This document shows positions 1-64,000 of a stretch of DNA of 64,000 nt, piece after piece. The position numbers were made by a program, and so were the translations under genes. The notes under the pieces are model-generated. The model saw only the letters and a program-made list of their open reading frames with translations. It searched no databases and was not told the DNA's origin. The DNA comes from Asaia sp. W19 (lineage in GTDB: Bacteria; Pseudomonadota; Alphaproteobacteria; Acetobacterales; Acetobacteraceae), in assembly GCF_003994335.1 (NCBI RefSeq), contig NZ_PNQZ01000047.1:1-64000 (forward strand), read 5' to 3'. Position 1 is the stretch's first letter, and every line of letters starts with the position of its first letter.

Positions 1-189
1 CCGGCTTTCGCCGAAGCGGAGATCATCGAGGCGAATGCAGGCATACGACCGTCTTATCCTGATAATGTACCCCGTGTGCATTGTGACGGGCGTCGCATTA
101 CCGTCAATGGTATGTATCGCCATGGCTTTCTGCTGTCGCCTGCACGCGCAGCGGAGGTGGGTCGCATCATTTTCCCGGGAACGTCCTGA
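1..189 (+). CDS. thiO: Glycine oxidase ThiO, C-terminal end (5' truncated by window)
   Basis: The frame is open from base 1 to the TGA at 187-189 and encodes the last 62 residues of an FAD-dependent amine oxidase. The stretch ITVNGMYRHGFLLSP followed by an A/E-rich helix is the typical C-terminal FAD-contact region of ThiO (DadA-like fold). ThiO oxidises glycine to iminoglycine for the thiazole ring of thiamine. The identity rests mainly on this motif and on thiS, thiG and thiE following directly on the same strand. The start lies outside the window. Confidence 0.8.
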   Translation, partial: PAFAEAEIIEANAGIRPSYPDNVPRVHCDGRRITVNGMYRHGFLLSPARAAEVGRIIFPGTS

Positions 190-287
190 TCCCGCTGCGG
201 GACCGGTCGTCCTGATGTCATGAAACAGGCAGCGTACACCTGCCTTCCCGCCGCGCGTTGCGCACAGACGAATTTGGAGGAAACGCC

Positions 288-485
288 TTGCAGATAATCG
301 TGAATGACGAGACAAAGCGCATCAGCAGTCGCTATCTCTCTGAGATCCTGATCGAGCTTGGCTATGGCGGATCGAAGGTGGCGACCGCAATCGATGGGGT
401 TTTTGTTCCCCGCTCGGCCCGGTCGGGTAGAGAATTGCAGGAAGGCGCGAGGCTCGAGATTCTCGCCCCGATGCAGGGGGGCTGA
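288..485 (+). CDS. thiS: Sulfur carrier protein ThiS
   Basis: This 65-residue beta-grasp protein ends in Gly-Gly, the tail that is adenylated and converted to a thiocarboxylate to deliver sulfur to ThiG. I chose the TTG at 288, which has GGAGG at 276-280 just ahead of it and gives the family's usual beginning (LQIIVNDE). A longer reading from a TTG at 258 adds ten residues without a ribosome site. It lies 3 bp before thiG, so translation is probably coupled. Confidence 0.9.
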   Translation: MQIIVNDETKRISSRYLSEILIELGYGGSKVATAIDGVFVPRSARSGRELQEGARLEILAPMQGG

Positions 486-488
486 TCG

Positions 489-1262
489 ATGCGCGCTTAT
501 GGAACTGAACTTGCTTCGCCCCTGATGCTGGGAACCGCCCTGTATGACAGTCCCGCTGTCCTGGCGGCCTCGGTCGAGGCGGCCCGTCCCGGGGCGGTGA
601 CGGTGTCATTGCGTCGAGAGTCGGCCGGCGAGCAGGCTGGCCAGGCCTTCTGGGAACTTGTACGCGGGCTCGACGTGCCTGTACTGCCCAATACGGCGGG
701 CTGTCATACCGTGCGTGAGGCCGTGACGACGGCGCAGATGGCCCGCGAGGTTTTTGACACTGACTGGATCAAGCTCGAGGTGATCGGGCAGGGCGATTTG
801 TTGCAGCCCGATGTCTTCGCTCTTGTGGAAGCTGCCCGCATCCTGACTGAAGAGGGCTTCAAGGTCTTTCCCTATACGACGGAGGATCTGGTCGTGGCCG
901 AGCGGTTGCTGCGTGCCGGTTGCGAATTGCTGATGCCGTGGGGCGCGCCGATCGGGTCGGGCAGGGGGCTCAATAATCTTTTCGGCCTGCGCGCCTTGCG
1001 CGCGCATTTCCCGGAAATACCGATGGTGATCGATGCAGGCATCGGACGCCCCTCCCATGCCGTGACGGCGTTCGAACTTGGCTATGACGCCATTCTGATC
1101 AATACGGCAGTCGCGAAGGCGGGTGAGCCCGTCGCCATGGCGGAGGCCTTTCGCTTGGCGTGCGACGTCGGCCGCCTGGCTCGTAAGGCCGATCCCATGG
1201 AGGAACGCGACATGGCGGTGCCCTCTACGCCCACCCTTGGCAAGGCAGTATTTGCGTCATGA
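489..1262 (+). CDS. thiG: Thiazole synthase ThiG
   Basis: The 257-residue TIM-barrel enzyme condenses 1-deoxy-D-xylulose-5-phosphate, iminoglycine and ThiS-thiocarboxylate sulfur into the thiamine thiazole. Family signatures are LMLGTALY near the N-terminus, DWIKLEVIG with the lysine that forms the Schiff base with the sugar, [11 protein letters not shown], and the phosphate-binding [10 protein letters not shown]. The length is normal for the family. Its stop overlaps the thiE start by four bases (ATGA). Confidence 0.95.
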
Positions 1263-1870
1263 CCAGCCGTCTTCCGTCTCCCATTTACCCAGTTGTCGAT
1301 CACCCGCGTTGGGTCGATCGCCTCGGCGCGGCCGGGGCGCGCTTCATTCAGCTGCGCTTGAAGAACCTCGATCCGGAAACGCTGCGCGCCCAGGTGATCG
1401 AGGGACAGGAGGCCGCAGTGCGCCACAACGTGCGCCTCGTACTGAATGACTGCTGGCAACTCGCCATCGAGCTTGGCATCGACTACATCCATATCGGGCA
1501 GGAAGATCTCGACACGGCTGATCTCGATCAGATCAGGGCAGCGCGCATTGCCTTTGGGATCTCGACCCATTCGCATGAGGAGCTCGCGCGCGCCCTTTCG
1601 GTCGCCCCTGATTACGTCGCCCTCGGTCCGATCTGGGAGACAAAGCTCAAAAAGATGATCTGGGACCCCCAGGGTGTCGAGAAACTGGCGGAGTGGCGGC
1701 GTCTGATCGGCCCGGATATGCCCCTCGTGGCCATAGGCGGGATCACCCTCGCGCGCGCGACCTCTTGTATCGCAGCAGGAGCCGATAGTGTTGCCGCCGT
1801 GTCCGACTTCATCGCTTCAGACACGCCCGAAGCTCAGGTGCAAGCCTGGCTCGCGGCCTGCGGCCACTGA
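1259..1870 (+). CDS. thiE: Thiamine-phosphate synthase ThiE
   Basis: The 203-residue TIM-barrel protein joins hydroxymethylpyrimidine diphosphate to thiazole phosphate. Visible signatures are LVLNDCW, HIGQEDL, FGISTHS, the substrate loop [15 protein letters not shown] and the phosphate loop [10 protein letters not shown]. It overlaps thiG by ATGA and is the last gene of the thiO-thiS-thiG-thiE unit. No clear hairpin terminator follows. Confidence 0.93.
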
Positions 1871-1975
1871 AAAGACTTAATATTTCTTTCAGGATGGCAG
1901 ACGAACCCTCGCCGTTGCGGGGAGATTCGCGTATAGGATGTGGGTAACACAAAAAATGAGGGAGAGCGCGCGCCC

Positions 1976-4564
1976 ATGATGGTGACGGGACTGGCTGCCA
2001 TTATTCTGGCGCTGGCGCTGCTGATGGTTCTGATCAGCGCGGTACAGCCTTTGGCCCGGCGGCTTGAGGTTTCGGAAACCGTTCTGCTTGCGCTGGCCGG
2101 CATCGGTATTGGTGCGGCGGCGGATCTGCTGCTCCGCTCTTCACTCACCGAGATTTTCGACGGTGCCGCAGAAACACTGCTCTATTTCCCGATCAATAGT
2201 GAAGCGTTCCTGCTGATATTCCTGCCAATTCTGGTGTTTCAGGGGGCGCTTGCGATTGATGTGCGCCGTCTTGCGCATGAAACGGCCACCGTTCTGCTTC
2301 TCGCGGTCGTCGCGGTTCTCGTCTCTACGCTCACCATTGGCATGGCGCTCTACCCCTTCGCGGGTCAGACACTGGTCGTCTGTCTGCTTCTTGGCTCTAT
2401 CGTCGCCACGACAGATCCGTCTGCGGTGGCGGGGATCTTTCGTGAGATCGGCGCTGCGTCGCGTCTGACCCGTCTGGTTGAGGGCGAGGCACTGCTCAAC
2501 GATGCTGCGGCCATTGCGATTTTTTCGATCCTCCTCGCCTCGGTGACGTCTCACCGTCATATTGAACTCGGCGAGACGGTGATCGATTTCTTCGCGTCCT
2601 TTGGTGGGGCGATGGTTGTTGGTGTTGCTGTCGGGCGTCTCACGCTGCTTCTGATTGCAGGGCTCGGCGGATCGGCGGCCGCAGAAATCACCCTGACACT
2701 GGCCCTGCCGTATGTCGTCTATATTCTCTGCGACGAATTCCTGGGATTTTCGGGGGTGGTTGCAACCGCGGCTTCGGGGCTCACGCTCTCTGTCTATGGA
2801 CCTTCCACCTTCAGACCGCAGGTCTGGCGCTTCCTGAACGAACTCTGGGTTCAGCTCGTCTTTTGGGCTGGTTCGTTGGTGTTTGTCCTGGCATCCATGC
2901 TCGTGCCGCGCCTCCTGATCGGTATGACGCGCTGGGACTGCGTTTTGATCCTGATCGCGACGGTGGCCGGGATGCTGGCGCGAGGCGCGGTGGTATTCGG
3001 GTTGCTCCCCATTCTGGCGGCCTTCAAGCTCTCACCACCGGTGCCGGCGCCATTCAAGACCACTATGGTCTGGGGTGGGTTACGCGGCGCCATCACTCTG
3101 GCGCTTGCCCTCGCCGTCACCGAAAACCAGCGCGTTTCCACCTCTACCGCGCATTTCATCGGCATCATTGCCACAGGTTTTGTGCTGATCACGCTCCTCG
3201 TGAATGGTACGACGCTGCGATATCTGGTGGTTTTCCTCAAGCTTGACCAGTTGCCCGCCATCGATCAGGCGATGCGCCATCAGGTGCTCAGCAGCGGTCT
3301 GGCGCAGGTGGCGGAGCGTACGCATACGCTCGCCGATGAACTCGGCTTTGGGGCAGGGACCCAGAAAACGATCATCGGGCAGATCGAGCGACGCGCGCAG
3401 GAGGAAAGCGAAGCCAACACCTTTGATACTGCTCTGGGCGACCGTCAGCGCGTGACCCTGGCGCTGATCACTATCGCCAATCGCGAGCGCTCATTGCTGC
3501 TGGATCTGTTTCGCATACGCGGCTTGTCACGCCGGGTCATGGAAACCCTGCTGCGCTCATCCGAAGCTATGGTTGATGGCGCTCGGCTGGAGGGGCGCTA
3601 CGGTTACGTACGCGCCCTGCGCCGCAGGCTGCGGCCCACCATGCGTTTTCGTGTGGCGCAGATGCTGCATCGGCGCTTTCATATCGATCAACCGCTCATG
3701 TTCTGCATGTCGGAGCGCTTCGAGATGCTTGTCATCGCGCATCTGGTTTCGCTCTCGCTCATGCGCTTCATGCATGAACGGCTGGAGCCTACGTTGGGCA
3801 CACGCATTGGGGAGATCGTTTCGGAGGTTCTTGGTCGCCAACGCCGTATGCTTGATGACGCCTTGGAGATGATGCGCCTGCATTATCAGGGCTATTCCGA
3901 AGCACTGGAGAGCCGCATCCTGCACCAGATCGCGCTGCGCCTTGAGGAAGAGGAATATGATGAACTCCTGTCGGATAACCTCGTCAGTGAGGAGCTTCAT
4001 CGCGAGCTGTTGAAGGACGTCGAGAAGCGTCAGGAGCGCCTGGAGAAGCCTCTGCGCTTCAACCTCAAGAGCGGCATCGAACAGAGGCTGCGCTCTTTCC
4101 CGGCTTTTCGGGGCGTGCCAGATGGCGTCCTGCACGATCTCGCCATGAACATCTCGCTGCGTTTTGCCTCGCCGGGTGAGGTATTGCTGCGCCGCAATGG
4201 CAAGATCAAGATGGTCTACGCTGTCGTGGCCGGTCTGGCTGAGGTGCACATTGCCGAGCAGGACGTGCAGTTCGGGGCAGGGGATTTGATCGGGGCGGCA
4301 CCGCTCATCAACGAGACATTCTCACGTGGAACGGTGCGGACACTCCAGTTCTGCCATCTGCTGGCGATCCCGGCCTCGCTCTTTCGTCGTCTGGTCGAGG
4401 AATATCCGATCGTGCGCCGCACCATTGATGAGCGCGCCGAGGCGCGCCTGGCGGAAGGCCACAGGCTCTCGCTGGTGCTGGGAGGGGACAAGGAACCTTT
4501 CATCCCGGCGAGGGAACTGATCAAGGCGGGAAACCGGGAGAGCCTCAACGAAAGCAACAGCTGA
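1976..4564 (+). CDS. NhaP-type Na+(K+)/H+ antiporter with C-terminal cNMP-binding-like domain
   Basis: The protein has about 862 residues. Residues 1-400 form a CPA1 sodium/proton exchanger with 12-13 hydrophobic segments, including the acidic ion-site motif TTDPSAVAGIFREIG followed by EGEALLNDAAAI. A long charged helical region follows (about 440-710), then a domain that aligns with cyclic-nucleotide-binding folds (about 720-830: FASPGEVLLRRNGK, GAGDLIGAAPLINETFSRGTVRTL). In that domain the usual phosphate-cassette GE-Ala-Leu-Leu is degenerate (IGAAPLI), so nucleotide binding is uncertain. I prefer ATG 1976, preceded by a GAGGGAGAG purine run, over a GTG at 1940. The architecture resembles plant SOS1-like exchangers. 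Likely role: pH or salt homeostasis at the inner membrane. Confidence 0.88.
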   Translation: MMVTGLAAIILALALLMVLISAVQPLARRLEVSETVLLALAGIGIGAAADLLLRSSLTEIFDGAAETLLYFPINSEAFLLIFLPILVFQGALAIDVRRLAHETATVLLLAVVAVLVSTLTIGMALYPFAGQTLVVCLLLGSIVATTDPSAVAGIFREIGAASRLTRLVEGEALLNDAAAIAIFSILLASVTSHRHIELGETVIDFFASFGGAMVVGVAVGRLTLLLIAGLGGSAAAEITLTLALPYVVYILCDEFLGFSGVVATAASGLTLSVYGPSTFRPQVWRFLNELWVQLVFWAGSLVFVLASMLVPRLLIGMTRWDCVLILIATVAGMLARGAVVFGLLPILAAFKLSPPVPAPFKTTMVWGGLRGAITLALALAVTENQRVSTSTAHFIGIIATGFVLITLLVNGTTLRYLVVFLKLDQLPAIDQAMRHQVLSSGLAQVAERTHTLADELGFGAGTQKTIIGQIERRAQEESEANTFDTALGDRQRVTLALITIANRERSLLLDLFRIRGLSRRVMETLLRSSEAMVDGARLEGRYGYVRALRRRLRPTMRFRVAQMLHRRFHIDQPLMFCMSERFEMLVIAHLVSLSLMRFMHERLEPTLGTRIGEIVSEVLGRQRRMLDDALEMMRLHYQGYSEALESRILHQIALRLEEEEYDELLSDNLVSEELHRELLKDVEKRQERLEKPLRFNLKSGIEQRLRSFPAFRGVPDGVLHDLAMNISLRFASPGEVLLRRNGKIKMVYAVVAGLAEVHIAEQDVQFGAGDLIGAAPLINETFSRGTVRTLQFCHLLAIPASLFRRLVEEYPIVRRTIDERAEARLAEGHRLSLVLGGDKEPFIPARELIKAGNRESLNESNS

Positions 4565-4779
4565 GACGTTGTTGCGGCTTGAAATCTGCCTCATGTTCGT
4601 TTGCGTTTGATTTGCTCCATGGTGGGTAGATCGAACTTCATAGGGCAAGGTTTGGATCCATCCCGCAAAGCCCCTCTACCGAATATCTGAAAGTTCGATA
4701 AGATATATTATGCCAACTCGCATATGGCCCGATCTGCGATCTGGCCGCCATTTCTGCCGCGCACTGCGATCGTGATCGC

Positions 4780-4820
4780 CATTCTGGCTGCGCGCGATAC
4801 ACAGTCGCGCAGCCAGAATG
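4780..4820. terminator. Perfect 15-bp hairpin between convergent genes
   Basis: CATTCTGGCTGCGCG (4780-4794) is exactly inverted at 4806-4820 with an 11-nt loop. It sits between the convergent antiporter and spoVR genes, 4 bases beyond the spoVR stop, so it can end transcription from both sides. The remaining part of the gap (4565-4779) shows nothing else. Confidence 0.75.
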
Positions 4821-4824
4821 CGAT

Positions 4825-6333
4825 TCACGCCAAGGCGTAGCTGCCAAGTTCCGCGCCAGTCTGACTGTCAACTTCCTTCAGAATGACGCCATAACCCCAG
4901 AGCGCGCCGAGATGTTCCAGTGTGAGCCTTGCATCCGTAGGTTGCAGAAGCTTTCCTGGACGTGTGCGGTGCTCCAGGCGCAATATGCGGTCCCCTGTCA
5001 GGTCCGCCCCGACGATCTCGATCTCCTCAGCCAGCAAACCCGGATCGTAAGAGGCCGCTACAGAGCGCCGGATGTCGCGATAGCCAGGATCGTCATGAAT
5101 GGCGTCGACGAGGAGATATGGTTGAGACAGATCGTCCTCGAGCCGGAACAACCTGAAGTCGCGCATAACCTTTGGTGACAGGAACTGCTGCACGAAACTC
5201 TCGTCACGATACTCCGCCCAAGCGTGATGAAGCGTGCCGATGGGATCCTGGTTGCCCGCATGCCCGGGGAACCAGCGTTTGTCCTCCTCTGTGGGGTCTG
5301 TGCAGACGCGTGCGATGTCGGTCATCATCGCGAAGCCCAGCGCATAAGGATTGAAATTGGGCCCTCCCCCTTCATCAAAGCCACGCTGGGTGATGACGTT
5401 GCTGGTCGAGTGGATCACCTCCAGAATGGCAGCGTCGTCGATCAGCTTCTTGTCATGCAGGCGATGCATGATGAAGTTGTGCACCCAGGTGGCGCAGCCT
5501 TCATTCATCAGCTTGGCCTGCGGCTGCGGGTAGAAATACTGCGCGGTCAGCCGGACGATGCGGATGATTTCACGTTCCCAATTGGCCAGGCGCGGTGCGT
5601 GTTTCTCTAGGAAATAAAGAATATTTTCTTCAGGCAGGCCGAGACTCGCACCTTGATCATCCGCGTCGCTGCCGGTCTTCGCCTGATGCTGCGCCTCGGG
5701 GAGTGTGCGCCAGAGATCGTTGAAGTTCTCATCCTCATAGGCACGCCTTTCCCTAGCGCGCTCCTGCTCCTGACGCAGATCGAGCCGCTTGCTGCCTGTA
5801 TGACGGTCGACGCCCTGGCTCTGCAGGGCATGGGCGGCGTCAAGGATCCGCTCGACCGCCCTCACCCCATATTTCTCCTCGCAGCGGGCGACGTAGCCTC
5901 GCGCGAATTCGAGGTAGTCTAGGATCTGGGTTGAGTCGGTCCATTCGCGGAAAAGCCGGTTATTTTTGAAAAAATGGTTATGGCCGAAGGCTGCATGGGC
6001 AATGACCAGCGCCTGCATGGTGGCCGTGTTTTCCTCCATCAAATAGGAGATGCAGGGGCTGGAATTGATCACGACCTCATAGGCCAGGCCCATCAATCCC
6101 CGTTTATAAGCGTTCTCATGCGAGACGAAGCGCTTGCCCGCCGACCAGTGCGGATAGCTGATGGGCATGCCGTGAGACGTATACACATCGAGCATCTGCT
6201 CGGAGGTAATGATCTCGATGCGATTGGGATAGGTATCGAGCTTGAGCTCCTCGCTCGCTATGCGGTCGATCTCCCCATAGCAATCCCGCAATGTCGAGAA
6301 AGTCCAGTCTGTGCCGGTGTAGAGCATGGTCAT
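4825..6333 (-). CDS. spoVR: SpoVR family protein (YcgB-like)
   Basis: This 502-residue soluble protein belongs to the SpoVR/YcgB family. The family motifs are visible: HAAFGHNHFFKNN, YFYPQPQAKLMNEGCATWVH, GGGPNFNPYALGF. The molecular function of the family is not settled; in Bacillus it affects spore cortex formation, and in non-sporulating proteobacteria it travels with prkA and yeaH. Its start overlaps the yeaH stop by ATGA, making it the third gene of a prkA-yeaH-spoVR operon read on the minus strand. Confidence 0.92.
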   Translation of the reverse strand: MTMLYTGTDWTFSTLRDCYGEIDRIASEELKLDTYPNRIEIITSEQMLDVYTSHGMPISYPHWSAGKRFVSHENAYKRGLMGLAYEVVINSSPCISYLMEENTATMQALVIAHAAFGHNHFFKNNRLFREWTDSTQILDYLEFARGYVARCEEKYGVRAVERILDAAHALQSQGVDRHTGSKRLDLRQEQERARERRAYEDENFNDLWRTLPEAQHQAKTGSDADDQGASLGLPEENILYFLEKHAPRLANWEREIIRIVRLTAQYFYPQPQAKLMNEGCATWVHNFIMHRLHDKKLIDDAAILEVIHSTSNVITQRGFDEGGGPNFNPYALGFAMMTDIARVCTDPTEEDKRWFPGHAGNQDPIGTLHHAWAEYRDESFVQQFLSPKVMRDFRLFRLEDDLSQPYLLVDAIHDDPGYRDIRRSVAASYDPGLLAEEIEIVGADLTGDRILRLEHRTRPGKLLQPTDARLTLEHLGALWGYGVILKEVDSQTGAELGSYALA

Positions 6334-7640
6334 TCCCCTGCCCGTTCAGCCGCGCGTCGGGCGAACAGATCCCTGAAAACCGGAAAGATGTCGCGTCTGT
6401 CCTGAACCTGACGCATGGCCAGTTGTGGCGTTGTATCGGCGATCGCCTTGTAGCCGCGCCATAGATCGGTCTCGCTGCGCAGCAACGCACCGCCCATGCT
6501 TACCTCGACATAGGCGAAATACTGCACTACTGGCAGAATTGCCTCGGTCATCAGGCGATTGACCTTGTTCATGTCAGACGAGATATTGTCTCCGTCCGAG
6601 ACCTGGGCGACGTAGATATTCCACTTATCGGTGGGATAGCGCTCGGATTGTACCTGATGCATGAGGTCGAGCGCGGTCGAGACAACCGTGCCGCCGGTGC
6701 GCGGGTCTGTAAAGAAGACGTCCTCATCGACTTCTTCCGCCGTCTCGGCATGGCGAATGAAGACGATCTCCAGCTTTTCGTAACGTTTTTCGAGAAACAC
6801 ATGCAGCAGCATGAAAAACTGCTTTCCCAACTCCTTCATCTTTTCGGTCATGGACCCCGAGACGTCCATAATACAGAAGATTACCGCCTGCGTGGTAGGC
6901 TTAGGCACAGGGGTAAAGCGTCGATAGCGCAGATCCACCGGGTCGACCCAGGGGATACGGGCGATACGCTGGCGAAGCGCATCGCGCCCTTCGCGCAGTT
7001 CCTGAAGCTTCAGAAACTGGCTGTCTGTGAGCGGTCTTTGCGCCTCGAGCGCTGAGATCTCCTCCTCGACATCGAGTAATTCCTGAGGCTTGGGGCGCTT
7101 GAGCCCGATACGGCGTCCCATTGAACGCCGCATGGTCCGTCCGAGATCGATCTGGGACGGAGAACCATCGCTCGTCAGGCCTGAACGGCTCGTTGCGAGA
7201 GAAGTGGTCGAGGCGATTTCGCGTTTGACCAGATCGGGGAGTTCGAGATCGTCGAAGAAGAGATCCAGAAATTCGTCCCGCGAGAGCACAAAGCGATAGG
7301 CGTCTTCGCCGCCGCCCTGATCGCTCGCGCCCCTCCCCTCGCCGCCTCCCTCTCCTTCCCCGCCTGGCGGGCGCCGCAACCTGTCGCCCTTGACGAACTC
7401 CTTATTGCCGGAAAGGACGAAATGACGTGTTCCCGCGCTGAATTGCCTATGGAAGCTAGGCTCGTGCAGGACATCTGCCGGAATTGAAACCGCGCTATCC
7501 TGCCCGATCTCGCGAATGCGCCCCTGGGCCGCAGCGTCGCGCACTGCGCTCTGGATGGCTTGGCGCGCCCTGGAAAGGACGCGCTGGCGGTTTTCGGTGT
7601 TCTTGCCGTGCGGGTTCGGGCGTCTGTCTATGATTTCCAT
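6330..7640 (-). CDS. yeaH: YeaH/YhbH family protein (DUF444, vWA-like)
   Basis: The protein has about 436 residues. The N-terminus (MEIIDRRPNPHGKNTENRQR) matches the UPF0229 family, and a von Willebrand A-like C-terminal half carries the metal-site motif CIMDVSGSMTEK (DxSxS). I chose ATG 7640, which has GGAG six bases before it, over an ATG 17 codons upstream. A glycine/glutamate-rich low-complexity patch (GGEGEGGGEGRG) lies near residue 105. The gene sits between prkA and spoVR. The family is a companion of the PrkA kinase in stress and starvation; the direct partner role is inference from context. Confidence 0.92.
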   Translation of the reverse strand: MEIIDRRPNPHGKNTENRQRVLSRARQAIQSAVRDAAAQGRIREIGQDSAVSIPADVLHEPSFHRQFSAGTRHFVLSGNKEFVKGDRLRRPPGGEGEGGGEGRGASDQGGGEDAYRFVLSRDEFLDLFFDDLELPDLVKREIASTTSLATSRSGLTSDGSPSQIDLGRTMRRSMGRRIGLKRPKPQELLDVEEEISALEAQRPLTDSQFLKLQELREGRDALRQRIARIPWVDPVDLRYRRFTPVPKPTTQAVIFCIMDVSGSMTEKMKELGKQFFMLLHVFLEKRYEKLEIVFIRHAETAEEVDEDVFFTDPRTGGTVVSTALDLMHQVQSERYPTDKWNIYVAQVSDGDNISSDMNKVNRLMTEAILPVVQYFAYVEVSMGGALLRSETDLWRGYKAIADTTPQLAMRQVQDRRDIFPVFRDLFARRAAERAGE

Positions 7641-7660
7641 GAAACGCTCCGTGAGAGAGG

Positions 7661-9607
7661 TCAGGCCGACTGCTTGACGCGCATGTACCATTCGACGAGG
7701 CGCCTCACCTGACGCTCGGTATAGCCGCGTGCCACCATGCGGCTGACAAACTCATCATGCTTTCGCTCGCTGGTGCTGTCCTTTTTTGACCCGAAACTGA
7801 TGACGGGCAGCAGATCTTCGACCTGGCTGAACATGCGCTTCTCGATTACGTCGCGGATCTTCTCATAGCTGGTCCATGACGGGTTGCGCCCGCCATTGCT
7901 GGCCCTCGAACGTAGCGAGAACTTGACGACCTCGTTTCGGAAATCCTTGGGGTTCGCGATGCCTGCCGCCTTCTCCGTCTTGCTCAGCTCAGCGTTGAGC
8001 AGATCGCGATTCATCAGCTGGCCTGTATCGGGATCCTTGAAATCCTGGTCCTCGATCCAGGCGTCGGCATAATCGAGATAGCGGTCGAACAGGTTCTGAC
8101 CGTAGTCGTTGTAGCTCTCCAGATAGGCTTTCTGGATCTCATTACCGAGGAACTCGGCATAGCGGCGTGCGAGATCGGATTTGAGTGAAGCGAGATAGGC
8201 AGCCTCGGTTTCAGCCGGGAATTGTTCACGCCGCACCGCTTGCTCCAGCACATACATGAGATGCACGGGATCGGCTGAGATTTCGGAGGCATCGTGATTG
8301 AAGGTGGCTGAGAGAACCTTGTAGGCAAATCGCGTGGAGATCCCCTCCATACCCTCATCCACACCTGCGCTGTCCTTGTACTCCTGCATGGCGCGCGCCT
8401 TGGGATCGGTCTCCCGGATGTTCTCGCCGTCATATACGCGCATTTTCGCAAATTGCGTGGAGTTGGGATGGGTCTTGAGGCGCGAGAGCACGGCGAATTG
8501 TGCCAGCATCTCAAGCGTGTGCGGCGCGCAGGGCGCATCGCCCAGTGCCGAGGACTGAATCAGTTTCTCATAGATCTTCGACTCTTCGGTCACGCGCAGG
8601 CAGTACGGCACCTTGATGACACAGACACGGTCGAGGAAGGCCTCATTCGTCCTGTTGTTGCGGAAGGACTGCCACTCCGCCTCGTTCGAGTGCGCCAGAA
8701 TCACACCTGTGAAAGGGATCGCGCCAATGTTCTCGGTGCCGACATAATTGCCCTCCTGAGTGGCTGTCAGCAGTGGATGCAGCATCTTGATCGGCGCCTT
8801 GAACATCTCGACGAATTCGAGAATGCCCTGGTTGGCGCGGTTCAGGCCGCCAGAGAAGCTGTAGGCATCGGGATCGTTCTGACTGAAGTTCTCGAGCTGA
8901 CGAATATCGACCTTGCCGACCAGGGCCGAGACATCCTGATTATTGTCGTCCCCGGGTTCGGTCTTGGCGACCGCAATCTGGCGCAGCTTGGATGGATTGA
9001 GCCTGACAACGGTGAAGCGTGAGATATCCCCGTCGAAATCCTCGAGACGCTTGAGCGCCCAGGGGCTCGCAATGCCGGTCAGCACACGGCGGGGGATATT
9101 ATATTGTTCTTGCAGCGAGGTGGCGAAACGCTCCGGGTCGAACAAGCCAAGCGGACTCTCGAAGACCGGACTGATCTGCTTGCCGGCCTTGAGCACGTAG
9201 ATCGGTTCGCGCTCCATGAGCGTCTTGAGCCGCTCGCCAAGGGAGGATTTGCCGCCGCCAACCGGGCCGAGCAGGTAGAGAATCTGCTTGCGCTCTTCCA
9301 GACCCTGCGCCGCGTGGCGGAAGAAGCCCACAATCTGTTCCACCGCATCTTCCATGCCATAGAAATCGGCAAAGGCAGGATAGGTGCGCACGGTGCGGTT
9401 CATGAAGATACGGCTGAGCCGCGGATCGCGCGCCGAATCAAGCATGACGGGCTCACCGATGGCCTTGAGCATGCGTTCGGCGGCGCTTGCATAGCAGCTG
9501 GGGTCTTCACGGCACAGAGACAGGTAGGAGGCCAGCGACATCTCTGTTTCCCGACGTTCCTCACGAAAGGAAGAAGCCAGCGTAAAGACGTCCGAGAATG
9601 AACTCAT
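7661..9607 (-). CDS. prkA: PrkA family serine protein kinase (YeaG-like AAA protein)
   Basis: At 648 residues it is close to E. coli YeaG (about 644). The N-terminal AAA domain has a P-loop (LGPVGGGKSSLGERL, near residue 115) and the C-terminal PrkA domain carries the kinase fold. YeaG homologues act in nitrogen starvation and stationary-phase stress. ATG 9607 has GGAG about ten bases upstream. It leads the prkA-yeaH-spoVR operon; the 296-base region upstream must hold its promoter. Confidence 0.95.
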   Translation of the reverse strand: MSSFSDVFTLASSFREERRETEMSLASYLSLCREDPSCYASAAERMLKAIGEPVMLDSARDPRLSRIFMNRTVRTYPAFADFYGMEDAVEQIVGFFRHAAQGLEERKQILYLLGPVGGGKSSLGERLKTLMEREPIYVLKAGKQISPVFESPLGLFDPERFATSLQEQYNIPRRVLTGIASPWALKRLEDFDGDISRFTVVRLNPSKLRQIAVAKTEPGDDNNQDVSALVGKVDIRQLENFSQNDPDAYSFSGGLNRANQGILEFVEMFKAPIKMLHPLLTATQEGNYVGTENIGAIPFTGVILAHSNEAEWQSFRNNRTNEAFLDRVCVIKVPYCLRVTEESKIYEKLIQSSALGDAPCAPHTLEMLAQFAVLSRLKTHPNSTQFAKMRVYDGENIRETDPKARAMQEYKDSAGVDEGMEGISTRFAYKVLSATFNHDASEISADPVHLMYVLEQAVRREQFPAETEAAYLASLKSDLARRYAEFLGNEIQKAYLESYNDYGQNLFDRYLDYADAWIEDQDFKDPDTGQLMNRDLLNAELSKTEKAAGIANPKDFRNEVVKFSLRSRASNGGRNPSWTSYEKIRDVIEKRMFSQVEDLLPVISFGSKKDSTSERKHDEFVSRMVARGYTERQVRRLVEWYMRVKQSA

Positions 9608-9903
9608 GACTCGTATGCTCCGATAGATCCTGCCACTGGGCCGGGGGGCGAAACGGTCACACCCACCGATAGAGATGCAGGCGATAAGTCGGGAAGTCAG
9701 GCTATGGGGAACGACGAACGGCGAAGCGACGACAAAGGGTGCGGAGCCTCGAATTGCCCCGACATTACGTAAGACTGACCCGGAAATGCCGGATTTGAGG
9801 GGAATTCATGCGGTGTCGAACAGTACCGGACTGACCCGATATGATGACGCTATCGCGATGTCGAACCGCGCTTCAACAAAAAACTGGTTAATGCAAAAAA
9901 TTT
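9608..9903. other. Intergenic region upstream of prkA
   Basis: This region separates the prkA start from the end of the MBL-fold gene. It should hold the prkA promoter, but I could not pick a convincing -35/-10 pair or an EcfG-type box on the minus strand. Short words recur (GACTGACCCG twice, 57 bp apart; TGTCGAAC twice), without clear meaning. The open frame at 9675-9920 has no coding character. Confidence 0.4.
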
Positions 9904-10689
9904 TCAGACGGTCAGGGTAAGCCCATCATAACCCGGCTCTATCCCCTTGGGCAGGCGTTGCCGCAGCGTCTCGAAATCCAGTGCCGGGCCCATATGCGTC
10001 AGGATCGCGCGCTCCGGCTTGAGCCTCTCGCACCAGGCGATGACGAGATCGACCCAGGCATGGGCCACATGGGGTTCATATTGAAAGCACCCGACAATCC
10101 AGGTCCTGACGCCCGTCAGCGCGTTCAGCGATTCCTCGCTCAGATGCTCGACATCGGTGGAATAGGCGAAATCGCCGCAGCGTATGCCGATTGTGGGAAT
10201 GCGGTAATGACGCTGCTCGAAGAGCTGTAGATCGAGATCGCAGAGCTGCAGGCGATCTGTGGTTGTGATCAGATGCGGTTCCGGTACAGGGCGGAAAAAT
10301 CCTGTGCCGGTCCATGGGCGAAAGGCATAGCTGTAACGTGCCTCAAGCTCACGCATGACGGTCTCGGTCGCGTAAAGCGGCAACGGCGCGTCAAGCATAC
10401 GGTTGATGGCCCGTAACTCATCCAGCCCGGCCACATGATCTGCGTGCTCATGGGTGTAGAGCACGGAATGCACGACACCGATCTTCTGACGCAGCAACTG
10501 GGCGCGCAGATCGGGGCCGGAATCGACTAGAAGGCGTTTGCCGCTATCGGCCTCGATCACAATGGACGAACGCGTACGTTCGTTACGCGGGTTCTGCGGG
10601 TCGCAGGCCCCCCATATCCCCTCTCCGTCAGCGCCCCCCACCATGGGAACACCGCCGGAACCGCCACATCCGAGGATGGTGACTTTCAT
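9904..10689 (-). CDS. MBL-fold metallohydrolase (PhnP/phosphoribosyl-cyclic-phosphodiesterase-like)
   Basis: The 261-residue metallo-beta-lactamase-fold enzyme has the metal motif THEHADHVAGLDEL (HxHxDH), and further ligands are likely in STDVEHLSEE and ILTHMGP. The beginning (TILGCGGSGGVPMVGG) is typical of the PhnP/PqqB-like branch. The substrate is unknown; cyclic phosphate ester hydrolysis is the family precedent. It overlaps tatD by four bases and follows metG-tatD, an arrangement common in alphaproteobacteria. Confidence 0.82.
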   Translation of the reverse strand: MKVTILGCGGSGGVPMVGGADGEGIWGACDPQNPRNERTRSSIVIEADSGKRLLVDSGPDLRAQLLRQKIGVVHSVLYTHEHADHVAGLDELRAINRMLDAPLPLYATETVMRELEARYSYAFRPWTGTGFFRPVPEPHLITTTDRLQLCDLDLQLFEQRHYRIPTIGIRCGDFAYSTDVEHLSEESLNALTGVRTWIVGCFQYEPHVAHAWVDLVIAWCERLKPERAILTHMGPALDFETLRQRLPKGIEPGYDGLTLTV

Positions 10690-11468
10690 GCGGCGCGCCG
10701 GAACAGGGCGTGGAAATTGCGCGTCGTCAGCTCGGCCAATGCCTCAGGCGTCAACTCGCGTTCCTGAGCGAGGCGTGCTGCCGTATAGGCAACGTAGCCT
10801 GGGGTATTGGGCTTGCCCCGCTTCGGGACCGGTGCGAGGAACGGGCTGTCGGTCTCGACCAGCAGGCGTTCAGCGGGCATGGCGCGGGCGACTTCGCGGA
10901 TCGTCTCGCATTTGGGAAAGGTGAGCAGGCCGGAGAAGCTCACATACCCCCCGAGATCGATGGCCACGCGCGCGAGATCCATCCCCGAGGCGAAGCAATG
11001 CAGCAGGAAGGGAAACGCTCCCTTGGCATGTTCGTCACGCAATATGGCGGCTACGTCGTCATCGGCTTCGCGGGCGTGGATCACCAGAGGCAACCCGGTT
11101 TCGCGCGCCGCAGCGATATGCACGCGGAAACTGGCCGCCTGCGCAGCACGCAGCGGTACCCCGCCATGCAGGTAATCGAGACCTGATTCGCCTATGCCGA
11201 TCACGCCTTCCGGCTCGGCCAGCCGGACTAAGGTGGCGAGCTCGGGGGGCTCCTCCTCATCCACATGATCCGGATGCGTGCCAATAGCGCACCACACCCG
11301 AAGCGCAGGCGTATCGAGGCGCGTCAGATCGATCTGGGTCTGGGCGCACGATAGCCGGGTGCCGATCGTCACCATGCCGGACAGCCCGTGCTCCTTGGCG
11401 AGAGCAAGCGCCGCAGGCACATCATCGAGCCGGTCGAGATGGCAATGCGTGTCGATCAGCCCCGTCAT
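10686..11468 (-). CDS. tatD: TatD family metal-dependent hydrolase
   Basis: The 260-residue TIM-barrel nuclease/deoxyribonuclease-like protein has metal-site motifs IDTHCHLD, GIGESGLDY, VIHAREAD, LHCFASG and VETDSPFLAP. I chose ATG 11468, which gives the canonical MTGLIDTHCHLD start; a GTG at 11483 overlapping the metG stop (GTGA) is the alternative and adds five residues. It is translationally coupled to metG and to the MBL gene downstream. Confidence 0.9.
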   Translation of the reverse strand: MTGLIDTHCHLDRLDDVPAALALAKEHGLSGMVTIGTRLSCAQTQIDLTRLDTPALRVWCAIGTHPDHVDEEEPPELATLVRLAEPEGVIGIGESGLDYLHGGVPLRAAQAASFRVHIAAARETGLPLVIHAREADDDVAAILRDEHAKGAFPFLLHCFASGMDLARVAIDLGGYVSFSGLLTFPKCETIREVARAMPAERLLVETDSPFLAPVPKRGKPNTPGYVAYTAARLAQERELTPEALAELTTRNFHALFRRAA

Positions 11469-11479
11469 GTGCGCCTCAC

Positions 11480-13021
11480 TCACGCCGCACTCTCGGGCTC
11501 GACATAGCGTGGGAACAGGCCCTGCGGTGCCGGCAGCGGGATTTCGGCCTCGAGCGGGGCCGAGAGCGAGGCGAAGTCGCGCGCCGTTTCCGACACGCCA
11601 AGCTGTGTCAGGAGCTTGTCCATGGTGCCCGGCATATAGGGCTGCAGCATGATGGCAATATGACGCATCGCCTCATGCAGCACCCGCAGAACGGTCGCCA
11701 TACGCACGAGATCGGTCTTCTTCAGAGCCCAGGGGGCCTGGCGGTCGATATAGCTGTTGCAGGCACGGATGACCTTCCAGACCTCCTCGAGACCATCTGT
11801 CAGCGCAAAACGCCCCATCTGGCCGCGCAGCAGCTCCGGCAGGAGCGATGCGCTGGCGAGAAGTGCCTGATCGTCGTCGCTCAGCGTGTCGAAGGCGGGG
11901 AGCTTTGCCTCACAGTTGCGGGCGATCAGGCTCAGCGTCCGCTGGGCGAGATTGCCGAGATCATTGGCCAATTCGACATTCAGGCGATTGACGAGCGAGC
12001 GCTTGCTCAGATCGGAATCCCCGCCGAACGGGACTTCGCGCAGCAGGAAGAACCGCACAGGATCAAGACCATAGCTGGCCACAAGATCGCGCGGGTCGAT
12101 CACATTGCCGATCGACTTGCTCATCTTCTCGCCTTCGATCGTCCACCAGCCATTGGCGAATACCGATTGTGGCAGATCGATATCGGCAGCCATGAGAAAG
12201 GCGGGCCAGAACACGGCGTGGAAGCGAATGATATCCTTGCCAACGATATGCGCCGAGGCGGGCCAGTATTTCATGCGTTCTGCATCGGAATCCGGATAGC
12301 CAAGCGCGGAGAGGTAATTCGTCAGTGCGTCGAACCAGACATACATCACATGGTCCGGATCATTGGGGACCGGGATGCCCCATTTGAAGCTCGTGCGGCT
12401 GATCGAGAGGTCTTTGAGGCCCTGACGGACAAAGCTCACGATCTCATTGCGCCGACCCATCGGGCCGAGAAATTCCGGGTGCTGCTCATACAGGGCGAGC
12501 AGTCTGTCCTCGAACGCCGAGAGACGGAAGAAATAGGAGGGCTCGCGCACCCACTCGACCGGCGCACCGGTGGGAGCCGTCTTGCGGCCATCCGCATGGG
12601 TTGTCAGCTCATCCTCGGAATAGAAGCACTCATCCCGCAGGGCGTACCAGCCCTCATAGGCGTCGAGATAGATATGGCCATTTGCGGCGACCTTTTCCCA
12701 GAGCGCCTGAGCCGCCTGTTTGTGACGCGGCTCCGTCGTGCGTATGAAATCGTCATAGGAAATACCCATGGCGTCGGCCATGCTTCGAAAATCGCCCGCG
12801 ATGCCATCCGTAAAGCTCTGGGTGTCGATCCCAGCGGTCTGGGCTGCCTGCTCGACCTTCTGTCCGTGTTCATCCGTCCCGGTGAGGAAAAATACGTCCT
12901 TGCCGTCCAGACGGTTGAAGCGCGCCAGAACATCGGCCGCTATGGAGGTATAGGCATGACCGATATGCGGAGCGCCATTCACGTAGTAGATGGGGGTGGT
13001 GACATAGTAGCGTGACGTCAT
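11480..13021 (-). CDS. metG: Methionyl-tRNA synthetase
   Basis: This 513-residue class I aminoacyl-tRNA synthetase has the HIGH-type motif (APHIGHAYT, near residue 17) and KMSKS (EGEKMSKSIGN, near residue 300). A helical anticodon-binding domain completes the C-terminus. The short length shows it lacks the C-terminal dimerisation (Arc1p/Trbp111-like) domain seen in E. coli MetG. It overlaps the holB stop by four bases in the tmk-holB-metG-tatD-MBL run. Confidence 0.95.
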   Translation of the reverse strand: MTSRYYVTTPIYYVNGAPHIGHAYTSIAADVLARFNRLDGKDVFFLTGTDEHGQKVEQAAQTAGIDTQSFTDGIAGDFRSMADAMGISYDDFIRTTEPRHKQAAQALWEKVAANGHIYLDAYEGWYALRDECFYSEDELTTHADGRKTAPTGAPVEWVREPSYFFRLSAFEDRLLALYEQHPEFLGPMGRRNEIVSFVRQGLKDLSISRTSFKWGIPVPNDPDHVMYVWFDALTNYLSALGYPDSDAERMKYWPASAHIVGKDIIRFHAVFWPAFLMAADIDLPQSVFANGWWTIEGEKMSKSIGNVIDPRDLVASYGLDPVRFFLLREVPFGGDSDLSKRSLVNRLNVELANDLGNLAQRTLSLIARNCEAKLPAFDTLSDDDQALLASASLLPELLRGQMGRFALTDGLEEVWKVIRACNSYIDRQAPWALKKTDLVRMATVLRVLHEAMRHIAIMLQPYMPGTMDKLLTQLGVSETARDFASLSAPLEAEIPLPAPQGLFPRYVEPESAA

Positions 13022-13959
13022 GGGGCACTCGCAATGGCGGCTGCCTGTCTGACAGCCTGATTCTTGTCCAGGTTGAACCGCTCTGTCTCGCGCTGCAGCG
13101 CTTGAAGGAACGCGAAAGCCTCCGCGGCCTTGCTGGCTTCGGTCAGCTTCCCCTGCCCGGCCAGTTGTCTGGCCCGGTTCGCTAGCCCCTCTCCTAGCAA
13201 AGAACAGAGCACGGCAAAACCATCATCATGGCGCAGTAATCCGGCCAGTGTTTCCGGATCGATTGCCATGCGCCCCTCCATCAATGCCTGGGCCAGCTGG
13301 CGTGCGGCGTCGTCCGTGCTCTGGTCACTGGCGAGCACCCGCCCTGGTGCGCCCTGAGCCTGGGCGACAAGCGCGGGAAGGCTGTCGGCAGCCCTGCCGT
13401 GACGGGTGAGGACCTGACGCGTCTCCTCATCGGAAAGAGGATCGAGGCCAAGAAGTCGGCATCGGCTGCGTATGGTTGGAAGCAGCGCTGACGGTGCGGG
13501 ACAGGTCAGGAAAAACACTGTGTCGGTCGGGGGCTCTTCCAGCAGTTTCAGAAGGGCGTTGGCGGCATTGCGATTGAGCGCTTCCGCAGCATCCACGATG
13601 ACGACACGCCATGCCCCGTCGGCAGCCGTATGATGCAGAAAATCCTGAACCGGTCGGACATCGTCGATGACGATCTCCTGACGCATGCGCTTTCGCTTCT
13701 CGTCCATACGTCGGGTGATGAGAAGCAGGTTGGGATGCGTGCCGGCCGTGATCTGGCGCCCTGCCCGGCTTTGCGGGTCTGTGCCGCCCAGAAGCAGGCG
13801 GGCGCAGGCAAAGGCAAAGCTCGTCTTGCCGATCCCCGGTTCGCCATGAATCATCCAGCCATGATGCAGCCGCCCTGACTCATGGGCGCGGCGAAACAAC
13901 AAGAACGCCTCCGCATGGCCTGTCAGAGGTGAGGCGGCAAGAGAGTCCCGCTCGCTCAT
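13018..13959 (-). CDS. holB: DNA polymerase III subunit delta' (HolB)
   Basis: The 313-residue AAA-fold clamp-loader subunit has a Walker A (GEPGIGKTSFAFA), the DNA-pol-III motif VIVDAAEALNRNAANALLKLLEEPP, and FLTCPAPSALLPTIRSRC, where the SRC arginine-finger motif is kept. It takes part in loading the beta clamp. It overlaps tmk upstream and metG downstream by four bases each. Confidence 0.92.
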   Translation of the reverse strand: MSERDSLAASPLTGHAEAFLLFRRAHESGRLHHGWMIHGEPGIGKTSFAFACARLLLGGTDPQSRAGRQITAGTHPNLLLITRRMDEKRKRMRQEIVIDDVRPVQDFLHHTAADGAWRVVIVDAAEALNRNAANALLKLLEEPPTDTVFFLTCPAPSALLPTIRSRCRLLGLDPLSDEETRQVLTRHGRAADSLPALVAQAQGAPGRVLASDQSTDDAARQLAQALMEGRMAIDPETLAGLLRHDDGFAVLCSLLGEGLANRARQLAGQGKLTEASKAAEAFAFLQALQRETERFNLDKNQAVRQAAAIASAP

Positions 13960-14585
13960 GCCGGCAAAGAGGGGCTGACAATGGCGAGGATCGCTGCGGC
14001 CACATCTTCGGGGCTCTGTGTCGCGTCAACGGGGCGAATGCGCGCCGGGGCAGTTCGCGCCAGATCGGCAAAGCCCTGCGCGATACGGTGATGAAACTCG
14101 GCTTTTTCCGCTTCGTAACGATCGGGTTTCCCACCACGGGCGGCAATGCGCGCCGCGCCGATCTCGGGCGGCACAGTCAAGAGAAGCGTGAGATCGGGCT
14201 CGCAGTCGATCAGACCACGCAGGGCATTGATGAAGCCGAGAGTCACCACATCGCCCCGCGCCAGCCCGTAACCCTGATAGACGAACGTCGAGTCATGGAA
14301 ACGGTCGCAAAGCACGATTTCACCCCGCGCCAGAGCAGGGAGGATGACGTGATCCAGATGATCGGCGCGGGCGGCCATATGGGCGAGGGCCTGCGCTCTG
14401 AGCGAGAGTGGTGCCTCACTGAACAGGATCAGCTCGCGTAGGGCTTCCGCCCCCGCTGAACCGCCTGGTTCGCGGGTCAGGACGACCTTGCGGCCCTGAG
14501 CCGTGAGGGTCTGATGCAGCAGGCGGATCTGGGTAGATTTTCCCGCCCCCTCTCCACCCTCGAAGGTGATGAAAAGTCCTGCCAC
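13956..14585 (-). CDS. tmk: Thymidylate kinase
   Basis: The 209-residue P-loop kinase phosphorylates dTMP to dTDP. It shows the P-loop FEGGEGAGKST, the DR motif (VLCDRFHDSTFVYQGYG) and a lid region that continues into LTLLLTVPPEIGAARIAARGG. The gene lies 3 bp after the D,D-carboxypeptidase and overlaps holB. Confidence 0.95.
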   Translation of the reverse strand: MAGLFITFEGGEGAGKSTQIRLLHQTLTAQGRKVVLTREPGGSAGAEALRELILFSEAPLSLRAQALAHMAARADHLDHVILPALARGEIVLCDRFHDSTFVYQGYGLARGDVVTLGFINALRGLIDCEPDLTLLLTVPPEIGAARIAARGGKPDRYEAEKAEFHHRIAQGFADLARTAPARIRPVDATQSPEDVAAAILAIVSPSLPA

Positions 14586-14588
14586 GCC

Positions 14589-15827
14589 TTAGCTATGCGG
14601 CAAGGGCTTCGGGCCATGACCCAGACGGGCGAGCGCGCGTCCCACCAGGCCCAGGCGCGGCACGGGATTGGCCGCGACAAGATCGAGGCGGATATCGGGC
14701 ATGCCCTGATTCTGCAGCACGAGCGCGCCCAGTGTCTGACCCGCCATCACCGGAGCAATGGCTGGAGACGGATATTCCACACTGATCTTGCTGCGCTGCT
14801 GCCAGCCATGCGGCAGTGTCAGGACGATATCGCGCGTGCCGACCAGCGCGACCTCGGCGGCTTCACCCATATAGACCGGCATGTGATCGACCACCTGACC
14901 GTGGTGGAACAGGGTGACGTTCTCGAAATTGGCGAAGGCCCATCCGAGAAGGCGTTCGCCCTCATGGGCGCGCTCATTCATGGACGAGGTGCCGTTGATC
15001 GTCATGATGACACGACGACCATCACGCTTCGAACTCGCGCAGAGTCCGAAGCCACCGGCATCGGTGTGGCCTGTCTTCAGACCGTCTGCCAGGCCCTTAT
15101 CGACCAGAACGTTGCGATTGCCCTGCTTAATATTATTGTAGGTGAACTCCGTGGCAGAAAAGAGGTGATAATACTCGGGATAGTCACGGATCAGATGCAT
15201 CGCCACGCGGCAGACATCACGTGCGCTCATATATTGCGATTCATCCGGCAGGCCGGTGCAGTTCATGAAATGGGTGTTGTTCATGCCCAGCTTGGCCGCT
15301 GTCTGGTTCATCAGATTGACGAACTGCTCTTCGGACCCGGCAATGCCCTCCGCCAGAACGATGCAGGCGTCATTGCCCGACTGGATGACCATACCTTCGA
15401 TCAGGTCGGACACGGTGACGCTCTGCCCCAGAGGCACGAACATCTTGGAGCCCTGGGTACGCCATGCCTTCTCGCTGACCGGGAGGGATTGGGTCAACGT
15501 AAGATGTCCGGCGCGCAGCATGCCGAAGGTGATGTAGGCGGTCATCATCTTGGTCAATGACGAGGGCGGCATGTGCTCGTCGGCTGCCTTTTCCAGCAGG
15601 GTCGCACCCGTATCGAAATCGATGACACAAGCCCAGCGCGCTACCGTATCGAGGGGGCCAATAGGTGTTGTGGCCGGTGACGCGCCGCCAGGCGCAGGAG
15701 CGCCGGCGGGCGTTGACGGGGCGGCGGCGCTCGCTGCTGCTTTGCCTCGTCGCGGACGCGCGAAGGCAAACTGAGTTGAAGCGGCTAGTCCAGCCGCACC
15801 CGAGAGCAGAAAACGTCTTGTCCGCAC
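14589..15827 (-). CDS. D-alanyl-D-alanine carboxypeptidase (PBP5/6-like)
   Basis: The 412-residue periplasmic serine peptidase trims the terminal D-Ala from peptidoglycan stem peptides. Active-site motifs are SxxK (PPSSLTKMM), SxN (QSGNDAC) and KTG (LKTGHTDAGG). An N-terminal secretion signal (MRTRRFLLSGAAGLAASTQF) with twin Arg is followed by an Ala/Pro/Gly-rich linker (to about residue 58). The C-terminal PBP5-like beta domain is present. Neighbours rlpA and mltB make this a cell-wall remodelling group. Confidence 0.92.
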   Translation of the reverse strand: MRTRRFLLSGAAGLAASTQFAFARPRRGKAAASAAAPSTPAGAPAPGGASPATTPIGPLDTVARWACVIDFDTGATLLEKAADEHMPPSSLTKMMTAYITFGMLRAGHLTLTQSLPVSEKAWRTQGSKMFVPLGQSVTVSDLIEGMVIQSGNDACIVLAEGIAGSEEQFVNLMNQTAAKLGMNNTHFMNCTGLPDESQYMSARDVCRVAMHLIRDYPEYYHLFSATEFTYNNIKQGNRNVLVDKGLADGLKTGHTDAGGFGLCASSKRDGRRVIMTINGTSSMNERAHEGERLLGWAFANFENVTLFHHGQVVDHMPVYMGEAAEVALVGTRDIVLTLPHGWQQRSKISVEYPSPAIAPVMAGQTLGALVLQNQGMPDIRLDLVAANPVPRLGLVGRALARLGHGPKPLPHS

Positions 15828-15836
15828 GTCAACACC

Positions 15837-16709
15837 TTATTTGGCCACGATATGCGCGCCGGTGCCACCGCATTGGCGCGCTTGTGCTAATGCCCTATCC
15901 GCCTCGGGCACGGTTGTGAAGGGGCCGAGTGAAACCAGCCATGGGAGTCCGTTACTGACTCCAGCTTGGGCCACGATATCCGCCCCGCACTGTGCTGCCA
16001 CGCGCGACGCAGCGGCATGACCCGAAAAACTGCCAAGGACGACATGATAGGCCACGTAATCAGGCTGCCCCTGCATTACCGTCTGCGGCATGTCTGGCAC
16101 GTAGAGCGCATTGGTCCCGGTCGATGCTTCGGTCGGTTTCAGGCCGAGCGTTTTCGTGCTGCCGTCATCGAGCGATTGCGCCACGATAGCCTCTCTTGGG
16201 GCGGCTGCGATCTCGAGCTTCGGGGCATTCGGGTTGGACTCGGCAATCTGTCGGCTCAACGCTTCGTCCTGCACGATCTCCACCGGTGTGGGAGCGGACC
16301 CCATGCCGAGCAGAGTCGCCACTCGGGGTGTTACAGCCAGCATACGCCCTGAGCTGGAGGGGCCGCGGTCATTGAGCCTGATGCGGACGATCCGCCCATT
16401 GGTGAGATTGCGCACGCTCACGACGGAGGGCAATTGCAGCGTCTGATGCGCGCCGGTCATGGACTGTGCCGACCAGACCTCCCCGTCAGCCGTCAGCCCG
16501 CCCCTGGGCTGCGCCTGAATGACAGCGAGGCCGGTTTCGGACAAATCGAAGTGCTCGGACGGGTAGAACCACGTCTCCGTGCCCTGCCATGCCGTACCGA
16601 TCACATAATGGGGAACTGATTTCTGGGGCGGGGCGTCGTGATGACAGCCCGCCAAGGTAAGCCCTGTCCCACCCAGGATCGCGAATGCGAGCGCCTTAAG
16701 CGACTGCAT
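15837..16709 (-). CDS. rlpA: RlpA-like septal lytic transglycosylase lipoprotein with SPOR domain
   Basis: The protein has about 290 residues. A lipoprotein signal (ILGGTGLTLAGC) precedes a double-psi beta-barrel with the RlpA signature VRIRLNDRGP (about residues 70-160), then a C-terminal SPOR domain (VAYHVVLGSFSG to the end) that binds denuded septal glycan. I chose ATG 16709, giving MQSLKALAF and a clean lipobox, over ATG 16736. It overlaps mltB by 14 bp. RlpA proteins cleave naked glycan strands at the division site. Confidence 0.88.
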   Translation of the reverse strand: MQSLKALAFAILGGTGLTLAGCHHDAPPQKSVPHYVIGTAWQGTETWFYPSEHFDLSETGLAVIQAQPRGGLTADGEVWSAQSMTGAHQTLQLPSVVSVRNLTNGRIVRIRLNDRGPSSSGRMLAVTPRVATLLGMGSAPTPVEIVQDEALSRQIAESNPNAPKLEIAAAPREAIVAQSLDDGSTKTLGLKPTEASTGTNALYVPDMPQTVMQGQPDYVAYHVVLGSFSGHAAASRVAAQCGADIVAQAGVSNGLPWLVSLGPFTTVPEADRALAQARQCGGTGAHIVAK

Positions 16710-17712
16710 AGCCAAGCAATCCAACACCAAGAGCATAGAAATCCGAGGGGTTATAGCGTCTGATCACGTCGAAGTTTTTGTAAACCATGAACGCTTCGGT
16801 GCCGGGGCCATCCGGGCGGATCACCGCCCCCGAAACGTCTTCACGTGAGAAGGCAGAGCCGTCCTCACGGCGCACTCCGAGAGCCATCCAGGCTGAAAGG
16901 CTCTGCTTGTTCCCACGACCGAGCTGCGTTTGCGCGATCTCGCGCGTCAGTTTCACGGGCTGGCCCCAGGGCGCGTCTGCCTGCCAACCGCAGCTATGGA
17001 GGTAGTTGCCTACAGAAGCGAAAACATCAGGTTCGCTGGTCCATATATTGCGCCTGCCGTCGTGATCGGCATCCACGGCGTAATGCAGATAGGCGCTGGG
17101 CATGAATTGCGGCTGCCCCATCGCTCCCGCGTAGGAACCGAGCATGGTTTCCGGCTGGATATCGCCATGGTCGAGAATCTGTAGTGCCTTGAACAATTCA
17201 CCGCGGAAGAAGCTTGCCCGCCTGCCGTCATAGGCCAGGGTTGCGAGAGCATCGACGACAGAGAACGTGCCGATCTTGCGCCCGAACCCTGATTCGAGGC
17301 CCCAGATACCCACGATCACGCGCGGGTCCACCCCGTAGAGCGTGCCGGTGTTTTCCAGAAGCTGGCTGCGGCTCTGATAGGCAGCCTGACCCTGACTGAT
17401 GCGTGTGGCGCTGATGACGCGTTCGCGATACTGCGCCCAGGTGAGTGTAAATTCGGGCTGATGACGGTCCAGCTTGATGACCCGCGCATTGGGTTCTTTG
17501 GTCATCGCCAAAGCGCGCGTGAGGGTGGCGGCGTTGATGCCCTTGCTCAGAGCCTCGCTTCGGACCGAGTCGAGAAAGGCAGCATAACTGCCGCCCGATG
17601 CCTGGGCGGCATTCTGCTTTGCCGCATGATGCTGAAGCGTTCGCGCCAGGCCGCTCCCGCTCAGGCAGGGGGCGGCCGTGACGGCGGCCAGTAACGAGCG
17701 TCTGTTCAGCAC
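16696..17712 (-). CDS. mltB: Lytic murein transglycosylase (MltB family)
   Basis: The 338-residue periplasmic enzyme has a signal-like N-terminus (MLNRRSLLAAVTAAPCLSGS). The catalytic glutamate lies in GIWGLESGFG, and the family motifs AMGQPQFMPSAYLHYAVD and GNYLHSCGW are present. MltB enzymes cut glycan strands with formation of 1,6-anhydroMurNAc. It is followed by rlpA and the D,D-carboxypeptidase on the same strand. No peptidoglycan-binding extra domain is visible. Confidence 0.92.
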   Translation of the reverse strand: MLNRRSLLAAVTAAPCLSGSGLARTLQHHAAKQNAAQASGGSYAAFLDSVRSEALSKGINAATLTRALAMTKEPNARVIKLDRHQPEFTLTWAQYRERVISATRISQGQAAYQSRSQLLENTGTLYGVDPRVIVGIWGLESGFGRKIGTFSVVDALATLAYDGRRASFFRGELFKALQILDHGDIQPETMLGSYAGAMGQPQFMPSAYLHYAVDADHDGRRNIWTSEPDVFASVGNYLHSCGWQADAPWGQPVKLTREIAQTQLGRGNKQSLSAWMALGVRREDGSAFSREDVSGAVIRPDGPGTEAFMVYKNFDVIRRYNPSDFYALGVGLLGYAVA

Positions 17713-17762
17713 CTTGGTCTATCCTCGCCAGTTCGGTCCTTGCGGGATGCCGAAACTGTCGC

Positions 17763-18227
17763 TCAGCGACGGAGCGGACGGCCCTCGGCAGCACCATGCA
17801 TGATGAAGTGCAGGAATGGATTGATCGTCAAGGGGATGTCAGGATTTGCCGCAATATACTCGCCCACGCTGAAATGCCCGTTGGGGTCGCGGCCTTCCAG
17901 ATAGCCATGGGTCATGAAATGCTCGACCGGGTCCATGCCGCAAGCCCCGACATCGGGATAGGCGGCCAGATACCAGTTGGCGTCGAAATAGAGGGCCTCC
18001 ACTGGGTAGCCATGGGTGCCCTGATCTGGCGTCGGCGCGGGAGCGGCTTCCACAGGAGAAGGAGCGGCGTCAACGGATACGGCGGCAGGCTCGGATTCCG
18101 CGCTTGCAGCGAGGTCAAGCTCCGCCGATGCGACCAGATCCGTCTCGGCCGGCAGGGTCGCCTGCGGCTCAGTGGTCATGGCCTTTTTCTTTGCTGTGGT
18201 CGTTCGGGACCGCGCTGTTTTTGCCAA
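17763..18227 (-). CDS. Small protein with NPDV-type repeats and a basic/Ala-Pro-rich N-terminus
   Basis: The 154-residue protein is of unknown function. The first 16 residues are basic (AKTARSRTTTAKKKA), then an Ala/Glu/Pro/Val-rich linker runs to about residue 85. Two related units follow: FDANWYLAAYPDV..GMDPVEHFMTHGYLEGRDPN and FSVGEYIAANPDI..TINPFLHFIMHGAAEGRPL. The pattern (Y-x-A-x-x-P-D-[VI], about ten residues, P-x-x-H-[FY]-x-x-H-G-x-x-E-G-R) occurs in other proteobacterial proteins, often with glycosyltransferases. The TTG start at 18227 has GGGGA eight bases ahead; ATG 18179 is the alternative. There is no signal peptide. Confidence 0.65.
   Translation of the reverse strand: MAKTARSRTTTAKKKAMTTEPQATLPAETDLVASAELDLAASAESEPAAVSVDAAPSPVEAAPAPTPDQGTHGYPVEALYFDANWYLAAYPDVGACGMDPVEHFMTHGYLEGRDPNGHFSVGEYIAANPDIPLTINPFLHFIMHGAAEGRPLRR
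18016..18032 (+). repeat. 17-bp direct repeat, copy 1 (inside the NPDV-repeat gene)
   Basis: GTGCCCTGATCTGGCGT here is identical to 18596-18612 in the same orientation, 580 bp apart. This copy codes for part of the proline-rich linker of the neighbouring protein. The origin is unknown. Confidence 0.5.
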
Positions 18228-18505
18228 GAGAAAATCCCCACATCAATAATGTTCGGTCGCGCGCCTTCTCAACGCGTCGATGCTGGCGGGTTTGCACTTG
18301 TCTCCCGCCAGTCTCTATTGTCGAAATCGACGCCGGACTGCCGAAATTTCATCTCACGATCAGCATGCCGACATCAGAAACACGTGCCCTATACCGGATA
18401 TTCACATCTCGTTAGCGCCGAAACAGGGCGACGTGCAATGATCAATGCTCCTAGAGGACCAATCTCTTTGGGTCCAGTGACAAAAGATAAGTCTTTCAGT
18501 ATATT

Positions 18506-18524
18506 TATAATGATAATCACTTTG
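18506..18524. promoter_or_regulatory. Fur-box-like sequence
   Basis: TATAATGATAATCACTTTG matches the 19-bp Fur consensus GATAATGATAATCATTATC at 15 positions by direct comparison, including a run of 13. It overlaps a possible -10 (TATAAT). No iron gene is adjacent, so the target is unclear. Confidence 0.35.
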
Positions 18525-18595
18525 TCATCTTCGGCGGAATTTTCGAGCGTTTCATTGCAGTCTATCGGTAAAACATCGGTATAGCGGCTGTCGGA

Positions 18596-18612
18596 GTGCC
18601 CTGATCTGGCGT
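18596..18612 (+). repeat. 17-bp direct repeat, copy 2 (intergenic)
   Basis: Exact copy of 18016-18032 in non-coding sequence about 90 bp before the LacI start. It may be a remnant of a local duplication or insertion event. Confidence 0.5.
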
Positions 18613-18698
18613 GAGGCGATCCGGCGCGATATGGCGTGATGTGACGATTGTTTCCTCGTCGTCATCCGGCCGTTATTTACTGCATTTCCAGGAAAGCG

Positions 18699-19736
18699 AT
18701 GACCAAGCCTGTCCGTCCCCCTGTCGTGAGCCTCCTCAATGTCGCGCAGGAGGCTGGTGTTTCCCGAGCCACGGCCTCTTTGGTCCTTCGGGAAAGCCCT
18801 CTCGTGGCAGAGGCCACGCGCGAGCGTGTGCGTGAGGCGATGCAACGGCTTGGGTATATCTACAACCGTGGTGCGGCGAATCTCAGGCAGAGCCGTACGG
18901 GAACCATCGGTCTCGTGCTCTCCAACATCGCCAATCCGTTTTTCAGCGCTCTGGCGGGGGGCGTGGACGAAGTCAATGATGAGGCGGATGTCGTCGGGTT
19001 CATCGCCGCCAGCAATGAGTCGGTCGATCGCCAGCTCCGTCAGATTCAGCGCCTGCGTGAACATAATGTGGACGGGGTCATTATTTGCCCTGCAATAGGC
19101 AGTGACGACCGCCTTCTCTCCGAACTGGAGCGTCTCGCCCTGCCCTTCGTGCAGGTATTGCGTGAGATCGAGGCAACGCGCGGGGATTATGTGGCGGCAG
19201 ATTACGCGCTGGGCGTGCGGCTGGCGATCGCGCATCTGGTTTCCGAGGGACGGCGCCGTATCGTGTTTGTTGGGAACATGCCTGTACATTCCGCTGCGCT
19301 TGCACGCCTTCGTGGCTATGAGCAGGCGATAGGTGAATGCGGGCTGGAGGCGCAACCCGTGATCGCAGGCAGTCGTGACAACCGTTTCGACACGGAAGCG
19401 TTCGATGCGCTTCTCGCCTCCGCTACCCCCCCTGATGCGGCGATATGCTATAACGATATCATCGCTCTTGATCTCATGCATCACATCCAGAGCCGTGGCT
19501 TGACCGTCGGGCGGGATATTGCCGTGATCGGTATGGATGATCTGCCCCAGGCAGCGGCTTCTTATCCTGCGCTGACAACCGTTGCGACATCTCCCCGCCT
19601 CATCGGTCGCAAGGCCGCGTCCCTCCTGCAGAAAAGACTCGCGATGCCAGGGCGTGAGCGCCAGCGTGTCGTCATGGCGCCAGAGCTTGTCCTGCGCGCC
19701 AGTACAGGGCTCATGCCCCACGGCCCCTCCCCCTGA
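18699..19736 (+). CDS. LacI family transcriptional regulator
   Basis: The protein has about 345 residues. An N-terminal helix-turn-helix with hinge (VSLLNVAQEAGVSRATASLV, then LGYIYNRGAANLR) precedes a periplasmic-binding-protein-like effector domain (GTIGLVLSNIANPFFSAL to the C-terminus). ATG 18699 has AGGAAA upstream and gives a normal N-terminus; the frame could extend 17 codons further up but without a site. Placed at the head of the plus-strand catabolic cluster, it probably represses the genes downstream. A CG-centred palindrome 170 bp beyond its stop is a fitting operator. Confidence 0.92.
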   Translation: MTKPVRPPVVSLLNVAQEAGVSRATASLVLRESPLVAEATRERVREAMQRLGYIYNRGAANLRQSRTGTIGLVLSNIANPFFSALAGGVDEVNDEADVVGFIAASNESVDRQLRQIQRLREHNVDGVIICPAIGSDDRLLSELERLALPFVQVLREIEATRGDYVAADYALGVRLAIAHLVSEGRRRIVFVGNMPVHSAALARLRGYEQAIGECGLEAQPVIAGSRDNRFDTEAFDALLASATPPDAAICYNDIIALDLMHHIQSRGLTVGRDIAVIGMDDLPQAAASYPALTTVATSPRLIGRKAASLLQKRLAMPGRERQRVVMAPELVLRASTGLMPHGPSP

Positions 19737-20055
19737 TTTTCCGGGGTAGGCAACCACAAATCACACAACAGTGAAATTCGTGTCACATAAAGTCTGTGAC
19801 TTTCGTGAGAAACTGGCGTTCTGTTGCATTACGATTTTGTTAGATCGTCTCTCTCCCTCCCACTGACCTGAATGGAATGACATCGGGGTGAGGTTGGAAG
19901 CGAGATTTAGATCGATCTAAATGGCAATGTTCAGACCGGGTGCGCAGGTGCCCAAGGCGGTATGTCATGACAACAAGCCTTTACGTATTCCACCCCCTCC
20001 TTGGAGATGAGTTGTCCCAGGCATCGTCGACACCGATCACCACCGGGAGGGTGTG
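19737..20055. promoter_or_regulatory. Regulatory region ahead of the catabolic cluster
   Basis: This 319-base non-coding stretch separates the LacI gene from the MFS transporter gene. It contains an inverted repeat AAAGTC-TGT-GACTTT (19789-19803), a GTGA-N8-TCAC pair (19771-19786) and an 18-bp perfect palindrome (19905-19922). GGGAGG at 20045-20050 is the ribosome site of the transporter gene. I could not define a -35/-10 pair with confidence. Confidence 0.6.
19905..19922. promoter_or_regulatory. Perfect 18-bp palindrome, candidate LacI-family operator
   Basis: ATTTAGATCGATCTAAAT is a perfect palindrome centred on CG, the typical geometry of LacI-family operators. It lies 134 bp before the transporter start and directly downstream of a LacI-family gene. 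Operator function is inference. Confidence 0.6.
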
Positions 20056-21471
20056 ATGAGCACAATCGCCTTTGATGCGCGCTCGAGCGACAAATCCCGC
20101 GGTCAGCCCCGCACCGAGGCGCTTGCGCCATCACGGACGGAGTTATCCGAGTCCGAACTGCGTCGCGCAGCCTGGACCTGCTCCATCGGCAGTGCGATGG
20201 AGTATTACGATTTCGCCCTTTACAGTCTGGCCTCGGCACTCATATTCGGCCCGCTGTTCTTTCCGAGCTCCATCCCCGGCCTCGGGCTGGTCGCGAGCTT
20301 TGCCACCTATTTCATCGGCTTTGCGGTTCGCCCTATTGGTGGCCTCTTTTTCGGCCGCCTTGGTGACAGGCACGGACGCAAGAGGGTCCTGCTTCTTACG
20401 GTCACGCTTATGGGGCTGGCCAGCGCCATGATCGGGCTCATCCCGTCCTACGGGTCGATCGGATATGCGGCGCCCCTGCTTTTGGTGCTCCTACGCATGG
20501 CCCAAGGTTTTGGGGCCGGGGCAGAGCAGGCCGGGGCAGCCGTCATGATGACGGAGTCCGCGCCCCGGCAGCGACGCGGCTATTATGCGGCCCTCCCCTT
20601 TCTTGGCATTCAGCTCGGCACGGTTGCCGCAGGTCTGATCTACTACGCGATGCTGACCGGCGTACCCGATATCACCCAGACCATGCTTTGGCGCGTCCCC
20701 TTCGTGGGAAGCGCCGTTCTGTTGCTGATCGCGCTCTATATGCGGCTGCGCCTCAAGGAATCGCCTACCTTTGCCAAGCTGCAGGACGATGAGCGGCATG
20801 AGGAAGTCATGCCGATCCGTGAGACGCTCACAACGTCCTGGCGGCCAATTCTCGCGGGGTTGGGCCTGCGCATGGCGGAGAATGGCGGCTCATCCATCTA
20901 TCAGGTGCTGGCCATCAGCTATCTGGTGCATACGGTGGGAATGAGCAGCCAGTGGGGTACGCTCGTCCTGATCGGTGCGGCGATCGTGGGCGGTGTGACC
21001 ATTCCTGTTGCAGGTATGCTGAGCGACCGGTTCGGGCGAGTGCGTGTCTATCGTGGCTTCGCTCTGCTGCAGGCCGTAAGCGCGTTGCCGGTCTGGTATG
21101 TGTTCAGCCAGGGGAATCCGGTCGCGTCGGCCATCGCCTTGTCCTTTGCACTCGGTGTGGCGACCTGGGGCATGTTCGGAACTCAGGGCGCCTTTTTGCC
21201 CGAGATGTTCGGCTTGCGTCATCGTTATACCGCCGTCTCCTTCACACGTGAGTTTTCCTCAGTGATCGCGGGCGGTGTCTCTCCCATGGTGGGCCAGTTC
21301 CTGATCGCGATGTTTGCCCGGTTCCATATCGGGGGTGTGAGCAGCGGCAAATATGCCTGGATCCCTCTCGCGACTTATGTGGTGTTTCTCGCCTGCCTGG
21401 CGGTTCTCGCCACATTCTACATTCCTGAAACGAAGGGCCGCGACCTGATGGCGGCAGAGGATGCGCTGTGA
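20056..21471 (+). CDS. MFS transporter, metabolite:H+ symporter (MHS) family
   Basis: This inner-membrane carrier of about 471 residues has 12 hydrophobic segments. The MHS-type opening (SIGSAMEYYDFALYSL) and the loop motif FGRLGDRHGRKRVLL between TM2 and TM3 are clear, with its repeat LSDRFGRVRVYRGF in the second half. Relatives (ShiA, KgtP, ProP) carry organic acids or betaines. Here it probably imports the sugar acid or related substrate of the cluster. ATG 20056 follows GGAGG by five bases. Confidence 0.88.
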   Translation: MSTIAFDARSSDKSRGQPRTEALAPSRTELSESELRRAAWTCSIGSAMEYYDFALYSLASALIFGPLFFPSSIPGLGLVASFATYFIGFAVRPIGGLFFGRLGDRHGRKRVLLLTVTLMGLASAMIGLIPSYGSIGYAAPLLLVLLRMAQGFGAGAEQAGAAVMMTESAPRQRRGYYAALPFLGIQLGTVAAGLIYYAMLTGVPDITQTMLWRVPFVGSAVLLLIALYMRLRLKESPTFAKLQDDERHEEVMPIRETLTTSWRPILAGLGLRMAENGGSSIYQVLAISYLVHTVGMSSQWGTLVLIGAAIVGGVTIPVAGMLSDRFGRVRVYRGFALLQAVSALPVWYVFSQGNPVASAIALSFALGVATWGMFGTQGAFLPEMFGLRHRYTAVSFTREFSSVIAGGVSPMVGQFLIAMFARFHIGGVSSGKYAWIPLATYVVFLACLAVLATFYIPETKGRDLMAAEDAL

Positions 21472-21641
21472 GCGTGCTTCAGGGTCTGTTTCGGCCCGGC
21501 TTTCTGCTTCCGTGGTCGCGCGTTTTTTGCGGGGGTGTCGGGGCCGGGACGATCCCTGATGGCGCATCCGTGTCGAATACGGCCCCAGACCCTTTATTCC
21601 AGACTCGACCCCTCCCCCTACATGACCGAAAGCGCCTTGCC

Positions 21642-22433
21642 ATGAGTAATGCAGATACGCTCTCTCCCTCACGTGAGGCGCTTCTGACGGACCGTCTGAT
21701 GGCCGTGCGCGACGGGGCTCCTCCGCTGATCCATCTTGACCCGACGCTCATTCCCGAAACGGAGACCGAAGCCTACGGAATTCAGGATCACGTAGCTCGG
21801 GCGCTGCAAGCCCGGTACGGATCCGTGATCGGATGGAAAGTCGGCGCGGCGTCGAGTGAGGCTGTCCCGTTCGCAGCCCCGCTGCATGAAGCGACGCTCT
21901 TTCACGGCGATACCGCCCTTCCCCACGGTTTCTGCCGCCATCGGGGCGTGGAGGCGGAAATTGTCTATCGTTTTGCCCGTGATCTCCCCGCCAGAGAGCG
22001 TCCCTGGACCCTCGAGGAAGTGCTCGACGCCATAGGGTCGGTCCACACGGCCATCGAGATCATTGATACGCGTTTTGCGGAGCCGAATTCCCAGCCGAGA
22101 CTGGCCCATCTCGCCGATCAGGGGAGCCATGGAGCGTTGATCATCGGTCCGGGATCGGATCAGTGGCGCAGTTTGAGCCCCGTTAGTGAAACGGTGACAC
22201 TCAATCTCGGCGATGGGCGTCGCATTACCCATATCGGGGGCAATTCCGCCGGTGATCCGCGACGATTGCTGGTCTGGCTTGCCAATCACGCCGCCGCTCG
22301 CGGCATGCCTCTTCTCAAAGGCTGTGTCGTAACGACCGGCTCCATGACGGATACGGTTTTTCTGCCTTCCGGATTGACCGTTACGGCGCAGATTGCGTCG
22401 CTCGCCCCTGTGAGCGTCACCCTCACACGCTGA
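21642..22433 (+). CDS. 2-keto-4-pentenoate hydratase-like protein (MhpD/FAH superfamily)
   Basis: The protein has about 263 residues and resembles the MhpD branch: AYGIQDHVARAL, IGWKVGAAS, VEAEIVYRFARDLP, EIIDTRF, DQGSHGALIIG. Family members hydrate 2-hydroxy-2,4-dienoates or cleave or decarboxylate related keto acids using a divalent metal. I chose ATG 21642; the frame is open upstream to 21468, but the extra 58 residues do not look like this family. Spacing of 170 bp from the transporter suggests a separate leader. In this cluster it could handle a 2-keto-3-deoxy acid; the substrate is not deducible. Confidence 0.75.
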   Translation: MSNADTLSPSREALLTDRLMAVRDGAPPLIHLDPTLIPETETEAYGIQDHVARALQARYGSVIGWKVGAASSEAVPFAAPLHEATLFHGDTALPHGFCRHRGVEAEIVYRFARDLPARERPWTLEEVLDAIGSVHTAIEIIDTRFAEPNSQPRLAHLADQGSHGALIIGPGSDQWRSLSPVSETVTLNLGDGRRITHIGGNSAGDPRRLLVWLANHAAARGMPLLKGCVVTTGSMTDTVFLPSGLTVTAQIASLAPVSVTLTR

Positions 22434-22512
22434 GTCATCCGTCGAAACTCCGCCAGCATCCCAAGGCGCCCGGACACGCGAGCGCCGCCCACCCGTTTTT
22501 CCATGAGGCGCT

Positions 22513-23439
22513 ATGATGAAACCCGATATTCTTCTTCTCGAGCCGATGATGCCCGCTATCGAGACGGCGCTCGATAGCGCCTATAGGGTGCATCGCTGGA
22601 CCGGCGGCACACCATCGGAAGGGGGGGCAATACGGGGTATCGTGACCGGCGGTGGCACGGGCGTGCCGCGCACTCTCATGGATGCACTGCCCTCCCTCGA
22701 AATGATCGCGATCAACGGGATCGGGACCGATGCGGTCGATCTCGTTGAGGCGCAGCGCAGGCACATTGCCGTCACCGTCACGCGCGACGTGCTGACCGAT
22801 GATGTGGCCGACCTCGCCATGGCGCTCATCCTGGCCTCCATGCGTGATCTTCTTCCGGGTGACCGGCTTGTACGGGACGGACTATGGGGGAAGCAGGCAT
22901 TGCCTCTCGCGCGCAAGGTCAGCGGCGCCCGGCTCGGCATTGTGGGCATGGGACAGGTTGGGCAGGCGATCGGGCGCAGGGCGCAGGCCTTTGCCATGCC
23001 GGTGTCCTACTACAGCCGGCGTGATCTCGATCTTCCGTTCACGCCTTTCGTTTCGGACCTCGTGAGGCTTGCCGAGCAGAGCGATGTCCTGGTTGTGGCG
23101 GCCTCGGGCGGTGTGCAGTCCCGACATCTCGTCAGCCGTGAGGTCATCGATGCAGTTGGCCCCAAGGGGCTCCTTGTCAATGTCGCGCGTGGCAGTGTGG
23201 TCGATGAGGCCGCTCTGGTGCAGGCCTTGCAGGAAGGGCGTCTGGGCCGCGCTGCCCTAGATGTCTTCACCGACGAACCCCATGTGCCCGAAGCTCTCTG
23301 GTCCATGCCCAATGTCGTGCTTCAGCCTCACCGCGCTTCGGCGACCATCGAGACGCGTCAGGCCATGGGGCAACTCGTGCTCGATAACGTGGCAGCACAT
23401 TTTGCGGGCAAGCCCCTGCTGACGCCCGTCATTCTCTAA
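22513..23439 (+). CDS. D-isomer-specific 2-hydroxyacid dehydrogenase
   Basis: The 308-residue NAD(P)-dependent oxidoreductase has the Rossmann motif LGIVGMGQVGQAIGRRAQAF (near residue 140), the signature VNVARGSVVDEAALVQAL, the catalytic Arg region (VAASGGVQSRHLV) and the terminal His in QPHRASATIETR. It is related to glyoxylate/hydroxypyruvate reductases (GhrB-like). In the cluster it may reduce a 2-keto acid by-product. The start could be ATG 22513 or 22516. Confidence 0.85.
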   Translation: MMKPDILLLEPMMPAIETALDSAYRVHRWTGGTPSEGGAIRGIVTGGGTGVPRTLMDALPSLEMIAINGIGTDAVDLVEAQRRHIAVTVTRDVLTDDVADLAMALILASMRDLLPGDRLVRDGLWGKQALPLARKVSGARLGIVGMGQVGQAIGRRAQAFAMPVSYYSRRDLDLPFTPFVSDLVRLAEQSDVLVVAASGGVQSRHLVSREVIDAVGPKGLLVNVARGSVVDEAALVQALQEGRLGRAALDVFTDEPHVPEALWSMPNVVLQPHRASATIETRQAMGQLVLDNVAAHFAGKPLLTPVIL

Positions 23440-23459
23440 CACTCCCCTCAGGTTCAACG

Positions 23460-23474
23460 CCCCGCGAGGGGTTT
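23460..23474 (+). terminator. Small GNRA-loop hairpin after the dehydrogenase gene
   Basis: CCCC-GCGA-GGGG-TTT lies 21 bases past the dehydrogenase stop and 16 bases before oprB. The stem is only four base pairs. It may soften readthrough between the two genes, or be incidental. Confidence 0.25.
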
Positions 23475-23489
23475 CCCGGATTCTGGATC

Positions 23490-24932
23490 ATGAGACCACG
23501 GTTCTCACACAAGGCCCCGCCTGTCGCGGGGTCAATTCTGGCGCTCGCGCTCATTTCCGGCGCGACGCTGACCATTATGGCGCCAGATGCGCTTGCGCAG
23601 TATCGCGGGCCGATCTCTGAAACGGCCCCCCTCTTTGCCCTCGATACGCCGACCTCTTATGCGAATACACCTTTCACGCCGCCGGTTGAAAGTATGGTTC
23701 TCCCTTGGGAGCGCCTGATCAAGCGGCTGAACAAGCGCGGGATCGGTATCGTGGTCGACTACACGAGCGAGAGCGCGCTGGTGCTCAATGCGGGGCATGC
23801 TGGGGATGCCGGGTACGCGCATCAGATTGGTGTCGAACTCGATCTCGACTGGGAGAAGCTGGCAGGATGGAAGGGGTTCGTTACTCACGCGGTGATCGTC
23901 AATCGCGCGGGGCATAATCTGGCCGCCGATCTGGGGGAGCGCTCCCTGAATGGTTTCCAGGAGATCTATGGCGGCGGCGGCAATGTGGGCGTGCATCTTG
24001 TCTATGTGTACGGTACGCAGAACCTGCTTAAAGACCGTATGCAGATTGCTCTGGGCAAGATGCCGGTGAATATCGACTTCGCCAATTCTCCCCTGTTCTG
24101 CACCTTCATGAACAAGTCCAATTGTGGCATCCCTAAATCTCTGACCCGCACGGCTGCGGGATACGGGACTTATCCCGGCTCTACCTGGGGCGCGAGGCTG
24201 CGTTACTGGCCGCTCCATGGCGTCTATGCCCAGACCGGTCTTTACGGCGTGAACCCCTACCTCAACAGCAATCAATATGATCGCACCGGGTTCAGAATGG
24301 GTACGGAACTCTACACAGGCGTCTATATTCCAACCGAGATCGGGCTCATCCCATCCTTCGGTAAAAACCAGCTCGTCGGGCATTATAAATTCGGTGTCGC
24401 CTATGATTCGTCCAACTACCGAGATCTCTATTACGATGCCGCCATGAACCCCGCTGCCGCAACGGGACTCCCCTATCGCTGGACAAACGGCAAGACACAG
24501 CTCTGGCTCCAGGGGGATCAGATGGTCGTGCGTAACGGTCATGGGCCGTTGCAAGGCATGTATGTTCTCGCCGGTGCAACCAAGAGCCAGGGTGAGAACA
24601 GCCCCTATGACTGGCAGGTCTATGCGGGACTGGTTGATCGGGGGTTCTTCAAGTCGCGACCCAAGGATACATTCGGGGTGGAATGGTCTGAGACCTTTGC
24701 CAGTCACCAACTCGTCGCTTCGCAATGGATACGTTACCGTCAGGGGCGCTCACTGCCGGGAAATGCCACTTATCCGCAGAGCCATATCATGACCTTCGAG
24801 GCGACCTACAACATCCACGTCTTTCGCGGCCTGTCGATCCAGCCTGACTACCAACATATCTGGCGCACCAATCTCCAGGCCGACAAGCCTCAGGTCGATG
24901 CTGTTGGGCTCAAGATCCATGCCGTGCTCTGA
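23490..24932 (+). CDS. oprB: OprB family carbohydrate-selective porin
   Basis: The 480-residue outer-membrane beta-barrel has an N-terminal signal (hydrophobic stretch to about residue 36, ending DALAQ). OprB features include WERLIKRLNKRGIGI, a GGGGNVGVHLVYVYGTQNL stretch, and a C-terminus of alternating aromatic strands. It lets sugars or sugar derivatives cross the outer membrane. Acetic acid bacteria have many OprB paralogues, often next to the catabolic genes they serve, as here. Confidence 0.9.
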   Translation: MRPRFSHKAPPVAGSILALALISGATLTIMAPDALAQYRGPISETAPLFALDTPTSYANTPFTPPVESMVLPWERLIKRLNKRGIGIVVDYTSESALVLNAGHAGDAGYAHQIGVELDLDWEKLAGWKGFVTHAVIVNRAGHNLAADLGERSLNGFQEIYGGGGNVGVHLVYVYGTQNLLKDRMQIALGKMPVNIDFANSPLFCTFMNKSNCGIPKSLTRTAAGYGTYPGSTWGARLRYWPLHGVYAQTGLYGVNPYLNSNQYDRTGFRMGTELYTGVYIPTEIGLIPSFGKNQLVGHYKFGVAYDSSNYRDLYYDAAMNPAAATGLPYRWTNGKTQLWLQGDQMVVRNGHGPLQGMYVLAGATKSQGENSPYDWQVYAGLVDRGFFKSRPKDTFGVEWSETFASHQLVASQWIRYRQGRSLPGNATYPQSHIMTFEATYNIHVFRGLSIQPDYQHIWRTNLQADKPQVDAVGLKIHAVL

Positions 24933-25032
24933 ATGTCCGTTGGGGAGGGATTGCAGATGAAACGCACGCTTTGTAAGAGATCCGCATAGACGTGATGTGA
25001 CACGAGCTTCCGCTCCCTGCACCATTTCCGGC

Positions 25033-25974
25033 ATGATGGACACCCTCGTATTTCGGCTCAAGTTCAGGCAGTTGCTGCTTCTGCGGCAGATCAGTCGCGA
25101 GCCTGCGCTCAATCGCGCTGCGCGCTCGTTGAATCTCTCCCAGCCGACCGCCTCGAAGCTACTGCAGGACATGGAAACCGATCTCGAAGCCCAGCTTTTC
25201 GAGCGTCATACTCATGGGCTGACCCCGACGCGATCAGGGTTGGTAGCAATACGCCATGCCGAGCAGATCCTGGCCGATCTGGGGCGTCTGCGCCATGATC
25301 TGCAGGCGGTCGGACGTGGGCTTTCCGGGACGGTGACGATCGGTACGATCGGCGCGCCGCTCCATGAGATCATCACGCCTGTTCTGGTGTCGCTTGCAGA
25401 GACGGAGCCCGAGTTATGTGTCACTCTGCATGTCGGGACGAGCGACGATCTGATGAACATGCTCCATGCCGGGCGTATCGATCTCGCCATAGGGCGCGCG
25501 ATCGAGGGTATCGGTTCCGACCTGCTGCTGGTTGAGGAACTGGCTTCGGAGCAGCTGCTGATTGTTGCTGGCGCGCAGAATCCGATCAATGAGCGTATCC
25601 CCAAAACGCTGCATGACCTGCGTGATGCGCGCTGGATCATTCACACGCGTCCCAGCCCCATGCGTCAGGCCATCGAGACAGCTTTCACGTTGGCGCGATT
25701 GCCCCTCCCTTCCTTTCCGATCGAGCTCTCCTCGGTAACCGCAACGATCGATCTTCTCTCCCAGTCGGACATGCTGGCAGTGGTACCGCGTTCGATCTAC
25801 AAACTCTTCGCAAGGTCAGGAATTCTGCGGGAACTGCCGGTCTCGCTCCCCGACATTATGGGGTCCTATTCGCTCATAAGATTGCGCAACCGGACAGTGA
25901 CGCCTGAAATGGATTATCTTGCCGGTGAAATAAGGGGGCGGGCTATCGGATTATCTGATAACGCCATCAAATAA
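25033..25974 (+). CDS. LysR family transcriptional regulator
   Basis: The protein has about 313 residues. The N-terminal winged helix-turn-helix (ALNRAARSLNLSQPTASKLLQ) is followed by a LysR substrate-binding domain (GTVTIGTIGAPLHEIITPVL onward). I chose ATG 25033 (or 25036); a GTG at 24997 adds 12 residues. It stands inside the catabolic cluster on the same strand, upstream of the dehydrogenase-isomerase fusion, and is likely a local activator responding to a pathway intermediate. The ligand is unknown. Confidence 0.9.
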   Translation: MMDTLVFRLKFRQLLLLRQISREPALNRAARSLNLSQPTASKLLQDMETDLEAQLFERHTHGLTPTRSGLVAIRHAEQILADLGRLRHDLQAVGRGLSGTVTIGTIGAPLHEIITPVLVSLAETEPELCVTLHVGTSDDLMNMLHAGRIDLAIGRAIEGIGSDLLLVEELASEQLLIVAGAQNPINERIPKTLHDLRDARWIIHTRPSPMRQAIETAFTLARLPLPSFPIELSSVTATIDLLSQSDMLAVVPRSIYKLFARSGILRELPVSLPDIMGSYSLIRLRNRTVTPEMDYLAGEIRGRAIGLSDNAIK

Positions 25975-26049
25975 GTCTTATCGACTTTGTAATGTCGCTC
26001 GTTTCTTCTGCCCCGGTTGATTGTGTAATCATACGGGTAGCCTGAAATC

Positions 26050-28074
26050 ATGCATGTTCTAATCCTCGGTGCGGCTGGAATGCTGGGGCGAAAGCTGACC
26101 GAGAGTTTCATCGGCAGGCCCGATGGTTCATTTCCCGGGCCCTCAATCCTGACCCTCGCCGATGTCACGGCGCCGGAGGTGCCGCTGGGCTTTGCCGGTA
26201 CGGTCAGCTGCGTTGCGGCAGATCTCGCTGCGCCTGAAGCGGCGGCACAGCTCCTCGCCCAGAGGCCTGATATCATCTTTCATCTGGCCGCTGTCGTATC
26301 CGGCGCTGCCGAGACGGATATGGCGCTCGGTTACCGGGTCAATCTCGACGCCTCACGCGCTCTGTTTGAAGCGATCAGGGAGCTTCACGAGCAGGAAGGC
26401 TACAAGCCGCGCCTCGTCTTTGCCTCCTCCATCGGCGTGTTCGGTCGGCCTCTGCCCGATGTCATACCCGACAGCCAGATCCCGACCCCAGAGAGCAGAT
26501 ATGGCGTACAGAAGGCCATGGTCGAATTGCTTCTCACAGACTATTCGCGTCGTGGTATTTTCGATGGCGTTGCGCCGCGTATCCCGACCATTTGCGTGCG
26601 CCCGGGCGCGCCGAACGCCGCGGCGTCGGGATTTTTCTCAACGATCATTCGCGAGCCGCTGATCGGGCGCGAGGCCATTCTTCCGGTGCCACGCGACACG
26701 CGCCACTGGCTCGCCAGCCCGCGCGCCGCTGTCAAGGCACTCCGTCACGCGGCGGAGCTCGACTACGCCTTGATCAGTCCTCGGCCAGTCTTCACACTTC
26801 CTGCCCTGAGCGTCACCGTAGAGGAGCAGATCGAGGCGTTGCGACGCGTCGCTGGCACCAGGGCCGTGTCGCTTATCCGTGAGGTACCGGACGCGTTCGT
26901 TCAGCATTTCGTCTCGTCATGGCCCAAGGCGTTCGACACGCATCGGGCGCTGAGTCTCGGTTTCGAGCCCGATGCGTCGTTCGAGGCGATCATCCGTGCG
27001 CACATTGAAGACGAGCTCGATGGCTGTGTTGACGGGGCGCCTCTTTCCTCGGCCAGCACGCCTGGCTCTGCCAGCATGAGCAGGGTCTGGGCATCGGCCC
27101 ACGACAACGCGCCGCTCGCGCGGCATATCGATAAAAGGTCGAATGCCATGCCCTGGACTGCGAAGACCTGGCCGATTGCGGCCGCGATGATCCAGTATCC
27201 CCCTCTGCTTCCAGATGGGACTTCCGTGCAGGACCAGAGCGCAGAAGGCTGGGCCAGGACGCTCCTGGATGTAAGTCGTGCGGGGTTCACCGAGCTGGAT
27301 CCGACTGATTGCTGGTTGCGCCTGGCGGATCTCTCAAAGCCCAGACAGCGCGACTTTCTGTCGGTCTGCGGCGATCTCGGGCTGTCCATCCCGGCCATCT
27401 CCACCTCGCGTCGCTCGGTGATCGATCCGGATCCCGACAAGGCCGATGCCGCGTTGTCCTATATCCATAGGGTGATCGATACGGCCGCAGAGATTGGTGC
27501 GCGCGAAATCGCAGTCGGTTTTGCGACGGCGCTGACCGAGCCTCAGCGCAAGGCGCTCTGGTTCTGGACCGCGCAGGGCCATCAGGACCCCGATGATCCG
27601 GAGGTCTGGAAAAAGGCCGTGACGCGCATTCGTGAGCTCGCGGATCATGCCCAGAGCGTTGGGGTCACCCTGTCGCTCGAGATGTACGAGGACACCTATC
27701 TGGGTTCGGCGGATTCCAGCGTGAAGTTCGTACGCGACGTCGATCATCCCGCCTGCGGTATCAATGCCGATATCGGCAATCTTGTCCGGTTGCACCGCCC
27801 CATGGAGCGCTGGCAGGACATGATGAAGAAGCTCGCTCCCTATCTTCGATATTGGCACGTCAAAAATTATTTGCGCACGGAGGACGAGACGACAGGTATG
27901 ATCGTCACGGCGCCTGCCCCGATGGAGCAGGGCGTGATCAGCTATCGCGCCGCGATCAACATGGCGCTCGAGCACGGCTATGCCAGCCCCTTCCTGGTCG
28001 AGCATTATGGTGGTGACGGGCTTAGTGTTGCCGCGCAGAACCGGGATTATATCCGGAGGATACTGCCGCAATGA
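26050..28074 (+). CDS. Fusion: DenD-like sugar-acid dehydrogenase + xylose-isomerase-like TIM barrel
   Basis: One 674-residue frame holds two enzymes. Residues 1 to about 325 are an extended SDR close to D-erythronate dehydrogenase (DenD): NAD motif GAAGMLGRKL, FASSIGVFG, YGVQKAM (YxxxK) and RDTRHWLASPRAAV. A Ser/Ala-rich linker (about 326-366) leads to a TIM barrel (367-674) with likely metal ligands in SLEMYED, GINADIGN, YWHVKNY and LVEHYGGD, the E-D-H-E pattern of the xylose-isomerase-like superfamily (EryC, OtnI and OiaC belong there). An in-frame ATG at 27148 with AAAGG ahead could also start the second domain alone. Its stop overlaps the next gene by ATGA. The pair suggests oxidation of a sugar acid followed by isomerisation or decarboxylation. 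Confidence 0.8.
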   Translation: MHVLILGAAGMLGRKLTESFIGRPDGSFPGPSILTLADVTAPEVPLGFAGTVSCVAADLAAPEAAAQLLAQRPDIIFHLAAVVSGAAETDMALGYRVNLDASRALFEAIRELHEQEGYKPRLVFASSIGVFGRPLPDVIPDSQIPTPESRYGVQKAMVELLLTDYSRRGIFDGVAPRIPTICVRPGAPNAAASGFFSTIIREPLIGREAILPVPRDTRHWLASPRAAVKALRHAAELDYALISPRPVFTLPALSVTVEEQIEALRRVAGTRAVSLIREVPDAFVQHFVSSWPKAFDTHRALSLGFEPDASFEAIIRAHIEDELDGCVDGAPLSSASTPGSASMSRVWASAHDNAPLARHIDKRSNAMPWTAKTWPIAAAMIQYPPLLPDGTSVQDQSAEGWARTLLDVSRAGFTELDPTDCWLRLADLSKPRQRDFLSVCGDLGLSIPAISTSRRSVIDPDPDKADAALSYIHRVIDTAAEIGAREIAVGFATALTEPQRKALWFWTAQGHQDPDDPEVWKKAVTRIRELADHAQSVGVTLSLEMYEDTYLGSADSSVKFVRDVDHPACGINADIGNLVRLHRPMERWQDMMKKLAPYLRYWHVKNYLRTEDETTGMIVTAPAPMEQGVISYRAAINMALEHGYASPFLVEHYGGDGLSVAAQNRDYIRRILPQ

Positions 28075-29069
28075 CCCTTACGCGTTATACGAATACACGG
28101 GTCGGTTCCCGCTTCGATGCGAAGATCGCCCGAATGCGTGCCGGATCGGATACGACGAGCGACTTCATCCTGGCCGATGCCAAGGATGCCGATATGGCGG
28201 GTGGTCTCTCGGCGCTGGGCACGAACAGGGCCACCGGATTACCCTGCACCCTGTCGGAATTCGACGCTGCCATCACCGAGATCGTGAAGCAGGACGTCGT
28301 CGACATTCTGCTGGCATCTGTCTCGACCCTGGGGCGCCTCGACAAGACAGGTATTTTCGCGAACAGCCCGATACGTCGCGCCGTTCGTCTCAATGATACC
28401 TCCGATCTATGGCGCATTCGGGGCGCGGATTACGGGCGTCAGCCATCCATTCCCTTCCGCACGGCCCGGCTCGATCTTCTGCCGGAGCCGTTTGGTCTTT
28501 ATTCCATGACCTTCAGCGGTGATGCGCGAGAAGATGCGGAGAGCCTGTCGCGCTATCGCGACTTCAGGGCCGAGGCGCAGGCTGCGGGCGTTGCCCATTT
28601 TCTGGAGGTCTTCAACCCCGTTCATCCCCTGCTCGACCAGGACGATCACGGCGCGTTTCTCAATGATATGGTGAGCCGCACCCTTGCCGGAATGCATGAG
28701 AGCGAGCGCCCTGTCTTCCTCAAGCTGGCCTTTAACGGAGCAAGGGTGCTCGAGGCTTTTTGCCGCTACGACCGGACCTTGATCGTCGGGATCATGGGCG
28801 GTGGCAGCGGAACAACGCGAGATTGCCTCGAACTGCTTCATCAGGCGCAACAGAGCGGGGCACGCGCCGCGCTTTTCGGGCGCAAGATCCTGGATGCGGA
28901 GCATCCGCCCTCCATGGTGGCCATGATGCGTGCCGTGGTTGAGCGACGCCTGACCCCTGTCGAGGGGGTCAAGATCTATCACGAGGAGATCCTGGCGCGT
29001 GGTCTGTCTCCCTTGAGACCCATCGAGGCCGATCTGCAGGTCACCGAGCCCACTCTTCAACTGGCCTGA
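28071..29069 (+). CDS. Conserved protein resembling class I aldolase TIM barrels, function unassigned
   Basis: This 332-residue soluble protein is one I cannot name. It opens with RFDAKIARMRAG and FILADAKDADMAGG. The middle has FGLYSMTFSGD and FLEVFNPV. A possible Schiff-base lysine sits at about 218 (PVFLKLAFNGA), followed by a glycine-rich strand-loop (VGIMGGGSGTT, 240-248) and AALFGRKI. This order recalls DhnA/LacD-type class I aldolases, where the Lys lies on strand 6 and phosphate loops on strands 7 and 8. It is translationally coupled to the fusion gene upstream and 28 bp before the kinase, so it very likely acts on the same carbon chain. Aldolase activity is inference. Confidence 0.6.
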   Translation: MTLTRYTNTRVGSRFDAKIARMRAGSDTTSDFILADAKDADMAGGLSALGTNRATGLPCTLSEFDAAITEIVKQDVVDILLASVSTLGRLDKTGIFANSPIRRAVRLNDTSDLWRIRGADYGRQPSIPFRTARLDLLPEPFGLYSMTFSGDAREDAESLSRYRDFRAEAQAAGVAHFLEVFNPVHPLLDQDDHGAFLNDMVSRTLAGMHESERPVFLKLAFNGARVLEAFCRYDRTLIVGIMGGGSGTTRDCLELLHQAQQSGARAALFGRKILDAEHPPSMVAMMRAVVERRLTPVEGVKIYHEEILARGLSPLRPIEADLQVTEPTLQLA

Positions 29070-29097
29070 GCGGCCCCACAAGGCGGATTACGATAAT

Positions 29098-30813
29098 ATG
29101 GTCCATATCTGCGGCGACGAAGACGATTTTGCGACCCACGGTCTGCGCGCCTTCAACCACATCTTTCAGGATATCGTCCGCCCCGTTCGCAGCGGTGCGC
29201 TGCGTGCCCAGCCCGGACCTCAGGGCAAGGTGACCGTTCTCGTTGGAGGGGGCTCCGGACATTACCCGACCTTCTGCGGGTTTGTTGGATCGGGCTTCGC
29301 CGACGCCGTGGTGATGGGGGGCATCTTTGCCTCCCCCTCCATTCAGGCTGTCGCTACGATTGGACGTCTCGCGCATCGTGGCGGCGGGATCGTGATGGGG
29401 TTCGGCAATTACGCTGGCGATAACCTCAATTTCGGGATCGCTGCCGAGCGTCTGCGCGCCGAGGGGATCGATACGCGCATCGTGGTGACAACCGACGATG
29501 TTGCCAGCGCACCACCTGAAACACCCGAGAGACGGCGCGGCGTCGCGGGTGATATCATCGTCTTCAAGATCATGGGCGCCTCGGCGGATGCAGGCTACGA
29601 CATCGACGCTGTCGAAGCCGTTTCGCGCAAGGCCAATGACCGAACGCGCTCCTTCGGCATTGCGTTCGATGGCTGCGCGCTTCCCGGAAGCCCGGAAAAG
29701 ATCTTCACCGTCCCTGAAGGACGTATGGCGCTGGGGCTCGGTATTCACGGTGAGCCCGGAATTGATGAACATGATCTGGCGACACCGGAGGTCATCGCCG
29801 AAGCGCTGTACTCTCGCGTCATGGCGGAGCGGCCGCCCGAGGCTCGTCGTCTCGCGGTATTGCTCAACGGCGCAGGCGCGACCACGACGGAGGAGCTCTT
29901 CGTTCTCTGGAACGCGCTCGAAGCATTATTCGAGCGTGATGGGCTCACTCTCATCGCCCCGCTTGTCGGCTCCTACGCCACCAGCCTTGATATGTATGGC
30001 TGCTCCCTAACCATCACCTGGCTGGATGAGGAGCTGGAGGGGTTCTGGCGTGCGCCCGTAAATGCTCCTGTTCTTTGCCGCCACAAGGTCGAGGGGGACT
30101 GGGTTCCGGCCTCGCGTCAGGCCATAGCCGAACTGCCCGTTCATTATGAGAGGGCAGAAACCGAGGCCGGCAGCCAGGCCGGGCGCTGCGTGGCGCGCGC
30201 CATTGCACGCCTTGCGCAGACCCTGCATGAGGAAGAGGCGATGCTGGGGCGCATCGACGCCATTGCGGGTGATGGCGATCATGGTCAGGGCATGGCGCGC
30301 GGCTCGCGCGCGGCTGCCAGAGCAGCCGAGGCCGCATCTTCCGCCGGCGCGGGTGCACGCCGTGTCCTCGAGGCCGCCGCTGATGCCTGGGGCGATCGCG
30401 CAGGCGGAACCTCCGGCGCGCTATGGGGTGAAGCGCTTTTTGCCTTCTCGACGGTTCTCGATGACCGCAGCGCCCTCGAGGCGCGCGGTGTTCGTATGGG
30501 AGTGCTCAAGGCAGCGCGGCGCGTGAGGGAGATCGGCAAGGCCGAACCTGGCGACAAGACGATGGTCGATGCGCTCGCACCTTTCGTTGCCACATTGGAA
30601 CGTCATCACGAACAGCCCGGTCCCATGACCGAAATCTGGGCCGAGGCAGTGCAGGAGGCGCTTGCTGGGGCGGAGGCGACGAAGGCCTTTGCCGCGCGGA
30701 AGGGCCGCGCCAAGACGCATGGCGATCACAGCAAGGGCCATCCCGATCCTGGAGCCTTGTCCTTTGCCCTCGCCATGCAGGCACTTTCGCCTCTCGTTGC
30801 TGATCTGATCTGA
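29098..30813 (+). CDS. DhaK-DhaL fused kinase (dihydroxyacetone/erythrulose kinase family), copy 1
   Basis: The 571-residue ATP-dependent kinase has a DhaK half (to about 330) with GGGSGHYPTFCGFVG and the catalytic-His motif LGLGIHGEPGIDEHD, and a DhaL half with the ADP-metal loop IAGDGDHGQGMARG. Where dihydroxyacetone kinases usually read GGGSGHEP, this reads GGGSGHYPTF. Tetrulose kinases (LerK/DerK) belong to this family, so an erythrulose-like ketose is a fair candidate. It follows the aldolase-like gene in the same operon. A paralogue lies at 37941-39662. Confidence 0.85.
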   Translation: MVHICGDEDDFATHGLRAFNHIFQDIVRPVRSGALRAQPGPQGKVTVLVGGGSGHYPTFCGFVGSGFADAVVMGGIFASPSIQAVATIGRLAHRGGGIVMGFGNYAGDNLNFGIAAERLRAEGIDTRIVVTTDDVASAPPETPERRRGVAGDIIVFKIMGASADAGYDIDAVEAVSRKANDRTRSFGIAFDGCALPGSPEKIFTVPEGRMALGLGIHGEPGIDEHDLATPEVIAEALYSRVMAERPPEARRLAVLLNGAGATTTEELFVLWNALEALFERDGLTLIAPLVGSYATSLDMYGCSLTITWLDEELEGFWRAPVNAPVLCRHKVEGDWVPASRQAIAELPVHYERAETEAGSQAGRCVARAIARLAQTLHEEEAMLGRIDAIAGDGDHGQGMARGSRAAARAAEAASSAGAGARRVLEAAADAWGDRAGGTSGALWGEALFAFSTVLDDRSALEARGVRMGVLKAARRVREIGKAEPGDKTMVDALAPFVATLERHHEQPGPMTEIWAEAVQEALAGAEATKAFAARKGRAKTHGDHSKGHPDPGALSFALAMQALSPLVADLI

Positions 30814-30923
30814 GGGATCTCAGGCTGAGAGGCTGATGAAGAGCTGAAGGACGTCAGGGCCGATATCGGGGCTTGTACGCGCGATAGGGCCCGGTGTGTT
30901 CCCCGGCAGAAAGGGAGATCGTC

Positions 30924-31862
30924 ATGGAACGACCGGGATTTATCGATCCCCATGTGCATCTGATCGATTTCGAGCAGATGCATTATCCCTGGCTGTCTCC
31001 GCCTTACAGCGCTGAGGCGCCGACGGGTGAAACGCGCGCGATCGCGCGCTCCTATGGCCTCGGCAGCTACCTCGCTGACCTCGAGGGCTGGAATGTGCGT
31101 GGTCTGGTGCACGTTGATTCCGGCGTTCACCCGGATGAGATCCTGCGCGAGGTGCACCATGTGCAGTCTGTTCTGGACGCTGCCATGGAGCCCCGTGAAG
31201 GCAAGCCCCCTATTTTGGGCGCAGCGGGCATTGTTGCCTGTGCGAGACTGGACACACCCGATTTGGGGCATATCCTAGCAGCCCATAAGGTGGCGCCGCT
31301 TCTGCGTGGAGTGCGTCATATCGTGAACGCCCATCCGGAGCGGAAGCTGGCCTATCCGGAGCCGGACAGGACTCGGGATGCCGCATGGCAGGACGGACTT
31401 GCGATCGTCGCGCGACACGGGCTGACATTTGATCTGCAGTGCTATCCCGAACAGATGATGACTTTGGCCCCCTTGTTGCGGCGCCATGAGACAATGCCGG
31501 TTGTGATCGATCACCTGGGCATGCCGCTCTTTCATCTGTCGGGCGGTCGTGAGGCATGGCAGAGGGGTATGCGCGCGCTCGCTGCCTGCCCCAATATTCA
31601 CGTCAAACTCTCCGGCTTCGGATTTGTCCGGCCCGATTGGCGTGATCAGGATATCGCGCCTGTGCTGCGCGAGGTAGTCGATGTCTTCGGGGTGGAACGA
31701 TGCATGATTGCGAGCGATTTTCCCACCGATTTGCTCTTTGCCCCTGCGCGTCAGACACTCGACACGGTCCTGCATTTCGCAGAAGCGTTCAATCAAACCG
31801 AAAAACGCGCCTTGTTCGGTGCGGTAGCGGCACGCTTTTATCGCCTCGATACCGCATTCTAG
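30924..31862 (+). CDS. Amidohydrolase family protein, probable sugar lactonase
   Basis: The TIM-barrel hydrolase has about 312 residues and is of the COG3618 type. It shows the HxH motif in GFIDPHVHLID, then VIDHLGMPLF and MIASDFPTDLL (terminal Asp). Relatives open aldono-lactones (L-fucono-, L-rhamnono-, galactaro-lactone) or 2-pyrone-4,6-dicarboxylate. ATG 30924 has AAGGGAG upstream; a longer ATG at 30894 is unlikely. It is paired with the SDR just downstream, a usual dehydrogenase-lactonase arrangement for oxidative sugar breakdown. Confidence 0.82.
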   Translation: MERPGFIDPHVHLIDFEQMHYPWLSPPYSAEAPTGETRAIARSYGLGSYLADLEGWNVRGLVHVDSGVHPDEILREVHHVQSVLDAAMEPREGKPPILGAAGIVACARLDTPDLGHILAAHKVAPLLRGVRHIVNAHPERKLAYPEPDRTRDAAWQDGLAIVARHGLTFDLQCYPEQMMTLAPLLRRHETMPVVIDHLGMPLFHLSGGREAWQRGMRALAACPNIHVKLSGFGFVRPDWRDQDIAPVLREVVDVFGVERCMIASDFPTDLLFAPARQTLDTVLHFAEAFNQTEKRALFGAVAARFYRLDTAF

Positions 31863-31940
31863 CGCCCCCCCCGTTTTATAGGGTTGCCCGCGGCATAGGC
31901 AGCGCGTTCGACCAGCCTTCGCCTCAATAAAGGAACGACC

Positions 31941-32702
31941 ATGCTTCTCGAAAACAAGGTTTTCGCCGTCACGGGCGGTGCCTCAGGCATCGGCCGCGCT
32001 GCGGCGCTCGATGCTGCACGTCAAGGGGCAGATATCGCCATTACCGACGTGGTGGAAGAAAAGCACGTGGAGCCCCTGCTCCGGGCGATCGAGGCGCAAG
32101 GCCGGCGCGCGCTCTATCTGCGTGGTGACGTGGCAGCCCCCGAAACCGCAAATCGCTTTATTGACTCCATCAGGGAAACCCTAGGCGGGCTCGATATTTT
32201 CGTGAGCAATGCCGGGATCTGTCCGTTCCACGCATTTCTCGATATGCCGCCTGCGACATTGGAGAAGACGGTCAGTGTCAATCTGCTCGGCGCCTATTTC
32301 ATGGTGCAGGCAGCGGCGAAGCTGATGGTCGCGCAAGGCCGAGGCGGTGCCATTATCGCGGTTTCTTCCATCTCCGCGCTCGTTGGTGGCGAATTTCAGA
32401 CACATTATACCCCAACCAAGGCCGGGGTGCTGTCTCTGATGCAGTCCACAGCGATCGCTTTGGGCCGGCATGGTATCCGGTGCAATGCCGTCCTTCCCGG
32501 CACCATCCGTACGGCCATCAACGAAAACGATCTCGCCGACGAGCGCAAGGCGCGCAAGTTGATCGAGCGCATTCCGCTCGGTCGCCTTGGAGAGCCGGAG
32601 GATCTTGCCGGCCCGATCGTCTTTCTCGCTTCCGATATGGCCCGCTATGTCACAGGGGCGTCCCTGCTCGTCGACGGGGGCTGTTTCGTCAATCTTCAGT
32701 AG
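31941..32702 (+). CDS. SDR family oxidoreductase, probable sugar 1-dehydrogenase
   Basis: The 253-residue classical short-chain dehydrogenase has the cofactor motif VTGGASGIGRA, FVSNAG, the catalytic Ser (SSISALVGG) and YxxxK (HYTPTKAG). The C-terminal YVTGASLLVDGG is standard. It resembles NAD(P)-dependent aldose 1-dehydrogenases such as L-rhamnose dehydrogenase. Next to a lactonase gene it likely makes the lactone that enzyme opens. AAGGAACG precedes ATG 31941. It is the last gene of the catabolic cluster. Confidence 0.82.
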   Translation: MLLENKVFAVTGGASGIGRAAALDAARQGADIAITDVVEEKHVEPLLRAIEAQGRRALYLRGDVAAPETANRFIDSIRETLGGLDIFVSNAGICPFHAFLDMPPATLEKTVSVNLLGAYFMVQAAAKLMVAQGRGGAIIAVSSISALVGGEFQTHYTPTKAGVLSLMQSTAIALGRHGIRCNAVLPGTIRTAINENDLADERKARKLIERIPLGRLGEPEDLAGPIVFLASDMARYVTGASLLVDGGCFVNLQ

Positions 32703-32806
32703 GAACGCACCGTCCCGGCGCCCGGCGTTTCGACAGGCCTTCGGACCGCGCGGAATCGGTCCGGCCTGATTGGCGTTTTTCATCCGGCCATGGCACATGA
32801 TGCGCC

Positions 32807-33403
32807 ATGTCCAACGGTGCCCCCTTTCACGCCAGTTCTCTCTACCATCTCCTGTCTGTGGCTGGGGCCGCATGGTGGTCGAAAGGGCTCGCGGTAATCC
32901 TGGGGACATTCATCCTCGAAGACGCAACGACCATGATCGCTGCCATGTCTGTGGAGGATGGGCGTCTGAGCATCCCCCTGGCACTGATCTCGCTCTATAT
33001 CGGCGTGGCGGTTGGGGATCTGGGATTATACGGTCTAGGCGCCATCGGGGCCAAATGGCCACCGGCGCGACGCTGGCTGACACTGCCCCGTCATGACAAG
33101 GGCCGGAACTGGTTTCACCGTAACGTGGTGCGGACTGTGGTAATCAGCCGGTTCATTCCCGGTGCTCGCCTGCCCCTTTATACGGCGTGCGGTTTTTTCC
33201 GCGCGCCTTTCGGCTCATTTGCCGCGAGCGCGGTTGTGGCTACACTGGTCTGGACCTCGCTCCTTTTCAGCGTATCGCTCCATGTGGGTGGATGGATGTC
33301 CGCGCATATGGCGAGCTGGCGCTGGTTCGGGATTGCGGGGTTCATCATGACCATTCTCTTCGTCGGGCGGCTGATTGCCCGGTTCCAGACTTTCAGTGAC
33401 TGA
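32807..33403 (+). CDS. DedA/VTT family membrane protein
   Basis: The 198-residue integral membrane protein has 4-5 hydrophobic segments. DedA signatures are FILEDATTMIAAM near the N-terminus and VISRFIPGARLPLYTACGFFR. DedA proteins are linked to lipid flipping (undecaprenyl phosphate or phospholipid recycling) and envelope stress. It lies 7 bp ahead of the ATP-grasp gene, so they are probably co-translated. The short gap before it (32703-32806) shows no feature. Confidence 0.85.
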   Translation: MSNGAPFHASSLYHLLSVAGAAWWSKGLAVILGTFILEDATTMIAAMSVEDGRLSIPLALISLYIGVAVGDLGLYGLGAIGAKWPPARRWLTLPRHDKGRNWFHRNVVRTVVISRFIPGARLPLYTACGFFRAPFGSFAASAVVATLVWTSLLFSVSLHVGGWMSAHMASWRWFGIAGFIMTILFVGRLIARFQTFSD

Positions 33404-33410
33404 TCGCCCA

Positions 33411-34529
33411 ATGCTTCAGACCTTGCATGACACACTCGATAACGGCGCGACGTCCGAGACAGCGGAAAAGACGCCCCATCCGCTCTCGCTGTTCGAGTTC
33501 TGGCCGGGTTCGATCTTTTATACCCCGATCGTTCTTTACTGGATCGGCATGGGCTTGCGTTATGGTGATTTCAGCGTTCCCAGCGCCGCCAACCCGCTGA
33601 TCGAGACGGGCGGGCTTTGCGGTGAGAGCAAGAGCGGCATTCTCGATCTGGCCGGACCAGTCGCCCGGGACTGGATCGCCCCTTATGTCACGCAGATGCT
33701 GCGCAAGGGCAAGCGCGACCAGGACGCTGCGGACCTGCTCGAGGCAATGGCCGCCCGGAATATCGGCTTTCCCGTAGTCATCAAGCCCGATATCGGCTGC
33801 AACGGGACGGGGGTGAAGCTCGTGCATGAGCACAAGCAGCTCCTGCCCGTCCTGCGTGAGTTCCCCTCGGGTGTGAGGATTCTGGCTCAGGCTCTGGCGA
33901 CGGGACCGGTCGAGGCGGGCCTGTTCTACATACGCGAACCCGGGGCTGCTGGCGGGCGCATAACGTCCATCACCTATAAGGAGTCCCCCGTTCTAGAAGG
34001 GGATGGCGTTGCGACAATCCGTGCGCTGATCGCGCGCGATGCCCGGACCAATCTGCTTCCTGACATCTATCTTCCCCGTCTCAAAGACCGGCTTGAAACC
34101 GTGCCCGCAGCGGGTGAACGGGTACAGCTCGTGTTCACGGGAAATCACTGCAAGGGGTCGATCTTCCGCGATGGGCGCAAGGATGCAACGGCCGCACTGA
34201 CCGCGCGTCTCGACGCGATCATCGGAGACGTCAGGGAATTTCATTTCGGACGCATCGACGTCAAGGCGGCTTCAGTCGAAGCGTTGCGTCGCGGCGAGGA
34301 TTTCGAGATCATCGAGCTGAATGGTGTCGGGTCTGAGGCGACGCATATCTGGGATTCCAGAACGACGCTCTGGGAGGCCTATCGTGCCCAGTTCTACCAC
34401 TACCGTGCGGCCTTTCGCATCGGGGCAATGAACCGGGCACGGGGCTGGAAGACATGTGGCGCCTATACGATGCTGCGCTATTGGCGCAAGCAGCGCCGCC
34501 TGCTGGCCCTCTACCCGCTCAACGATTGA
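33411..34529 (+). CDS. ATP-grasp domain protein (D-Ala-D-Ala-ligase-like), substrate unknown
   Basis: The protein has about 372 residues. The N-terminal part contains a hydrophobic stretch (FEFWPGSIFYTPIVLYWIGM) that may touch the membrane. An ATP-grasp fold follows: FPVVIKPDIGCNGTGVKLV (ATP-binding lysine and small loop), ESPVLEGDGVATIRALI, and the metal-site region FEIIELNGVGSEATHIWD. It joins a carboxylate to an amine or thiol in most relatives, but no substrate can be read here. ATG 33411 is preferred; GTG 33396 overlaps the DedA stop. The coupling to DedA suggests an envelope role. Confidence 0.7.
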   Translation: MLQTLHDTLDNGATSETAEKTPHPLSLFEFWPGSIFYTPIVLYWIGMGLRYGDFSVPSAANPLIETGGLCGESKSGILDLAGPVARDWIAPYVTQMLRKGKRDQDAADLLEAMAARNIGFPVVIKPDIGCNGTGVKLVHEHKQLLPVLREFPSGVRILAQALATGPVEAGLFYIREPGAAGGRITSITYKESPVLEGDGVATIRALIARDARTNLLPDIYLPRLKDRLETVPAAGERVQLVFTGNHCKGSIFRDGRKDATAALTARLDAIIGDVREFHFGRIDVKAASVEALRRGEDFEIIELNGVGSEATHIWDSRTTLWEAYRAQFYHYRAAFRIGAMNRARGWKTCGAYTMLRYWRKQRRLLALYPLND

Positions 34530-34665
34530 ACGAGACAGGCCCTCCCGCAGGAGATTGGCCGTCTCGATGCACAACGGTCTATCGCTGTTTCCCACCCAAA
34601 GGGACGCGACTCACGCTCTTGGTCGCCCACTCCATCCGCTGAGTAGCCGCACCGATGGCTTGATG

Positions 34666-35118
34666 TTACTGGATGCCGGAGCCGAAAATGTAATTGCTGA
34701 CCTGCTGTTCGAGCGAGGTCGGGGCCTGGGTATTTGTGATCATCCCATCAGAGGGAAGACGTGCCCGTGACTTCCCCGGTTCAATGGCGAGGGCGTTTTC
34801 AGACGTCATGGTGGGCGCGGCGATTGTCAGAATCGTGTCTGAAGGCAGGGAGAGATGACGATCGATCGAGAAATCAACCTGCGCCATCTGCGTCTGGGGA
34901 TCGAGACTGATGCGCGATACCGTCCCGACGCGGACACCCGCCAGAACCACTGCAGCCCCCGCATTGAGCCCATTGGCCGAGACGAACCGGGCGTGAAGGC
35001 GCTGCGTATCGCCTGAGGGACCATGACGCTGGGCAACGGCATAGAGGGCGAAGCCCGATGCCAGCGCAAGCACCATCGCGCTCGCCAGAATCGCGCCTCC
35101 CCGGTTTTTTGCCGCCAT
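34666..35118 (-). CDS. MlaD family protein (MCE domain), standalone
   Basis: The 150-residue protein has an N-terminal membrane anchor (ILASAMVLALASGFALYAVA) and an MCE/MlaD domain (RLHARFVSANGLNAGAAVVLAGVRVGTVSRISLD). MlaD normally forms the periplasmic hexamer of the Mla phospholipid transporter and is encoded with mlaFEC. Here no mlaE, mlaF or mlaC is adjacent. It is divergent from uppP; the 136-base gap after it, facing the ATP-grasp gene, contains nothing I recognise. Confidence 0.85.
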   Translation of the reverse strand: MAAKNRGGAILASAMVLALASGFALYAVAQRHGPSGDTQRLHARFVSANGLNAGAAVVLAGVRVGTVSRISLDPQTQMAQVDFSIDRHLSLPSDTILTIAAPTMTSENALAIEPGKSRARLPSDGMITNTQAPTSLEQQVSNYIFGSGIQ

Positions 35119-35246
35119 TTTTGATTCATCCAGCTGTTATATGAGCGGAACTCTTCGCCCGAGACGGGCAGATGGTCAAGCGCGGGCTTGCGATCCTTGC
35201 CGGGGTGAGGCAGGAGAAAGAAACATTTATTTCATATTGAGCTGAC

Positions 35247-36092
35247 ATGACGCTGCTTCAAGCACTGGTTCTCGCTATCGTTCAGGGGCTGACTGAACTC
35301 TTTCCCGTAAGCAGTCTCGGCCATGCGGTATTGTTGCCCGCCTTGCTGCACTGGAATCTCGACGAACGCAGTGAGTTGTTCCTGCCGTTCCTGACCATGT
35401 TGCACTTTGGCACGCTTGTCGCTCTCTTTTGCTTCTTCTGGCGTGACTGGCTTGCGATTTTCAGCGGTGCCATCGGGCGTCATGGTCCGGCCATGCGAGA
35501 GCAGGCCATCCGTATTCTCGTCCTGCTCGTCGTCGCCACGATCCCGGTCGTCATCATCGGGGCTGCTTTCGAGCACAAGCTCAAGGTCATTTTTGGGACC
35601 CCTCTCGCAGTCGCTGTTTTCCTGTTTCTCAACGGGCTCATTCTACTCGTGACCGAGTGGATGCGCTCCTATAAGGGGCGCAGGCCGCAACGAGCGATTG
35701 CCGATATGTCGGTCAAGGATGCGCTCGTGATCGGGTGCTGGCAGTGCCTCGCCCTGTTCCCGGGAATTTCGCGCTCGGGCTCGACGATTAATGCAGGGCT
35801 TGTGCGTGGCCTCGACCATGAGACTGCCGCCCGGTTTTCATTGCTTATGGCCCAGCCCGCCGTTCTCGCCGCAACCGTCCACGAGGCCTGGAAGCTGCGC
35901 AGCATGACGGTCAGCTCCGAAATGATGCATATCTCGATCATGGCCGCTATAGCGGCCGGCGTTACCGCCCTGATCAGTACGGCGGTGCTGTTGAGGTATT
36001 TCCGCAATCACGACCGCTGGGCGCTCTCGCCTTTCGCCTTCTACTGTATGGGGGCGGGCCTCGTTTCCATTCTCGCGATCGTTCTCTTCTGA
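35247..36092 (+). CDS. uppP: Undecaprenyl-diphosphatase UppP (BacA)
   Basis: This 281-residue multi-spanning membrane protein recycles undecaprenyl diphosphate for peptidoglycan synthesis. Active-site motifs are VQGLTELFPVSSLGHAVLLP (near residue 13) and LFPGISRSGSTINAGLVRGL (near residue 170), both with the expected Glu, Ser and Arg. The ribosome site is weak. It shares an intergenic promoter region with the divergent MlaD-like gene. Nearby DedA and ATP-grasp genes give this stretch an envelope theme. Confidence 0.95.
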   Translation: MTLLQALVLAIVQGLTELFPVSSLGHAVLLPALLHWNLDERSELFLPFLTMLHFGTLVALFCFFWRDWLAIFSGAIGRHGPAMREQAIRILVLLVVATIPVVIIGAAFEHKLKVIFGTPLAVAVFLFLNGLILLVTEWMRSYKGRRPQRAIADMSVKDALVIGCWQCLALFPGISRSGSTINAGLVRGLDHETAARFSLLMAQPAVLAATVHEAWKLRSMTVSSEMMHISIMAAIAAGVTALISTAVLLRYFRNHDRWALSPFAFYCMGAGLVSILAIVLF

Positions 36093-36162
36093 TAACGAAA
36101 TCATTTCCACTTTGACGAGCGATCCGGCATGATCGGCTTTTCCAACTAGGGCGATTTTTACC

Positions 36163-37698
36163 ATTCCTGACCTGGCCGCACCTTCCCCCTCCCCGTCGAC
36201 GACCACGAACCGACGCAAGACGCTCGAGCAGGTCACGGCCGATTACGAAACGAATGGACTGAAACGCTCCCTTACAGCCACCCAGCTTGTGATGCTGGGG
36301 GTGGGATCGACCATCGGGGCCGGTATCTATGTCATGACCGGCACGGCGGCGGCCGAATATGCCGGACCGTCTATTCTCATCTCATTCGTCATCGCGGCGC
36401 TCGCCTGTCTTTTCACGGCCTTCAGTTACGGAGAGCTCTCATCGAGCCTGCCGGTTTCCGGCTCGGCCTATTCCTACGCCTATGTGTCGATGGGCGAGCG
36501 GGCAGCCTGGACAGTGGGCTGGTTGCTCCTGCTCGAATACGGGATTTCCTGCGCAGCAGTGGCTTCGGGTCTTTCGGGCTATGCCACAAGCCTGCTCTCA
36601 AGCTTCGGGTTCCACATTCCTGCCGCGTTGAGCCAGGCAACCTTCCAGACGGTTCCCGGCAGTGGCGGCATGGCTATCACCTCCGGCTGGCGGTTCGACT
36701 TCGTGGCGACGCTTGCCATTGCGGTGGTTACGGCCTGTCTTGTGCGTGGGGTCCAGGAATCCGCGCGCGTGAACACGATCATCGTGTTCATCAAGGTGGG
36801 CGTGCTTTTTCTGTTCGTGGGCTGCGGGCTTTTCGCCCTGCATCCAGCCTATTGGCACCCTTTCATCCCGGAATATCGGGGCGGGTTCCAGTACGGCATA
36901 CCAGGCATGTTTCGCGCTGCCTCTGTCATCTTCTTCGCCTATGTCGGGTTTGAGGCGGTTTCGACGGCTTCAGCCGAGGCCCGCAATCCCCGGCGCGACG
37001 TGCCGGTCGGGATCATCGGCAGCCTGGTGATCTGCACGATCGTCTATGTGTGCGTGGCATCCATCCTGATCGGGATCGTGCCCTATCAGCAGCTCAATGT
37101 TGCCGATCCACTTTCGATTGCCGTGCGCGCCATGAAGCAGCCCTGGCTGGCTCTCTTCGTCAATATGGGGGCGACCATTGGCCTTTGCTCCGTTCTCATG
37201 GGACTTCTATATGGCCAGACGCGTATCTTCTTCGCCATGAGCCGCGATGGGCTTCTGCCGCCTGTCTTCTCATATGTGCACAAGCGCTTTCATACCCCCT
37301 GGACGGGAACGATCCTGCTCGGCGTGATCGTGGCGCTCGCCACGGCGACCCTGCCCATAGACGTGATCAGCGACCTCGTCAGTATCGGCACTGCTGCGGC
37401 ATTCGGAATTGTCTGTTTTACGGTCATCTGGCAGCGCAACATGCATCCCGATATGCCCAGAAGTTTCAGCGTTCCTCTGGGCGGGTTTCGAATCAGGGGA
37501 TGGTGGATCGGCATCACGCCCTTGCTCGGTATCCTCTTTTGCATCGTGATGATTGCGCCGCTCTTCGCCGACATGGCGCGCGCACTCATGCACGGCAATC
37601 CCGTGCCTGCTCTGCTGCTCATTGCCTATGCAGGGCTCGGCTTTGGGACTTACTGGTTCTACTCCCAGCATAATTCGAGCTTTGCCCGTAAGGATTAG
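36163..37698 (+). CDS. APC family amino acid permease with apparent non-AUG start
   Basis: This is a 12-TM amino acid/polyamine permease of the CAT-like type. The first canonical start in frame (GTG 36289, followed by ATG) falls inside TM1, at MLGVGSTIGAGIYVMTG. The frame stays open and clearly coding upstream: RRKTLEQVTADYETNGLKRSLTATQLV carries the usual pre-TM1 leader. The only upstream stop in frame is TGA 36130. Between them there is no ATG, GTG or TTG; ATT 36163 (IPDLAAPSPS, AGGG 11 bases ahead), ATT 36154 and CTG 36172 are the candidates. From 36163 the protein has 511 residues, normal for the family. A point change of ATG to ATT, or a sequencing error, would explain it. Confidence 0.8.
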   Translation: MPDLAAPSPSPSTTTNRRKTLEQVTADYETNGLKRSLTATQLVMLGVGSTIGAGIYVMTGTAAAEYAGPSILISFVIAALACLFTAFSYGELSSSLPVSGSAYSYAYVSMGERAAWTVGWLLLLEYGISCAAVASGLSGYATSLLSSFGFHIPAALSQATFQTVPGSGGMAITSGWRFDFVATLAIAVVTACLVRGVQESARVNTIIVFIKVGVLFLFVGCGLFALHPAYWHPFIPEYRGGFQYGIPGMFRAASVIFFAYVGFEAVSTASAEARNPRRDVPVGIIGSLVICTIVYVCVASILIGIVPYQQLNVADPLSIAVRAMKQPWLALFVNMGATIGLCSVLMGLLYGQTRIFFAMSRDGLLPPVFSYVHKRFHTPWTGTILLGVIVALATATLPIDVISDLVSIGTAAAFGIVCFTVIWQRNMHPDMPRSFSVPLGGFRIRGWWIGITPLLGILFCIVMIAPLFADMARALMHGNPVPALLLIAYAGLGFGTYWFYSQHNSSFARKD

Positions 37699-37795
37699 GC
37701 GTTCGGTCCCGCTCTGAAAATCATCACCTCCGGGGGCATGATTCCGGAAGGTCTAGGCCAGAGAAGGCGCAACCGATATGCCGGGGTCTTAAGAA

Positions 37796-37842
37796 TTACC
37801 CACAGATTCCGTGGATGCGTTCGTGGGTAAGGGTGTGGATAA
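37796..37842. other. Inverted repeat with two DnaA-box-like words
   Basis: TTACCCAC (37796-37803) is inverted at 37823-37830 as GTGGGTAA. TTACCCACA and, in reverse orientation, TGTGGATAA (37834-37842, the perfect complement of TTATCCACA) resemble DnaA boxes. It lies in the gap between the permease and kinase genes. Too few boxes for an origin; it may be a DnaA-titration or regulatory site, or chance. Confidence 0.3.
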
Positions 37843-37864
37843 CGGTCTGACAAGGTTTGGAATA

Positions 37865-37884
37865 AGGGGAGTACAGGCTCCCCT
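37865..37884. terminator. Hairpin between convergent permease and kinase genes
   Basis: AGGGGAG - TACAGG - CTCCCCT is a perfect 7-bp stem with a 6-nt loop, 57 bases beyond the kinase stop and 167 bases past the permease stop. The T-run is poor. It could serve both directions. Confidence 0.5.
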
Positions 37885-37940
37885 CTTCCCTGCGCTGCCT
37901 GTTTCCGGTGGCGCCTCCCCCTCTTTTAGAATGACCGGCC

Positions 37941-39662
37941 TTACTTGACGGCCATGGCGGCAAGCTCCTCGCCGATTACGCGGGCACTGAGCGCCATGGA
38001 GATGGCGCCGGCATCCGGATGACCCTTGCTTTTCTCGCCATGGGTACGTGCCCGCCCCAGACGGGGAAGCAGGTCCTTGGTCGCCTCCGCGGCTTCCGTG
38101 GAAGCCTGTGCCGCCTCAACCCAAGCCTTCGCGACAGTCAACCCCTGCCGTAATCCTGAATCGAATCCCTCAACGAGCGGCGCGAGCGCGTCCATCAACG
38201 TCTTGTCGCCCGGCTTTGCCTTGCCGAGCGCCGTGATCTTGTCCATCGCCCGTCTCAAGCCGAGGGAAAGACCCTGCGCGTCCGGGACTGCGGAGTCATC
38301 GAAAGCCGTGCTGAAGGCGAAAAGTCCCGCCCCCCAGAGTGCTCCTGAGGTTCCCCCCGCCCGGTCGGCCCACGCATCGGCCGCCGCGGCGAGCACGGTA
38401 GCCGGGCCAGCGCCGGCCTCCACGGCAGCACGAGCGGCTCTGGCAGCCGCCGTCGCACCGCGTGCCATGCCCTGACCGTGATCCCCGTCACCAGCCTGGG
38501 CGTCGATATGGCCGAGTTCGGGTTCCGCTTTGGTCAGGGCCGCAGACAGTTTGATCATCATGCCTGCCACGCAGCGCCCGCCCTGGCGACCGGCCTCCGT
38601 CAGGGATTTCATATAGGCGACGGGTGCTTCGGCGAGAATCGGCAGAGAGTTGCGATACGCCCCGCGCATCTCACCCCGACTGATCGCCGCGCTCTCGACT
38701 GGCGCCCGCCAGAGGCGTTCGAGTTCGTCATCAAGCCAGGTCATGGTAAGCGAGCAGCCCGCCATATCAAGGCTTGTGATATACTCACCGGCCAGGGGAG
38801 CGATGACTGTGTAGCCCGCATTCTCGAGCCTGGGGATGATCGCTTCCCACAGCACGAAAAGCTCCTCGTATTTCGTGCTGCCGAGGCCGTTGAGCAGGGC
38901 CGTTATGCGCGAACCGGCATTGGCCGGGGCTTCCTTGAGAAGGCGGTCGCAAAGAATGGCTGCCAGTTCATCCGGACGGAGCAGGTCGAGTTCGTCGATA
39001 CCCTGCTCGCCATGGACGCCGAGGCCAAGAGCGAGCCTGCCCTGAGGAACATGAAAGAGCTTTTCCTTCTCACCCGGAAGCGTGCAGCCATCGAAGGCGA
39101 CGCCGAAGGAACGCGTTTGGGCGTTGGCGCGCTTCCCGATGATCTCCACCTCATCGAGGCTCAGCCCGGCCTCAGCCGCAGCACCGATAATCTTGAAGAC
39201 CGGGAGGTCCCCTGCGGTGCCGCGACGCCGGCTTTCCTCATGCGCGGGGGCGCTTGCGATATCGTCGGTCGTGGCGATCATGCGCGTATCGATGCCCTCG
39301 GCGCGCAGGCGCTCAGCGGCAATGCTGAAATTTAGTACGTCGCCCGCATAATTGCCATAGCCGAGAATCACGCCGCCACCGAGATGAGCCTCTCGGGCGA
39401 TACGCAGAATAGCCTGGGTGGAGGGCGAGGCGAACACGTCCCCGGCCACTGCCGCATCGGCAAAGCCCGCGCCGACATACCCATTGAAAGCCGGGAAATG
39501 GCCCGATCCGCCCCCCACCACCAGCGTCACCTTGCCCTGCTTGCCGGGAGTGGCGCGCAGGACGCCGCCGCGTACGGGCTGGACGATATCGCTATAAACA
39601 CTTGCGAAGCCCCGCAGGGCGGAGGTCGCAAAATTCTCGGCGTCGCCACAGATCTTGGTCAT
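37941..39662 (-). CDS. DhaK-DhaL fused kinase, probable L-erythrulose kinase, copy 2
   Basis: The 573-residue kinase has the same architecture as the gene at 29098. The DhaK half has GGGSGHFPAFNGYVG and the catalytic-His motif LGLGVHGEQGIDELD; the DhaL half has IDAQAGDGDHGQGMARG. It is the last gene of the isomerase-regulator-ABC operon. Because that operon encodes EryH/LerI-like and EryI/DerI-like isomerases, the natural substrate is probably L-erythrulose, giving L-erythrulose-1-phosphate (the reaction of LerK). Dihydroxyacetone remains possible. Evidence is family plus context. Confidence 0.82.
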   Translation of the reverse strand: MTKICGDAENFATSALRGFASVYSDIVQPVRGGVLRATPGKQGKVTLVVGGGSGHFPAFNGYVGAGFADAAVAGDVFASPSTQAILRIAREAHLGGGVILGYGNYAGDVLNFSIAAERLRAEGIDTRMIATTDDIASAPAHEESRRRGTAGDLPVFKIIGAAAEAGLSLDEVEIIGKRANAQTRSFGVAFDGCTLPGEKEKLFHVPQGRLALGLGVHGEQGIDELDLLRPDELAAILCDRLLKEAPANAGSRITALLNGLGSTKYEELFVLWEAIIPRLENAGYTVIAPLAGEYITSLDMAGCSLTMTWLDDELERLWRAPVESAAISRGEMRGAYRNSLPILAEAPVAYMKSLTEAGRQGGRCVAGMMIKLSAALTKAEPELGHIDAQAGDGDHGQGMARGATAAARAARAAVEAGAGPATVLAAAADAWADRAGGTSGALWGAGLFAFSTAFDDSAVPDAQGLSLGLRRAMDKITALGKAKPGDKTLMDALAPLVEGFDSGLRQGLTVAKAWVEAAQASTEAAEATKDLLPRLGRARTHGEKSKGHPDAGAISMALSARVIGEELAAMAVK

Positions 39663-39716
39663 GGGGTATCCTTGGTAAAGTCAGACGGTCCTGAGTGATT
39701 GGAGCGGGAAGCGCGT

Positions 39717-40727
39717 TCAGGCTTCCCGGTTGAAATAGCGTCGCGCAATGGCATCGAAGGAGATGGCGGCCACCACGATCCCGCCGCTGACGATCGACTG
39801 CCAGTAAGGCGAGATGCCGAAGAGCACGATCACGTTTTCGATGATCCCGATGATTACCGCGCCCAGTACCGCGCCGAACGGGCTGCCCAGCCCTCCAGTG
39901 GTGGCCACCCCGCCGATCACGGCGGCCGCGATAGGGGCCAGCACCCAGGTATCGCCGATGGAGGGCTGGGCTGTGCCAAGACGCGCGACCATAACGATAC
40001 CGGCAAGAGCCGAAAGGAAGCCCGCCGTGGCAAAGGCGCAGACGCGGATGGCGTCCACCCTGATGCCCAGCATGCGCGCTGCGGCATTATTGCTGCCAAT
40101 GGCGTAGACGTAGCGACCGAGCGGTGTGCGGATCATGACGAAGGACACGATGGCGAGGCAGACCAGCAGGATCAGGAAGGGCACCGGCAGGCCAGCCATC
40201 ATGCCTCGGCCCAGGAAGCCGATATCGCTGGGGATGCCGGTAATGGCCACGCCCTTGGTGAGCACGAGATTGGCGCCCCCATAAACACCGGCCATGCCGA
40301 TGGTGAGTACGAGCGAATGAAGGCGCAGACGTGTGATCAGCAGACCGTTGAGCAAGCCGCACCCTGTGCCCAACGCGAGGCAGAGCATGAGGGAGAGCCA
40401 GGGATTGAGCCCGGCCTGAACCATGAGGAGCCCGCCAGCCACGCCTGCCAGTCCACCTATGGCACCGACCGAGAGGTCGAGTTCGCCAAGGATCATCAGA
40501 ATGGCCTGACCGATGGTCACCAGCCCGACAAAGGCCAGGGAGCGTGCGATGATCTTCATGTTGAACGCGGTCAGGAAATTAGCCGAGAGCGCGCTGGACA
40601 GGACGAAGATGACCACGAGAGCGATCACGACACCGCAAAGCGGGTTGGCGGCCAGAGCCTTGAGCCTCTGGACCGGGTTCGGAGAGGAGGAAACGGAAGC
40701 GGCGTCGACAGAACGATCATGCGACAT
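39717..40727 (-). CDS. ABC sugar transporter permease (RbsC-like)
   Basis: The permease has about 336 residues and 8-10 hydrophobic segments, of the ribose/xylose (CUT2) type. Family motifs are GLVTIGQAILMILGELDLSVGAIGGLAG and LGSPFGAVLGAVIIGIIENVIVLFG. I chose ATG 40727 (MSHDRSVDAAS), which overlaps the end of the ATPase gene by 11 bases; a start 16 codons earlier is less likely. With the ATPase and binding protein it makes a complete importer. Confidence 0.9.
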   Translation of the reverse strand: MSHDRSVDAASVSSSPNPVQRLKALAANPLCGVVIALVVIFVLSSALSANFLTAFNMKIIARSLAFVGLVTIGQAILMILGELDLSVGAIGGLAGVAGGLLMVQAGLNPWLSLMLCLALGTGCGLLNGLLITRLRLHSLVLTIGMAGVYGGANLVLTKGVAITGIPSDIGFLGRGMMAGLPVPFLILLVCLAIVSFVMIRTPLGRYVYAIGSNNAAARMLGIRVDAIRVCAFATAGFLSALAGIVMVARLGTAQPSIGDTWVLAPIAAAVIGGVATTGGLGSPFGAVLGAVIIGIIENVIVLFGISPYWQSIVSGGIVVAAISFDAIARRYFNREA

Positions 40728-42222
40728 GTGTGGTCTCCGGAGAGCCGATAATGGAGGCGACCAGCGTACTGACATCTGTCTTGTCGTGGTCGAAGGAGCC
40801 GTTGATCCGGCCGGAATAAAGCGTGATGATTCGTGTCGCGCAGCGCTGAAGCTCGCTCATCTCGGACGATACGAGAATGATCCCCACCCCTTCCTCCGCC
40901 AGACGCTGCATGATGCGATAGATCTGGAACTTGGTACCGATATCGATCCCCTTGGTAGGTTCGTCGAAAATGAGCAGCCGGGGTTTGCGGGCCATGGCCC
41001 GTCCTATGATGGCTTTCTGCTGATTGCCACCGGAGAGGAACATGATCTTTTTCGATGGGGAGGACGTCCGCACATCGAATTGCCGTATGATCTCCGCAAC
41101 GATCGATTTTTCGCGTGCGGGCGAGATCACACCGCCTTTGGCGATATCCCTCGTGACGGCAAGGGCAATGTTCTCGCGCACGCTCAGCATCGGAAAAATC
41201 CCGTGATGCTTGCGCTCTTCCGAGAGGTAGACCATGCCTGCCTGAACGGCCTTGTCAGGACGGTTGGGCGGGATGCGTTTACCATCCAGAGTGATGGTCC
41301 CGCCGCTGAACTTGCGGAAGCCGAACATGGCCTGCATGATTTCCGAACGCCCTGCCCCGACGAGCCCGGCAAAACCGAGGATTTCGCCGCGCCTGAGTGT
41401 GAAGGAGATATCTTCGAAACCGGGCCCTGAAAGATTCTCGACCTTCAATATCGTCTCGTCGCTGCGCGCCGAGGGGGATGACTGAAACTGCTCATCCAGC
41501 TTGACCGAGCTGCCTGACATCAGGCGTATCAGCTCGCTCTCGGTCATGCCCTCCATGGGAAAACTGCCGACACTACGGCCGTTGCGCAGAACTGTGACCG
41601 TGTCACCCAGCGCGAAGATCTCTTCCATCTTGTGAGAGACGAAGACGATGGCGATCTCCTTTGTACGCAGATCTTCGACGATGCGAAACAGCCGCTCCGT
41701 TTCACGAGCGGTGAGAGATGAGGTCGGTTCGTCCAGGATCATGACCCCGAAATCTTCCTGTGTGGCGGCGCGGGCAATCTGCAGAAGCTGCTGATCGGGT
41801 ACGCTGATTTCCGCCACTTTCTGATCGGGGCGCGCCTGAATGCCGAAACGGGCGATATAGGAAGCGGCCTTTTCCTCCATCGCCTTTTCAGAGACCGTGA
41901 TTCTGCCGAAGCCCGAACGGGCGAACGGCATGAACATGTTCTCGGCGACCGTGAGATAAGGAAACAGGTTCAGTTCCTGCGGTACGTAGGCGACACGCCG
42001 GAACAGCCTGGGATCATGCAGCGCATCGGCATCGTCGATGACGAGCGCGCCCTCATCGGGGCGAACAAGGCCCGAAAGAGTCTTGATCAGGGTAGATTTT
42101 CCCGCCCCGTTTTCCCCGGCAAGGATATGGACCTTGCCGGGTTCGAGGGTCAGGTCGATGTGATCGAGGGCGACGACACCTGGATAGGCTTTTCGTATAC
42201 CCGTCGCCTTGAGTAGGACCAT
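40717..42222 (-). CDS. ABC sugar transporter ATP-binding protein (RbsA-like, two ATPase domains)
   Basis: The 501-residue protein has two ATPase domains. The first has Walker A AGENGAGKSTL and Walker B MILDEPTSSL. The second has LSGGNQQKAIIGRAM and Walker B LIFDEPTKGID; its Walker A is altered (GLVGAGRSEI), as is normal in this family. It powers import of a sugar or polyol with the permease and the binding protein around it. The locus suggests erythrulose, erythritol or a related tetritol as cargo. Confidence 0.93.
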   Translation of the reverse strand: MVLLKATGIRKAYPGVVALDHIDLTLEPGKVHILAGENGAGKSTLIKTLSGLVRPDEGALVIDDADALHDPRLFRRVAYVPQELNLFPYLTVAENMFMPFARSGFGRITVSEKAMEEKAASYIARFGIQARPDQKVAEISVPDQQLLQIARAATQEDFGVMILDEPTSSLTARETERLFRIVEDLRTKEIAIVFVSHKMEEIFALGDTVTVLRNGRSVGSFPMEGMTESELIRLMSGSSVKLDEQFQSSPSARSDETILKVENLSGPGFEDISFTLRRGEILGFAGLVGAGRSEIMQAMFGFRKFSGGTITLDGKRIPPNRPDKAVQAGMVYLSEERKHHGIFPMLSVRENIALAVTRDIAKGGVISPAREKSIVAEIIRQFDVRTSSPSKKIMFLSGGNQQKAIIGRAMARKPRLLIFDEPTKGIDIGTKFQIYRIMQRLAEEGVGIILVSSEMSELQRCATRIITLYSGRINGSFDHDKTDVSTLVASIIGSPETTHVA

Positions 42223-42253
42223 GGCCCTGCCTCCCTCCTGAACGCGAAAGCGA

Positions 42254-43177
42254 TTATTTGGAGAGCGATGCTTTTGTGATGATGTCGATACCCGTATCGA
42301 TGTTCTTGGGTGTCTGCTGCCCCATGGCTTTCTGCCAGGCGGCGATCACGGCCCAGTATCCCTGCATTTCGGGACGGCTGGACGCCGAAGAATCCACTAC
42401 GCTGTCCTTGATGAGCTGGAGCATATCGGTCAGGTTGTCGAGCCCGACCTCCTGGACCTTACCTACCTTCTCGCTCTCCCGAATGGCCTGGCCGATGCCC
42501 ACCGGTCCGGCAGCATCACAAGCAACCCAACCTGCAAGGTTGGGGTGAGCCTGCATGATGGCCGAGGCCTGCTTCTGGGCGGTCTCGATGCTGTCATTAT
42601 CGATGCCGGTCGCCACAACCTTGATATCGGGATATTTGGTGAAGACCTTGAGCTCGCACCGGGCGCGCAAAGCATGATTGGGTGCTGTGGGCACGCCCAT
42701 CATGATGGCGACCTCACCTTTGTGATTGATGAGTTTCGCCAGGCGCTCCGCTGCAAGGCTGCCCTGCTCGCAGAAATCGGCACCGACTGCCGTGATGTCC
42801 ATACCCTCAGGCGGGAGGGAGTCGAACACCGTCATCGGGATCTTCTCGTCGACCGCTTCCTGCATGGTGGAGCGATTGCCCTTCTCGTCCAGAAGGTCGA
42901 GGATCAGGCCATCGGGATGTGTCGCGATGGCGCGTTCGATGATGTCGTTCTGGGTCGAAACATCGGCCGTCTGGGGGGCACGATATTCGACCGTGATGGT
43001 GCGACCTGTCGCCTTGCTGAGCAGCGCAGCGGCAGACTGGGCCCCGTTATTGGCCTTGTCGAACCAAGGATGAACAGCTTTCGGTATCATGACGAACCGC
43101 ATCGGCGCGTTATCTGCCGCATGGGCAGCAAGAGGCGCGAGGAAAAGAGCAGCGGTCGCGAGCAGAGCTTTTTTCAT
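42254..43177 (-). CDS. ABC sugar transporter substrate-binding protein (RbsB-like)
   Basis: The 307-residue periplasmic protein has a classic signal peptide (MKKALLATAALFLAPLAAHA, cut after AHA). The fold has repeated Rossmann-like halves: RFVMIPKAVHPWFDKANNGA, then ATHPDGLILDLLD and AGWVACDAAGPVGIGQAI. It probably captures the sugar for the ABC importer encoded 31 bp downstream. The ligand cannot be read from sequence; by context a tetrose or tetritol. Confidence 0.9.
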   Translation of the reverse strand: MKKALLATAALFLAPLAAHAADNAPMRFVMIPKAVHPWFDKANNGAQSAAALLSKATGRTITVEYRAPQTADVSTQNDIIERAIATHPDGLILDLLDEKGNRSTMQEAVDEKIPMTVFDSLPPEGMDITAVGADFCEQGSLAAERLAKLINHKGEVAIMMGVPTAPNHALRARCELKVFTKYPDIKVVATGIDNDSIETAQKQASAIMQAHPNLAGWVACDAAGPVGIGQAIRESEKVGKVQEVGLDNLTDMLQLIKDSVVDSSASSRPEMQGYWAVIAAWQKAMGQQTPKNIDTGIDIITKASLSK

Positions 43178-43208
43178 GAAATCAGACCTTTATGGTCGTG
43201 TTAATCCA

Positions 43209-43676
43209 TTACTTGCAGGAATTCGGCGAGTATTTTCGGTCGAGAGCGTCGATACCATCAACGTTTTTCTTCGATGCGCTTGCCGGATCGAATTCCTTGG
43301 CAAGGAAGGAGTCCACGATGGTCTTGGCAAGCTCTGCCCCGACCACACGCGCGCCGAGTGTGATGATATGGGCATTGTTCGAGAGAGCAGCCCGTTCGGC
43401 CGAATAGGCATCATGAGCCTGCGCCGCACGAATGCCGGGGATCTTGTTGGCCGAGATCGCGACACCGATGCCCGTGCCGCAGCACAGGATACCGCGCTCG
43501 TATTCGCCCGAAAGAATGGCGTGACCCACGCGCTCGCTCAGTTCGGAATAAAGCTCGCTCTTGGCATCCACGGGGCGTGACAGATCAACCGCGTCCACCC
43601 CCTTCGACTTGAGATGTGCGACGATCTGCTGGGCCAGACCTTCACCGGCGCTATCGCCACCTACTGCAATTTTCAT
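43209..43676 (-). CDS. RpiB/LacAB family isomerase, probable D-erythrulose-4-phosphate isomerase (EryI/DerI)
   Basis: The protein has 155 residues. The catalytic Cys lies in the RpiB motif CCGTGIGVAISANK, with HDAYSAERAALSNNAHIITLG further on. The N-terminus reads GGDSAGEG instead of the GSDHAG usual in true ribose-5-phosphate isomerase B, a change I associate with the EryI/DerI branch. These enzymes convert D-erythrulose-4-phosphate to D-erythrose-4-phosphate, an entry to the pentose phosphate pathway. Start and stop are coupled to the DeoR gene (ATGA overlap). Confidence 0.85.
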   Translation of the reverse strand: MKIAVGGDSAGEGLAQQIVAHLKSKGVDAVDLSRPVDAKSELYSELSERVGHAILSGEYERGILCCGTGIGVAISANKIPGIRAAQAHDAYSAERAALSNNAHIITLGARVVGAELAKTIVDSFLAKEFDPASASKKNVDGIDALDRKYSPNSCK

Positions 43677-44527
43677 GGTCTTGTTCCTTTTGTGATGTGT
43701 TCAGGGGTGTCGGCATGCGCAGCGGTCAGCCCATCGTCCATCTGGGCGATATGCAGGTTGATTCCCGCGTCGAGCATGCGGTTCTTCTGACTGTCGGACA
43801 CACCTGAATCGGTAATCACGACGTCAAAATCGGAAAGGCTCGCGAGACGGTTCAGCGCCGTCACATCGAATTTCTGGCTATCGATCATCAGGATACGACG
43901 GTCGACGATCTCCATCAGCGCCATCTTGCATTTGACGATTTCCTGCTCCTGATGGAACGCACCAAGGTCGCGCACGGCGGAAACCGACATGAACAGCGTA
44001 TTCGCCCGAAGCGATTTGGTGCCCTGCTCGCACAGAATGCCAAGAAAGGCGTCAAAGCGCGGGTGGTATTTACCCCCCAGCGAAATGAGACTGATGTCGC
44101 GTGCGCCAGCGATCTGCGTGGCGATACCCATACTATTGGTCAGCACGGTGAGCGGCATGCCCGAGGGCAGGTTTTCCGAGAGCACACGCGAGGTCGTTGA
44201 ATCATCGAGGGCAATGATATCGCCTGCCTTGATGAAGCTAGACGCAACACGGGCTATCGCCTGCTTCTCGCGTGAGGCACGTCGCATGCGATGGACGACG
44301 CTCGTTTCCATTACGCCGCTGGCCAGCATGGTCACGCCACCATGCACCTTGCGCACAAGTCCCTGTTCGGACAGGGCGTGAAGGTCGCGGTGAATGGTCA
44401 TGCGGCTCGTCGAGAACCGATCGACCAGCTCCTCGATCTGTGCGCCGCCATTCTCGAGAACGTAGTCCAGGATCTCCCGACGACGCGCCGAGACGGCCTT
44501 GCTCTCGACGCCAGTCGCGCCGCTCAT
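43673..44527 (-). CDS. DeoR family transcriptional regulator, copy 1
   Basis: The 284-residue repressor has a DeoR helix-turn-helix (IEELVDRFSTSRMTIHRDLHALSEQGLVRKVHGG) and a sugar-phosphate-sensing C-domain (DIIALDDSTTSR, LTVLTNSMGIATQI, LISLGGKYHPRFDAFLG). It is encoded inside the isomerase-ABC-kinase operon, overlapping both neighbours by ATGA. It probably represses this operon in the absence of a phosphorylated tetrose, with the inverted repeat at 45333-45361 as the likely site. Confidence 0.9.
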   Translation of the reverse strand: MSGATGVESKAVSARRREILDYVLENGGAQIEELVDRFSTSRMTIHRDLHALSEQGLVRKVHGGVTMLASGVMETSVVHRMRRASREKQAIARVASSFIKAGDIIALDDSTTSRVLSENLPSGMPLTVLTNSMGIATQIAGARDISLISLGGKYHPRFDAFLGILCEQGTKSLRANTLFMSVSAVRDLGAFHQEQEIVKCKMALMEIVDRRILMIDSQKFDVTALNRLASLSDFDVVITDSGVSDSQKNRMLDAGINLHIAQMDDGLTAAHADTPEHITKGTRP

Positions 44528-45288
44528 GACACCACCGACCGGATGATCGCTTCGAGGCCCGAAGGGTCCCAGGCCGAGCGCCCGATGAAGACGCCGTCCA
44601 CATTATCGAGGGCCGTATAACGTGCGGCGTTATCCAGCGACACGCTGCCGCCATAGAGCACGGGCACGCGCTTAGCCGCCTCGGCGCCAACCAGTTCTGC
44701 AAGGACGCTGCGCAGCCGGGTATGAGCCAGCGCCACGAAATCGGGTTCGGCTGCCCTGCCCTTCGCGCCGATGGCCCAGACAGGCTCGTAAGCCAGAAGG
44801 ACCGTGCCGATCTCGTCCGCGCTCAGGCCATGGAGCGCCATCTTGGTCTGACGTGCGAGCGTCTCATGGGTGACGCCAAATTCGTATTCCTTAGCGCTGT
44901 CACCGATGCAGATCAGCGGGCGCAGCTTGTGGCGTATCGCGGAGCGCACTTTGAGATTGACCGTGATATCGCTTTCACCGAAATGTTCGCGCCGCTCGGA
45001 ATGGCCCAGCTCGATCATATCTGCGCCGCATTCGCGCACCATGTGCGGTGAGATCTCGCCAGTCCAGGCGCCGTCATCTTCCCAGTGCATGTTCTGCGCA
45101 CCAACATGCCAACGCGTACCTGACAATGTGCCCGCAACTGCTTCGAGAGAGGTAAAGGGCGGGATCACGAACGGCGTGATTTCTTCGGGCACCGTCATGG
45201 AGGCGATTTGGCCGACCGCATCGCGCGCCGCAGCCGGACCCTTGTTCATCTTCCAGCTCGTTCCGATCCAGAGCGGTTTTCTGGGCAT
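44524..45288 (-). CDS. eryH: Triosephosphate-isomerase-like L-erythrulose-1-phosphate isomerase (EryH/LerI)
   Basis: The TIM-barrel enzyme has about 254 residues. The catalytic His (ELGHSERREHFGE) and Glu (AYEPVWAIG) of triosephosphate isomerase are kept. The N-terminus reads WIGTSWKMNKG, where housekeeping TpiA has GNWKMNG, and VGAQNMHWEDDGAWTGEIS follows. Both stretches match my recollection of Brucella EryH (TpiA2). That enzyme converts L-erythrulose-1-phosphate (L-3-tetrulose-4-phosphate) to D-erythrulose-4-phosphate. ATG 45288 has GGAGAGAGAACAGG upstream; an earlier in-frame start at 45321 is unlikely. First gene of the operon. Confidence 0.87.
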   Translation of the reverse strand: MPRKPLWIGTSWKMNKGPAAARDAVGQIASMTVPEEITPFVIPPFTSLEAVAGTLSGTRWHVGAQNMHWEDDGAWTGEISPHMVRECGADMIELGHSERREHFGESDITVNLKVRSAIRHKLRPLICIGDSAKEYEFGVTHETLARQTKMALHGLSADEIGTVLLAYEPVWAIGAKGRAAEPDFVALAHTRLRSVLAELVGAEAAKRVPVLYGGSVSLDNAARYTALDNVDGVFIGRSAWDPSGLEAIIRSVVS

Positions 45289-45777
45289 CCTGTTCTCTCT
45301 CCGTATCACAGCTGCGAACAATGTAACGTGCTGATGTTAGGATATGGATTTTCCTAACATCGTAGAAGAGAAAATATCAGAATAACCGTTCACGTTGATA
45401 TGATTTACAGCCACGCGACGTCATGAAACGACATAAAGCGGCGTGTTTTCATCGATTTGCGTCTTCGGTCACTCTGTTATGAGTGCCTCGCCCACGATGT
45501 GATCCTGATGTGCCGAAACATCTGAGTTGCTTGAAATCCGTGCATCTCGCGGTTCCGCTTATCGAGATACGATGAACCCGTCGATCGCGCAGACCGTTTC
45601 CGTCAGCCGCTGCCTCTGTTGCCAAAAGCTGGGACCGTCTCCAGGCGTGCCTCGGCTGCAATGCCCCGTCCCGCGCCTGGTTTGCCTTGGGATTGGGGGC
45701 AAGAGAAGACATGCCGGCGCCGGGACATTCCGCCCTGCCAGCGGTGAGGCATGCGCGGCATGGGGCGTCGCCCGCGC
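45289..45777. promoter_or_regulatory. Regulatory region between the two erythritol operons
   Basis: These 489 bases follow the dehydrogenase gene and precede the isomerase operon on the minus strand. The isomerase-proximal part (45305-45480) is AT-rich and holds a 10-bp inverted repeat (45333-45361). The rest is GC-rich and non-coding, with no convincing hairpin terminator after the dehydrogenase. Open frames on both strands here lack coding character. Confidence 0.6.
45333..45361. promoter_or_regulatory. 10-bp inverted repeat, candidate DeoR operator
   Basis: GATGTTAGGA and TCCTAACATC form a perfect inverted repeat with a 9-nt spacer, 45 bases upstream of the isomerase start. The position and size suit binding of a regulator, most simply the DeoR protein encoded by the second gene of the operon. 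Confidence 0.6.
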
Positions 45778-47469
45778 TCAGGCAGCTTGCGCTTTGGCGG
45801 GATTTTCAGGCAGCCCGTGTTCCTTTATCGCGCGTGCCCAGTTCTGCTCGATCTGTTTTTCCGTCGTTTCGGTGCTCCAGTCGAGCGCTTCGGCCATGAC
45901 GCCGCAGATCTCGACGATCACTGCGTGAGACAGGCAGCCGCTCAACGCGATGGGCGTACGCCTGAATAGGAGATCCCCCGCATCGCGCACCAGTTCCTCG
46001 GTCGTGACATACAGGATTTCATTGCGCGTGTAGTCCCGGAGCGAGCGTAGAGCCGTGTCAGGCGAGCGGGCGCAATAAGCCGCAACCCGCTCCGCCGTCG
46101 TGCCATAGCGCTCGAAGAGCGCGGTCGCCCGCTCGAGATCGACGCTGTGTCGGCTTGCCAATGATCTGAGCCAGGAAGGCCGCATGGAGGCCGACGGATA
46201 GTCGCGACCGCCACCCAGCGCACGCTCACGCGACGACACCCGACGTTTCCTGTGCAGGAGAGCCAGGCTTTTATCTGCCACTTCCTCGGCCAACCCGCGA
46301 AATGTGGTCCATTTCCCCCCCACGAGGGACAGAACGGGCGTAGTGCCGGTGTAGTCGGTATGGATAATGTGATCCCGGCTGATGGCGCCGGGGTCATCCG
46401 TATTGGAGGCCGGAAGCGGCCTCACCCCGCAATAGCGATAAAGCACCTGCCCAGCCGAAAAACTGAATCCCGGAAAGAGATGGGCGAGCATCTCGATCAT
46501 ATAGCGCTCTTCGTCCTCCGAGCAGTGCGCCTGATCAGGGTCCTGCACCGGAATATCCGTGGAGCCGACCAGCACATGGCCCATGAAGGGATAGGCAAGG
46601 CAAATGCGCCCGTCAGGTGTGCCGAAATACACCATCTGACCATTGAGCTCCTGGTAGAGTTCGGGATGATCGAGGACGAGATGCGATCCTTTCGTACCGC
46701 CGATGTAGCGTGTCGACAGGCCGATATCCCGATTGACCTGATCGATCCATGCCCCTCCGGCATTGACGATAAGATCGGTCGTGACGCTCTGACGGGTCTG
46801 GTTTTTGAGGTCGCTCAGGGTCAGCCTGCCATCGGTGAACCCCTCCACACGCGTATAGGTCTTGACGGCGCAGCCCAGGTTCAGACTCAGCGCATCCTCG
46901 ACGCATTCAAAGCCGAGGCGCTCTGGCTGACTGATAGCGGCGTCGTAATATCGCCCGGTCGCGATGACCCTGGGGGCCATATGAGGCCAGTTCCGCCGCA
47001 TTCTCCGTCCGAGCGACAGCTTGTGGCGCGGCATGAGACGAGCGCGGCGCCCGAGGAAATCATAGATCTGCATGCCGATTTCGGTCACGAGGACACCGCG
47101 ATCGGCCATCTTGCTCTTGCGCCCCATGAATCTGAGAAGCGACGGGACGATCCCGCCGAACCAGGAATGGATGGGGATGATCGTCGGAAGCGGCCGCACG
47201 AGATGCGGGGCGTTGCGCAGGAGCAGGTTGCGCTCGAGCGTTGACTGCGCAACGAGGCGGAACTCCCCCGTCTCCAGATATTTGATGCCGCCGTGGATCA
47301 GGCGTGAGGGCGCTGCAGACGCGCCAGCACAGATATCGCCCCGATCGATGAGAAGGACATTGACTCCCTGCAAGGCCAACTCCCGAAACAGGCCCACACC
47401 GTTGATCCCTGCCCCGATAATGGTGACATCGAAATGGGTTGAGTCGAGTTGCGAGGCGGTGTGGGTCAT
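45778..47469 (-). CDS. eryB: GlpD-like FAD dehydrogenase, probable erythritol-4-phosphate dehydrogenase (EryB)
   Basis: The 563-residue FAD enzyme has FDVTIIGAGINGVGLFRELALQG, DRGDICAGASAAPSRLIHGG and YLETGEFRLV, as in glycerol-3-phosphate dehydrogenase GlpD. The C-terminal domain continues with NEILYVTTEELVRDAGDLLFRRT. It lies 12 bp after an EryA-like kinase gene, in the locus that holds the EryH and EryI homologues, so L-erythritol-4-phosphate is the likelier substrate; glycerol-3-phosphate cannot be ruled out. It is longer than E. coli GlpD (501). Probably membrane-associated, passing electrons to quinone. Confidence 0.8.
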   Translation of the reverse strand: MTHTASQLDSTHFDVTIIGAGINGVGLFRELALQGVNVLLIDRGDICAGASAAPSRLIHGGIKYLETGEFRLVAQSTLERNLLLRNAPHLVRPLPTIIPIHSWFGGIVPSLLRFMGRKSKMADRGVLVTEIGMQIYDFLGRRARLMPRHKLSLGRRMRRNWPHMAPRVIATGRYYDAAISQPERLGFECVEDALSLNLGCAVKTYTRVEGFTDGRLTLSDLKNQTRQSVTTDLIVNAGGAWIDQVNRDIGLSTRYIGGTKGSHLVLDHPELYQELNGQMVYFGTPDGRICLAYPFMGHVLVGSTDIPVQDPDQAHCSEDEERYMIEMLAHLFPGFSFSAGQVLYRYCGVRPLPASNTDDPGAISRDHIIHTDYTGTTPVLSLVGGKWTTFRGLAEEVADKSLALLHRKRRVSSRERALGGGRDYPSASMRPSWLRSLASRHSVDLERATALFERYGTTAERVAAYCARSPDTALRSLRDYTRNEILYVTTEELVRDAGDLLFRRTPIALSGCLSHAVIVEICGVMAEALDWSTETTEKQIEQNWARAIKEHGLPENPAKAQAA

Positions 47470-47481
47470 GATGGTTCCCGA

Positions 47482-49092
47482 TCAGGATGGGAGAGAGGCG
47501 GCCTCTGGGCCAGTGGGCGTGACGGCTGGAGCGTGGGGTGCCGGGAGGAAGGAGGTGTCGTCGCTCTGATCACTGTGCAGTGAAGGCCAGAAAGGCTCGA
47601 GGACGCGCGCGATAGCGGTGTAGCGGGCATAGATCACATCGAAATATGCGGAGAGTTCAGCATCGGGTTCGAAGCAGCGCGGCTGGACACTCTGCGCCTT
47701 CACTGCGTCCTCGAGTGAGGCGAACATACCGCACGCAACGCCTGCCGTCAGGGCAGCGCCAAGGGCTCCGGCTTCACGAACCGGCGAGGTCGCGACATCG
47801 CGACCGAAGATATTGGCGAAGAGTTGCCCGATCTCGGGGCGCCGGCTGCCCCCGCCGGAGACCCCGATACTATTGACCGCCCCCGTACGCAGCAGATCCT
47901 CGACGTGATGGCGATGATTGAAGATCGTGCCTTCGATCATGGCCTCGAACAGATCGAACCGGTCGTGCCAGGATTGAACGCCCAGGAACGAAGCGGTTGC
48001 TGGCGTCTCGAACGGCGATCCGAAGAGATAAGGATGATAGAGCGGGATCTGACGCGCCATACGACCGGAGCGAAATTTCGCGATAGCGCCGTCGATCAGC
48101 CTCGCGGCTGAATCAGGGTCTTCCGGCGCGACATAGCGGGCCATCCACTCCAGATTGCTCGCGGAAGCCGGAGAAATGGCCATGCAGTTCCAGAGCCCCT
48201 TGCGGAAACCGGACCGGCAGGCCCACTCAGCCCCTGTGACGGGACGATCACGCAATACCTCGTTGATGGAAAAGGTCCCGGCAGTGACGGTCATATCACC
48301 CGGCTGTATCTGACCCAGACCGACGGCCGCAGCGATAACATCATGCAAACCGGCCGAGACGGGCGTCCCTTCGCGCAGGCCTGTCAGGGCAGCGGCCGCG
48401 GCACTGACCGTGCCGGCTCGGTCACAGGAATCGAGCATGACCGGCAAGGCAGGGGCGACGGCCGAAAGCCCGAGCATCTCGAGTATTTCCGAACAATATT
48501 CCTGGCTGAGCAGCCCCGTAAATGCCGTACTTGCTTCAGTACGATCTGTGGCAATCTGCCCGGTCAGACAAAAGCGCAGCCAGTCCTTTGCGAAAAACAC
48601 GGTGCCGATGGCGTCGTAGCGCGCGCGATCATGCTCCCGGAGCCAGGCGAGCAGGGTGGAGGCGGAATAAGGGTAAGGGCGTTGCCCGGCAATCGGCATC
48701 AGCCGGTCGAGCAGACCTTCGCGCTTCCAGAGTTCATGGATGCCGTAGGCCCGGCTGTCGAGCGACATGATGCCGTGCCCCAGCGGATTGGCCTGGCGGT
48801 CAAGCAGGAAAACCCCGTCCCCATGCGCGGTCACCCCGATCCCCGCGATTGCCTCGCCAGGTAGCTGCGCATCGGCAAGTGCGGACCTGATCGTTGCGGC
48901 GACGCCTAGCCAGGTTTCGTGCAGATCGCGCTCCACATGGCGGGGTATATCGGTGATCTGAGCCATACGGGCCTGACCGACCCCAAGGATGCGACCGTCT
49001 GGCGCAAAGATCACAGATTTGGCTGTAGTGGAACCACAATCGATGCCGATCAGACAGCCTTGCTCATCCTGTTCACGCTTGTCAGTACTCAT
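47482..49092 (-). CDS. eryA: FGGY family carbohydrate kinase, probable erythritol kinase (EryA)
   Basis: The 536-residue kinase has an N-terminal FGGY motif (LIGIDCGSTTAKSVIF), the catalytic region GVTAHGDGVFLLD, and the C-terminal signature SIGVSGGGSRRPEIGQLFANI. Members phosphorylate glycerol, xylulose, ribulose or erythritol. Its pairing with a GlpD-like dehydrogenase and the tetrulose-phosphate isomerases points to erythritol. A proline-rich C-terminal tail (SFLPAPHAPAVTPTGPEA) is unusual. The gene is divergent from a DeoR gene. Confidence 0.78.
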   Translation of the reverse strand: MSTDKREQDEQGCLIGIDCGSTTAKSVIFAPDGRILGVGQARMAQITDIPRHVERDLHETWLGVAATIRSALADAQLPGEAIAGIGVTAHGDGVFLLDRQANPLGHGIMSLDSRAYGIHELWKREGLLDRLMPIAGQRPYPYSASTLLAWLREHDRARYDAIGTVFFAKDWLRFCLTGQIATDRTEASTAFTGLLSQEYCSEILEMLGLSAVAPALPVMLDSCDRAGTVSAAAAALTGLREGTPVSAGLHDVIAAAVGLGQIQPGDMTVTAGTFSINEVLRDRPVTGAEWACRSGFRKGLWNCMAISPASASNLEWMARYVAPEDPDSAARLIDGAIAKFRSGRMARQIPLYHPYLFGSPFETPATASFLGVQSWHDRFDLFEAMIEGTIFNHRHHVEDLLRTGAVNSIGVSGGGSRRPEIGQLFANIFGRDVATSPVREAGALGAALTAGVACGMFASLEDAVKAQSVQPRCFEPDAELSAYFDVIYARYTAIARVLEPFWPSLHSDQSDDTSFLPAPHAPAVTPTGPEAASLPS

Positions 49093-49372
49093 GATGATCC
49101 CATCGCCTGAAGGAAAAGGGCGTCCGGAGTCTGTTCTAAGCGGAAAGAAAATGTGTCGAAAATCACATTGTAGTGCGATCTATGTGACAAATCATGCGAG
49201 TCATCTGTAAGCACGTTGGCTACGCGGCATTCGACAAGACTGCGCCACAACTCTGTGAGATTTGAGGATCAGCTTGTCGCTATGAGATATTTGTGATATT
49301 TTTGTTATGTAATCTTTTGGTCTGCTTGGCCCATCATAGCGAAGCATTTTTTGTCAAAGGCAGTCTTCGACC
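49093..49372. promoter_or_regulatory. Divergent promoter region between eryA-like and DeoR genes
   Basis: An AT-rich 280-base gap sits between two divergent genes. ATGTG/CACAT words recur at 49151, 49164 and 49182; TCACAT-N13-ATGTGA (49163-49187) is an inverted repeat. A TTTGTGATATTTTTGTTATG stretch near 49290-49310 looks promoter-like. It likely holds both promoters and the operators of the DeoR protein. Confidence 0.55.
49151..49187. promoter_or_regulatory. Repeated ATGTG/CACAT words, candidate operator
   Basis: ATGTG-N8-CACAT and the partly overlapping TCACAT-N13-ATGTGA form two dyads in the divergent promoter. They could bind the divergently encoded DeoR-family regulator. Confidence 0.4.
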
Positions 49373-50188
49373 ATGAGTGACGACCTCACCTCGCCACCCC
49401 CGCTTGATGGTTATCCCGGGATCAAACGTCAGAACCTGAAATCGCGTCAGCAACAGATCCTCGACCTGCTCTTTGAGCAAGGGAATGCGAGCATCGAGTT
49501 TCTGGCCGAGCATTTCGATGTAAGCCGCATGACCATCCACCGTGATGCCCATGCGCTTGCCAGCCAGGGGCTGATCGACAAAATTCATGGCGGGATCACC
49601 CTCAAGAACCGTGCTCGCACGGAGAAGAATGTCGCCTATCGGCAGCATCGTGCGGCCAATCTGAAAAAGGCCATCATCCAGCGCGCTGTCTCCATGATCG
49701 AGCCGGGACAGGTCATTATTCTCGATGATTCGACGACTGTCGCGGAGATGCTGCCGCTGCTGCCGGCACGCGCACCTCTGACCGTGATTACCAATGCCGT
49801 TGGAGTGGTGCAGGCTCTCGCCCCCTTCCCCGGTATCAAGATCATCTGTCTCGGTGGCGACTACAGCAATTCGCGCAATGCGTTTTTCGGACTCGTCTGC
49901 GAGCAGGCTGCCCGTTCGCTTCGCGGGAACATCATGTTCATGTCCACCTCGGTGATCTCGGGGGACACGGCGTTCCAGAACGATCAGGATGTGGTGAAGG
50001 TCAAGCGCGCCCTCATGGCGATCGCAGATCGCTGCGTCCTGCTTGTCGACAGTACGAAATTCCGCCAGGGCGGGCTACATCGCCTTACATCGCTGCAGGA
50101 CTTCGATCGTATCCTGACCGATAGCCAGATCAAGCCGGTCGTCGTTTCGGAACTCGACGCCTCGGGCATCACGGTCGAGGTTTGCTGA
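49373..50188 (+). CDS. DeoR family transcriptional regulator, copy 2
   Basis: The 271-residue protein has a helix-turn-helix (IEFLAEHFDVSRMTIHRDAHALASQGLIDKIHGG) and a DeoR C-domain (VIILDDSTTVAEMLPLL, LTVITNAVGVVQAL, IICLGGDYSNSRNAFFG). It is clearly a paralogue of the regulator at 43673. It reads away from the kinase-dehydrogenase operon and probably controls that operon. Convergent with the alcohol dehydrogenase gene downstream. Confidence 0.9.
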   Translation: MSDDLTSPPPLDGYPGIKRQNLKSRQQQILDLLFEQGNASIEFLAEHFDVSRMTIHRDAHALASQGLIDKIHGGITLKNRARTEKNVAYRQHRAANLKKAIIQRAVSMIEPGQVIILDDSTTVAEMLPLLPARAPLTVITNAVGVVQALAPFPGIKIICLGGDYSNSRNAFFGLVCEQAARSLRGNIMFMSTSVISGDTAFQNDQDVVKVKRALMAIADRCVLLVDSTKFRQGGLHRLTSLQDFDRILTDSQIKPVVVSELDASGITVEVC

Positions 50189-50253
50189 GAGGCGCGTTGG
50201 GCCCGAATGTCTCGCGCATGTCGGAGGAGAATGCCCCCTCTGCGTGGTGGCGA

Positions 50254-50279
50254 ACGGGGAGAGGTTGTCCCCTCCCCGT
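50254..50279. terminator. Hairpin between DeoR and alcohol dehydrogenase genes
   Basis: ACGGGGAG (50254-50261) is inverted at 50272-50279 as CTCCCCGT with a 10-nt loop that can pair further (GG/CC). It sits between convergent genes, 8 bases from the dehydrogenase stop. The T-run is weak. Confidence 0.6.
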
Positions 50280-50286
50280 ATTCCGA

Positions 50287-51342
50287 TCAGGCAGCGTTTT
50301 CGAGCGTCGCCATATCGATGACGAAGCGGTACTTCACATCAGACTTGATCATGCGCGAATAGGCGTTCTCGATCTCGTCCATGGCAATCATCTCGATATC
50401 GGAGGTGATGCCGTGTTCACCGCAGAAATCGAGCATCTCCTGCGTCTCGGCAATGCCGCCGATCAGTGAACCAGCGAACTGCCGACGCTTCATGATCAGG
50501 CTGAACACCGCGACCGGCAGAGGTTGTTCGGGCGCACCGACCTGGACCAGCGTGCCCTCACGCTTGAGCAGGTTCAGATAGGTGTTGATATCATGCTCGG
50601 CGGCTACCGCGTCGAGAATGAAGTCGAAACGTCCTGTCTCGCGGGCCATTGCTTCGGGGTCCTTCGAGAGAACGACCTCATGCGCGCCAAGACGCAGCCC
50701 GTCCTCGACCTTGCCCTGCGAGGTCGTGAACAGCACCACCTCGGCACCGAAGGCGCGCGCAAATTTCACGCCCATATGGCCCAGTCCGCCAAGGCCGACG
50801 ATACCAACGCGCTGACCGGGACCCACTTTCCAGTGGCGCAGCGGGGAGTAGGTGGTGATACCCGCGCAGAGTAGCGGCGCAACAGCTGCGAGGTCGAGGT
50901 TCTCGGGTACTTTCAGAACAAAGGCCTGGTCGACGACAACGGCCTTGGAATAACCCCCATAGGTGTTGCCACGGCCCTGCTTGTCTTCACCGTTATAGGT
51001 GCCGACAAAGCCGTTCTCGCAATACTGCTCAAGGCCTTCCTTGCAGCTGGCGCATTCACGGCAGGAATCCACCATGCAGCCTACGCCAGCCAGGTCGCCC
51101 ACCTTGAACTTGGAAACCGAGGCGCCGACCTCGCTGATGCGTCCGACGATTTCGTGGCCGGGAACACAGGGATAGACGGTGTTGTGCCACTCGTTACGCG
51201 CCTGATGAATGTCTGAGTGACAGACGCCGCAATAGAGGATGTCGATGCGGACATCATCGGGGCCGGTATCGCGGCGATCGAATGTGAAAGGTGCGAGACG
51301 TTCAGAGGCGCTCTGCGCGCCATAGCCGATACAGGTGAGCAT
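50287..51342 (-). CDS. Zinc-dependent NAD(P) alcohol/aldehyde dehydrogenase (YahK/AdhA-like)
   Basis: The 351-residue medium-chain dehydrogenase is of the CAD type. The catalytic zinc site lies in YCGVCHSDIHQARNEW with PGHEIVG; the structural zinc cysteines in CRECASCKEGLEQYC; the cofactor site in GIVGLGGLGHMGVKFA. Relatives are NADPH-dependent and reduce broad aldehydes. It is a single gene with its own short upstream region. A link to tetrose metabolism is possible but not shown. Confidence 0.9.
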   Translation of the reverse strand: MLTCIGYGAQSASERLAPFTFDRRDTGPDDVRIDILYCGVCHSDIHQARNEWHNTVYPCVPGHEIVGRISEVGASVSKFKVGDLAGVGCMVDSCRECASCKEGLEQYCENGFVGTYNGEDKQGRGNTYGGYSKAVVVDQAFVLKVPENLDLAAVAPLLCAGITTYSPLRHWKVGPGQRVGIVGLGGLGHMGVKFARAFGAEVVLFTTSQGKVEDGLRLGAHEVVLSKDPEAMARETGRFDFILDAVAAEHDINTYLNLLKREGTLVQVGAPEQPLPVAVFSLIMKRRQFAGSLIGGIAETQEMLDFCGEHGITSDIEMIAMDEIENAYSRMIKSDVKYRFVIDMATLENAA

Positions 51343-51458
51343 CGTTTTTCTCCGACTGGGCTTGCGCCGTTACAACGAAAATCGCCGCGCTGCCGCAAGG
51401 GCAGTCACGGTGACTATTTCGTAGCATGTCGAACTAACGTCCGATATGGCTCCCCGGT

Positions 51459-54400
51459 TCACTCTGTCACTGCTGCCCGCGCGCGGCGCCCCTCACGCCA
51501 GGTGGACAGGCGTATGTAAAGGGTCGGCAGCACCAGCAGGGTGAGCGCCGTGCAGGAAATCAGGCCGCCGATCACGACTGTCGCCAGGGGCTTCTCGACC
51601 TCGGCTCCCTCGCTCATGGAAAACGCCATCGGGAAGAAGCCGAGACATGCGACAGTCGCCGTGGCCATGACGGGGCGGAAGCGCTCCCGGGCGGAGGTGA
51701 TCGCGGCTTCCACTGCGCCGAAACCGGCGAGGCGTTTGTCACGGATGTAGGAGATGAGCACCACGCCATTGAGCGTCGCAACGCCGAACAGGGCAATGAA
51801 TCCGATACCCGCCGAGATGCTGAACGGCATGGCGCGTATCCACAGTGCGATGATGCCGCCTGTTGCCGCAAAAGGCAGATTTACAAACACAAGGGCCGCC
51901 AGCCAGACATCGCCCAAGGCCAGGATCAACAGGCAGAAAATCAGCACGAGCGTGATAGGGACGACGATCTCGAGACGCGCCACCGCGGTCTGAAGATTGC
52001 GGAACTGCCCGCTCCATTCGATGCGATAGCCAAGCGGCAGTTTGATCTGCGTTTTGACCGCCCTCTGCGCTTCCTGAACGAAGGAGCTGAGATCACGGCC
52101 ACGTACATTCGCCTGAACCATCATGCGCCGCTCCCCCTGATTGCGCCGGATGGCCGCAGGACCGTCGCGCATGGTGATCTCGGCAACCTGATCGAGGCGC
52201 ACCGAGTGGTCGTCACGGGTCAGGACAGGAAGCAGGCGGATATCGTCGAGGTCCTGACGCGCCTCGGGCATGATACGGACTTCGGTCGGAATGAGAGCAT
52301 CCTGCAGGGCAACGGGCGGGCCAACATGGCCGCCAATCGATTCCACAACGTCGAGAACCTCGGACGTATCGACATTCAGGCGGGCAGCCGCAGTACGATC
52401 GACGTCAATATGCAGATAGGGGATGGTCCCGACATCCTGCGGCGCGACATCTGCCGCACCCGCGACGCCGTCCACAACGCGGGCGGTACGCGCTGCGAGG
52501 GCCATGAGCGTGTCGATATCCGGGCCATAAATTCCGATAGCGATCTGTGACCGCACGCCCGATTGCAGATCATCCATGCGCATCTGGATGGGCTGGCTCC
52601 AGGAATAGAGCGAGCCGGGATTGTTCTTGCGTAGCGCGGCATCGAGGGCCCGGATGAGCCCTTCCTGCGTGTCGGCAGTCTTCCAGTCGCTGCGTGGCTT
52701 GAGCAAAACATAGGTATCCGATTGCTCGCCACCCTGGGGGTCGGTCGGAATGGCAGAGGTGCCGCTGTTGCTTACCACCATACGAATATCGGGGAACTGC
52801 TTCAGCGTGCGCTCGATCTGCTGGATGGAACGCAGAGAGGCATCGAGGGAGATACCGGGCAGGCGGGTGGAGGTGACGATCAGATCGCCTTCCTGCAATT
52901 GCGGGATGAATTCCCCACCCAGTCGCGTCGTCAGGCCCAGAGACAGGACCAGAACCACGAGCGCGATCCCCACCACCATTTTCCCATGCGCCATGCACCA
53001 ACGCGAGGCCGGACCGAAGCCACGCCTCAGAAAACGGATGAAAAATGTGTCGTGTTCCGTCCCGCTTTCGGGGGCGGGATGCCCCTCGCCCCCATGAGAA
53101 TCTCGTTCATGCGCGCCATGACCGGGCTTGATGCGCATGATGAGGGCGGCGAAGGCGGGTACTGCCACGAGCGCATAGATCAGTGAGGCGATCAGCGCCA
53201 GTATAACGGTCTGAGCCATGGGCCGGAACATCCGCCCCTCGACGCCTTCAAGCGTGAGTACGGGCAGATAGACCATGATGATGATCAGAATGGCGAAAAT
53301 GACCGGCCGCGCAACGGAAGCCACCGTGGTGGCAATACGCTGGGTGAGCGGCACGGATCTATCGGCCTGGCTCGACAGAACGCTCTCTACAATCACGAGC
53401 GCACTATCTACCACCATGCCGAAATCGATGGCACCGAGACTGAGTAGATTGGCCGAAATGCCTAGATGGCGCATCCCGACCATGGCTGCCACGAGTGAGA
53501 ACGGAATGACCGAGATGATCACCAGCGAGGCCCGCCAGTCGCCGATCACCACCAGCAGGACGAAGAGTACCAGGAGCGCGCCGAGGATCAGGTTCTCCTT
53601 GACCGTGTGGATCGTGACATCGGTCAGTGTAGCGCGGCTGTAATAGGGTTCGAGCGTCACGCCCTCGGGCAGGGTCGAGACGATCTTGGGCAACGCCGCG
53701 TTGATACGTGCGAGCGTGGCTTTCGCATTGGCCCCCTGCTGCAACAGAATGACGGCATTGACGATCTCGCCTTCGCCATCGCGGGTAACGCCGCCCAGTC
53801 GTGGCAGACGCCCCTCCTGTACCGTGCCGACATCGCGCACATGCACGACCCCGCCATTAGGCATGCTGCGAACCTGAACCTCGCCAAGCTCGTGCAGGCT
53901 GTCGATCAGGGAGCGTCCGACGATGATATGCTGTTCGTCATTATGCTCGATCCAGGCGCCCCCGGCGGCTTCGTTATCCTTGTCTACGGCATTGAAGACA
54001 TCGGATACCGAAACACGGAACTGGCGCAATGCCATGGGGTTGAGCGCCACCTGATAGGTCTGTGACGCGCCGCCATTGATATTGACGTCGATCACGCCCG
54101 GGATGAGCCGCAGCTTCGGGACCACGTTCCACGTCATGATACGGTTCAGCGTGGCAAGAGATCGATCCTTGCCGTGGATCTGGATCTGCAGGATCTCACC
54201 CATGCCCGTCGCCATGGGACCCATGGTGATGGACAGTCCCCGTACCGAAACTGCATTGCGCGCAAGCGACAGTCGCTCGGCCACGAGCTGTCGGGCGCGA
54301 TAGATATCTGTCCCGTCATCGAAACCGAGATAGAGCACCGACACACCCGTACGTGAGACCGAGCGCATCGAGTTGACGCCCACGATCCCCGACATGACCG

Positions 54401-54605
54401 TTTCGATCGGGAAGGTCACCAGACGCTCGACCTCTTCGGTCGGCAGGCCGGGGGCACGCACCGACACCAGAACCTGACGCGGTGAAATATCGGGAACCGG
54501 CTCGACGGAGAGAGAGCGCAGGTCGGCAATTCCTGCGATCATGAGCAGTATCACCGCGCCCAGAATGGCCGCGCGTCCCTTCAGTAGGGCAAGCATGAAA
54601 CGCAT
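51459..54605 (-). CDS. czcA: Heavy-metal efflux RND pump (CzcA family)
   Basis: The 1048-residue inner-membrane pump is of the HME-RND type. Family opening VEPVPDISPRQVLVSVRAPG; TM4 proton-relay region LGAIDFGMVVDSALVIVES with both acidic residues, the pattern of divalent-metal (Co, Zn, Cd, Ni) pumps and unlike CusA. A His/Gly/Asp/Glu-rich cytoplasmic loop (HGAHERDSHGGEGHPAPE, about residues 495-515) may bind metal. It lies 2 bp after the adaptor gene in a czcC-czcB-czcA operon. Confidence 0.9.
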   Translation of the reverse strand: MRFMLALLKGRAAILGAVILLMIAGIADLRSLSVEPVPDISPRQVLVSVRAPGLPTEEVERLVTFPIETVMSGIVGVNSMRSVSRTGVSVLYLGFDDGTDIYRARQLVAERLSLARNAVSVRGLSITMGPMATGMGEILQIQIHGKDRSLATLNRIMTWNVVPKLRLIPGVIDVNINGGASQTYQVALNPMALRQFRVSVSDVFNAVDKDNEAAGGAWIEHNDEQHIIVGRSLIDSLHELGEVQVRSMPNGGVVHVRDVGTVQEGRLPRLGGVTRDGEGEIVNAVILLQQGANAKATLARINAALPKIVSTLPEGVTLEPYYSRATLTDVTIHTVKENLILGALLVLFVLLVVIGDWRASLVIISVIPFSLVAAMVGMRHLGISANLLSLGAIDFGMVVDSALVIVESVLSSQADRSVPLTQRIATTVASVARPVIFAILIIIMVYLPVLTLEGVEGRMFRPMAQTVILALIASLIYALVAVPAFAALIMRIKPGHGAHERDSHGGEGHPAPESGTEHDTFFIRFLRRGFGPASRWCMAHGKMVVGIALVVLVLSLGLTTRLGGEFIPQLQEGDLIVTSTRLPGISLDASLRSIQQIERTLKQFPDIRMVVSNSGTSAIPTDPQGGEQSDTYVLLKPRSDWKTADTQEGLIRALDAALRKNNPGSLYSWSQPIQMRMDDLQSGVRSQIAIGIYGPDIDTLMALAARTARVVDGVAGAADVAPQDVGTIPYLHIDVDRTAAARLNVDTSEVLDVVESIGGHVGPPVALQDALIPTEVRIMPEARQDLDDIRLLPVLTRDDHSVRLDQVAEITMRDGPAAIRRNQGERRMMVQANVRGRDLSSFVQEAQRAVKTQIKLPLGYRIEWSGQFRNLQTAVARLEIVVPITLVLIFCLLILALGDVWLAALVFVNLPFAATGGIIALWIRAMPFSISAGIGFIALFGVATLNGVVLISYIRDKRLAGFGAVEAAITSARERFRPVMATATVACLGFFPMAFSMSEGAEVEKPLATVVIGGLISCTALTLLVLPTLYIRLSTWREGRRARAAVTE

Positions 54606-54607
54606 GA

Positions 54608-55801
54608 TTACCTCTGGCCCCCGGCCTTGTCCTTTTCGAGGGGCGGCGACAGCAGGGCCTGGGATTTAAGGACGAAGCTTCCATCCGTCACGACGGTTTC
54701 GCCGGGCTTCAGACCGGACGTCACGACAATCGTCCCGTCTAGCTCGGGCCCCACAGAGACCTTGCGCGCTTCATAGTGTGACTCGCCCAGACGCACGAAG
54801 ACACAGCTCTGGTTGCCGATCGTCTGGATGGCAGCCTGCGGAATGAGCACACCGCTGACCGTGCTGGTCGAGAACAGCCGTGATTTGACGAGCATCTCGG
54901 GCCTGAGGAGGCGCTGGCTGTTATCCACCAGACTGCGCACCAGAACATGGCGTGTCATAGGATCGACACTTCCCTCGATCAGGTCGATGCGGGATTCGAT
55001 CGGCCGGGAGTCAGGGGTAGGCCAGGTGAGCTGGCGTCCCCCGCGCGACAGGCGCGTCGCCTGCTGCTCTCCTACCTGCGAAACGACCCAGACATGAGAG
55101 AGATCGTCGATTTCCACCGCCGCCGCCGCGCGGTTGGAGACTTCCTCTCCCACCGAGACGATGATCTTGTTCACGATGCCGTCGATTGGTGAGATGACGG
55201 AGGAGTGCAACCCGTCGGCGCGTTCCGCCGAGGAGGTGAAGCGCGCCAGTCTTTCCCGCTCGTTCTGCACAAGGGCTTCGCTGCGCTTGACCGTGCCCTG
55301 GGCATCACGCAGGCGTGAATAGCGTCGCTGGGCTTCCCCTTGCGAGACCGCGCCTCCCTGAAGCGAGCGTGCGCGATCATAGGAGAGGCTTGCGTCGTCG
55401 CGCAGGGCGCGTGCCTGTTGCAGGGCGGCTTCGGCCGAGAGCAGGCGTTGTCGTTCGTCACTGAGGCTGAAGTCATCATAGGTGAACAGGACCTGCCCCT
55501 TTTTGACCACCTCGCCTGGTGTGACGAGAACAGACTGCACCCTGCCCTGCCCTACCGGATGCAGCCGGGCGCTCTTGCGGTCATCCTGATCGATATAGGC
55601 CGGGACATCGACATGCGGAGGGAGAGCCCCCTTATGGCCGATCGCCACATGGATCCCCTCCGATTCGAGGGCTTCCGGTGCGATCGTCAGGGGGGCTGTG
55701 GGCCATAAAGCAGCGGCCTGCGCATAGGCCCTGGGAGTGAAAAAGGGATTTGACGCGCCGAGCATCAGGATGGAAGCGAGGGGCAGGAAGGCGTATTTCA
55801 T
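54608..55801 (-). CDS. czcB: Efflux RND periplasmic adaptor (CzcB family)
   Basis: The 397-residue membrane-fusion protein has a signal-like N-terminus (ILMLGASNPFFTPRAYAQA). A barrel-sandwich region contains GRVQSVLVTPGEVVKKGQVLF and SPIDGIVNKIIVSVGEEVSN, separated by an alpha-hairpin (ALRDDASLSYDRARSLQGG..RLARF). It joins the outer-membrane factor and the RND pump. It overlaps the czcC stop by four bases. Confidence 0.9.
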   Translation of the reverse strand: MKYAFLPLASILMLGASNPFFTPRAYAQAAALWPTAPLTIAPEALESEGIHVAIGHKGALPPHVDVPAYIDQDDRKSARLHPVGQGRVQSVLVTPGEVVKKGQVLFTYDDFSLSDERQRLLSAEAALQQARALRDDASLSYDRARSLQGGAVSQGEAQRRYSRLRDAQGTVKRSEALVQNERERLARFTSSAERADGLHSSVISPIDGIVNKIIVSVGEEVSNRAAAAVEIDDLSHVWVVSQVGEQQATRLSRGGRQLTWPTPDSRPIESRIDLIEGSVDPMTRHVLVRSLVDNSQRLLRPEMLVKSRLFSTSTVSGVLIPQAAIQTIGNQSCVFVRLGESHYEARKVSVGPELDGTIVVTSGLKPGETVVTDGSFVLKSQALLSPPLEKDKAGGQR

Positions 55802-57180
55802 GGGTAGTTTCCTGCCATCAGGCTCATTCGGATCATGGCGGCGTGCCAGATCACATCGGCTTCCGCACTGCGTTGGCCGGCTTCCAGCGCCGCGCGGCGC
55901 GCGCGCAGATATTCGATCACCGGCGTCTCACCCACGCTCCACGCATGCTCGAGATCTCCGGCACGGGCATTGAGGGCGTGTACGGAGGTCGTGGTGTGAC
56001 GCAGCATCGACAGCGCCGAGCTCAGGCTGGCACGTGTCTGTCGATACTCTACCGTCACCTTGCGCTGGGCGAGCACGGCGTCGCGCTCGGCGGCGCCCAT
56101 GGCCTTGACCTCTTTCATGATCATGGGCGTGTTGCGCGCCTCGCTGGGGAGCGCCATCGAGAATTGGACCCCCACCTGTGTATCCCAGGGGCTGCCATAC
56201 TGGCCCTGCTTGACGACCTGAACACCCACTTGGGGGTTGGGCATGTAGGAGTGCCGCGCCACGGAATAGGCCGCCCGTGCGCTCTTGGTCACAGCATTGG
56301 CCATTTCGATGCGCGGGTCCCGTGCCGGGTCGAGGGCGAGGTTCTGCGTGCCCAGGATACGGCCGTCCAGCGAGAGAATATCGGGGATCTCATCTGTGCC
56401 GGTCAGGGCATCGAGCTCGGCACGTGCGCTTTCCAGAGCCTGCTCGGCCTGGGCGATCTGGGCGTCGAGATCGGCTTTCTCGCCCACCACTGCGTCGAAA
56501 TCCGAGGAGGCGATTTCGCCAGCGCGCAGCCCTTGCTGTGAGCTGCGTACCACACGGTCAAGGAGATCGCTGGTGGCGCGCAGATTGCCGATCTTTTTCT
56601 GCAACAAGGTCGCACTGCTGGCGAGGTCGAGCACTCTGACCGAGCTCAGGAGATGCTGAACCTTGATCCGCGCGCGCGCCACGGCTTCATCTGCCAGCGC
56701 ATTGCGCATGGTCGCCGTGCCCTGTCCCGGCAACCAGAGCGGAATGCTGATGCTGCCTTGGTAGGTTGTATAGCCAAGATTCGTGCCGATAAAATGGTCA
56801 TCGAGATACTGCCCAGCGAGGATCGGCCCGTCTGGAAACCAGGATTGCGCGGCGTTGGCGTTTTTGTGTGAAGCCGAAGCGTCGATCGAGAAGGACTGGT
56901 TGGCCGGATCGCGGTCCCAGGCAGCGCGTATGGCGTCGTGGAAACTCTCCGCCCGGGAAGCCGGCGCTGTGATCGCGAGACCGAGCATGAGTGAGAAAGC
57001 GACCCCGAGGGTATGCCCGTTGCGTCTTGTCCCGGCACGAACAGAGTTGACGCGAGAGGGTACGCTTTTCGGCGTCACGACAAAGGGCGGCGCAGCCGCT
57101 GAGGGCGCGGCAGGAGAACACGCGGCATGGGGAGCCGAGGTGCGGAACGGCAGCCTGTTCGACCAGAGAATCACTGACAT
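55798..57180 (-). CDS. czcC: TolC-like outer-membrane factor (CzcC family)
   Basis: The 460-residue efflux channel has a signal peptide after an unusually long N-terminal stretch; the hydrophobic core is GVAFSLMLGLAITAPASRA (about residues 60-78), so the true start may be later than ATG 57180, but no better in-frame ATG with a full signal is present. Two related helical repeats follow (EIASSDFDAVVGEKADLDAQ and VGETPVIEYLRARRAALEAG), as in OMF proteins. First gene of the czcCBA operon. Confidence 0.83.
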   Translation of the reverse strand: MSVILWSNRLPFRTSAPHAACSPAAPSAAAPPFVVTPKSVPSRVNSVRAGTRRNGHTLGVAFSLMLGLAITAPASRAESFHDAIRAAWDRDPANQSFSIDASASHKNANAAQSWFPDGPILAGQYLDDHFIGTNLGYTTYQGSISIPLWLPGQGTATMRNALADEAVARARIKVQHLLSSVRVLDLASSATLLQKKIGNLRATSDLLDRVVRSSQQGLRAGEIASSDFDAVVGEKADLDAQIAQAEQALESARAELDALTGTDEIPDILSLDGRILGTQNLALDPARDPRIEMANAVTKSARAAYSVARHSYMPNPQVGVQVVKQGQYGSPWDTQVGVQFSMALPSEARNTPMIMKEVKAMGAAERDAVLAQRKVTVEYRQTRASLSSALSMLRHTTTSVHALNARAGDLEHAWSVGETPVIEYLRARRAALEAGQRSAEADVIWHAAMIRMSLMAGNYP

Positions 57181-57253
57181 GATGGCGCGATCTTAGGCGC
57201 AGTTGCGCGGCGCTCCGCGACAAAACTTGGCTGGACAATAAAATAAAAAATAA

Positions 57254-57274
57254 CTGTTGCCAGAGTGGCAGCAG
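57254..57274. promoter_or_regulatory. Near-perfect inverted repeat upstream of czcC
   Basis: CTGTTGCC-AGAGT-GGCAGCAG is an 8-bp dyad with one mismatch and a 5-nt spacer, about 75 bases before the czcC start and beside an AT-rich run (57236-57253). It may be the operator of a metal-responsive regulator not encoded in the window. The rest of the 291-base gap shows no gene. Confidence 0.45.
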
Positions 57275-57471
57275 TCATGGGGGCAGTAACCGGGGGTGGT
57301 ACCAGAAACGATCAGAGGCAAGCCAATCAGGCGTTGCGCCAAATGGCCGCCATTCTGGAGCACTCGGCGATTGTTGGACTCACGACAGGCGGCTGATGCA
57401 ACGGCTCGTGAATGCATATTTCTTAACCGCGTATCTCGGTGCTGATCGGCGGCGCATGTTGCGCACGCCTG

Positions 57472-57810
57472 CTATATGGGGATGCCGTCTAGTTTCCTTA
57501 CCCAATGCGCATGGCGGTTCTTGAGGGCCTTGTTCTGGATGTATGCAGCGTCGTCATCTCCCTCCAGTCGCTCGATCACGTCGAAAGAAAATGCGTCCTG
57601 TCCGTGCTTCCTCCATATCTCCTGGAGTGACTTGAACGGATTACTGTTATTCCTGAGCGTGAACCAAAGGCGGTTCTGGATAGTCGCAAGGTCCGGGGCT
57701 GCACCAATCCACACATGAGCCGATGCCACGCATCGAACGGCGTAAATCCCAGCCTCGCGTTTTCGCTCCTTATAAGCCGCGATCGCTGACCTGCGTTCGG
57801 TCGCTTTCAT
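57472..57810 (-). CDS. GIY-YIG nuclease family protein
   Basis: The 112-residue protein has GIY-YIG elements visible as EAGIYAVRC and HVWIGAAPDLATIQNRLWFTL, then KSLQEIWRKHGQDAFSFDVIERL. The second motif is IG preceded by W rather than YIG. Such small proteins are frequent in alphaproteobacteria; substrate and role are not known. It is divergent from the DUF2239 gene. Confidence 0.75.
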   Translation of the reverse strand: MKATERRSAIAAYKERKREAGIYAVRCVASAHVWIGAAPDLATIQNRLWFTLRNNSNPFKSLQEIWRKHGQDAFSFDVIERLEGDDDAAYIQNKALKNRHAHWVRKLDGIPI

Positions 57811-57915
57811 CAGGTTCCCCCTTTTACCAAGGCTCTATCCTAATTCAGAACGCTACCTGGCACAATAACATCCGGGTAAATTGATTTATATTTTCGTCCG
57901 GATATAAGTAGGAGA

Positions 57916-58530
57916 ATGAGCACATACCTCTCTACACGTTGCACGGCTTTCGCTGGGGTCAACCGGATAGCCACAGGTTCGTTGATCGACGTCGCCTTGA
58001 CGATCAAGGGAATGGAAGATCGCATAGAGGGCCCGATCCTGACATTTGATGACGCGTCCGGCGCGGTCATAGACCTCGACCTTCGCGGTGGCACCGCAGA
58101 AATTGTCACGCGCCTGACCGGGCGCGGTAAGGCGAAAGCACTTGATTCGGGACACCAGGGCGGGGGCACTAACGGACCGGGTCGATCGCGAGGCCGTCCA
58201 AAACTGGGTGTGATCGCGCGTGAAGTGACTTTGCTTCCGCGTCATTGGGAGTGGCTGGCAAAACAGCCGGGAGGCGCGTCGCAAGTCCTACGCCGTATCG
58301 TAGACGAAGCGCGCCGTGCTGACGGCGGAAAGTCCGATCTCAACGCGGCTCATGAACGCACATATCGCTTTCTCTCTGCGCTCGCCGGCAATCTTGTAGG
58401 ATACGAGGAAGCAATTCGCGCCTTGTTCGCTGGTGACTACAAATCCTTCAACGGCCGGATGGCTACATGGCCGTCCGATATCCGTGACCACGCCATCACT
58501 CTTTCCCAAAGCTCTCCCATGCAGCAGTGA
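57916..58530 (+). CDS. DUF2239 family protein
   Basis: The 204-residue protein starts FAGVNRIATGSLIDVALTIKG, then TFDDASGAVIDLDLRGG, GRPKLGVIAREVTLLPRHWEWLAKQPGGAS and a helical C-terminus. This is the DUF2239 pattern. The middle segment resembles a small DNA-binding (ribbon-helix-helix-like) region but that is inference. Its stop overlaps or abuts the next gene (TGACCATG), suggesting coupling. Confidence 0.8.
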   Translation: MSTYLSTRCTAFAGVNRIATGSLIDVALTIKGMEDRIEGPILTFDDASGAVIDLDLRGGTAEIVTRLTGRGKAKALDSGHQGGGTNGPGRSRGRPKLGVIAREVTLLPRHWEWLAKQPGGASQVLRRIVDEARRADGGKSDLNAAHERTYRFLSALAGNLVGYEEAIRALFAGDYKSFNGRMATWPSDIRDHAITLSQSSPMQQ

Positions 58531-58532
58531 CC

Positions 58533-58994
58533 ATGATAGGATCCAGTCAGCGCAAACTGCGTCTTGCGTCTTTCATCCGCCATGTATGGGATGAAGGAGA
58601 CGCGGATGCGTCTGACGATTACGTGGCGGAGGCCTATACGGTCCATCATGATCCCGGGGATCCTTGGGAGGGCAGAACGCTTGATCGCGCGGGCTTCAAG
58701 GATCGGGTCAGGAAATCACGAGCGGCCTTCCCGGATCAGAAATTTGATATCCAGGGATTGTTTGCCGATGGCCAGAGCGTTGTGATGACCTGGCTATGGT
58801 GCGGCACCCATCGGGGGGATCTGCCCGGCTTTCTGGCAACGGATGAAATGATCAGGAGGTCGGGAGCTACAGTATATACTTTTAATAACAGCGAGCTTCT
58901 GACCGGACACTGGCAGATTTCTGATCGGCTCGGCGTTTTCCAGCAGCTGCGGCGCAACAGAGGGAAGAGCTTGTCAGCCAGAAGCCAGAGATAG
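58533..58994 (+). CDS. SnoaL-like polyketide cyclase/ester cyclase family protein
   Basis: The protein has about 153 residues with an NTF2-like fold: FIRHVWDEGDADASDDYVAE, HHDPGDPWEGRTLDRAGFKD, FPDQKFDIQGLFADGQSVVM and TGHWQISDRLGVFQQL. These small proteins have mixed or unknown enzymatic roles. ATG 58533 is chosen; GTG 58527 is an alternative. It is the last gene of a two-gene unit with the DUF2239 gene. Confidence 0.75.
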   Translation: MIGSSQRKLRLASFIRHVWDEGDADASDDYVAEAYTVHHDPGDPWEGRTLDRAGFKDRVRKSRAAFPDQKFDIQGLFADGQSVVMTWLWCGTHRGDLPGFLATDEMIRRSGATVYTFNNSELLTGHWQISDRLGVFQQLRRNRGKSLSARSQR

Positions 58995-59051
58995 GCTGAT
59001 GCGCCTGGGTCCCGGGCGACCGATTTTCGTGCCGCCAGGTGCGAACGGTAA

Positions 59052-59100
59052 GGGGTATGATTGATGGGCGTGTATCCGTGCCCTGGTCATGTATCACCCC
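59052..59100. terminator. Nested hairpin between convergent genes
   Basis: GGGGT (59052-59056) pairs with ACCCC (59096-59100), enclosing GGGC-GTGTATCCGT-GCCC. It lies between the SnoaL-like gene and the small secreted-protein gene, which converge. Confidence 0.4.
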
Positions 59101-59124
59101 TCAACCGCTCCCACAGGCTGGGTA

Positions 59125-59466
59125 TCAGTTACCCAGAGGCTGGACGTGCGAGACTTTGCCGTAGCGATCGTAATAGATCACGGCGTCTCCACGCCGTTGC
59201 GCGTAGCCATCCGGTGTGCCGTCGGGGCGCTTGAACAGAATGCGATTGGCGTCGGGTTGTTCGATAACCTTGTCGCCTGGGGGGCGATATTTGAACATGC
59301 TGAAATCCGCTTCCGCCTTGGGAAGGGCGGAGGAGCGGGCAAGCTGATGCATATCCGGCTTTTTCTTGCTGTCATCGTCATCCTGAGCCGACGCTAGAAC
59401 GGGGGTCATGACGACCCCCATACCCAGAGTGGTGAGTGCGAGATGACGGAGTCTGGACGGTTTCAT
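59125..59466 (-). CDS. Small secreted protein, function unknown
   Basis: The protein has about 113 residues. ATG 59466 gives a clear signal peptide (MKPSRLRHLALTTLGMGVVM to ASAQ); an upstream ATG at 59526 would bury it. The mature part is acidic/basic at its start (DDDDSKKKPDMHQ) and ends RRGDAVIYYDRYGKVSHVQPLGN. I do not recognise a family. It follows the NodT-type outer-membrane factor by 16 bases on the same strand, so it may be co-transcribed with the efflux genes. Confidence 0.65.
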   Translation of the reverse strand: MKPSRLRHLALTTLGMGVVMTPVLASAQDDDDSKKKPDMHQLARSSALPKAEADFSMFKYRPPGDKVIEQPDANRILFKRPDGTPDGYAQRRGDAVIYYDRYGKVSHVQPLGN

Positions 59467-59482
59467 CCGGGTGTTTCCTGTA

Positions 59483-60967
59483 TCAGCCTTTGTTCCGGGC
59501 GGCGGGCGGAACCGAGGCTGTCGCAACGTCAGATGCGCTCCAGCCGCCGCCCAGAGCCCGATAGAGCGTTACCAGATTCTGGTAACGCGCCAATTGCACG
59601 TTGATCAGGCTCTGTTGCGCGTCATACAGGCTGCGCTGCTGTGTCAGGGTGGTCAGATAGGTATCGATACCCGTGTTGTAACGCATCATCGCCAGATCGT
59701 AGGCCTGCTGGGACGACTGGACCAGCCCCTTCATATGCGTGTCCTGCGCGAGATAGGTTTCACGCGCCGTCAACGCATCCGAGACTTCCTTGAACGCTGT
59801 CTGTACCGCCTTCTCGTAGGTGGCGATCTGAGAAAGGCGACGGGCCTTGCTGATCTTGAGGTTGCCCTCGTTCTGCCCCCAGGTGAAAATCGGGAAGGTG
59901 ATGTTCGGCGAGACCGACCAGGTCTGGGCGCCTGGGGTGAAGAGATGCCGGAACTGCAGCGAACTCACGCCCTCCTGCGCCGTCAGCGTTACCTTTGGGA
60001 AGAAGGCTGCGCGCGCCGCACCGATATTGGCATTGGCACCGATCAGGTTGTGTTCGGCCGACTGGATGTCGGGACGCTGGGCGATCAGGTCCGAGGGAAG
60101 ACCCGCCGGGAGATCGCTCAGAAGTGTCTGACTGCCGAAAGGCTGCGGCGCAGGCAGGGTATCGGGAAGCGGTACACCAACGAGCAATTGCAGCTGATGC
60201 TCGTCCTGAGCCATCTGGCGCTCATATTGCGCCTTGTTGCTCGCCGCCTGTTCGACCTGGGTCTGGGTCTGAGCGAGGGTCAGCGCATCGGACTCGCCGT
60301 GATCGTATTTCAGGCGGGTCAGGCGGAGTGTGTCGCTCTGTGAGGTGAGGGTCTGATCCGTCACCCTTACGAGTTCGCGGTCCGCCAGCCATTGCAGATA
60401 GGTATTTGCTACCTGCGACACCATGCTGATCAGTACGGATTGCGCGTTCATGCGCGATCCCAGCAACTCCTCGGCTTGTTGGCGCGACAGATTGCGGATG
60501 CGGCCGAACAGGTCGATTTCATAGGACGAGAACCCGATATTCGCCCCGTAATAGCGCAGCATGGCTGTCCCACGCCCCAGACCCGGGGCGAAGGAGAAAC
60601 CTGCGGTCTCTGACGGAGCAAAATACTGTCCCTGCCCTGTCACGCCAATCGGCGGGAACAGCGAGGCGTGCTGAACCTCGTAGCTGCCCTGGGCTTCCAT
60701 GATCGCCGCCGCCTGGCTGCGCAGGTCGCGGTTGTTGCGCAGGGCGAGTTCGATCAGCGCGCGTAGCCGGGCATCGGTAAAGAAGTGCTTCCAGCCAATA
60801 TCGGATGCGGCCTGGCCCGCGAGGGCCGCCGTCTTTCCGGCATCAGCCGGATAGGCATTCTGTACCGGCTGGGTCGGCCGGTTGTATTTCGGCGCCAGGT
60901 CGCACGAGGCAAGCATGGTGAACGCCAACAGGGCGCTCACCGATTTCATGGTCTTCATGGTGCTCAT
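59483..60967 (-). CDS. NodT family RND outer-membrane lipoprotein
   Basis: The 494-residue outer-membrane channel has a lipoprotein signal (VSALLAFTMLASCDLAPKYNRP) and OMF repeats typical of OprM/NodT (IDLFGRIRNLSRQQAEELLGSR; ERQMAQDEHQLQLLVG; LIAQRPDIQSAEHNLIGANANIGAARAAFFP). It overlaps the RND pump stop by ATGA. With that pump it should export drugs or solvents across the outer membrane. Confidence 0.92.
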   Translation of the reverse strand: MSTMKTMKSVSALLAFTMLASCDLAPKYNRPTQPVQNAYPADAGKTAALAGQAASDIGWKHFFTDARLRALIELALRNNRDLRSQAAAIMEAQGSYEVQHASLFPPIGVTGQGQYFAPSETAGFSFAPGLGRGTAMLRYYGANIGFSSYEIDLFGRIRNLSRQQAEELLGSRMNAQSVLISMVSQVANTYLQWLADRELVRVTDQTLTSQSDTLRLTRLKYDHGESDALTLAQTQTQVEQAASNKAQYERQMAQDEHQLQLLVGVPLPDTLPAPQPFGSQTLLSDLPAGLPSDLIAQRPDIQSAEHNLIGANANIGAARAAFFPKVTLTAQEGVSSLQFRHLFTPGAQTWSVSPNITFPIFTWGQNEGNLKISKARRLSQIATYEKAVQTAFKEVSDALTARETYLAQDTHMKGLVQSSQQAYDLAMMRYNTGIDTYLTTLTQQRSLYDAQQSLINVQLARYQNLVTLYRALGGGWSASDVATASVPPAARNKG

Positions 60968-63900
60968 GCGCCCTCTCCCCGAGCGGCTTCGTTGCGGTGT
61001 TCGTACGGATCGACACGATCCTTCATGCGGGTCACGCGGAACAGGCGCAGGATCACCACAAAGAACACAGGGACAAAATAGACGGCCAGCAGCGTTGCCG
61101 AGAGCATGCCGCCCACGACGCAGGTGCCGATGGCGACACGCGCCGCCGAGCCTGCGCCTGTCGCGATTGCCAGAGGAAACACACCGCAGACGAAGGCGAT
61201 GGAGGTCATCAGGATCGGACGCAGGCGCTCGCGGCCGGCCTTGAGCACCGAGTCCTCGAGTGAGTCACCCTGCTCGAAGAACTCCTTGGCGAATTCGACG
61301 ATCAGAATGGCGTTCTTGACCGAGAGACCGACCGTGGTCAGCAGTCCGACCTGGAAATACACGTCGTTATCGAGGCCACGCCACAGCGTGGCGCCAATAG
61401 CGCCGAGCACGCCAAGCGGAAGCACCATCAGCACCGAGAGCGGGATCGCCCAGCTCTCATAGAGCGCAGCAAGGCAGAGCAGAATGACGATGGCGGCGAG
61501 AGCATAAAGAGGGCCCGTGGCACCGCTCGAGGCGACCTGCTCGTAGGAGATACCGGTCCATTCATAACCGATCCCCTTGGGCAGATGCTGCAGGATCTTT
61601 TCCATTTCCTGCATGGCCGCGCCAGAACTGGTACCCGCTGCGCCCTGCCCCTGAAGCTCGAACGAGTTCAGGCCGTTATAGTCTTCCACCTTTTGCGGGC
61701 CGACAATCCAGTTGCCTGAGGCAAAGGCGTTGAATGGCACCATGGCCCCTGCCGTGTTCCGGACGTACCACTTGTTCAGATCCTCGGGCGTCATGCGCGC
61801 CCAGGCTTCACCCTCAATATAGACCTGCTTCACGCGATCGCTGCGCATGAACTGGTTGACGTAAATCGAGCCGAATGCCCCCTGGATAGTGGTATTGATC
61901 TCGGCATTCGTCACGCCCTGCGCATTGGCACGCTCACGGTCGATGTCCAGGTGGAATTGGGGCTGGTCTTCCAGACCCATGGGGCGCACGGCCATCAGCT
62001 TCGGGTTCTTGGCGGCCTCCGCGAGCACCTGATTCCTGGCTGCCAGCAGCGCCTGATGTCCCAGATGCCCGTTATCCTCCAGCTCCAGATCGAAACCGGC
62101 AGCATTGCCCAGTTCCATGACGGCGGGCGGATTGATGGCAAAGATGATCGCTTCCGGGTCCATCCAGAAGTGCTTCATGATTTCGCCGGCCACTGACATC
62201 GTCGTGTTCTTGTAGCCGGGACGTTCATCCCATGGTTTGAGTCGGATGAAGAACGCACCCGCGCTCTGGCCCTGACCGGCGAAGTTGAAGCCGTTCATGG
62301 CGAAAACGGACTGCGCGATATCACCGTATTTGTGCATGACATAATCGGTGATCTTGCGGTTGACCGCTGCGGTCTGGGCATTATTTGCACCCGGGCGCAT
62401 GGTCACCTGACCGAAAATGATTCCCTGATCCTCTTCCGGCAGGAAGCCACCGGGAACACGCATGAACAGGAAGACGGCACCACCGGCAAAAGCCGCGAAG
62501 ATCAGCATGCTGACCACACGACTGCGGACGAGGCGTCGCACCCCGCCCAGATAGCCATTGGTCATACGGTCAAAATTACGGTTGAACCAGGCGATCGGGC
62601 CCTTCTTATGCTCCTTGTGCGTCGGCTTGAGCATGGAGCCGCAAAGCGCAGGTGTCATGACCGTGGCGACGAGCACCGAGAGCCACATTGCCGAGACGAT
62701 GGTGATCGAGAACTGACGATAGATCACCCCCGTGGAGCCGCCGAAGGCAGCCATAGGCAGGAACACAGCTGTCAGAACGAGCACGATACCCACGAGCGCG
62801 CCCGTGATTTCATCCATGGACTGGCGTGAGGCCTCCTTGGGGGAAAGCCCCTTTTCGCTCATCACGCGCTCCACGTTTTCCACCACAACGATCGCGTCAT
62901 CCACCAGAAGGCCGACGGCGAGCACCATGGCAAGCATGGTGAGCGTGTTGATGGAGAACCCGAGAGCCGAAAGCACACCAAACGTACCAAGCAGCACCAC
63001 TGGCACGGCGATGGTGGGGATCAGCGTGGCGCGGAAGTTCTGCAGGAAGATCAGCATTACCACGAAGACGAGGGCAATAGCCTCGAGGAGCGTGATGACC
63101 ACTTCCTTGATCGACAGGGTGATGAACGGCTCTGTGTCGAGCGGATAAACGGTCTTCAGACCGCGCGGGTAGAACTTCTCGAGCTCGGCCACCTTGGCGC
63201 GCACGGCATTTTCCGTCGTGAGCTGGTTCGCTCCCGGTGCGAGCTTGAGCGCCATACCGACAGTCGGCAGGTTGTTGTAGAACGACGACAGATTGTAGTT
63301 CTGCGCGCCGAGTTCCACGCGGGCTACGTCGCTCAGATGCACCTGCGATCCGTCCTGCTGGACCTTGAGCACGATCTTCTTGAACTGCTCGGGCTCGCTC
63401 AAGCGTGTGGGACCGATGATCGTCGCATCGAAGCCGATTTCCTTGGTGGCGGGCAATCCGCCCAGTTCGCCCGAGGAAACCTGGATGTTCTGCTGCGAGA
63501 TCGCAGTCTGGATATCGCTGACGTTGAGTGCGTATTTGTAAAGCTTGTTGGGGTCCAGCCATACGCGCATCGCGTATTCCGAACCGAACAGGGTGTGATC
63601 GCCCACACCCGACACGCGCGATAGCGGGTCGGACACGTTCGAAGCCACGTAATCGGCAATATCCTGACCCGACATGCTGCTATCGGTCGAAATGAAGGCG
63701 AGAACGAGCATGAAGTTCTTCACGGCCTTCGTCACGCTCAGGCCCTGTGCCACCACTTCGGTTGGCAGGCGCGGCTGTGCGAGCTGCAGCTTGTTCTGCA
63801 CCTGAACCTGCGCGATATCGGGGTTGGTCCCCTGCGCGAAGGTCAGGTCGATTTCCATATGGCCACTGCCATAGGAGGAAGCCGAGAGATATTCGAGATG

Positions 63901-64000
63901 ATCGAGGCCGAACATCTGTTGCAGGATCGGGCGGACGGTCGTGTTATTGACCGTCTCGGCCGAGGCGCCGGGATAATCGACCGTGATCGCGATTTGCGGT
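60964..64000 (-). CDS. Multidrug efflux RND pump (AcrB/HAE1 type), 5' truncated by window
   Basis: About 1012 residues are present. The frame runs open to the window edge (DYPGASAETVNNTTVRPILQQ precedes the first internal ATG at 63915). HAE1 signatures: VQVQNKLQLAQPRLP, LAMVLAVGLLVDDAIVVVENVERVM with the paired Asp of TM4, FLPMAAFGGSTGVIYRQF, and a C-terminal cytoplasmic tail. The adaptor protein is probably encoded beyond 64000. The outer-membrane factor gene follows with a four-base overlap. Confidence 0.93.
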   Translation of the reverse strand, partial: PQIAITVDYPGASAETVNNTTVRPILQQMFGLDHLEYLSASSYGSGHMEIDLTFAQGTNPDIAQVQVQNKLQLAQPRLPTEVVAQGLSVTKAVKNFMLVLAFISTDSSMSGQDIADYVASNVSDPLSRVSGVGDHTLFGSEYAMRVWLDPNKLYKYALNVSDIQTAISQQNIQVSSGELGGLPATKEIGFDATIIGPTRLSEPEQFKKIVLKVQQDGSQVHLSDVARVELGAQNYNLSSFYNNLPTVGMALKLAPGANQLTTENAVRAKVAELEKFYPRGLKTVYPLDTEPFITLSIKEVVITLLEAIALVFVVMLIFLQNFRATLIPTIAVPVVLLGTFGVLSALGFSINTLTMLAMVLAVGLLVDDAIVVVENVERVMSEKGLSPKEASRQSMDEITGALVGIVLVLTAVFLPMAAFGGSTGVIYRQFSITIVSAMWLSVLVATVMTPALCGSMLKPTHKEHKKGPIAWFNRNFDRMTNGYLGGVRRLVRSRVVSMLIFAAFAGGAVFLFMRVPGGFLPEEDQGIIFGQVTMRPGANNAQTAAVNRKITDYVMHKYGDIAQSVFAMNGFNFAGQGQSAGAFFIRLKPWDERPGYKNTTMSVAGEIMKHFWMDPEAIIFAINPPAVMELGNAAGFDLELEDNGHLGHQALLAARNQVLAEAAKNPKLMAVRPMGLEDQPQFHLDIDRERANAQGVTNAEINTTIQGAFGSIYVNQFMRSDRVKQVYIEGEAWARMTPEDLNKWYVRNTAGAMVPFNAFASGNWIVGPQKVEDYNGLNSFELQGQGAAGTSSGAAMQEMEKILQHLPKGIGYEWTGISYEQVASSGATGPLYALAAIVILLCLAALYESWAIPLSVLMVLPLGVLGAIGATLWRGLDNDVYFQVGLLTTVGLSVKNAILIVEFAKEFFEQGDSLEDSVLKAGRERLRPILMTSIAFVCGVFPLAIATGAGSAARVAIGTCVVGGMLSATLLAVYFVPVFFVVILRLFRVTRMKDRVDPYEHRNEAARGEGA

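Follow-up and report, generated by a model that had tools for sequence, protein, structure and literature searches.

Two adjacent probable modules of four-carbon sugar metabolism in Asaia sp. W19, one of them a candidate route for L-erythrulose uptake and breakdown

The window analyzed here, a stretch of 64,000 nucleotides of the genome of Asaia sp. W19, an acetic acid bacterium that lives on flowers, contains a locus (Table 1) that we regard as two adjacent, separable catabolic modules of four-carbon sugar metabolism, whose substrates and reaction directions we infer. Module A (37941-45288) comprises the TIM, DeoR1, RpiB, CUT2 importer and DhaK-DhaL kinase genes, and module B (45778-49092) the FGGY2 kinase and GlpD2. 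Every named reading frame is intact, and the products score above their family cut-offs (Dak1 and Dak2, BPD_transp_2, ABC_tran, Peripla_BP_4, LacAB_rpiB, DeoR, TIM, DAO and DAO_C, FGGY_N and FGGY_C, and DeoR for the second regulator), so the genes and families assigned to these positions in an earlier sequence-only reading stand; the motifs it singled out, GTSWKMNKG in the TIM protein and GGDSAG in RpiB, are literally present. For TIM, whose listed frame opens with a TTG at 45321, we take the ATG at 45288 as the start. TIM and DeoR1, and DeoR1 and RpiB, overlap by 4 bases, the two CUT2 ABC genes also overlap, and only 31 bases separate RpiB from the binding protein gene, 31 the latter from the ABC genes and 54 the ABC genes from the kinase, so the stretch from TIM to the kinase is probably a single operon. 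FGGY2 and GlpD2 are 12 bases apart, and about 0.5 kb lies between their operon and TIM. The core of the inverted repeat before TIM, with three or fewer mismatches, is expected 0.02 times per window, and its exact form was found in no other species' locus.

Table 1. Genes and features of the locus, with the LsrF-like gene located elsewhere in the window
Feature	Position	Strand	Basis
LerK-like DhaK-DhaL fusion, candidate L-erythrulose 1-kinase	37941..39662	-	PRK14479 score, motifs
CUT2 ABC importer permease	39717..40775	-	PF02653
CUT2 ABC importer ATPase	40717..42222	-	PF00005, two stretches
Periplasmic sugar-binding protein of CUT2 importer	42254..43177	-	PF13407
RpiB-family protein, candidate D-erythrulose-4-phosphate isomerase (EryI/DerI-like)	43209..43676	-	NF051858 score
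DeoR1, DeoR-family regulator	43673..44527	-	PF00455/PF08220
TIM-family protein, candidate L-erythrulose-1-phosphate isomerase (EryH/LerI-like)	44524..45288	-	11ef match, tree
Possible operator, a perfect inverted repeat of 10 bases ahead of TIM	45333..45361		
GlpD2, GlpD-like FAD dehydrogenase, not EryB	45778..47469	-	PF01266+PF16901
FGGY2, FGGY kinase, not EryA	47482..49092	-	PF00370/PF02782
DeoR2, divergent DeoR-family regulator	49373..50188	+	PF00455/PF08220
LsrF-like class-I-aldolase-fold protein	28071..29069	+	paralogue of relatives' GlpD-TIM intervening gene

The two isomerases of module A are more like enzymes of erythrulose phosphate metabolism than like their housekeeping relatives. 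In the TIM-family protein the catalytic Lys is kept, as are the His of LGHSERR and the Glu of YEPVW, and RpiB retains the catalytic motif CGTGIG. The best solved relative of the former is 11ef, "L-erythrulose-1-phosphate isomerase" (232 bits vs 181 for the best triosephosphate isomerase), and a tree of 61 rows groups it with rhizobial TpiB, away from the canonical TIMs. A second, canonical TIM is encoded elsewhere in the same genome, and all 14 related genomes searched carry two or three TIM-family genes. The locus TIM, being closer to LerI/EryH than to TIM, is thus a candidate L-erythrulose-1-phosphate isomerase. RpiB is 58% identical to the RpiB of the Rhizobium johnstonii ery locus and reaches 233.3 bits, slightly below the cut-off of 240, on the NCBI D-erythrulose-4-phosphate isomerase model NF051858, against 115.9 bits on the generic RpiB model TIGR01120; its best solved relative is 5ifz (173 bits; next 106), and GDSAG near the start is common to most of the EryI/DerI-like group (10 rows aligned). 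It appears to be a relative of EryI/DerI and a candidate D-erythrulose-4-phosphate isomerase, and it is the sole RpiB-family match in its genome. DeoR1 is 37% identical to the DeoR protein of the rhizobial tpiB-rpiB operon.

Module B had been read as an EryA-EryB entry, which did not survive comparison with the rhizobial genes. FGGY2 and GlpD2 are each 28% identical to R. johnstonii EryA and EryB, respectively, but 43% and 49% identical to the kinase and dehydrogenase of a second, unnamed pair in the same ery locus; orthology with EryA-EryB is thereby ruled out, and module B is, on these identities, that second pair. The two kinds of pair coexist in loci L086 and L219. In the latter, from an acetic acid bacterium, FGGY2-GlpD2 is followed by EryD-EryA-EryB-EryC, and in another acetic acid bacterium (L220) a few kilobases separate it from EryB-EryC; such coexistence with true Ery genes argues that FGGY2-GlpD2 carries out a different reaction.

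The reported lack of an EryC homologue in the locus extends to the whole genome: R. johnstonii EryC, compared with all 12 PF01261 places, gives a best E of 0.6, and a survey at E<=1e-20 that was positive in 5 of 200 genomes found no match in this one. A member of the wider superfamily (PF01261, not EryC-like) is encoded in another operon of the window, at about 27271-28056. EryC is likewise missing from 13 of the 16 GlpD2-bearing genomes among the 200. The sequence-only reading had both entries meet at L-erythrulose-1-phosphate, but this is stereochemically wrong for an entry of the EryA-EryB type, which yields the D form and so would require EryC, described as D-erythrulose-1-phosphate 3-epimerase (PMC10733421). 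In the E. coli experiments described there, cells with D-erythrulose-1-phosphate made by FucA or RhaD did not grow through LerI-DerI when EryC was omitted, which indicates that LerI-DerI need the L form (PMC10733421). For EryC to be dispensable, module B must directly yield the L form, bypass LerI, or have another epimerase.

Module B would phosphorylate a polyol and then oxidize it to a ketose-1-phosphate. On the reading we favour, the polyol is a tetritol that would give L-erythrulose-1-phosphate directly on oxidation, removing the need for EryC; L-threitol fits the stereochemistry of GlpD, and three loci (L044, L218 and L222) have FGGY2-GlpD2 beside TpiB-RpiB with neither EryC nor LsrF in the stretch. 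L-threitol is not known to be a common natural sugar alcohol and is proposed here by stereochemical analogy with GlpD, and we consider it a possible but rather doubtful substrate.

Module B could instead belong to a polyol pathway that ends in aldol cleavage, in which an LsrF-like class I aldolase (here the 28071-29069 protein) splits the ketose-1-phosphate into DHAP and an aldehyde; the polyol may then have five or six carbons and be unrelated to erythrulose. Among the 41 loci examined (L006-L046), 21 of the 26 FGGY-GlpD loci have an LsrF-like gene between GlpD and TIM, and this coupling in most relatives points to cleavage rather than isomerization. Gluconobacter frateurii has the order FGGY-GlpD-LsrF-TIM in a genome with no RpiB-family match, so the product of module B need not pass through LerI-DerI, and in Shinella (L087) an FGGY-GlpD pair and a different, annotated lsrF gene appear to share an operon. 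LsrF-like genes occur in 10 of 16 GlpD2 genomes but only 12 of 184 others (or 13 if one weak hit is counted; by Fisher's test p is about 2e-7 to 3e-7, ignoring relatedness). The AlphaFold model (pLDDT 79.8) has LsrF as its best Foldseek match (E 7e-10) and VIA Z scores of 18-20 to ADH synthase, LsrF, LacD and archaeal FBA, so the predicted structure has the fold of the LsrF/FbaB/LacD class I DHAP aldolases; most of the 999 aligned chains, however, reach Z 8 or more, the protein shares only 9-17% identity with aldolases of solved structure, and the HMMER match to LsrF (E 4e-6) covers 66 residues. In class I DHAP aldolases the Schiff-base Lys sits where one barrel strand ends, ahead of the GG phosphate loop, and K218, invariant in 18 sequences and about 25 residues upstream of the GG motif, is a possible candidate for it. 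On the other hand, six of the 16 GlpD2 genomes lack the gene, including one (G027) with a window-type operon, 12 genomes have it without GlpD2, and in this species it is missing between GlpD and TIM, the window's only copy sharing another operon with a second DhaK-DhaL kinase. We think cleavage a serious contender, at clearly less than even odds.

For module A the alternative is a dihydroxyacetone (DHA) route, with an importer for glycerol-derived DHA, a DHA kinase and a triosephosphate isomerase of the ordinary kind, and RpiB as a plain ribose-5-phosphate isomerase. Acetic acid bacteria are described as converting glycerol to DHA by oxidative fermentation (PMC9171043), and the kinase retains the DHA kinase motifs GGGSGH, NYxGD and xHGE. 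It scores 701 bits on the PRK14479 subfamily (cut-off 492) but 349 on the glycerone kinase equivalog TIGR02361, under the cut-off of 575; the genome's Dak at C197 (358) and the window's other Dak (340) score much the same and likewise miss that cut-off, so the miss is not specific. HFPAF replaces HEPAH, while another Dak of the same genome (at C35) has a canonical-looking HEPAH. With two isomerases nearest to erythrulose-phosphate isomerases and a canonical TIM elsewhere, the DHA route is improbable, and the linkage of a fused DhaK-DhaL to LerI- and DerI-like genes, the context of LerK, makes the kinase a candidate L-erythrulose 1-kinase. Even less credible is that module B turns erythritol into D-erythrulose-1-phosphate in the manner of EryA-EryB, with the LsrF-like protein replacing EryC as epimerase: the gene does stand where EryC would be in the reaction order, and the EryC-bearing FGGY2-GlpD2 genomes G067 and G098 lack LsrF, but G041 has both and G027 neither, the fold is predicted to be that of an aldolase, FGGY2-GlpD2 coexist with true EryA-EryB, and no LsrF lies in the window's FGGY2-TIM locus.

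The binding protein is 77-81% identical to its Gluconobacter, Komagataeibacter and Novacetimonas orthologues and is conserved across genera together with the DhaK-DhaL kinase. It is only 25% identical to the EryG-type protein of the rhizobial ery locus, relatives of which (73-77%) occur in five loci of acetic acid bacteria that hold EryABC or EryBC; its nearest solved relatives indicate no clear ligand. Acetic acid bacteria oxidize erythritol to L-erythrulose outside the cytoplasm, and the genome has a two-gene, SldBA-like PQQ dehydrogenase pair (C201:72836-75345), whose large subunit scores 766 bits, below the single-chain cut-off of 833; an SldBA dehydrogenase would be marked by a small membrane gene beside a large TIGR03074-type PQQ gene. 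The importer would take up the L-erythrulose, a rare sugar, so formed, the kinase would convert it to L-erythrulose-1-phosphate, the TIM-family isomerase this to D-erythrulose-4-phosphate, and the RpiB-family isomerase the latter to D-erythrose-4-phosphate, which would enter the pentose phosphate pathway. The isomerase scores bear out the importer-kinase-isomerase-isomerase cassette proposed earlier, and we put the probability that module A is this route and that module B is not EryA-EryB at roughly two in three.

A LerK-LerI-DerI tetritol pathway was reportedly described in Mycobacterium smegmatis by Huang in 2015. It too lacks EryC, but it has cytoplasmic tetritol dehydrogenases, which periplasmic PQQ oxidation would replace here, where a dedicated CUT2 importer and the FGGY2-GlpD2 pair accompany the pathway. 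The rhizobial/Brucella ery locus (EryA-EryB-EryC-EryH-EryI; PMC3599248) has the DeoR-TIM-RpiB set in common with the Asaia locus, and R. johnstonii pRL12 also the second FGGY-GlpD pair, whereas the Asaia locus lacks orthologues of EryA, EryB, EryC and EryG and has another importer and an additional Dak kinase. The ery-type polyol loci of Acidiphilium, a relative of the acetic acid bacteria, and Bradyrhizobium, as described in PMC3599248, also lack EryC; they have no TpiB and combine EryA-EryB-EryD with LalA-RbtABC (adonitol/L-arabitol), whereas the Asaia locus has TpiB and RpiB but no EryA-EryB.

The LerI and DerI enzymes have been used in E. coli in a synthetic erythrulose monophosphate (EuMP) cycle with an aldolase that makes erythrulose-1-phosphate (PMC10733421). 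That cycle, as described, is engineered with FucA/RhaD and EryC, while in acetic acid bacteria the natural operon includes a candidate aldolase gene from a different family. That the LsrF-like protein acts in nature as an erythrulose-1-phosphate aldolase (DHAP plus formaldehyde) is a long shot; acetic acid bacteria would then hold in one operon the aldolase and both isomerases of this "new-to-nature" cycle, for tetritol breakdown or, reversed, formaldehyde assimilation, the same enzyme type having moved to a neighbouring operon in the window species. With the LsrF-like neighbour it becomes directly testable whether an erythrulose-1-phosphate aldolase and these isomerases co-occur in nature, the question of PMC10733421. 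As the second pair shows, the ery-type loci of rhizobia and acetic acid bacteria hold two kinase-dehydrogenase routes, only one of which is explained, and module A offers a ready candidate for an L-erythrulose importer and kinase in bacteria that are L-erythrulose producers themselves.

Every gene named in the sequence-only reading of this locus is intact and belongs to the family assigned to it, according to our ORF and domain check. The genes from the TIM-family isomerase through the DhaK-DhaL kinase (module A) overlap or lie 31-54 bases apart, so they probably constitute one operon. The FGGY kinase and GlpD-like dehydrogenase genes (module B; FGGY2 and GlpD2) make up a separate unit, which lies about 0.5 kb farther upstream and is faced by the divergent DeoR2 gene. 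The exact core of the inverted repeat that precedes TIM was found in no other species' locus, and its interpretation as a conserved operator is weakened. Among the matches listed in a literature search for Asaia and erythritol, none concerned this locus as judged by title and start of abstract. Farther along the window three genes resemble a heavy-metal RND efflux system.

Positions in the window of the features discussed
Feature	Position	Strand	Content
Second DhaK-DhaL operon	26050-32702	+	DenD/xylose-isomerase-like fusion, LsrF-like, second DhaK-DhaL kinase, lactonase-like, Lra1 (L-rhamnose-1-dehydrogenase)-type dehydrogenase
LsrF-like paralogue	28071-29069	+	51-54% identity to operonic copies
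Module A	37941-45288	-	TIM, DeoR, RpiB, CUT2 importer, DhaK-DhaL kinase
Inverted repeat	45333-45361		perfect, GATGTTAGGA-N9-TCCTAACATC, directly before TIM
Module B	45778-49092	-	FGGY2, GlpD2
DeoR2	49373-50188	+	
RND-like set	51459-57180	-	1048-aa pump, 397-aa fusion protein, 460-aa outer-membrane protein (ORF list, by eye)

Judged from its sequences, module A is a putative L-erythrulose cassette of the LerK-LerI-DerI type that has an importer of its own. The TIM-family protein scores 232 bits against PDB 11ef (named L-erythrulose-1-phosphate isomerase) versus 181 against the best triosephosphate isomerase. It groups with rhizobial TpiB, apart from the canonical TIMs, in a 61-protein tree of the family (the long branches of loci L221, L225 and L219 lie near the base of this tree and drew a program warning). 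A canonical TIM is also present in the genome, on a different contig. The RpiB-family protein shares 58% identity with RpiB from the R. johnstonii ery locus, scores 233 on the NCBI D-erythrulose-4-phosphate isomerase model (cut-off 240), and is the sole RpiB-family match in the genome. The kinase retains GGGSGH, NYxGD and xHGE, and has HFPAF versus HEPAH in a canonical-looking Dak protein of the same genome and HEPMH in the E. coli chains; it falls below the glycerone kinase cut-off, as do two further Dak proteins encoded in the genome, so this shortfall is not specific. An SldBA-like two-gene PQQ dehydrogenase is present in the genome, and a passage of PMC9171043 describes the conversion of meso-erythritol to L-erythrulose by acetic acid bacteria.

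The periplasmic binding protein of module A is 77-81% identical to its Gluconobacter, Komagataeibacter and Novacetimonas orthologues and 25% identical to the rhizobial ery-locus binding protein. Another type, 73-77% identical to the rhizobial one, occurs in five acetic acid bacterial EryABC or EryBC loci (L219, L220 and L248-L250), and in one surveyed genome (G041) both kinds of locus share a contig (L226 and L248). This conservation and the separate type in the EryABC/EryBC loci indicate that importer and kinase travel jointly, apart from erythritol uptake. Comparison of the binding protein with solved relatives indicated no clear ligand.

A residue of the TIM-family proteins goes with RpiB context. 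Of the 61 TIM rows, 33 have Ser before WKMN, and 31 of these have RpiB within the stretch examined (mostly 3.7 to 21 kb). RpiB accompanies none of the 14 rows with Asn after GT and two of the remaining 14 (6 with GN, 8 with a motif missed by the pattern). A single clade for the 14 Asn rows was rejected (p-AU 0.01, on a tree with the residue masked, tested after the first tree had been seen), and the masked tree requires two changes for the Asn residue. The Asn-for-Ser paralogues of Gluconobacter (L027-L038 and L042) have two origins and no RpiB neighbour in the stretch examined; among the genes looked for, one Asn group is accompanied by FGGY-GlpD-LsrF and the second by DeoR alone. This correlation over two events suggests that Ser marks a role as erythrulose isomerase, and that the Asn seen in canonical TIM returned upon loss of this role.

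Module B had been read as an EryA-EryB entry. This identification is rejected; the two module B proteins share 28% identity with EryA and EryB of R. johnstonii, versus 43% (FGGY) and 49% (GlpD) with a second FGGY-GlpD pair that follows the importer genes in the same rhizobial ery locus. The published ery-locus survey tabulates EryA-D, EryG, EryR, TpiB, MptA, LalA and RbtA-C, and the passages of it available to us do not mention this second pair (PMC3599248). In the acetic acid bacterial locus L219 an FGGY2-GlpD2 pair is followed directly by EryD-EryA-EryB-EryC-TpiB, and in L220 the importer separates the pair from EryB-EryC, a few kilobases away; since the two kinds of pair are kept side by side, they should differ in function.

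The product of EryA-EryB is said, by Barbier in 2014, to be the D form of erythrulose-1-phosphate (L-3-tetrulose-4-phosphate). According to passages of PMC10733421, EryC is a D-erythrulose-1-phosphate 3-epimerase and the substrate of LerI is the L form, and E. coli in which FucA or RhaD supplied D-erythrulose-1-phosphate showed no growth through LerI-DerI without EryC. The selection in that study used an E. coli tktAB deletion, an auxotroph for erythrose-4-phosphate. An EryA-EryB-like entry therefore could not, without EryC, reach L-erythrulose-1-phosphate, the point at which both entries meet in the earlier proposal. GlpD prefers an L-configured carbon adjoining the phosphate, and if GlpD2 keeps this preference it would lead from L-threitol directly to L-erythrulose-1-phosphate. 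The gene content of L044, L218 and L222, where FGGY2-GlpD2 adjoins TpiB-RpiB with neither EryC nor an LsrF-like gene in the stretch examined, is compatible with the L-threitol reading; L221 has both enzyme types too, yet its RpiB starts GCDEAA, not GDSAG. A literature search for threitol and FGGY gave nothing relevant among the matches listed, and one for apiose and erythrulose found none.

That the locus needs no EryC holds as a genomic fact, and the reason proposed for it does not. An EryC hidden elsewhere is rejected; searches of the genome itself and a survey of a sample of 200 genomes of its family, taken to be Acetobacteraceae from the Asaia match, found none there. The assembly (3.9 Mb) is in 228 contigs with 8% contamination, and absences claimed from this single genome are subject to that caveat. 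Dak and DenD/isomerase genes occur in it in duplicate with identical scores (contigs C35/C116 and C49/C157), a sign of redundant contigs. GlpD2 is present in 16 of the 200 genomes (at most six candidates were scored per genome at a threshold of 1e-100, so distant members may escape), EryC in five and both in three. An ery-type locus without EryC is in itself not new, since passages of PMC3599248 describe Acidiphilium and Bradyrhizobium loci with EryA-EryB and neither EryC nor TpiB.

Modules A and B appear, from their distribution, to be exchangeable: L012 and L015 have module A without an adjoining module B, and L027, L031, L035 and L036 have module B without module A. By TIM protein, Asaia krungthepensis (L006, 94%) has the nearest genome; next come other Asaia, and after them Gluconobacter, Komagataeibacter and Novacetimonas species. 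In 500-base bins, identity between the window and A. krungthepensis is 87-96% on the DeoR2 side (49.5-53 kb), 69-76% across FGGY-GlpD (45500-49500), mostly 91-97% from TIM to kinase (two end bins have 82% and 87%), and 76-84% left of the kinase (35-38 kb). The low FGGY-GlpD identity between flanks mostly above 90% could reflect either allele exchange or fast divergence; identity is patchy along the locus, and any of these pieces may be the exchanged one.

Many relatives carry an LsrF-like gene between GlpD and TIM. Among the first 41 loci (L006-L046) of 80 kept from 112 relatives found, 26 have FGGY-GlpD, a count in which contigs that stop near TIM, such as L013, are uninformative about upstream genes. 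Of these 26, 21 have the LsrF-like gene; it is missing from L044 and from four Asaia loci (L006, L007, L009 and L043), of which L009 and L043 have piecewise FGGY matches, and L009 a piecewise GlpD match, so that these genes may be broken. In the window, too, the gene is missing from this position, and no LsrF remnant was found between GlpD and TIM either here or in the four Asaia loci. The window's paralogue lies in an operon that looks like a candidate aldonate-to-ketose-1-phosphate route, whose fusion protein scores 350 bits on the D-erythronate dehydrogenase model (cut-off 325). Exactly one LsrF-like copy is present in 17 of 20 genomes (this one and 19 reached through the loci). The operonic copy is present in A. 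bogorensis, whose second operon is shrunken and without the paralogue (L171, 16997-19998, where only LysR, cut by the stretch end, the fusion's isomerase half and an SDR were found).

In the 200-genome survey LsrF-like genes occur in 10 of the 16 GlpD2 genomes versus 12 of the 184 others, or 13 if a single weak hit is counted (Fisher p about 2e-7 to 3e-7, uncorrected for relatedness), and three genomes (G028, G105 and G198) have two full-length copies each. A strict requirement of FGGY-GlpD for the LsrF-like gene is rejected, given the six GlpD2 genomes that lack it and the others that have it without GlpD2. No Pfam family was found for the protein. Its AlphaFold model (mean pLDDT 79.8) matches class I aldolases, with LsrF best by Foldseek, and aligns at Z 18-20 and 9-17% identity with ADH synthase, LsrF, LacD and archaeal FBA, although 990 of 999 chains reach Z 8 or more, so the Z score as such is not selective; a profile search matched 66 residues to LsrF (E 4e-6). 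These fold and profile matches favour a putative aldolase role over that of a substitute for EryC. G. frateurii has FGGY-GlpD-LsrF-TIM in a genome without an RpiB-family match, so module B can exist without D-erythrulose-4-phosphate isomerase. The substrate of module B would be either L-threitol (or some comparable tetritol) or a polyol whose degradation ends in aldol cleavage. If the aldolase reading is true, it would settle the question of co-occurrence that the Discussion of PMC10733421 poses.
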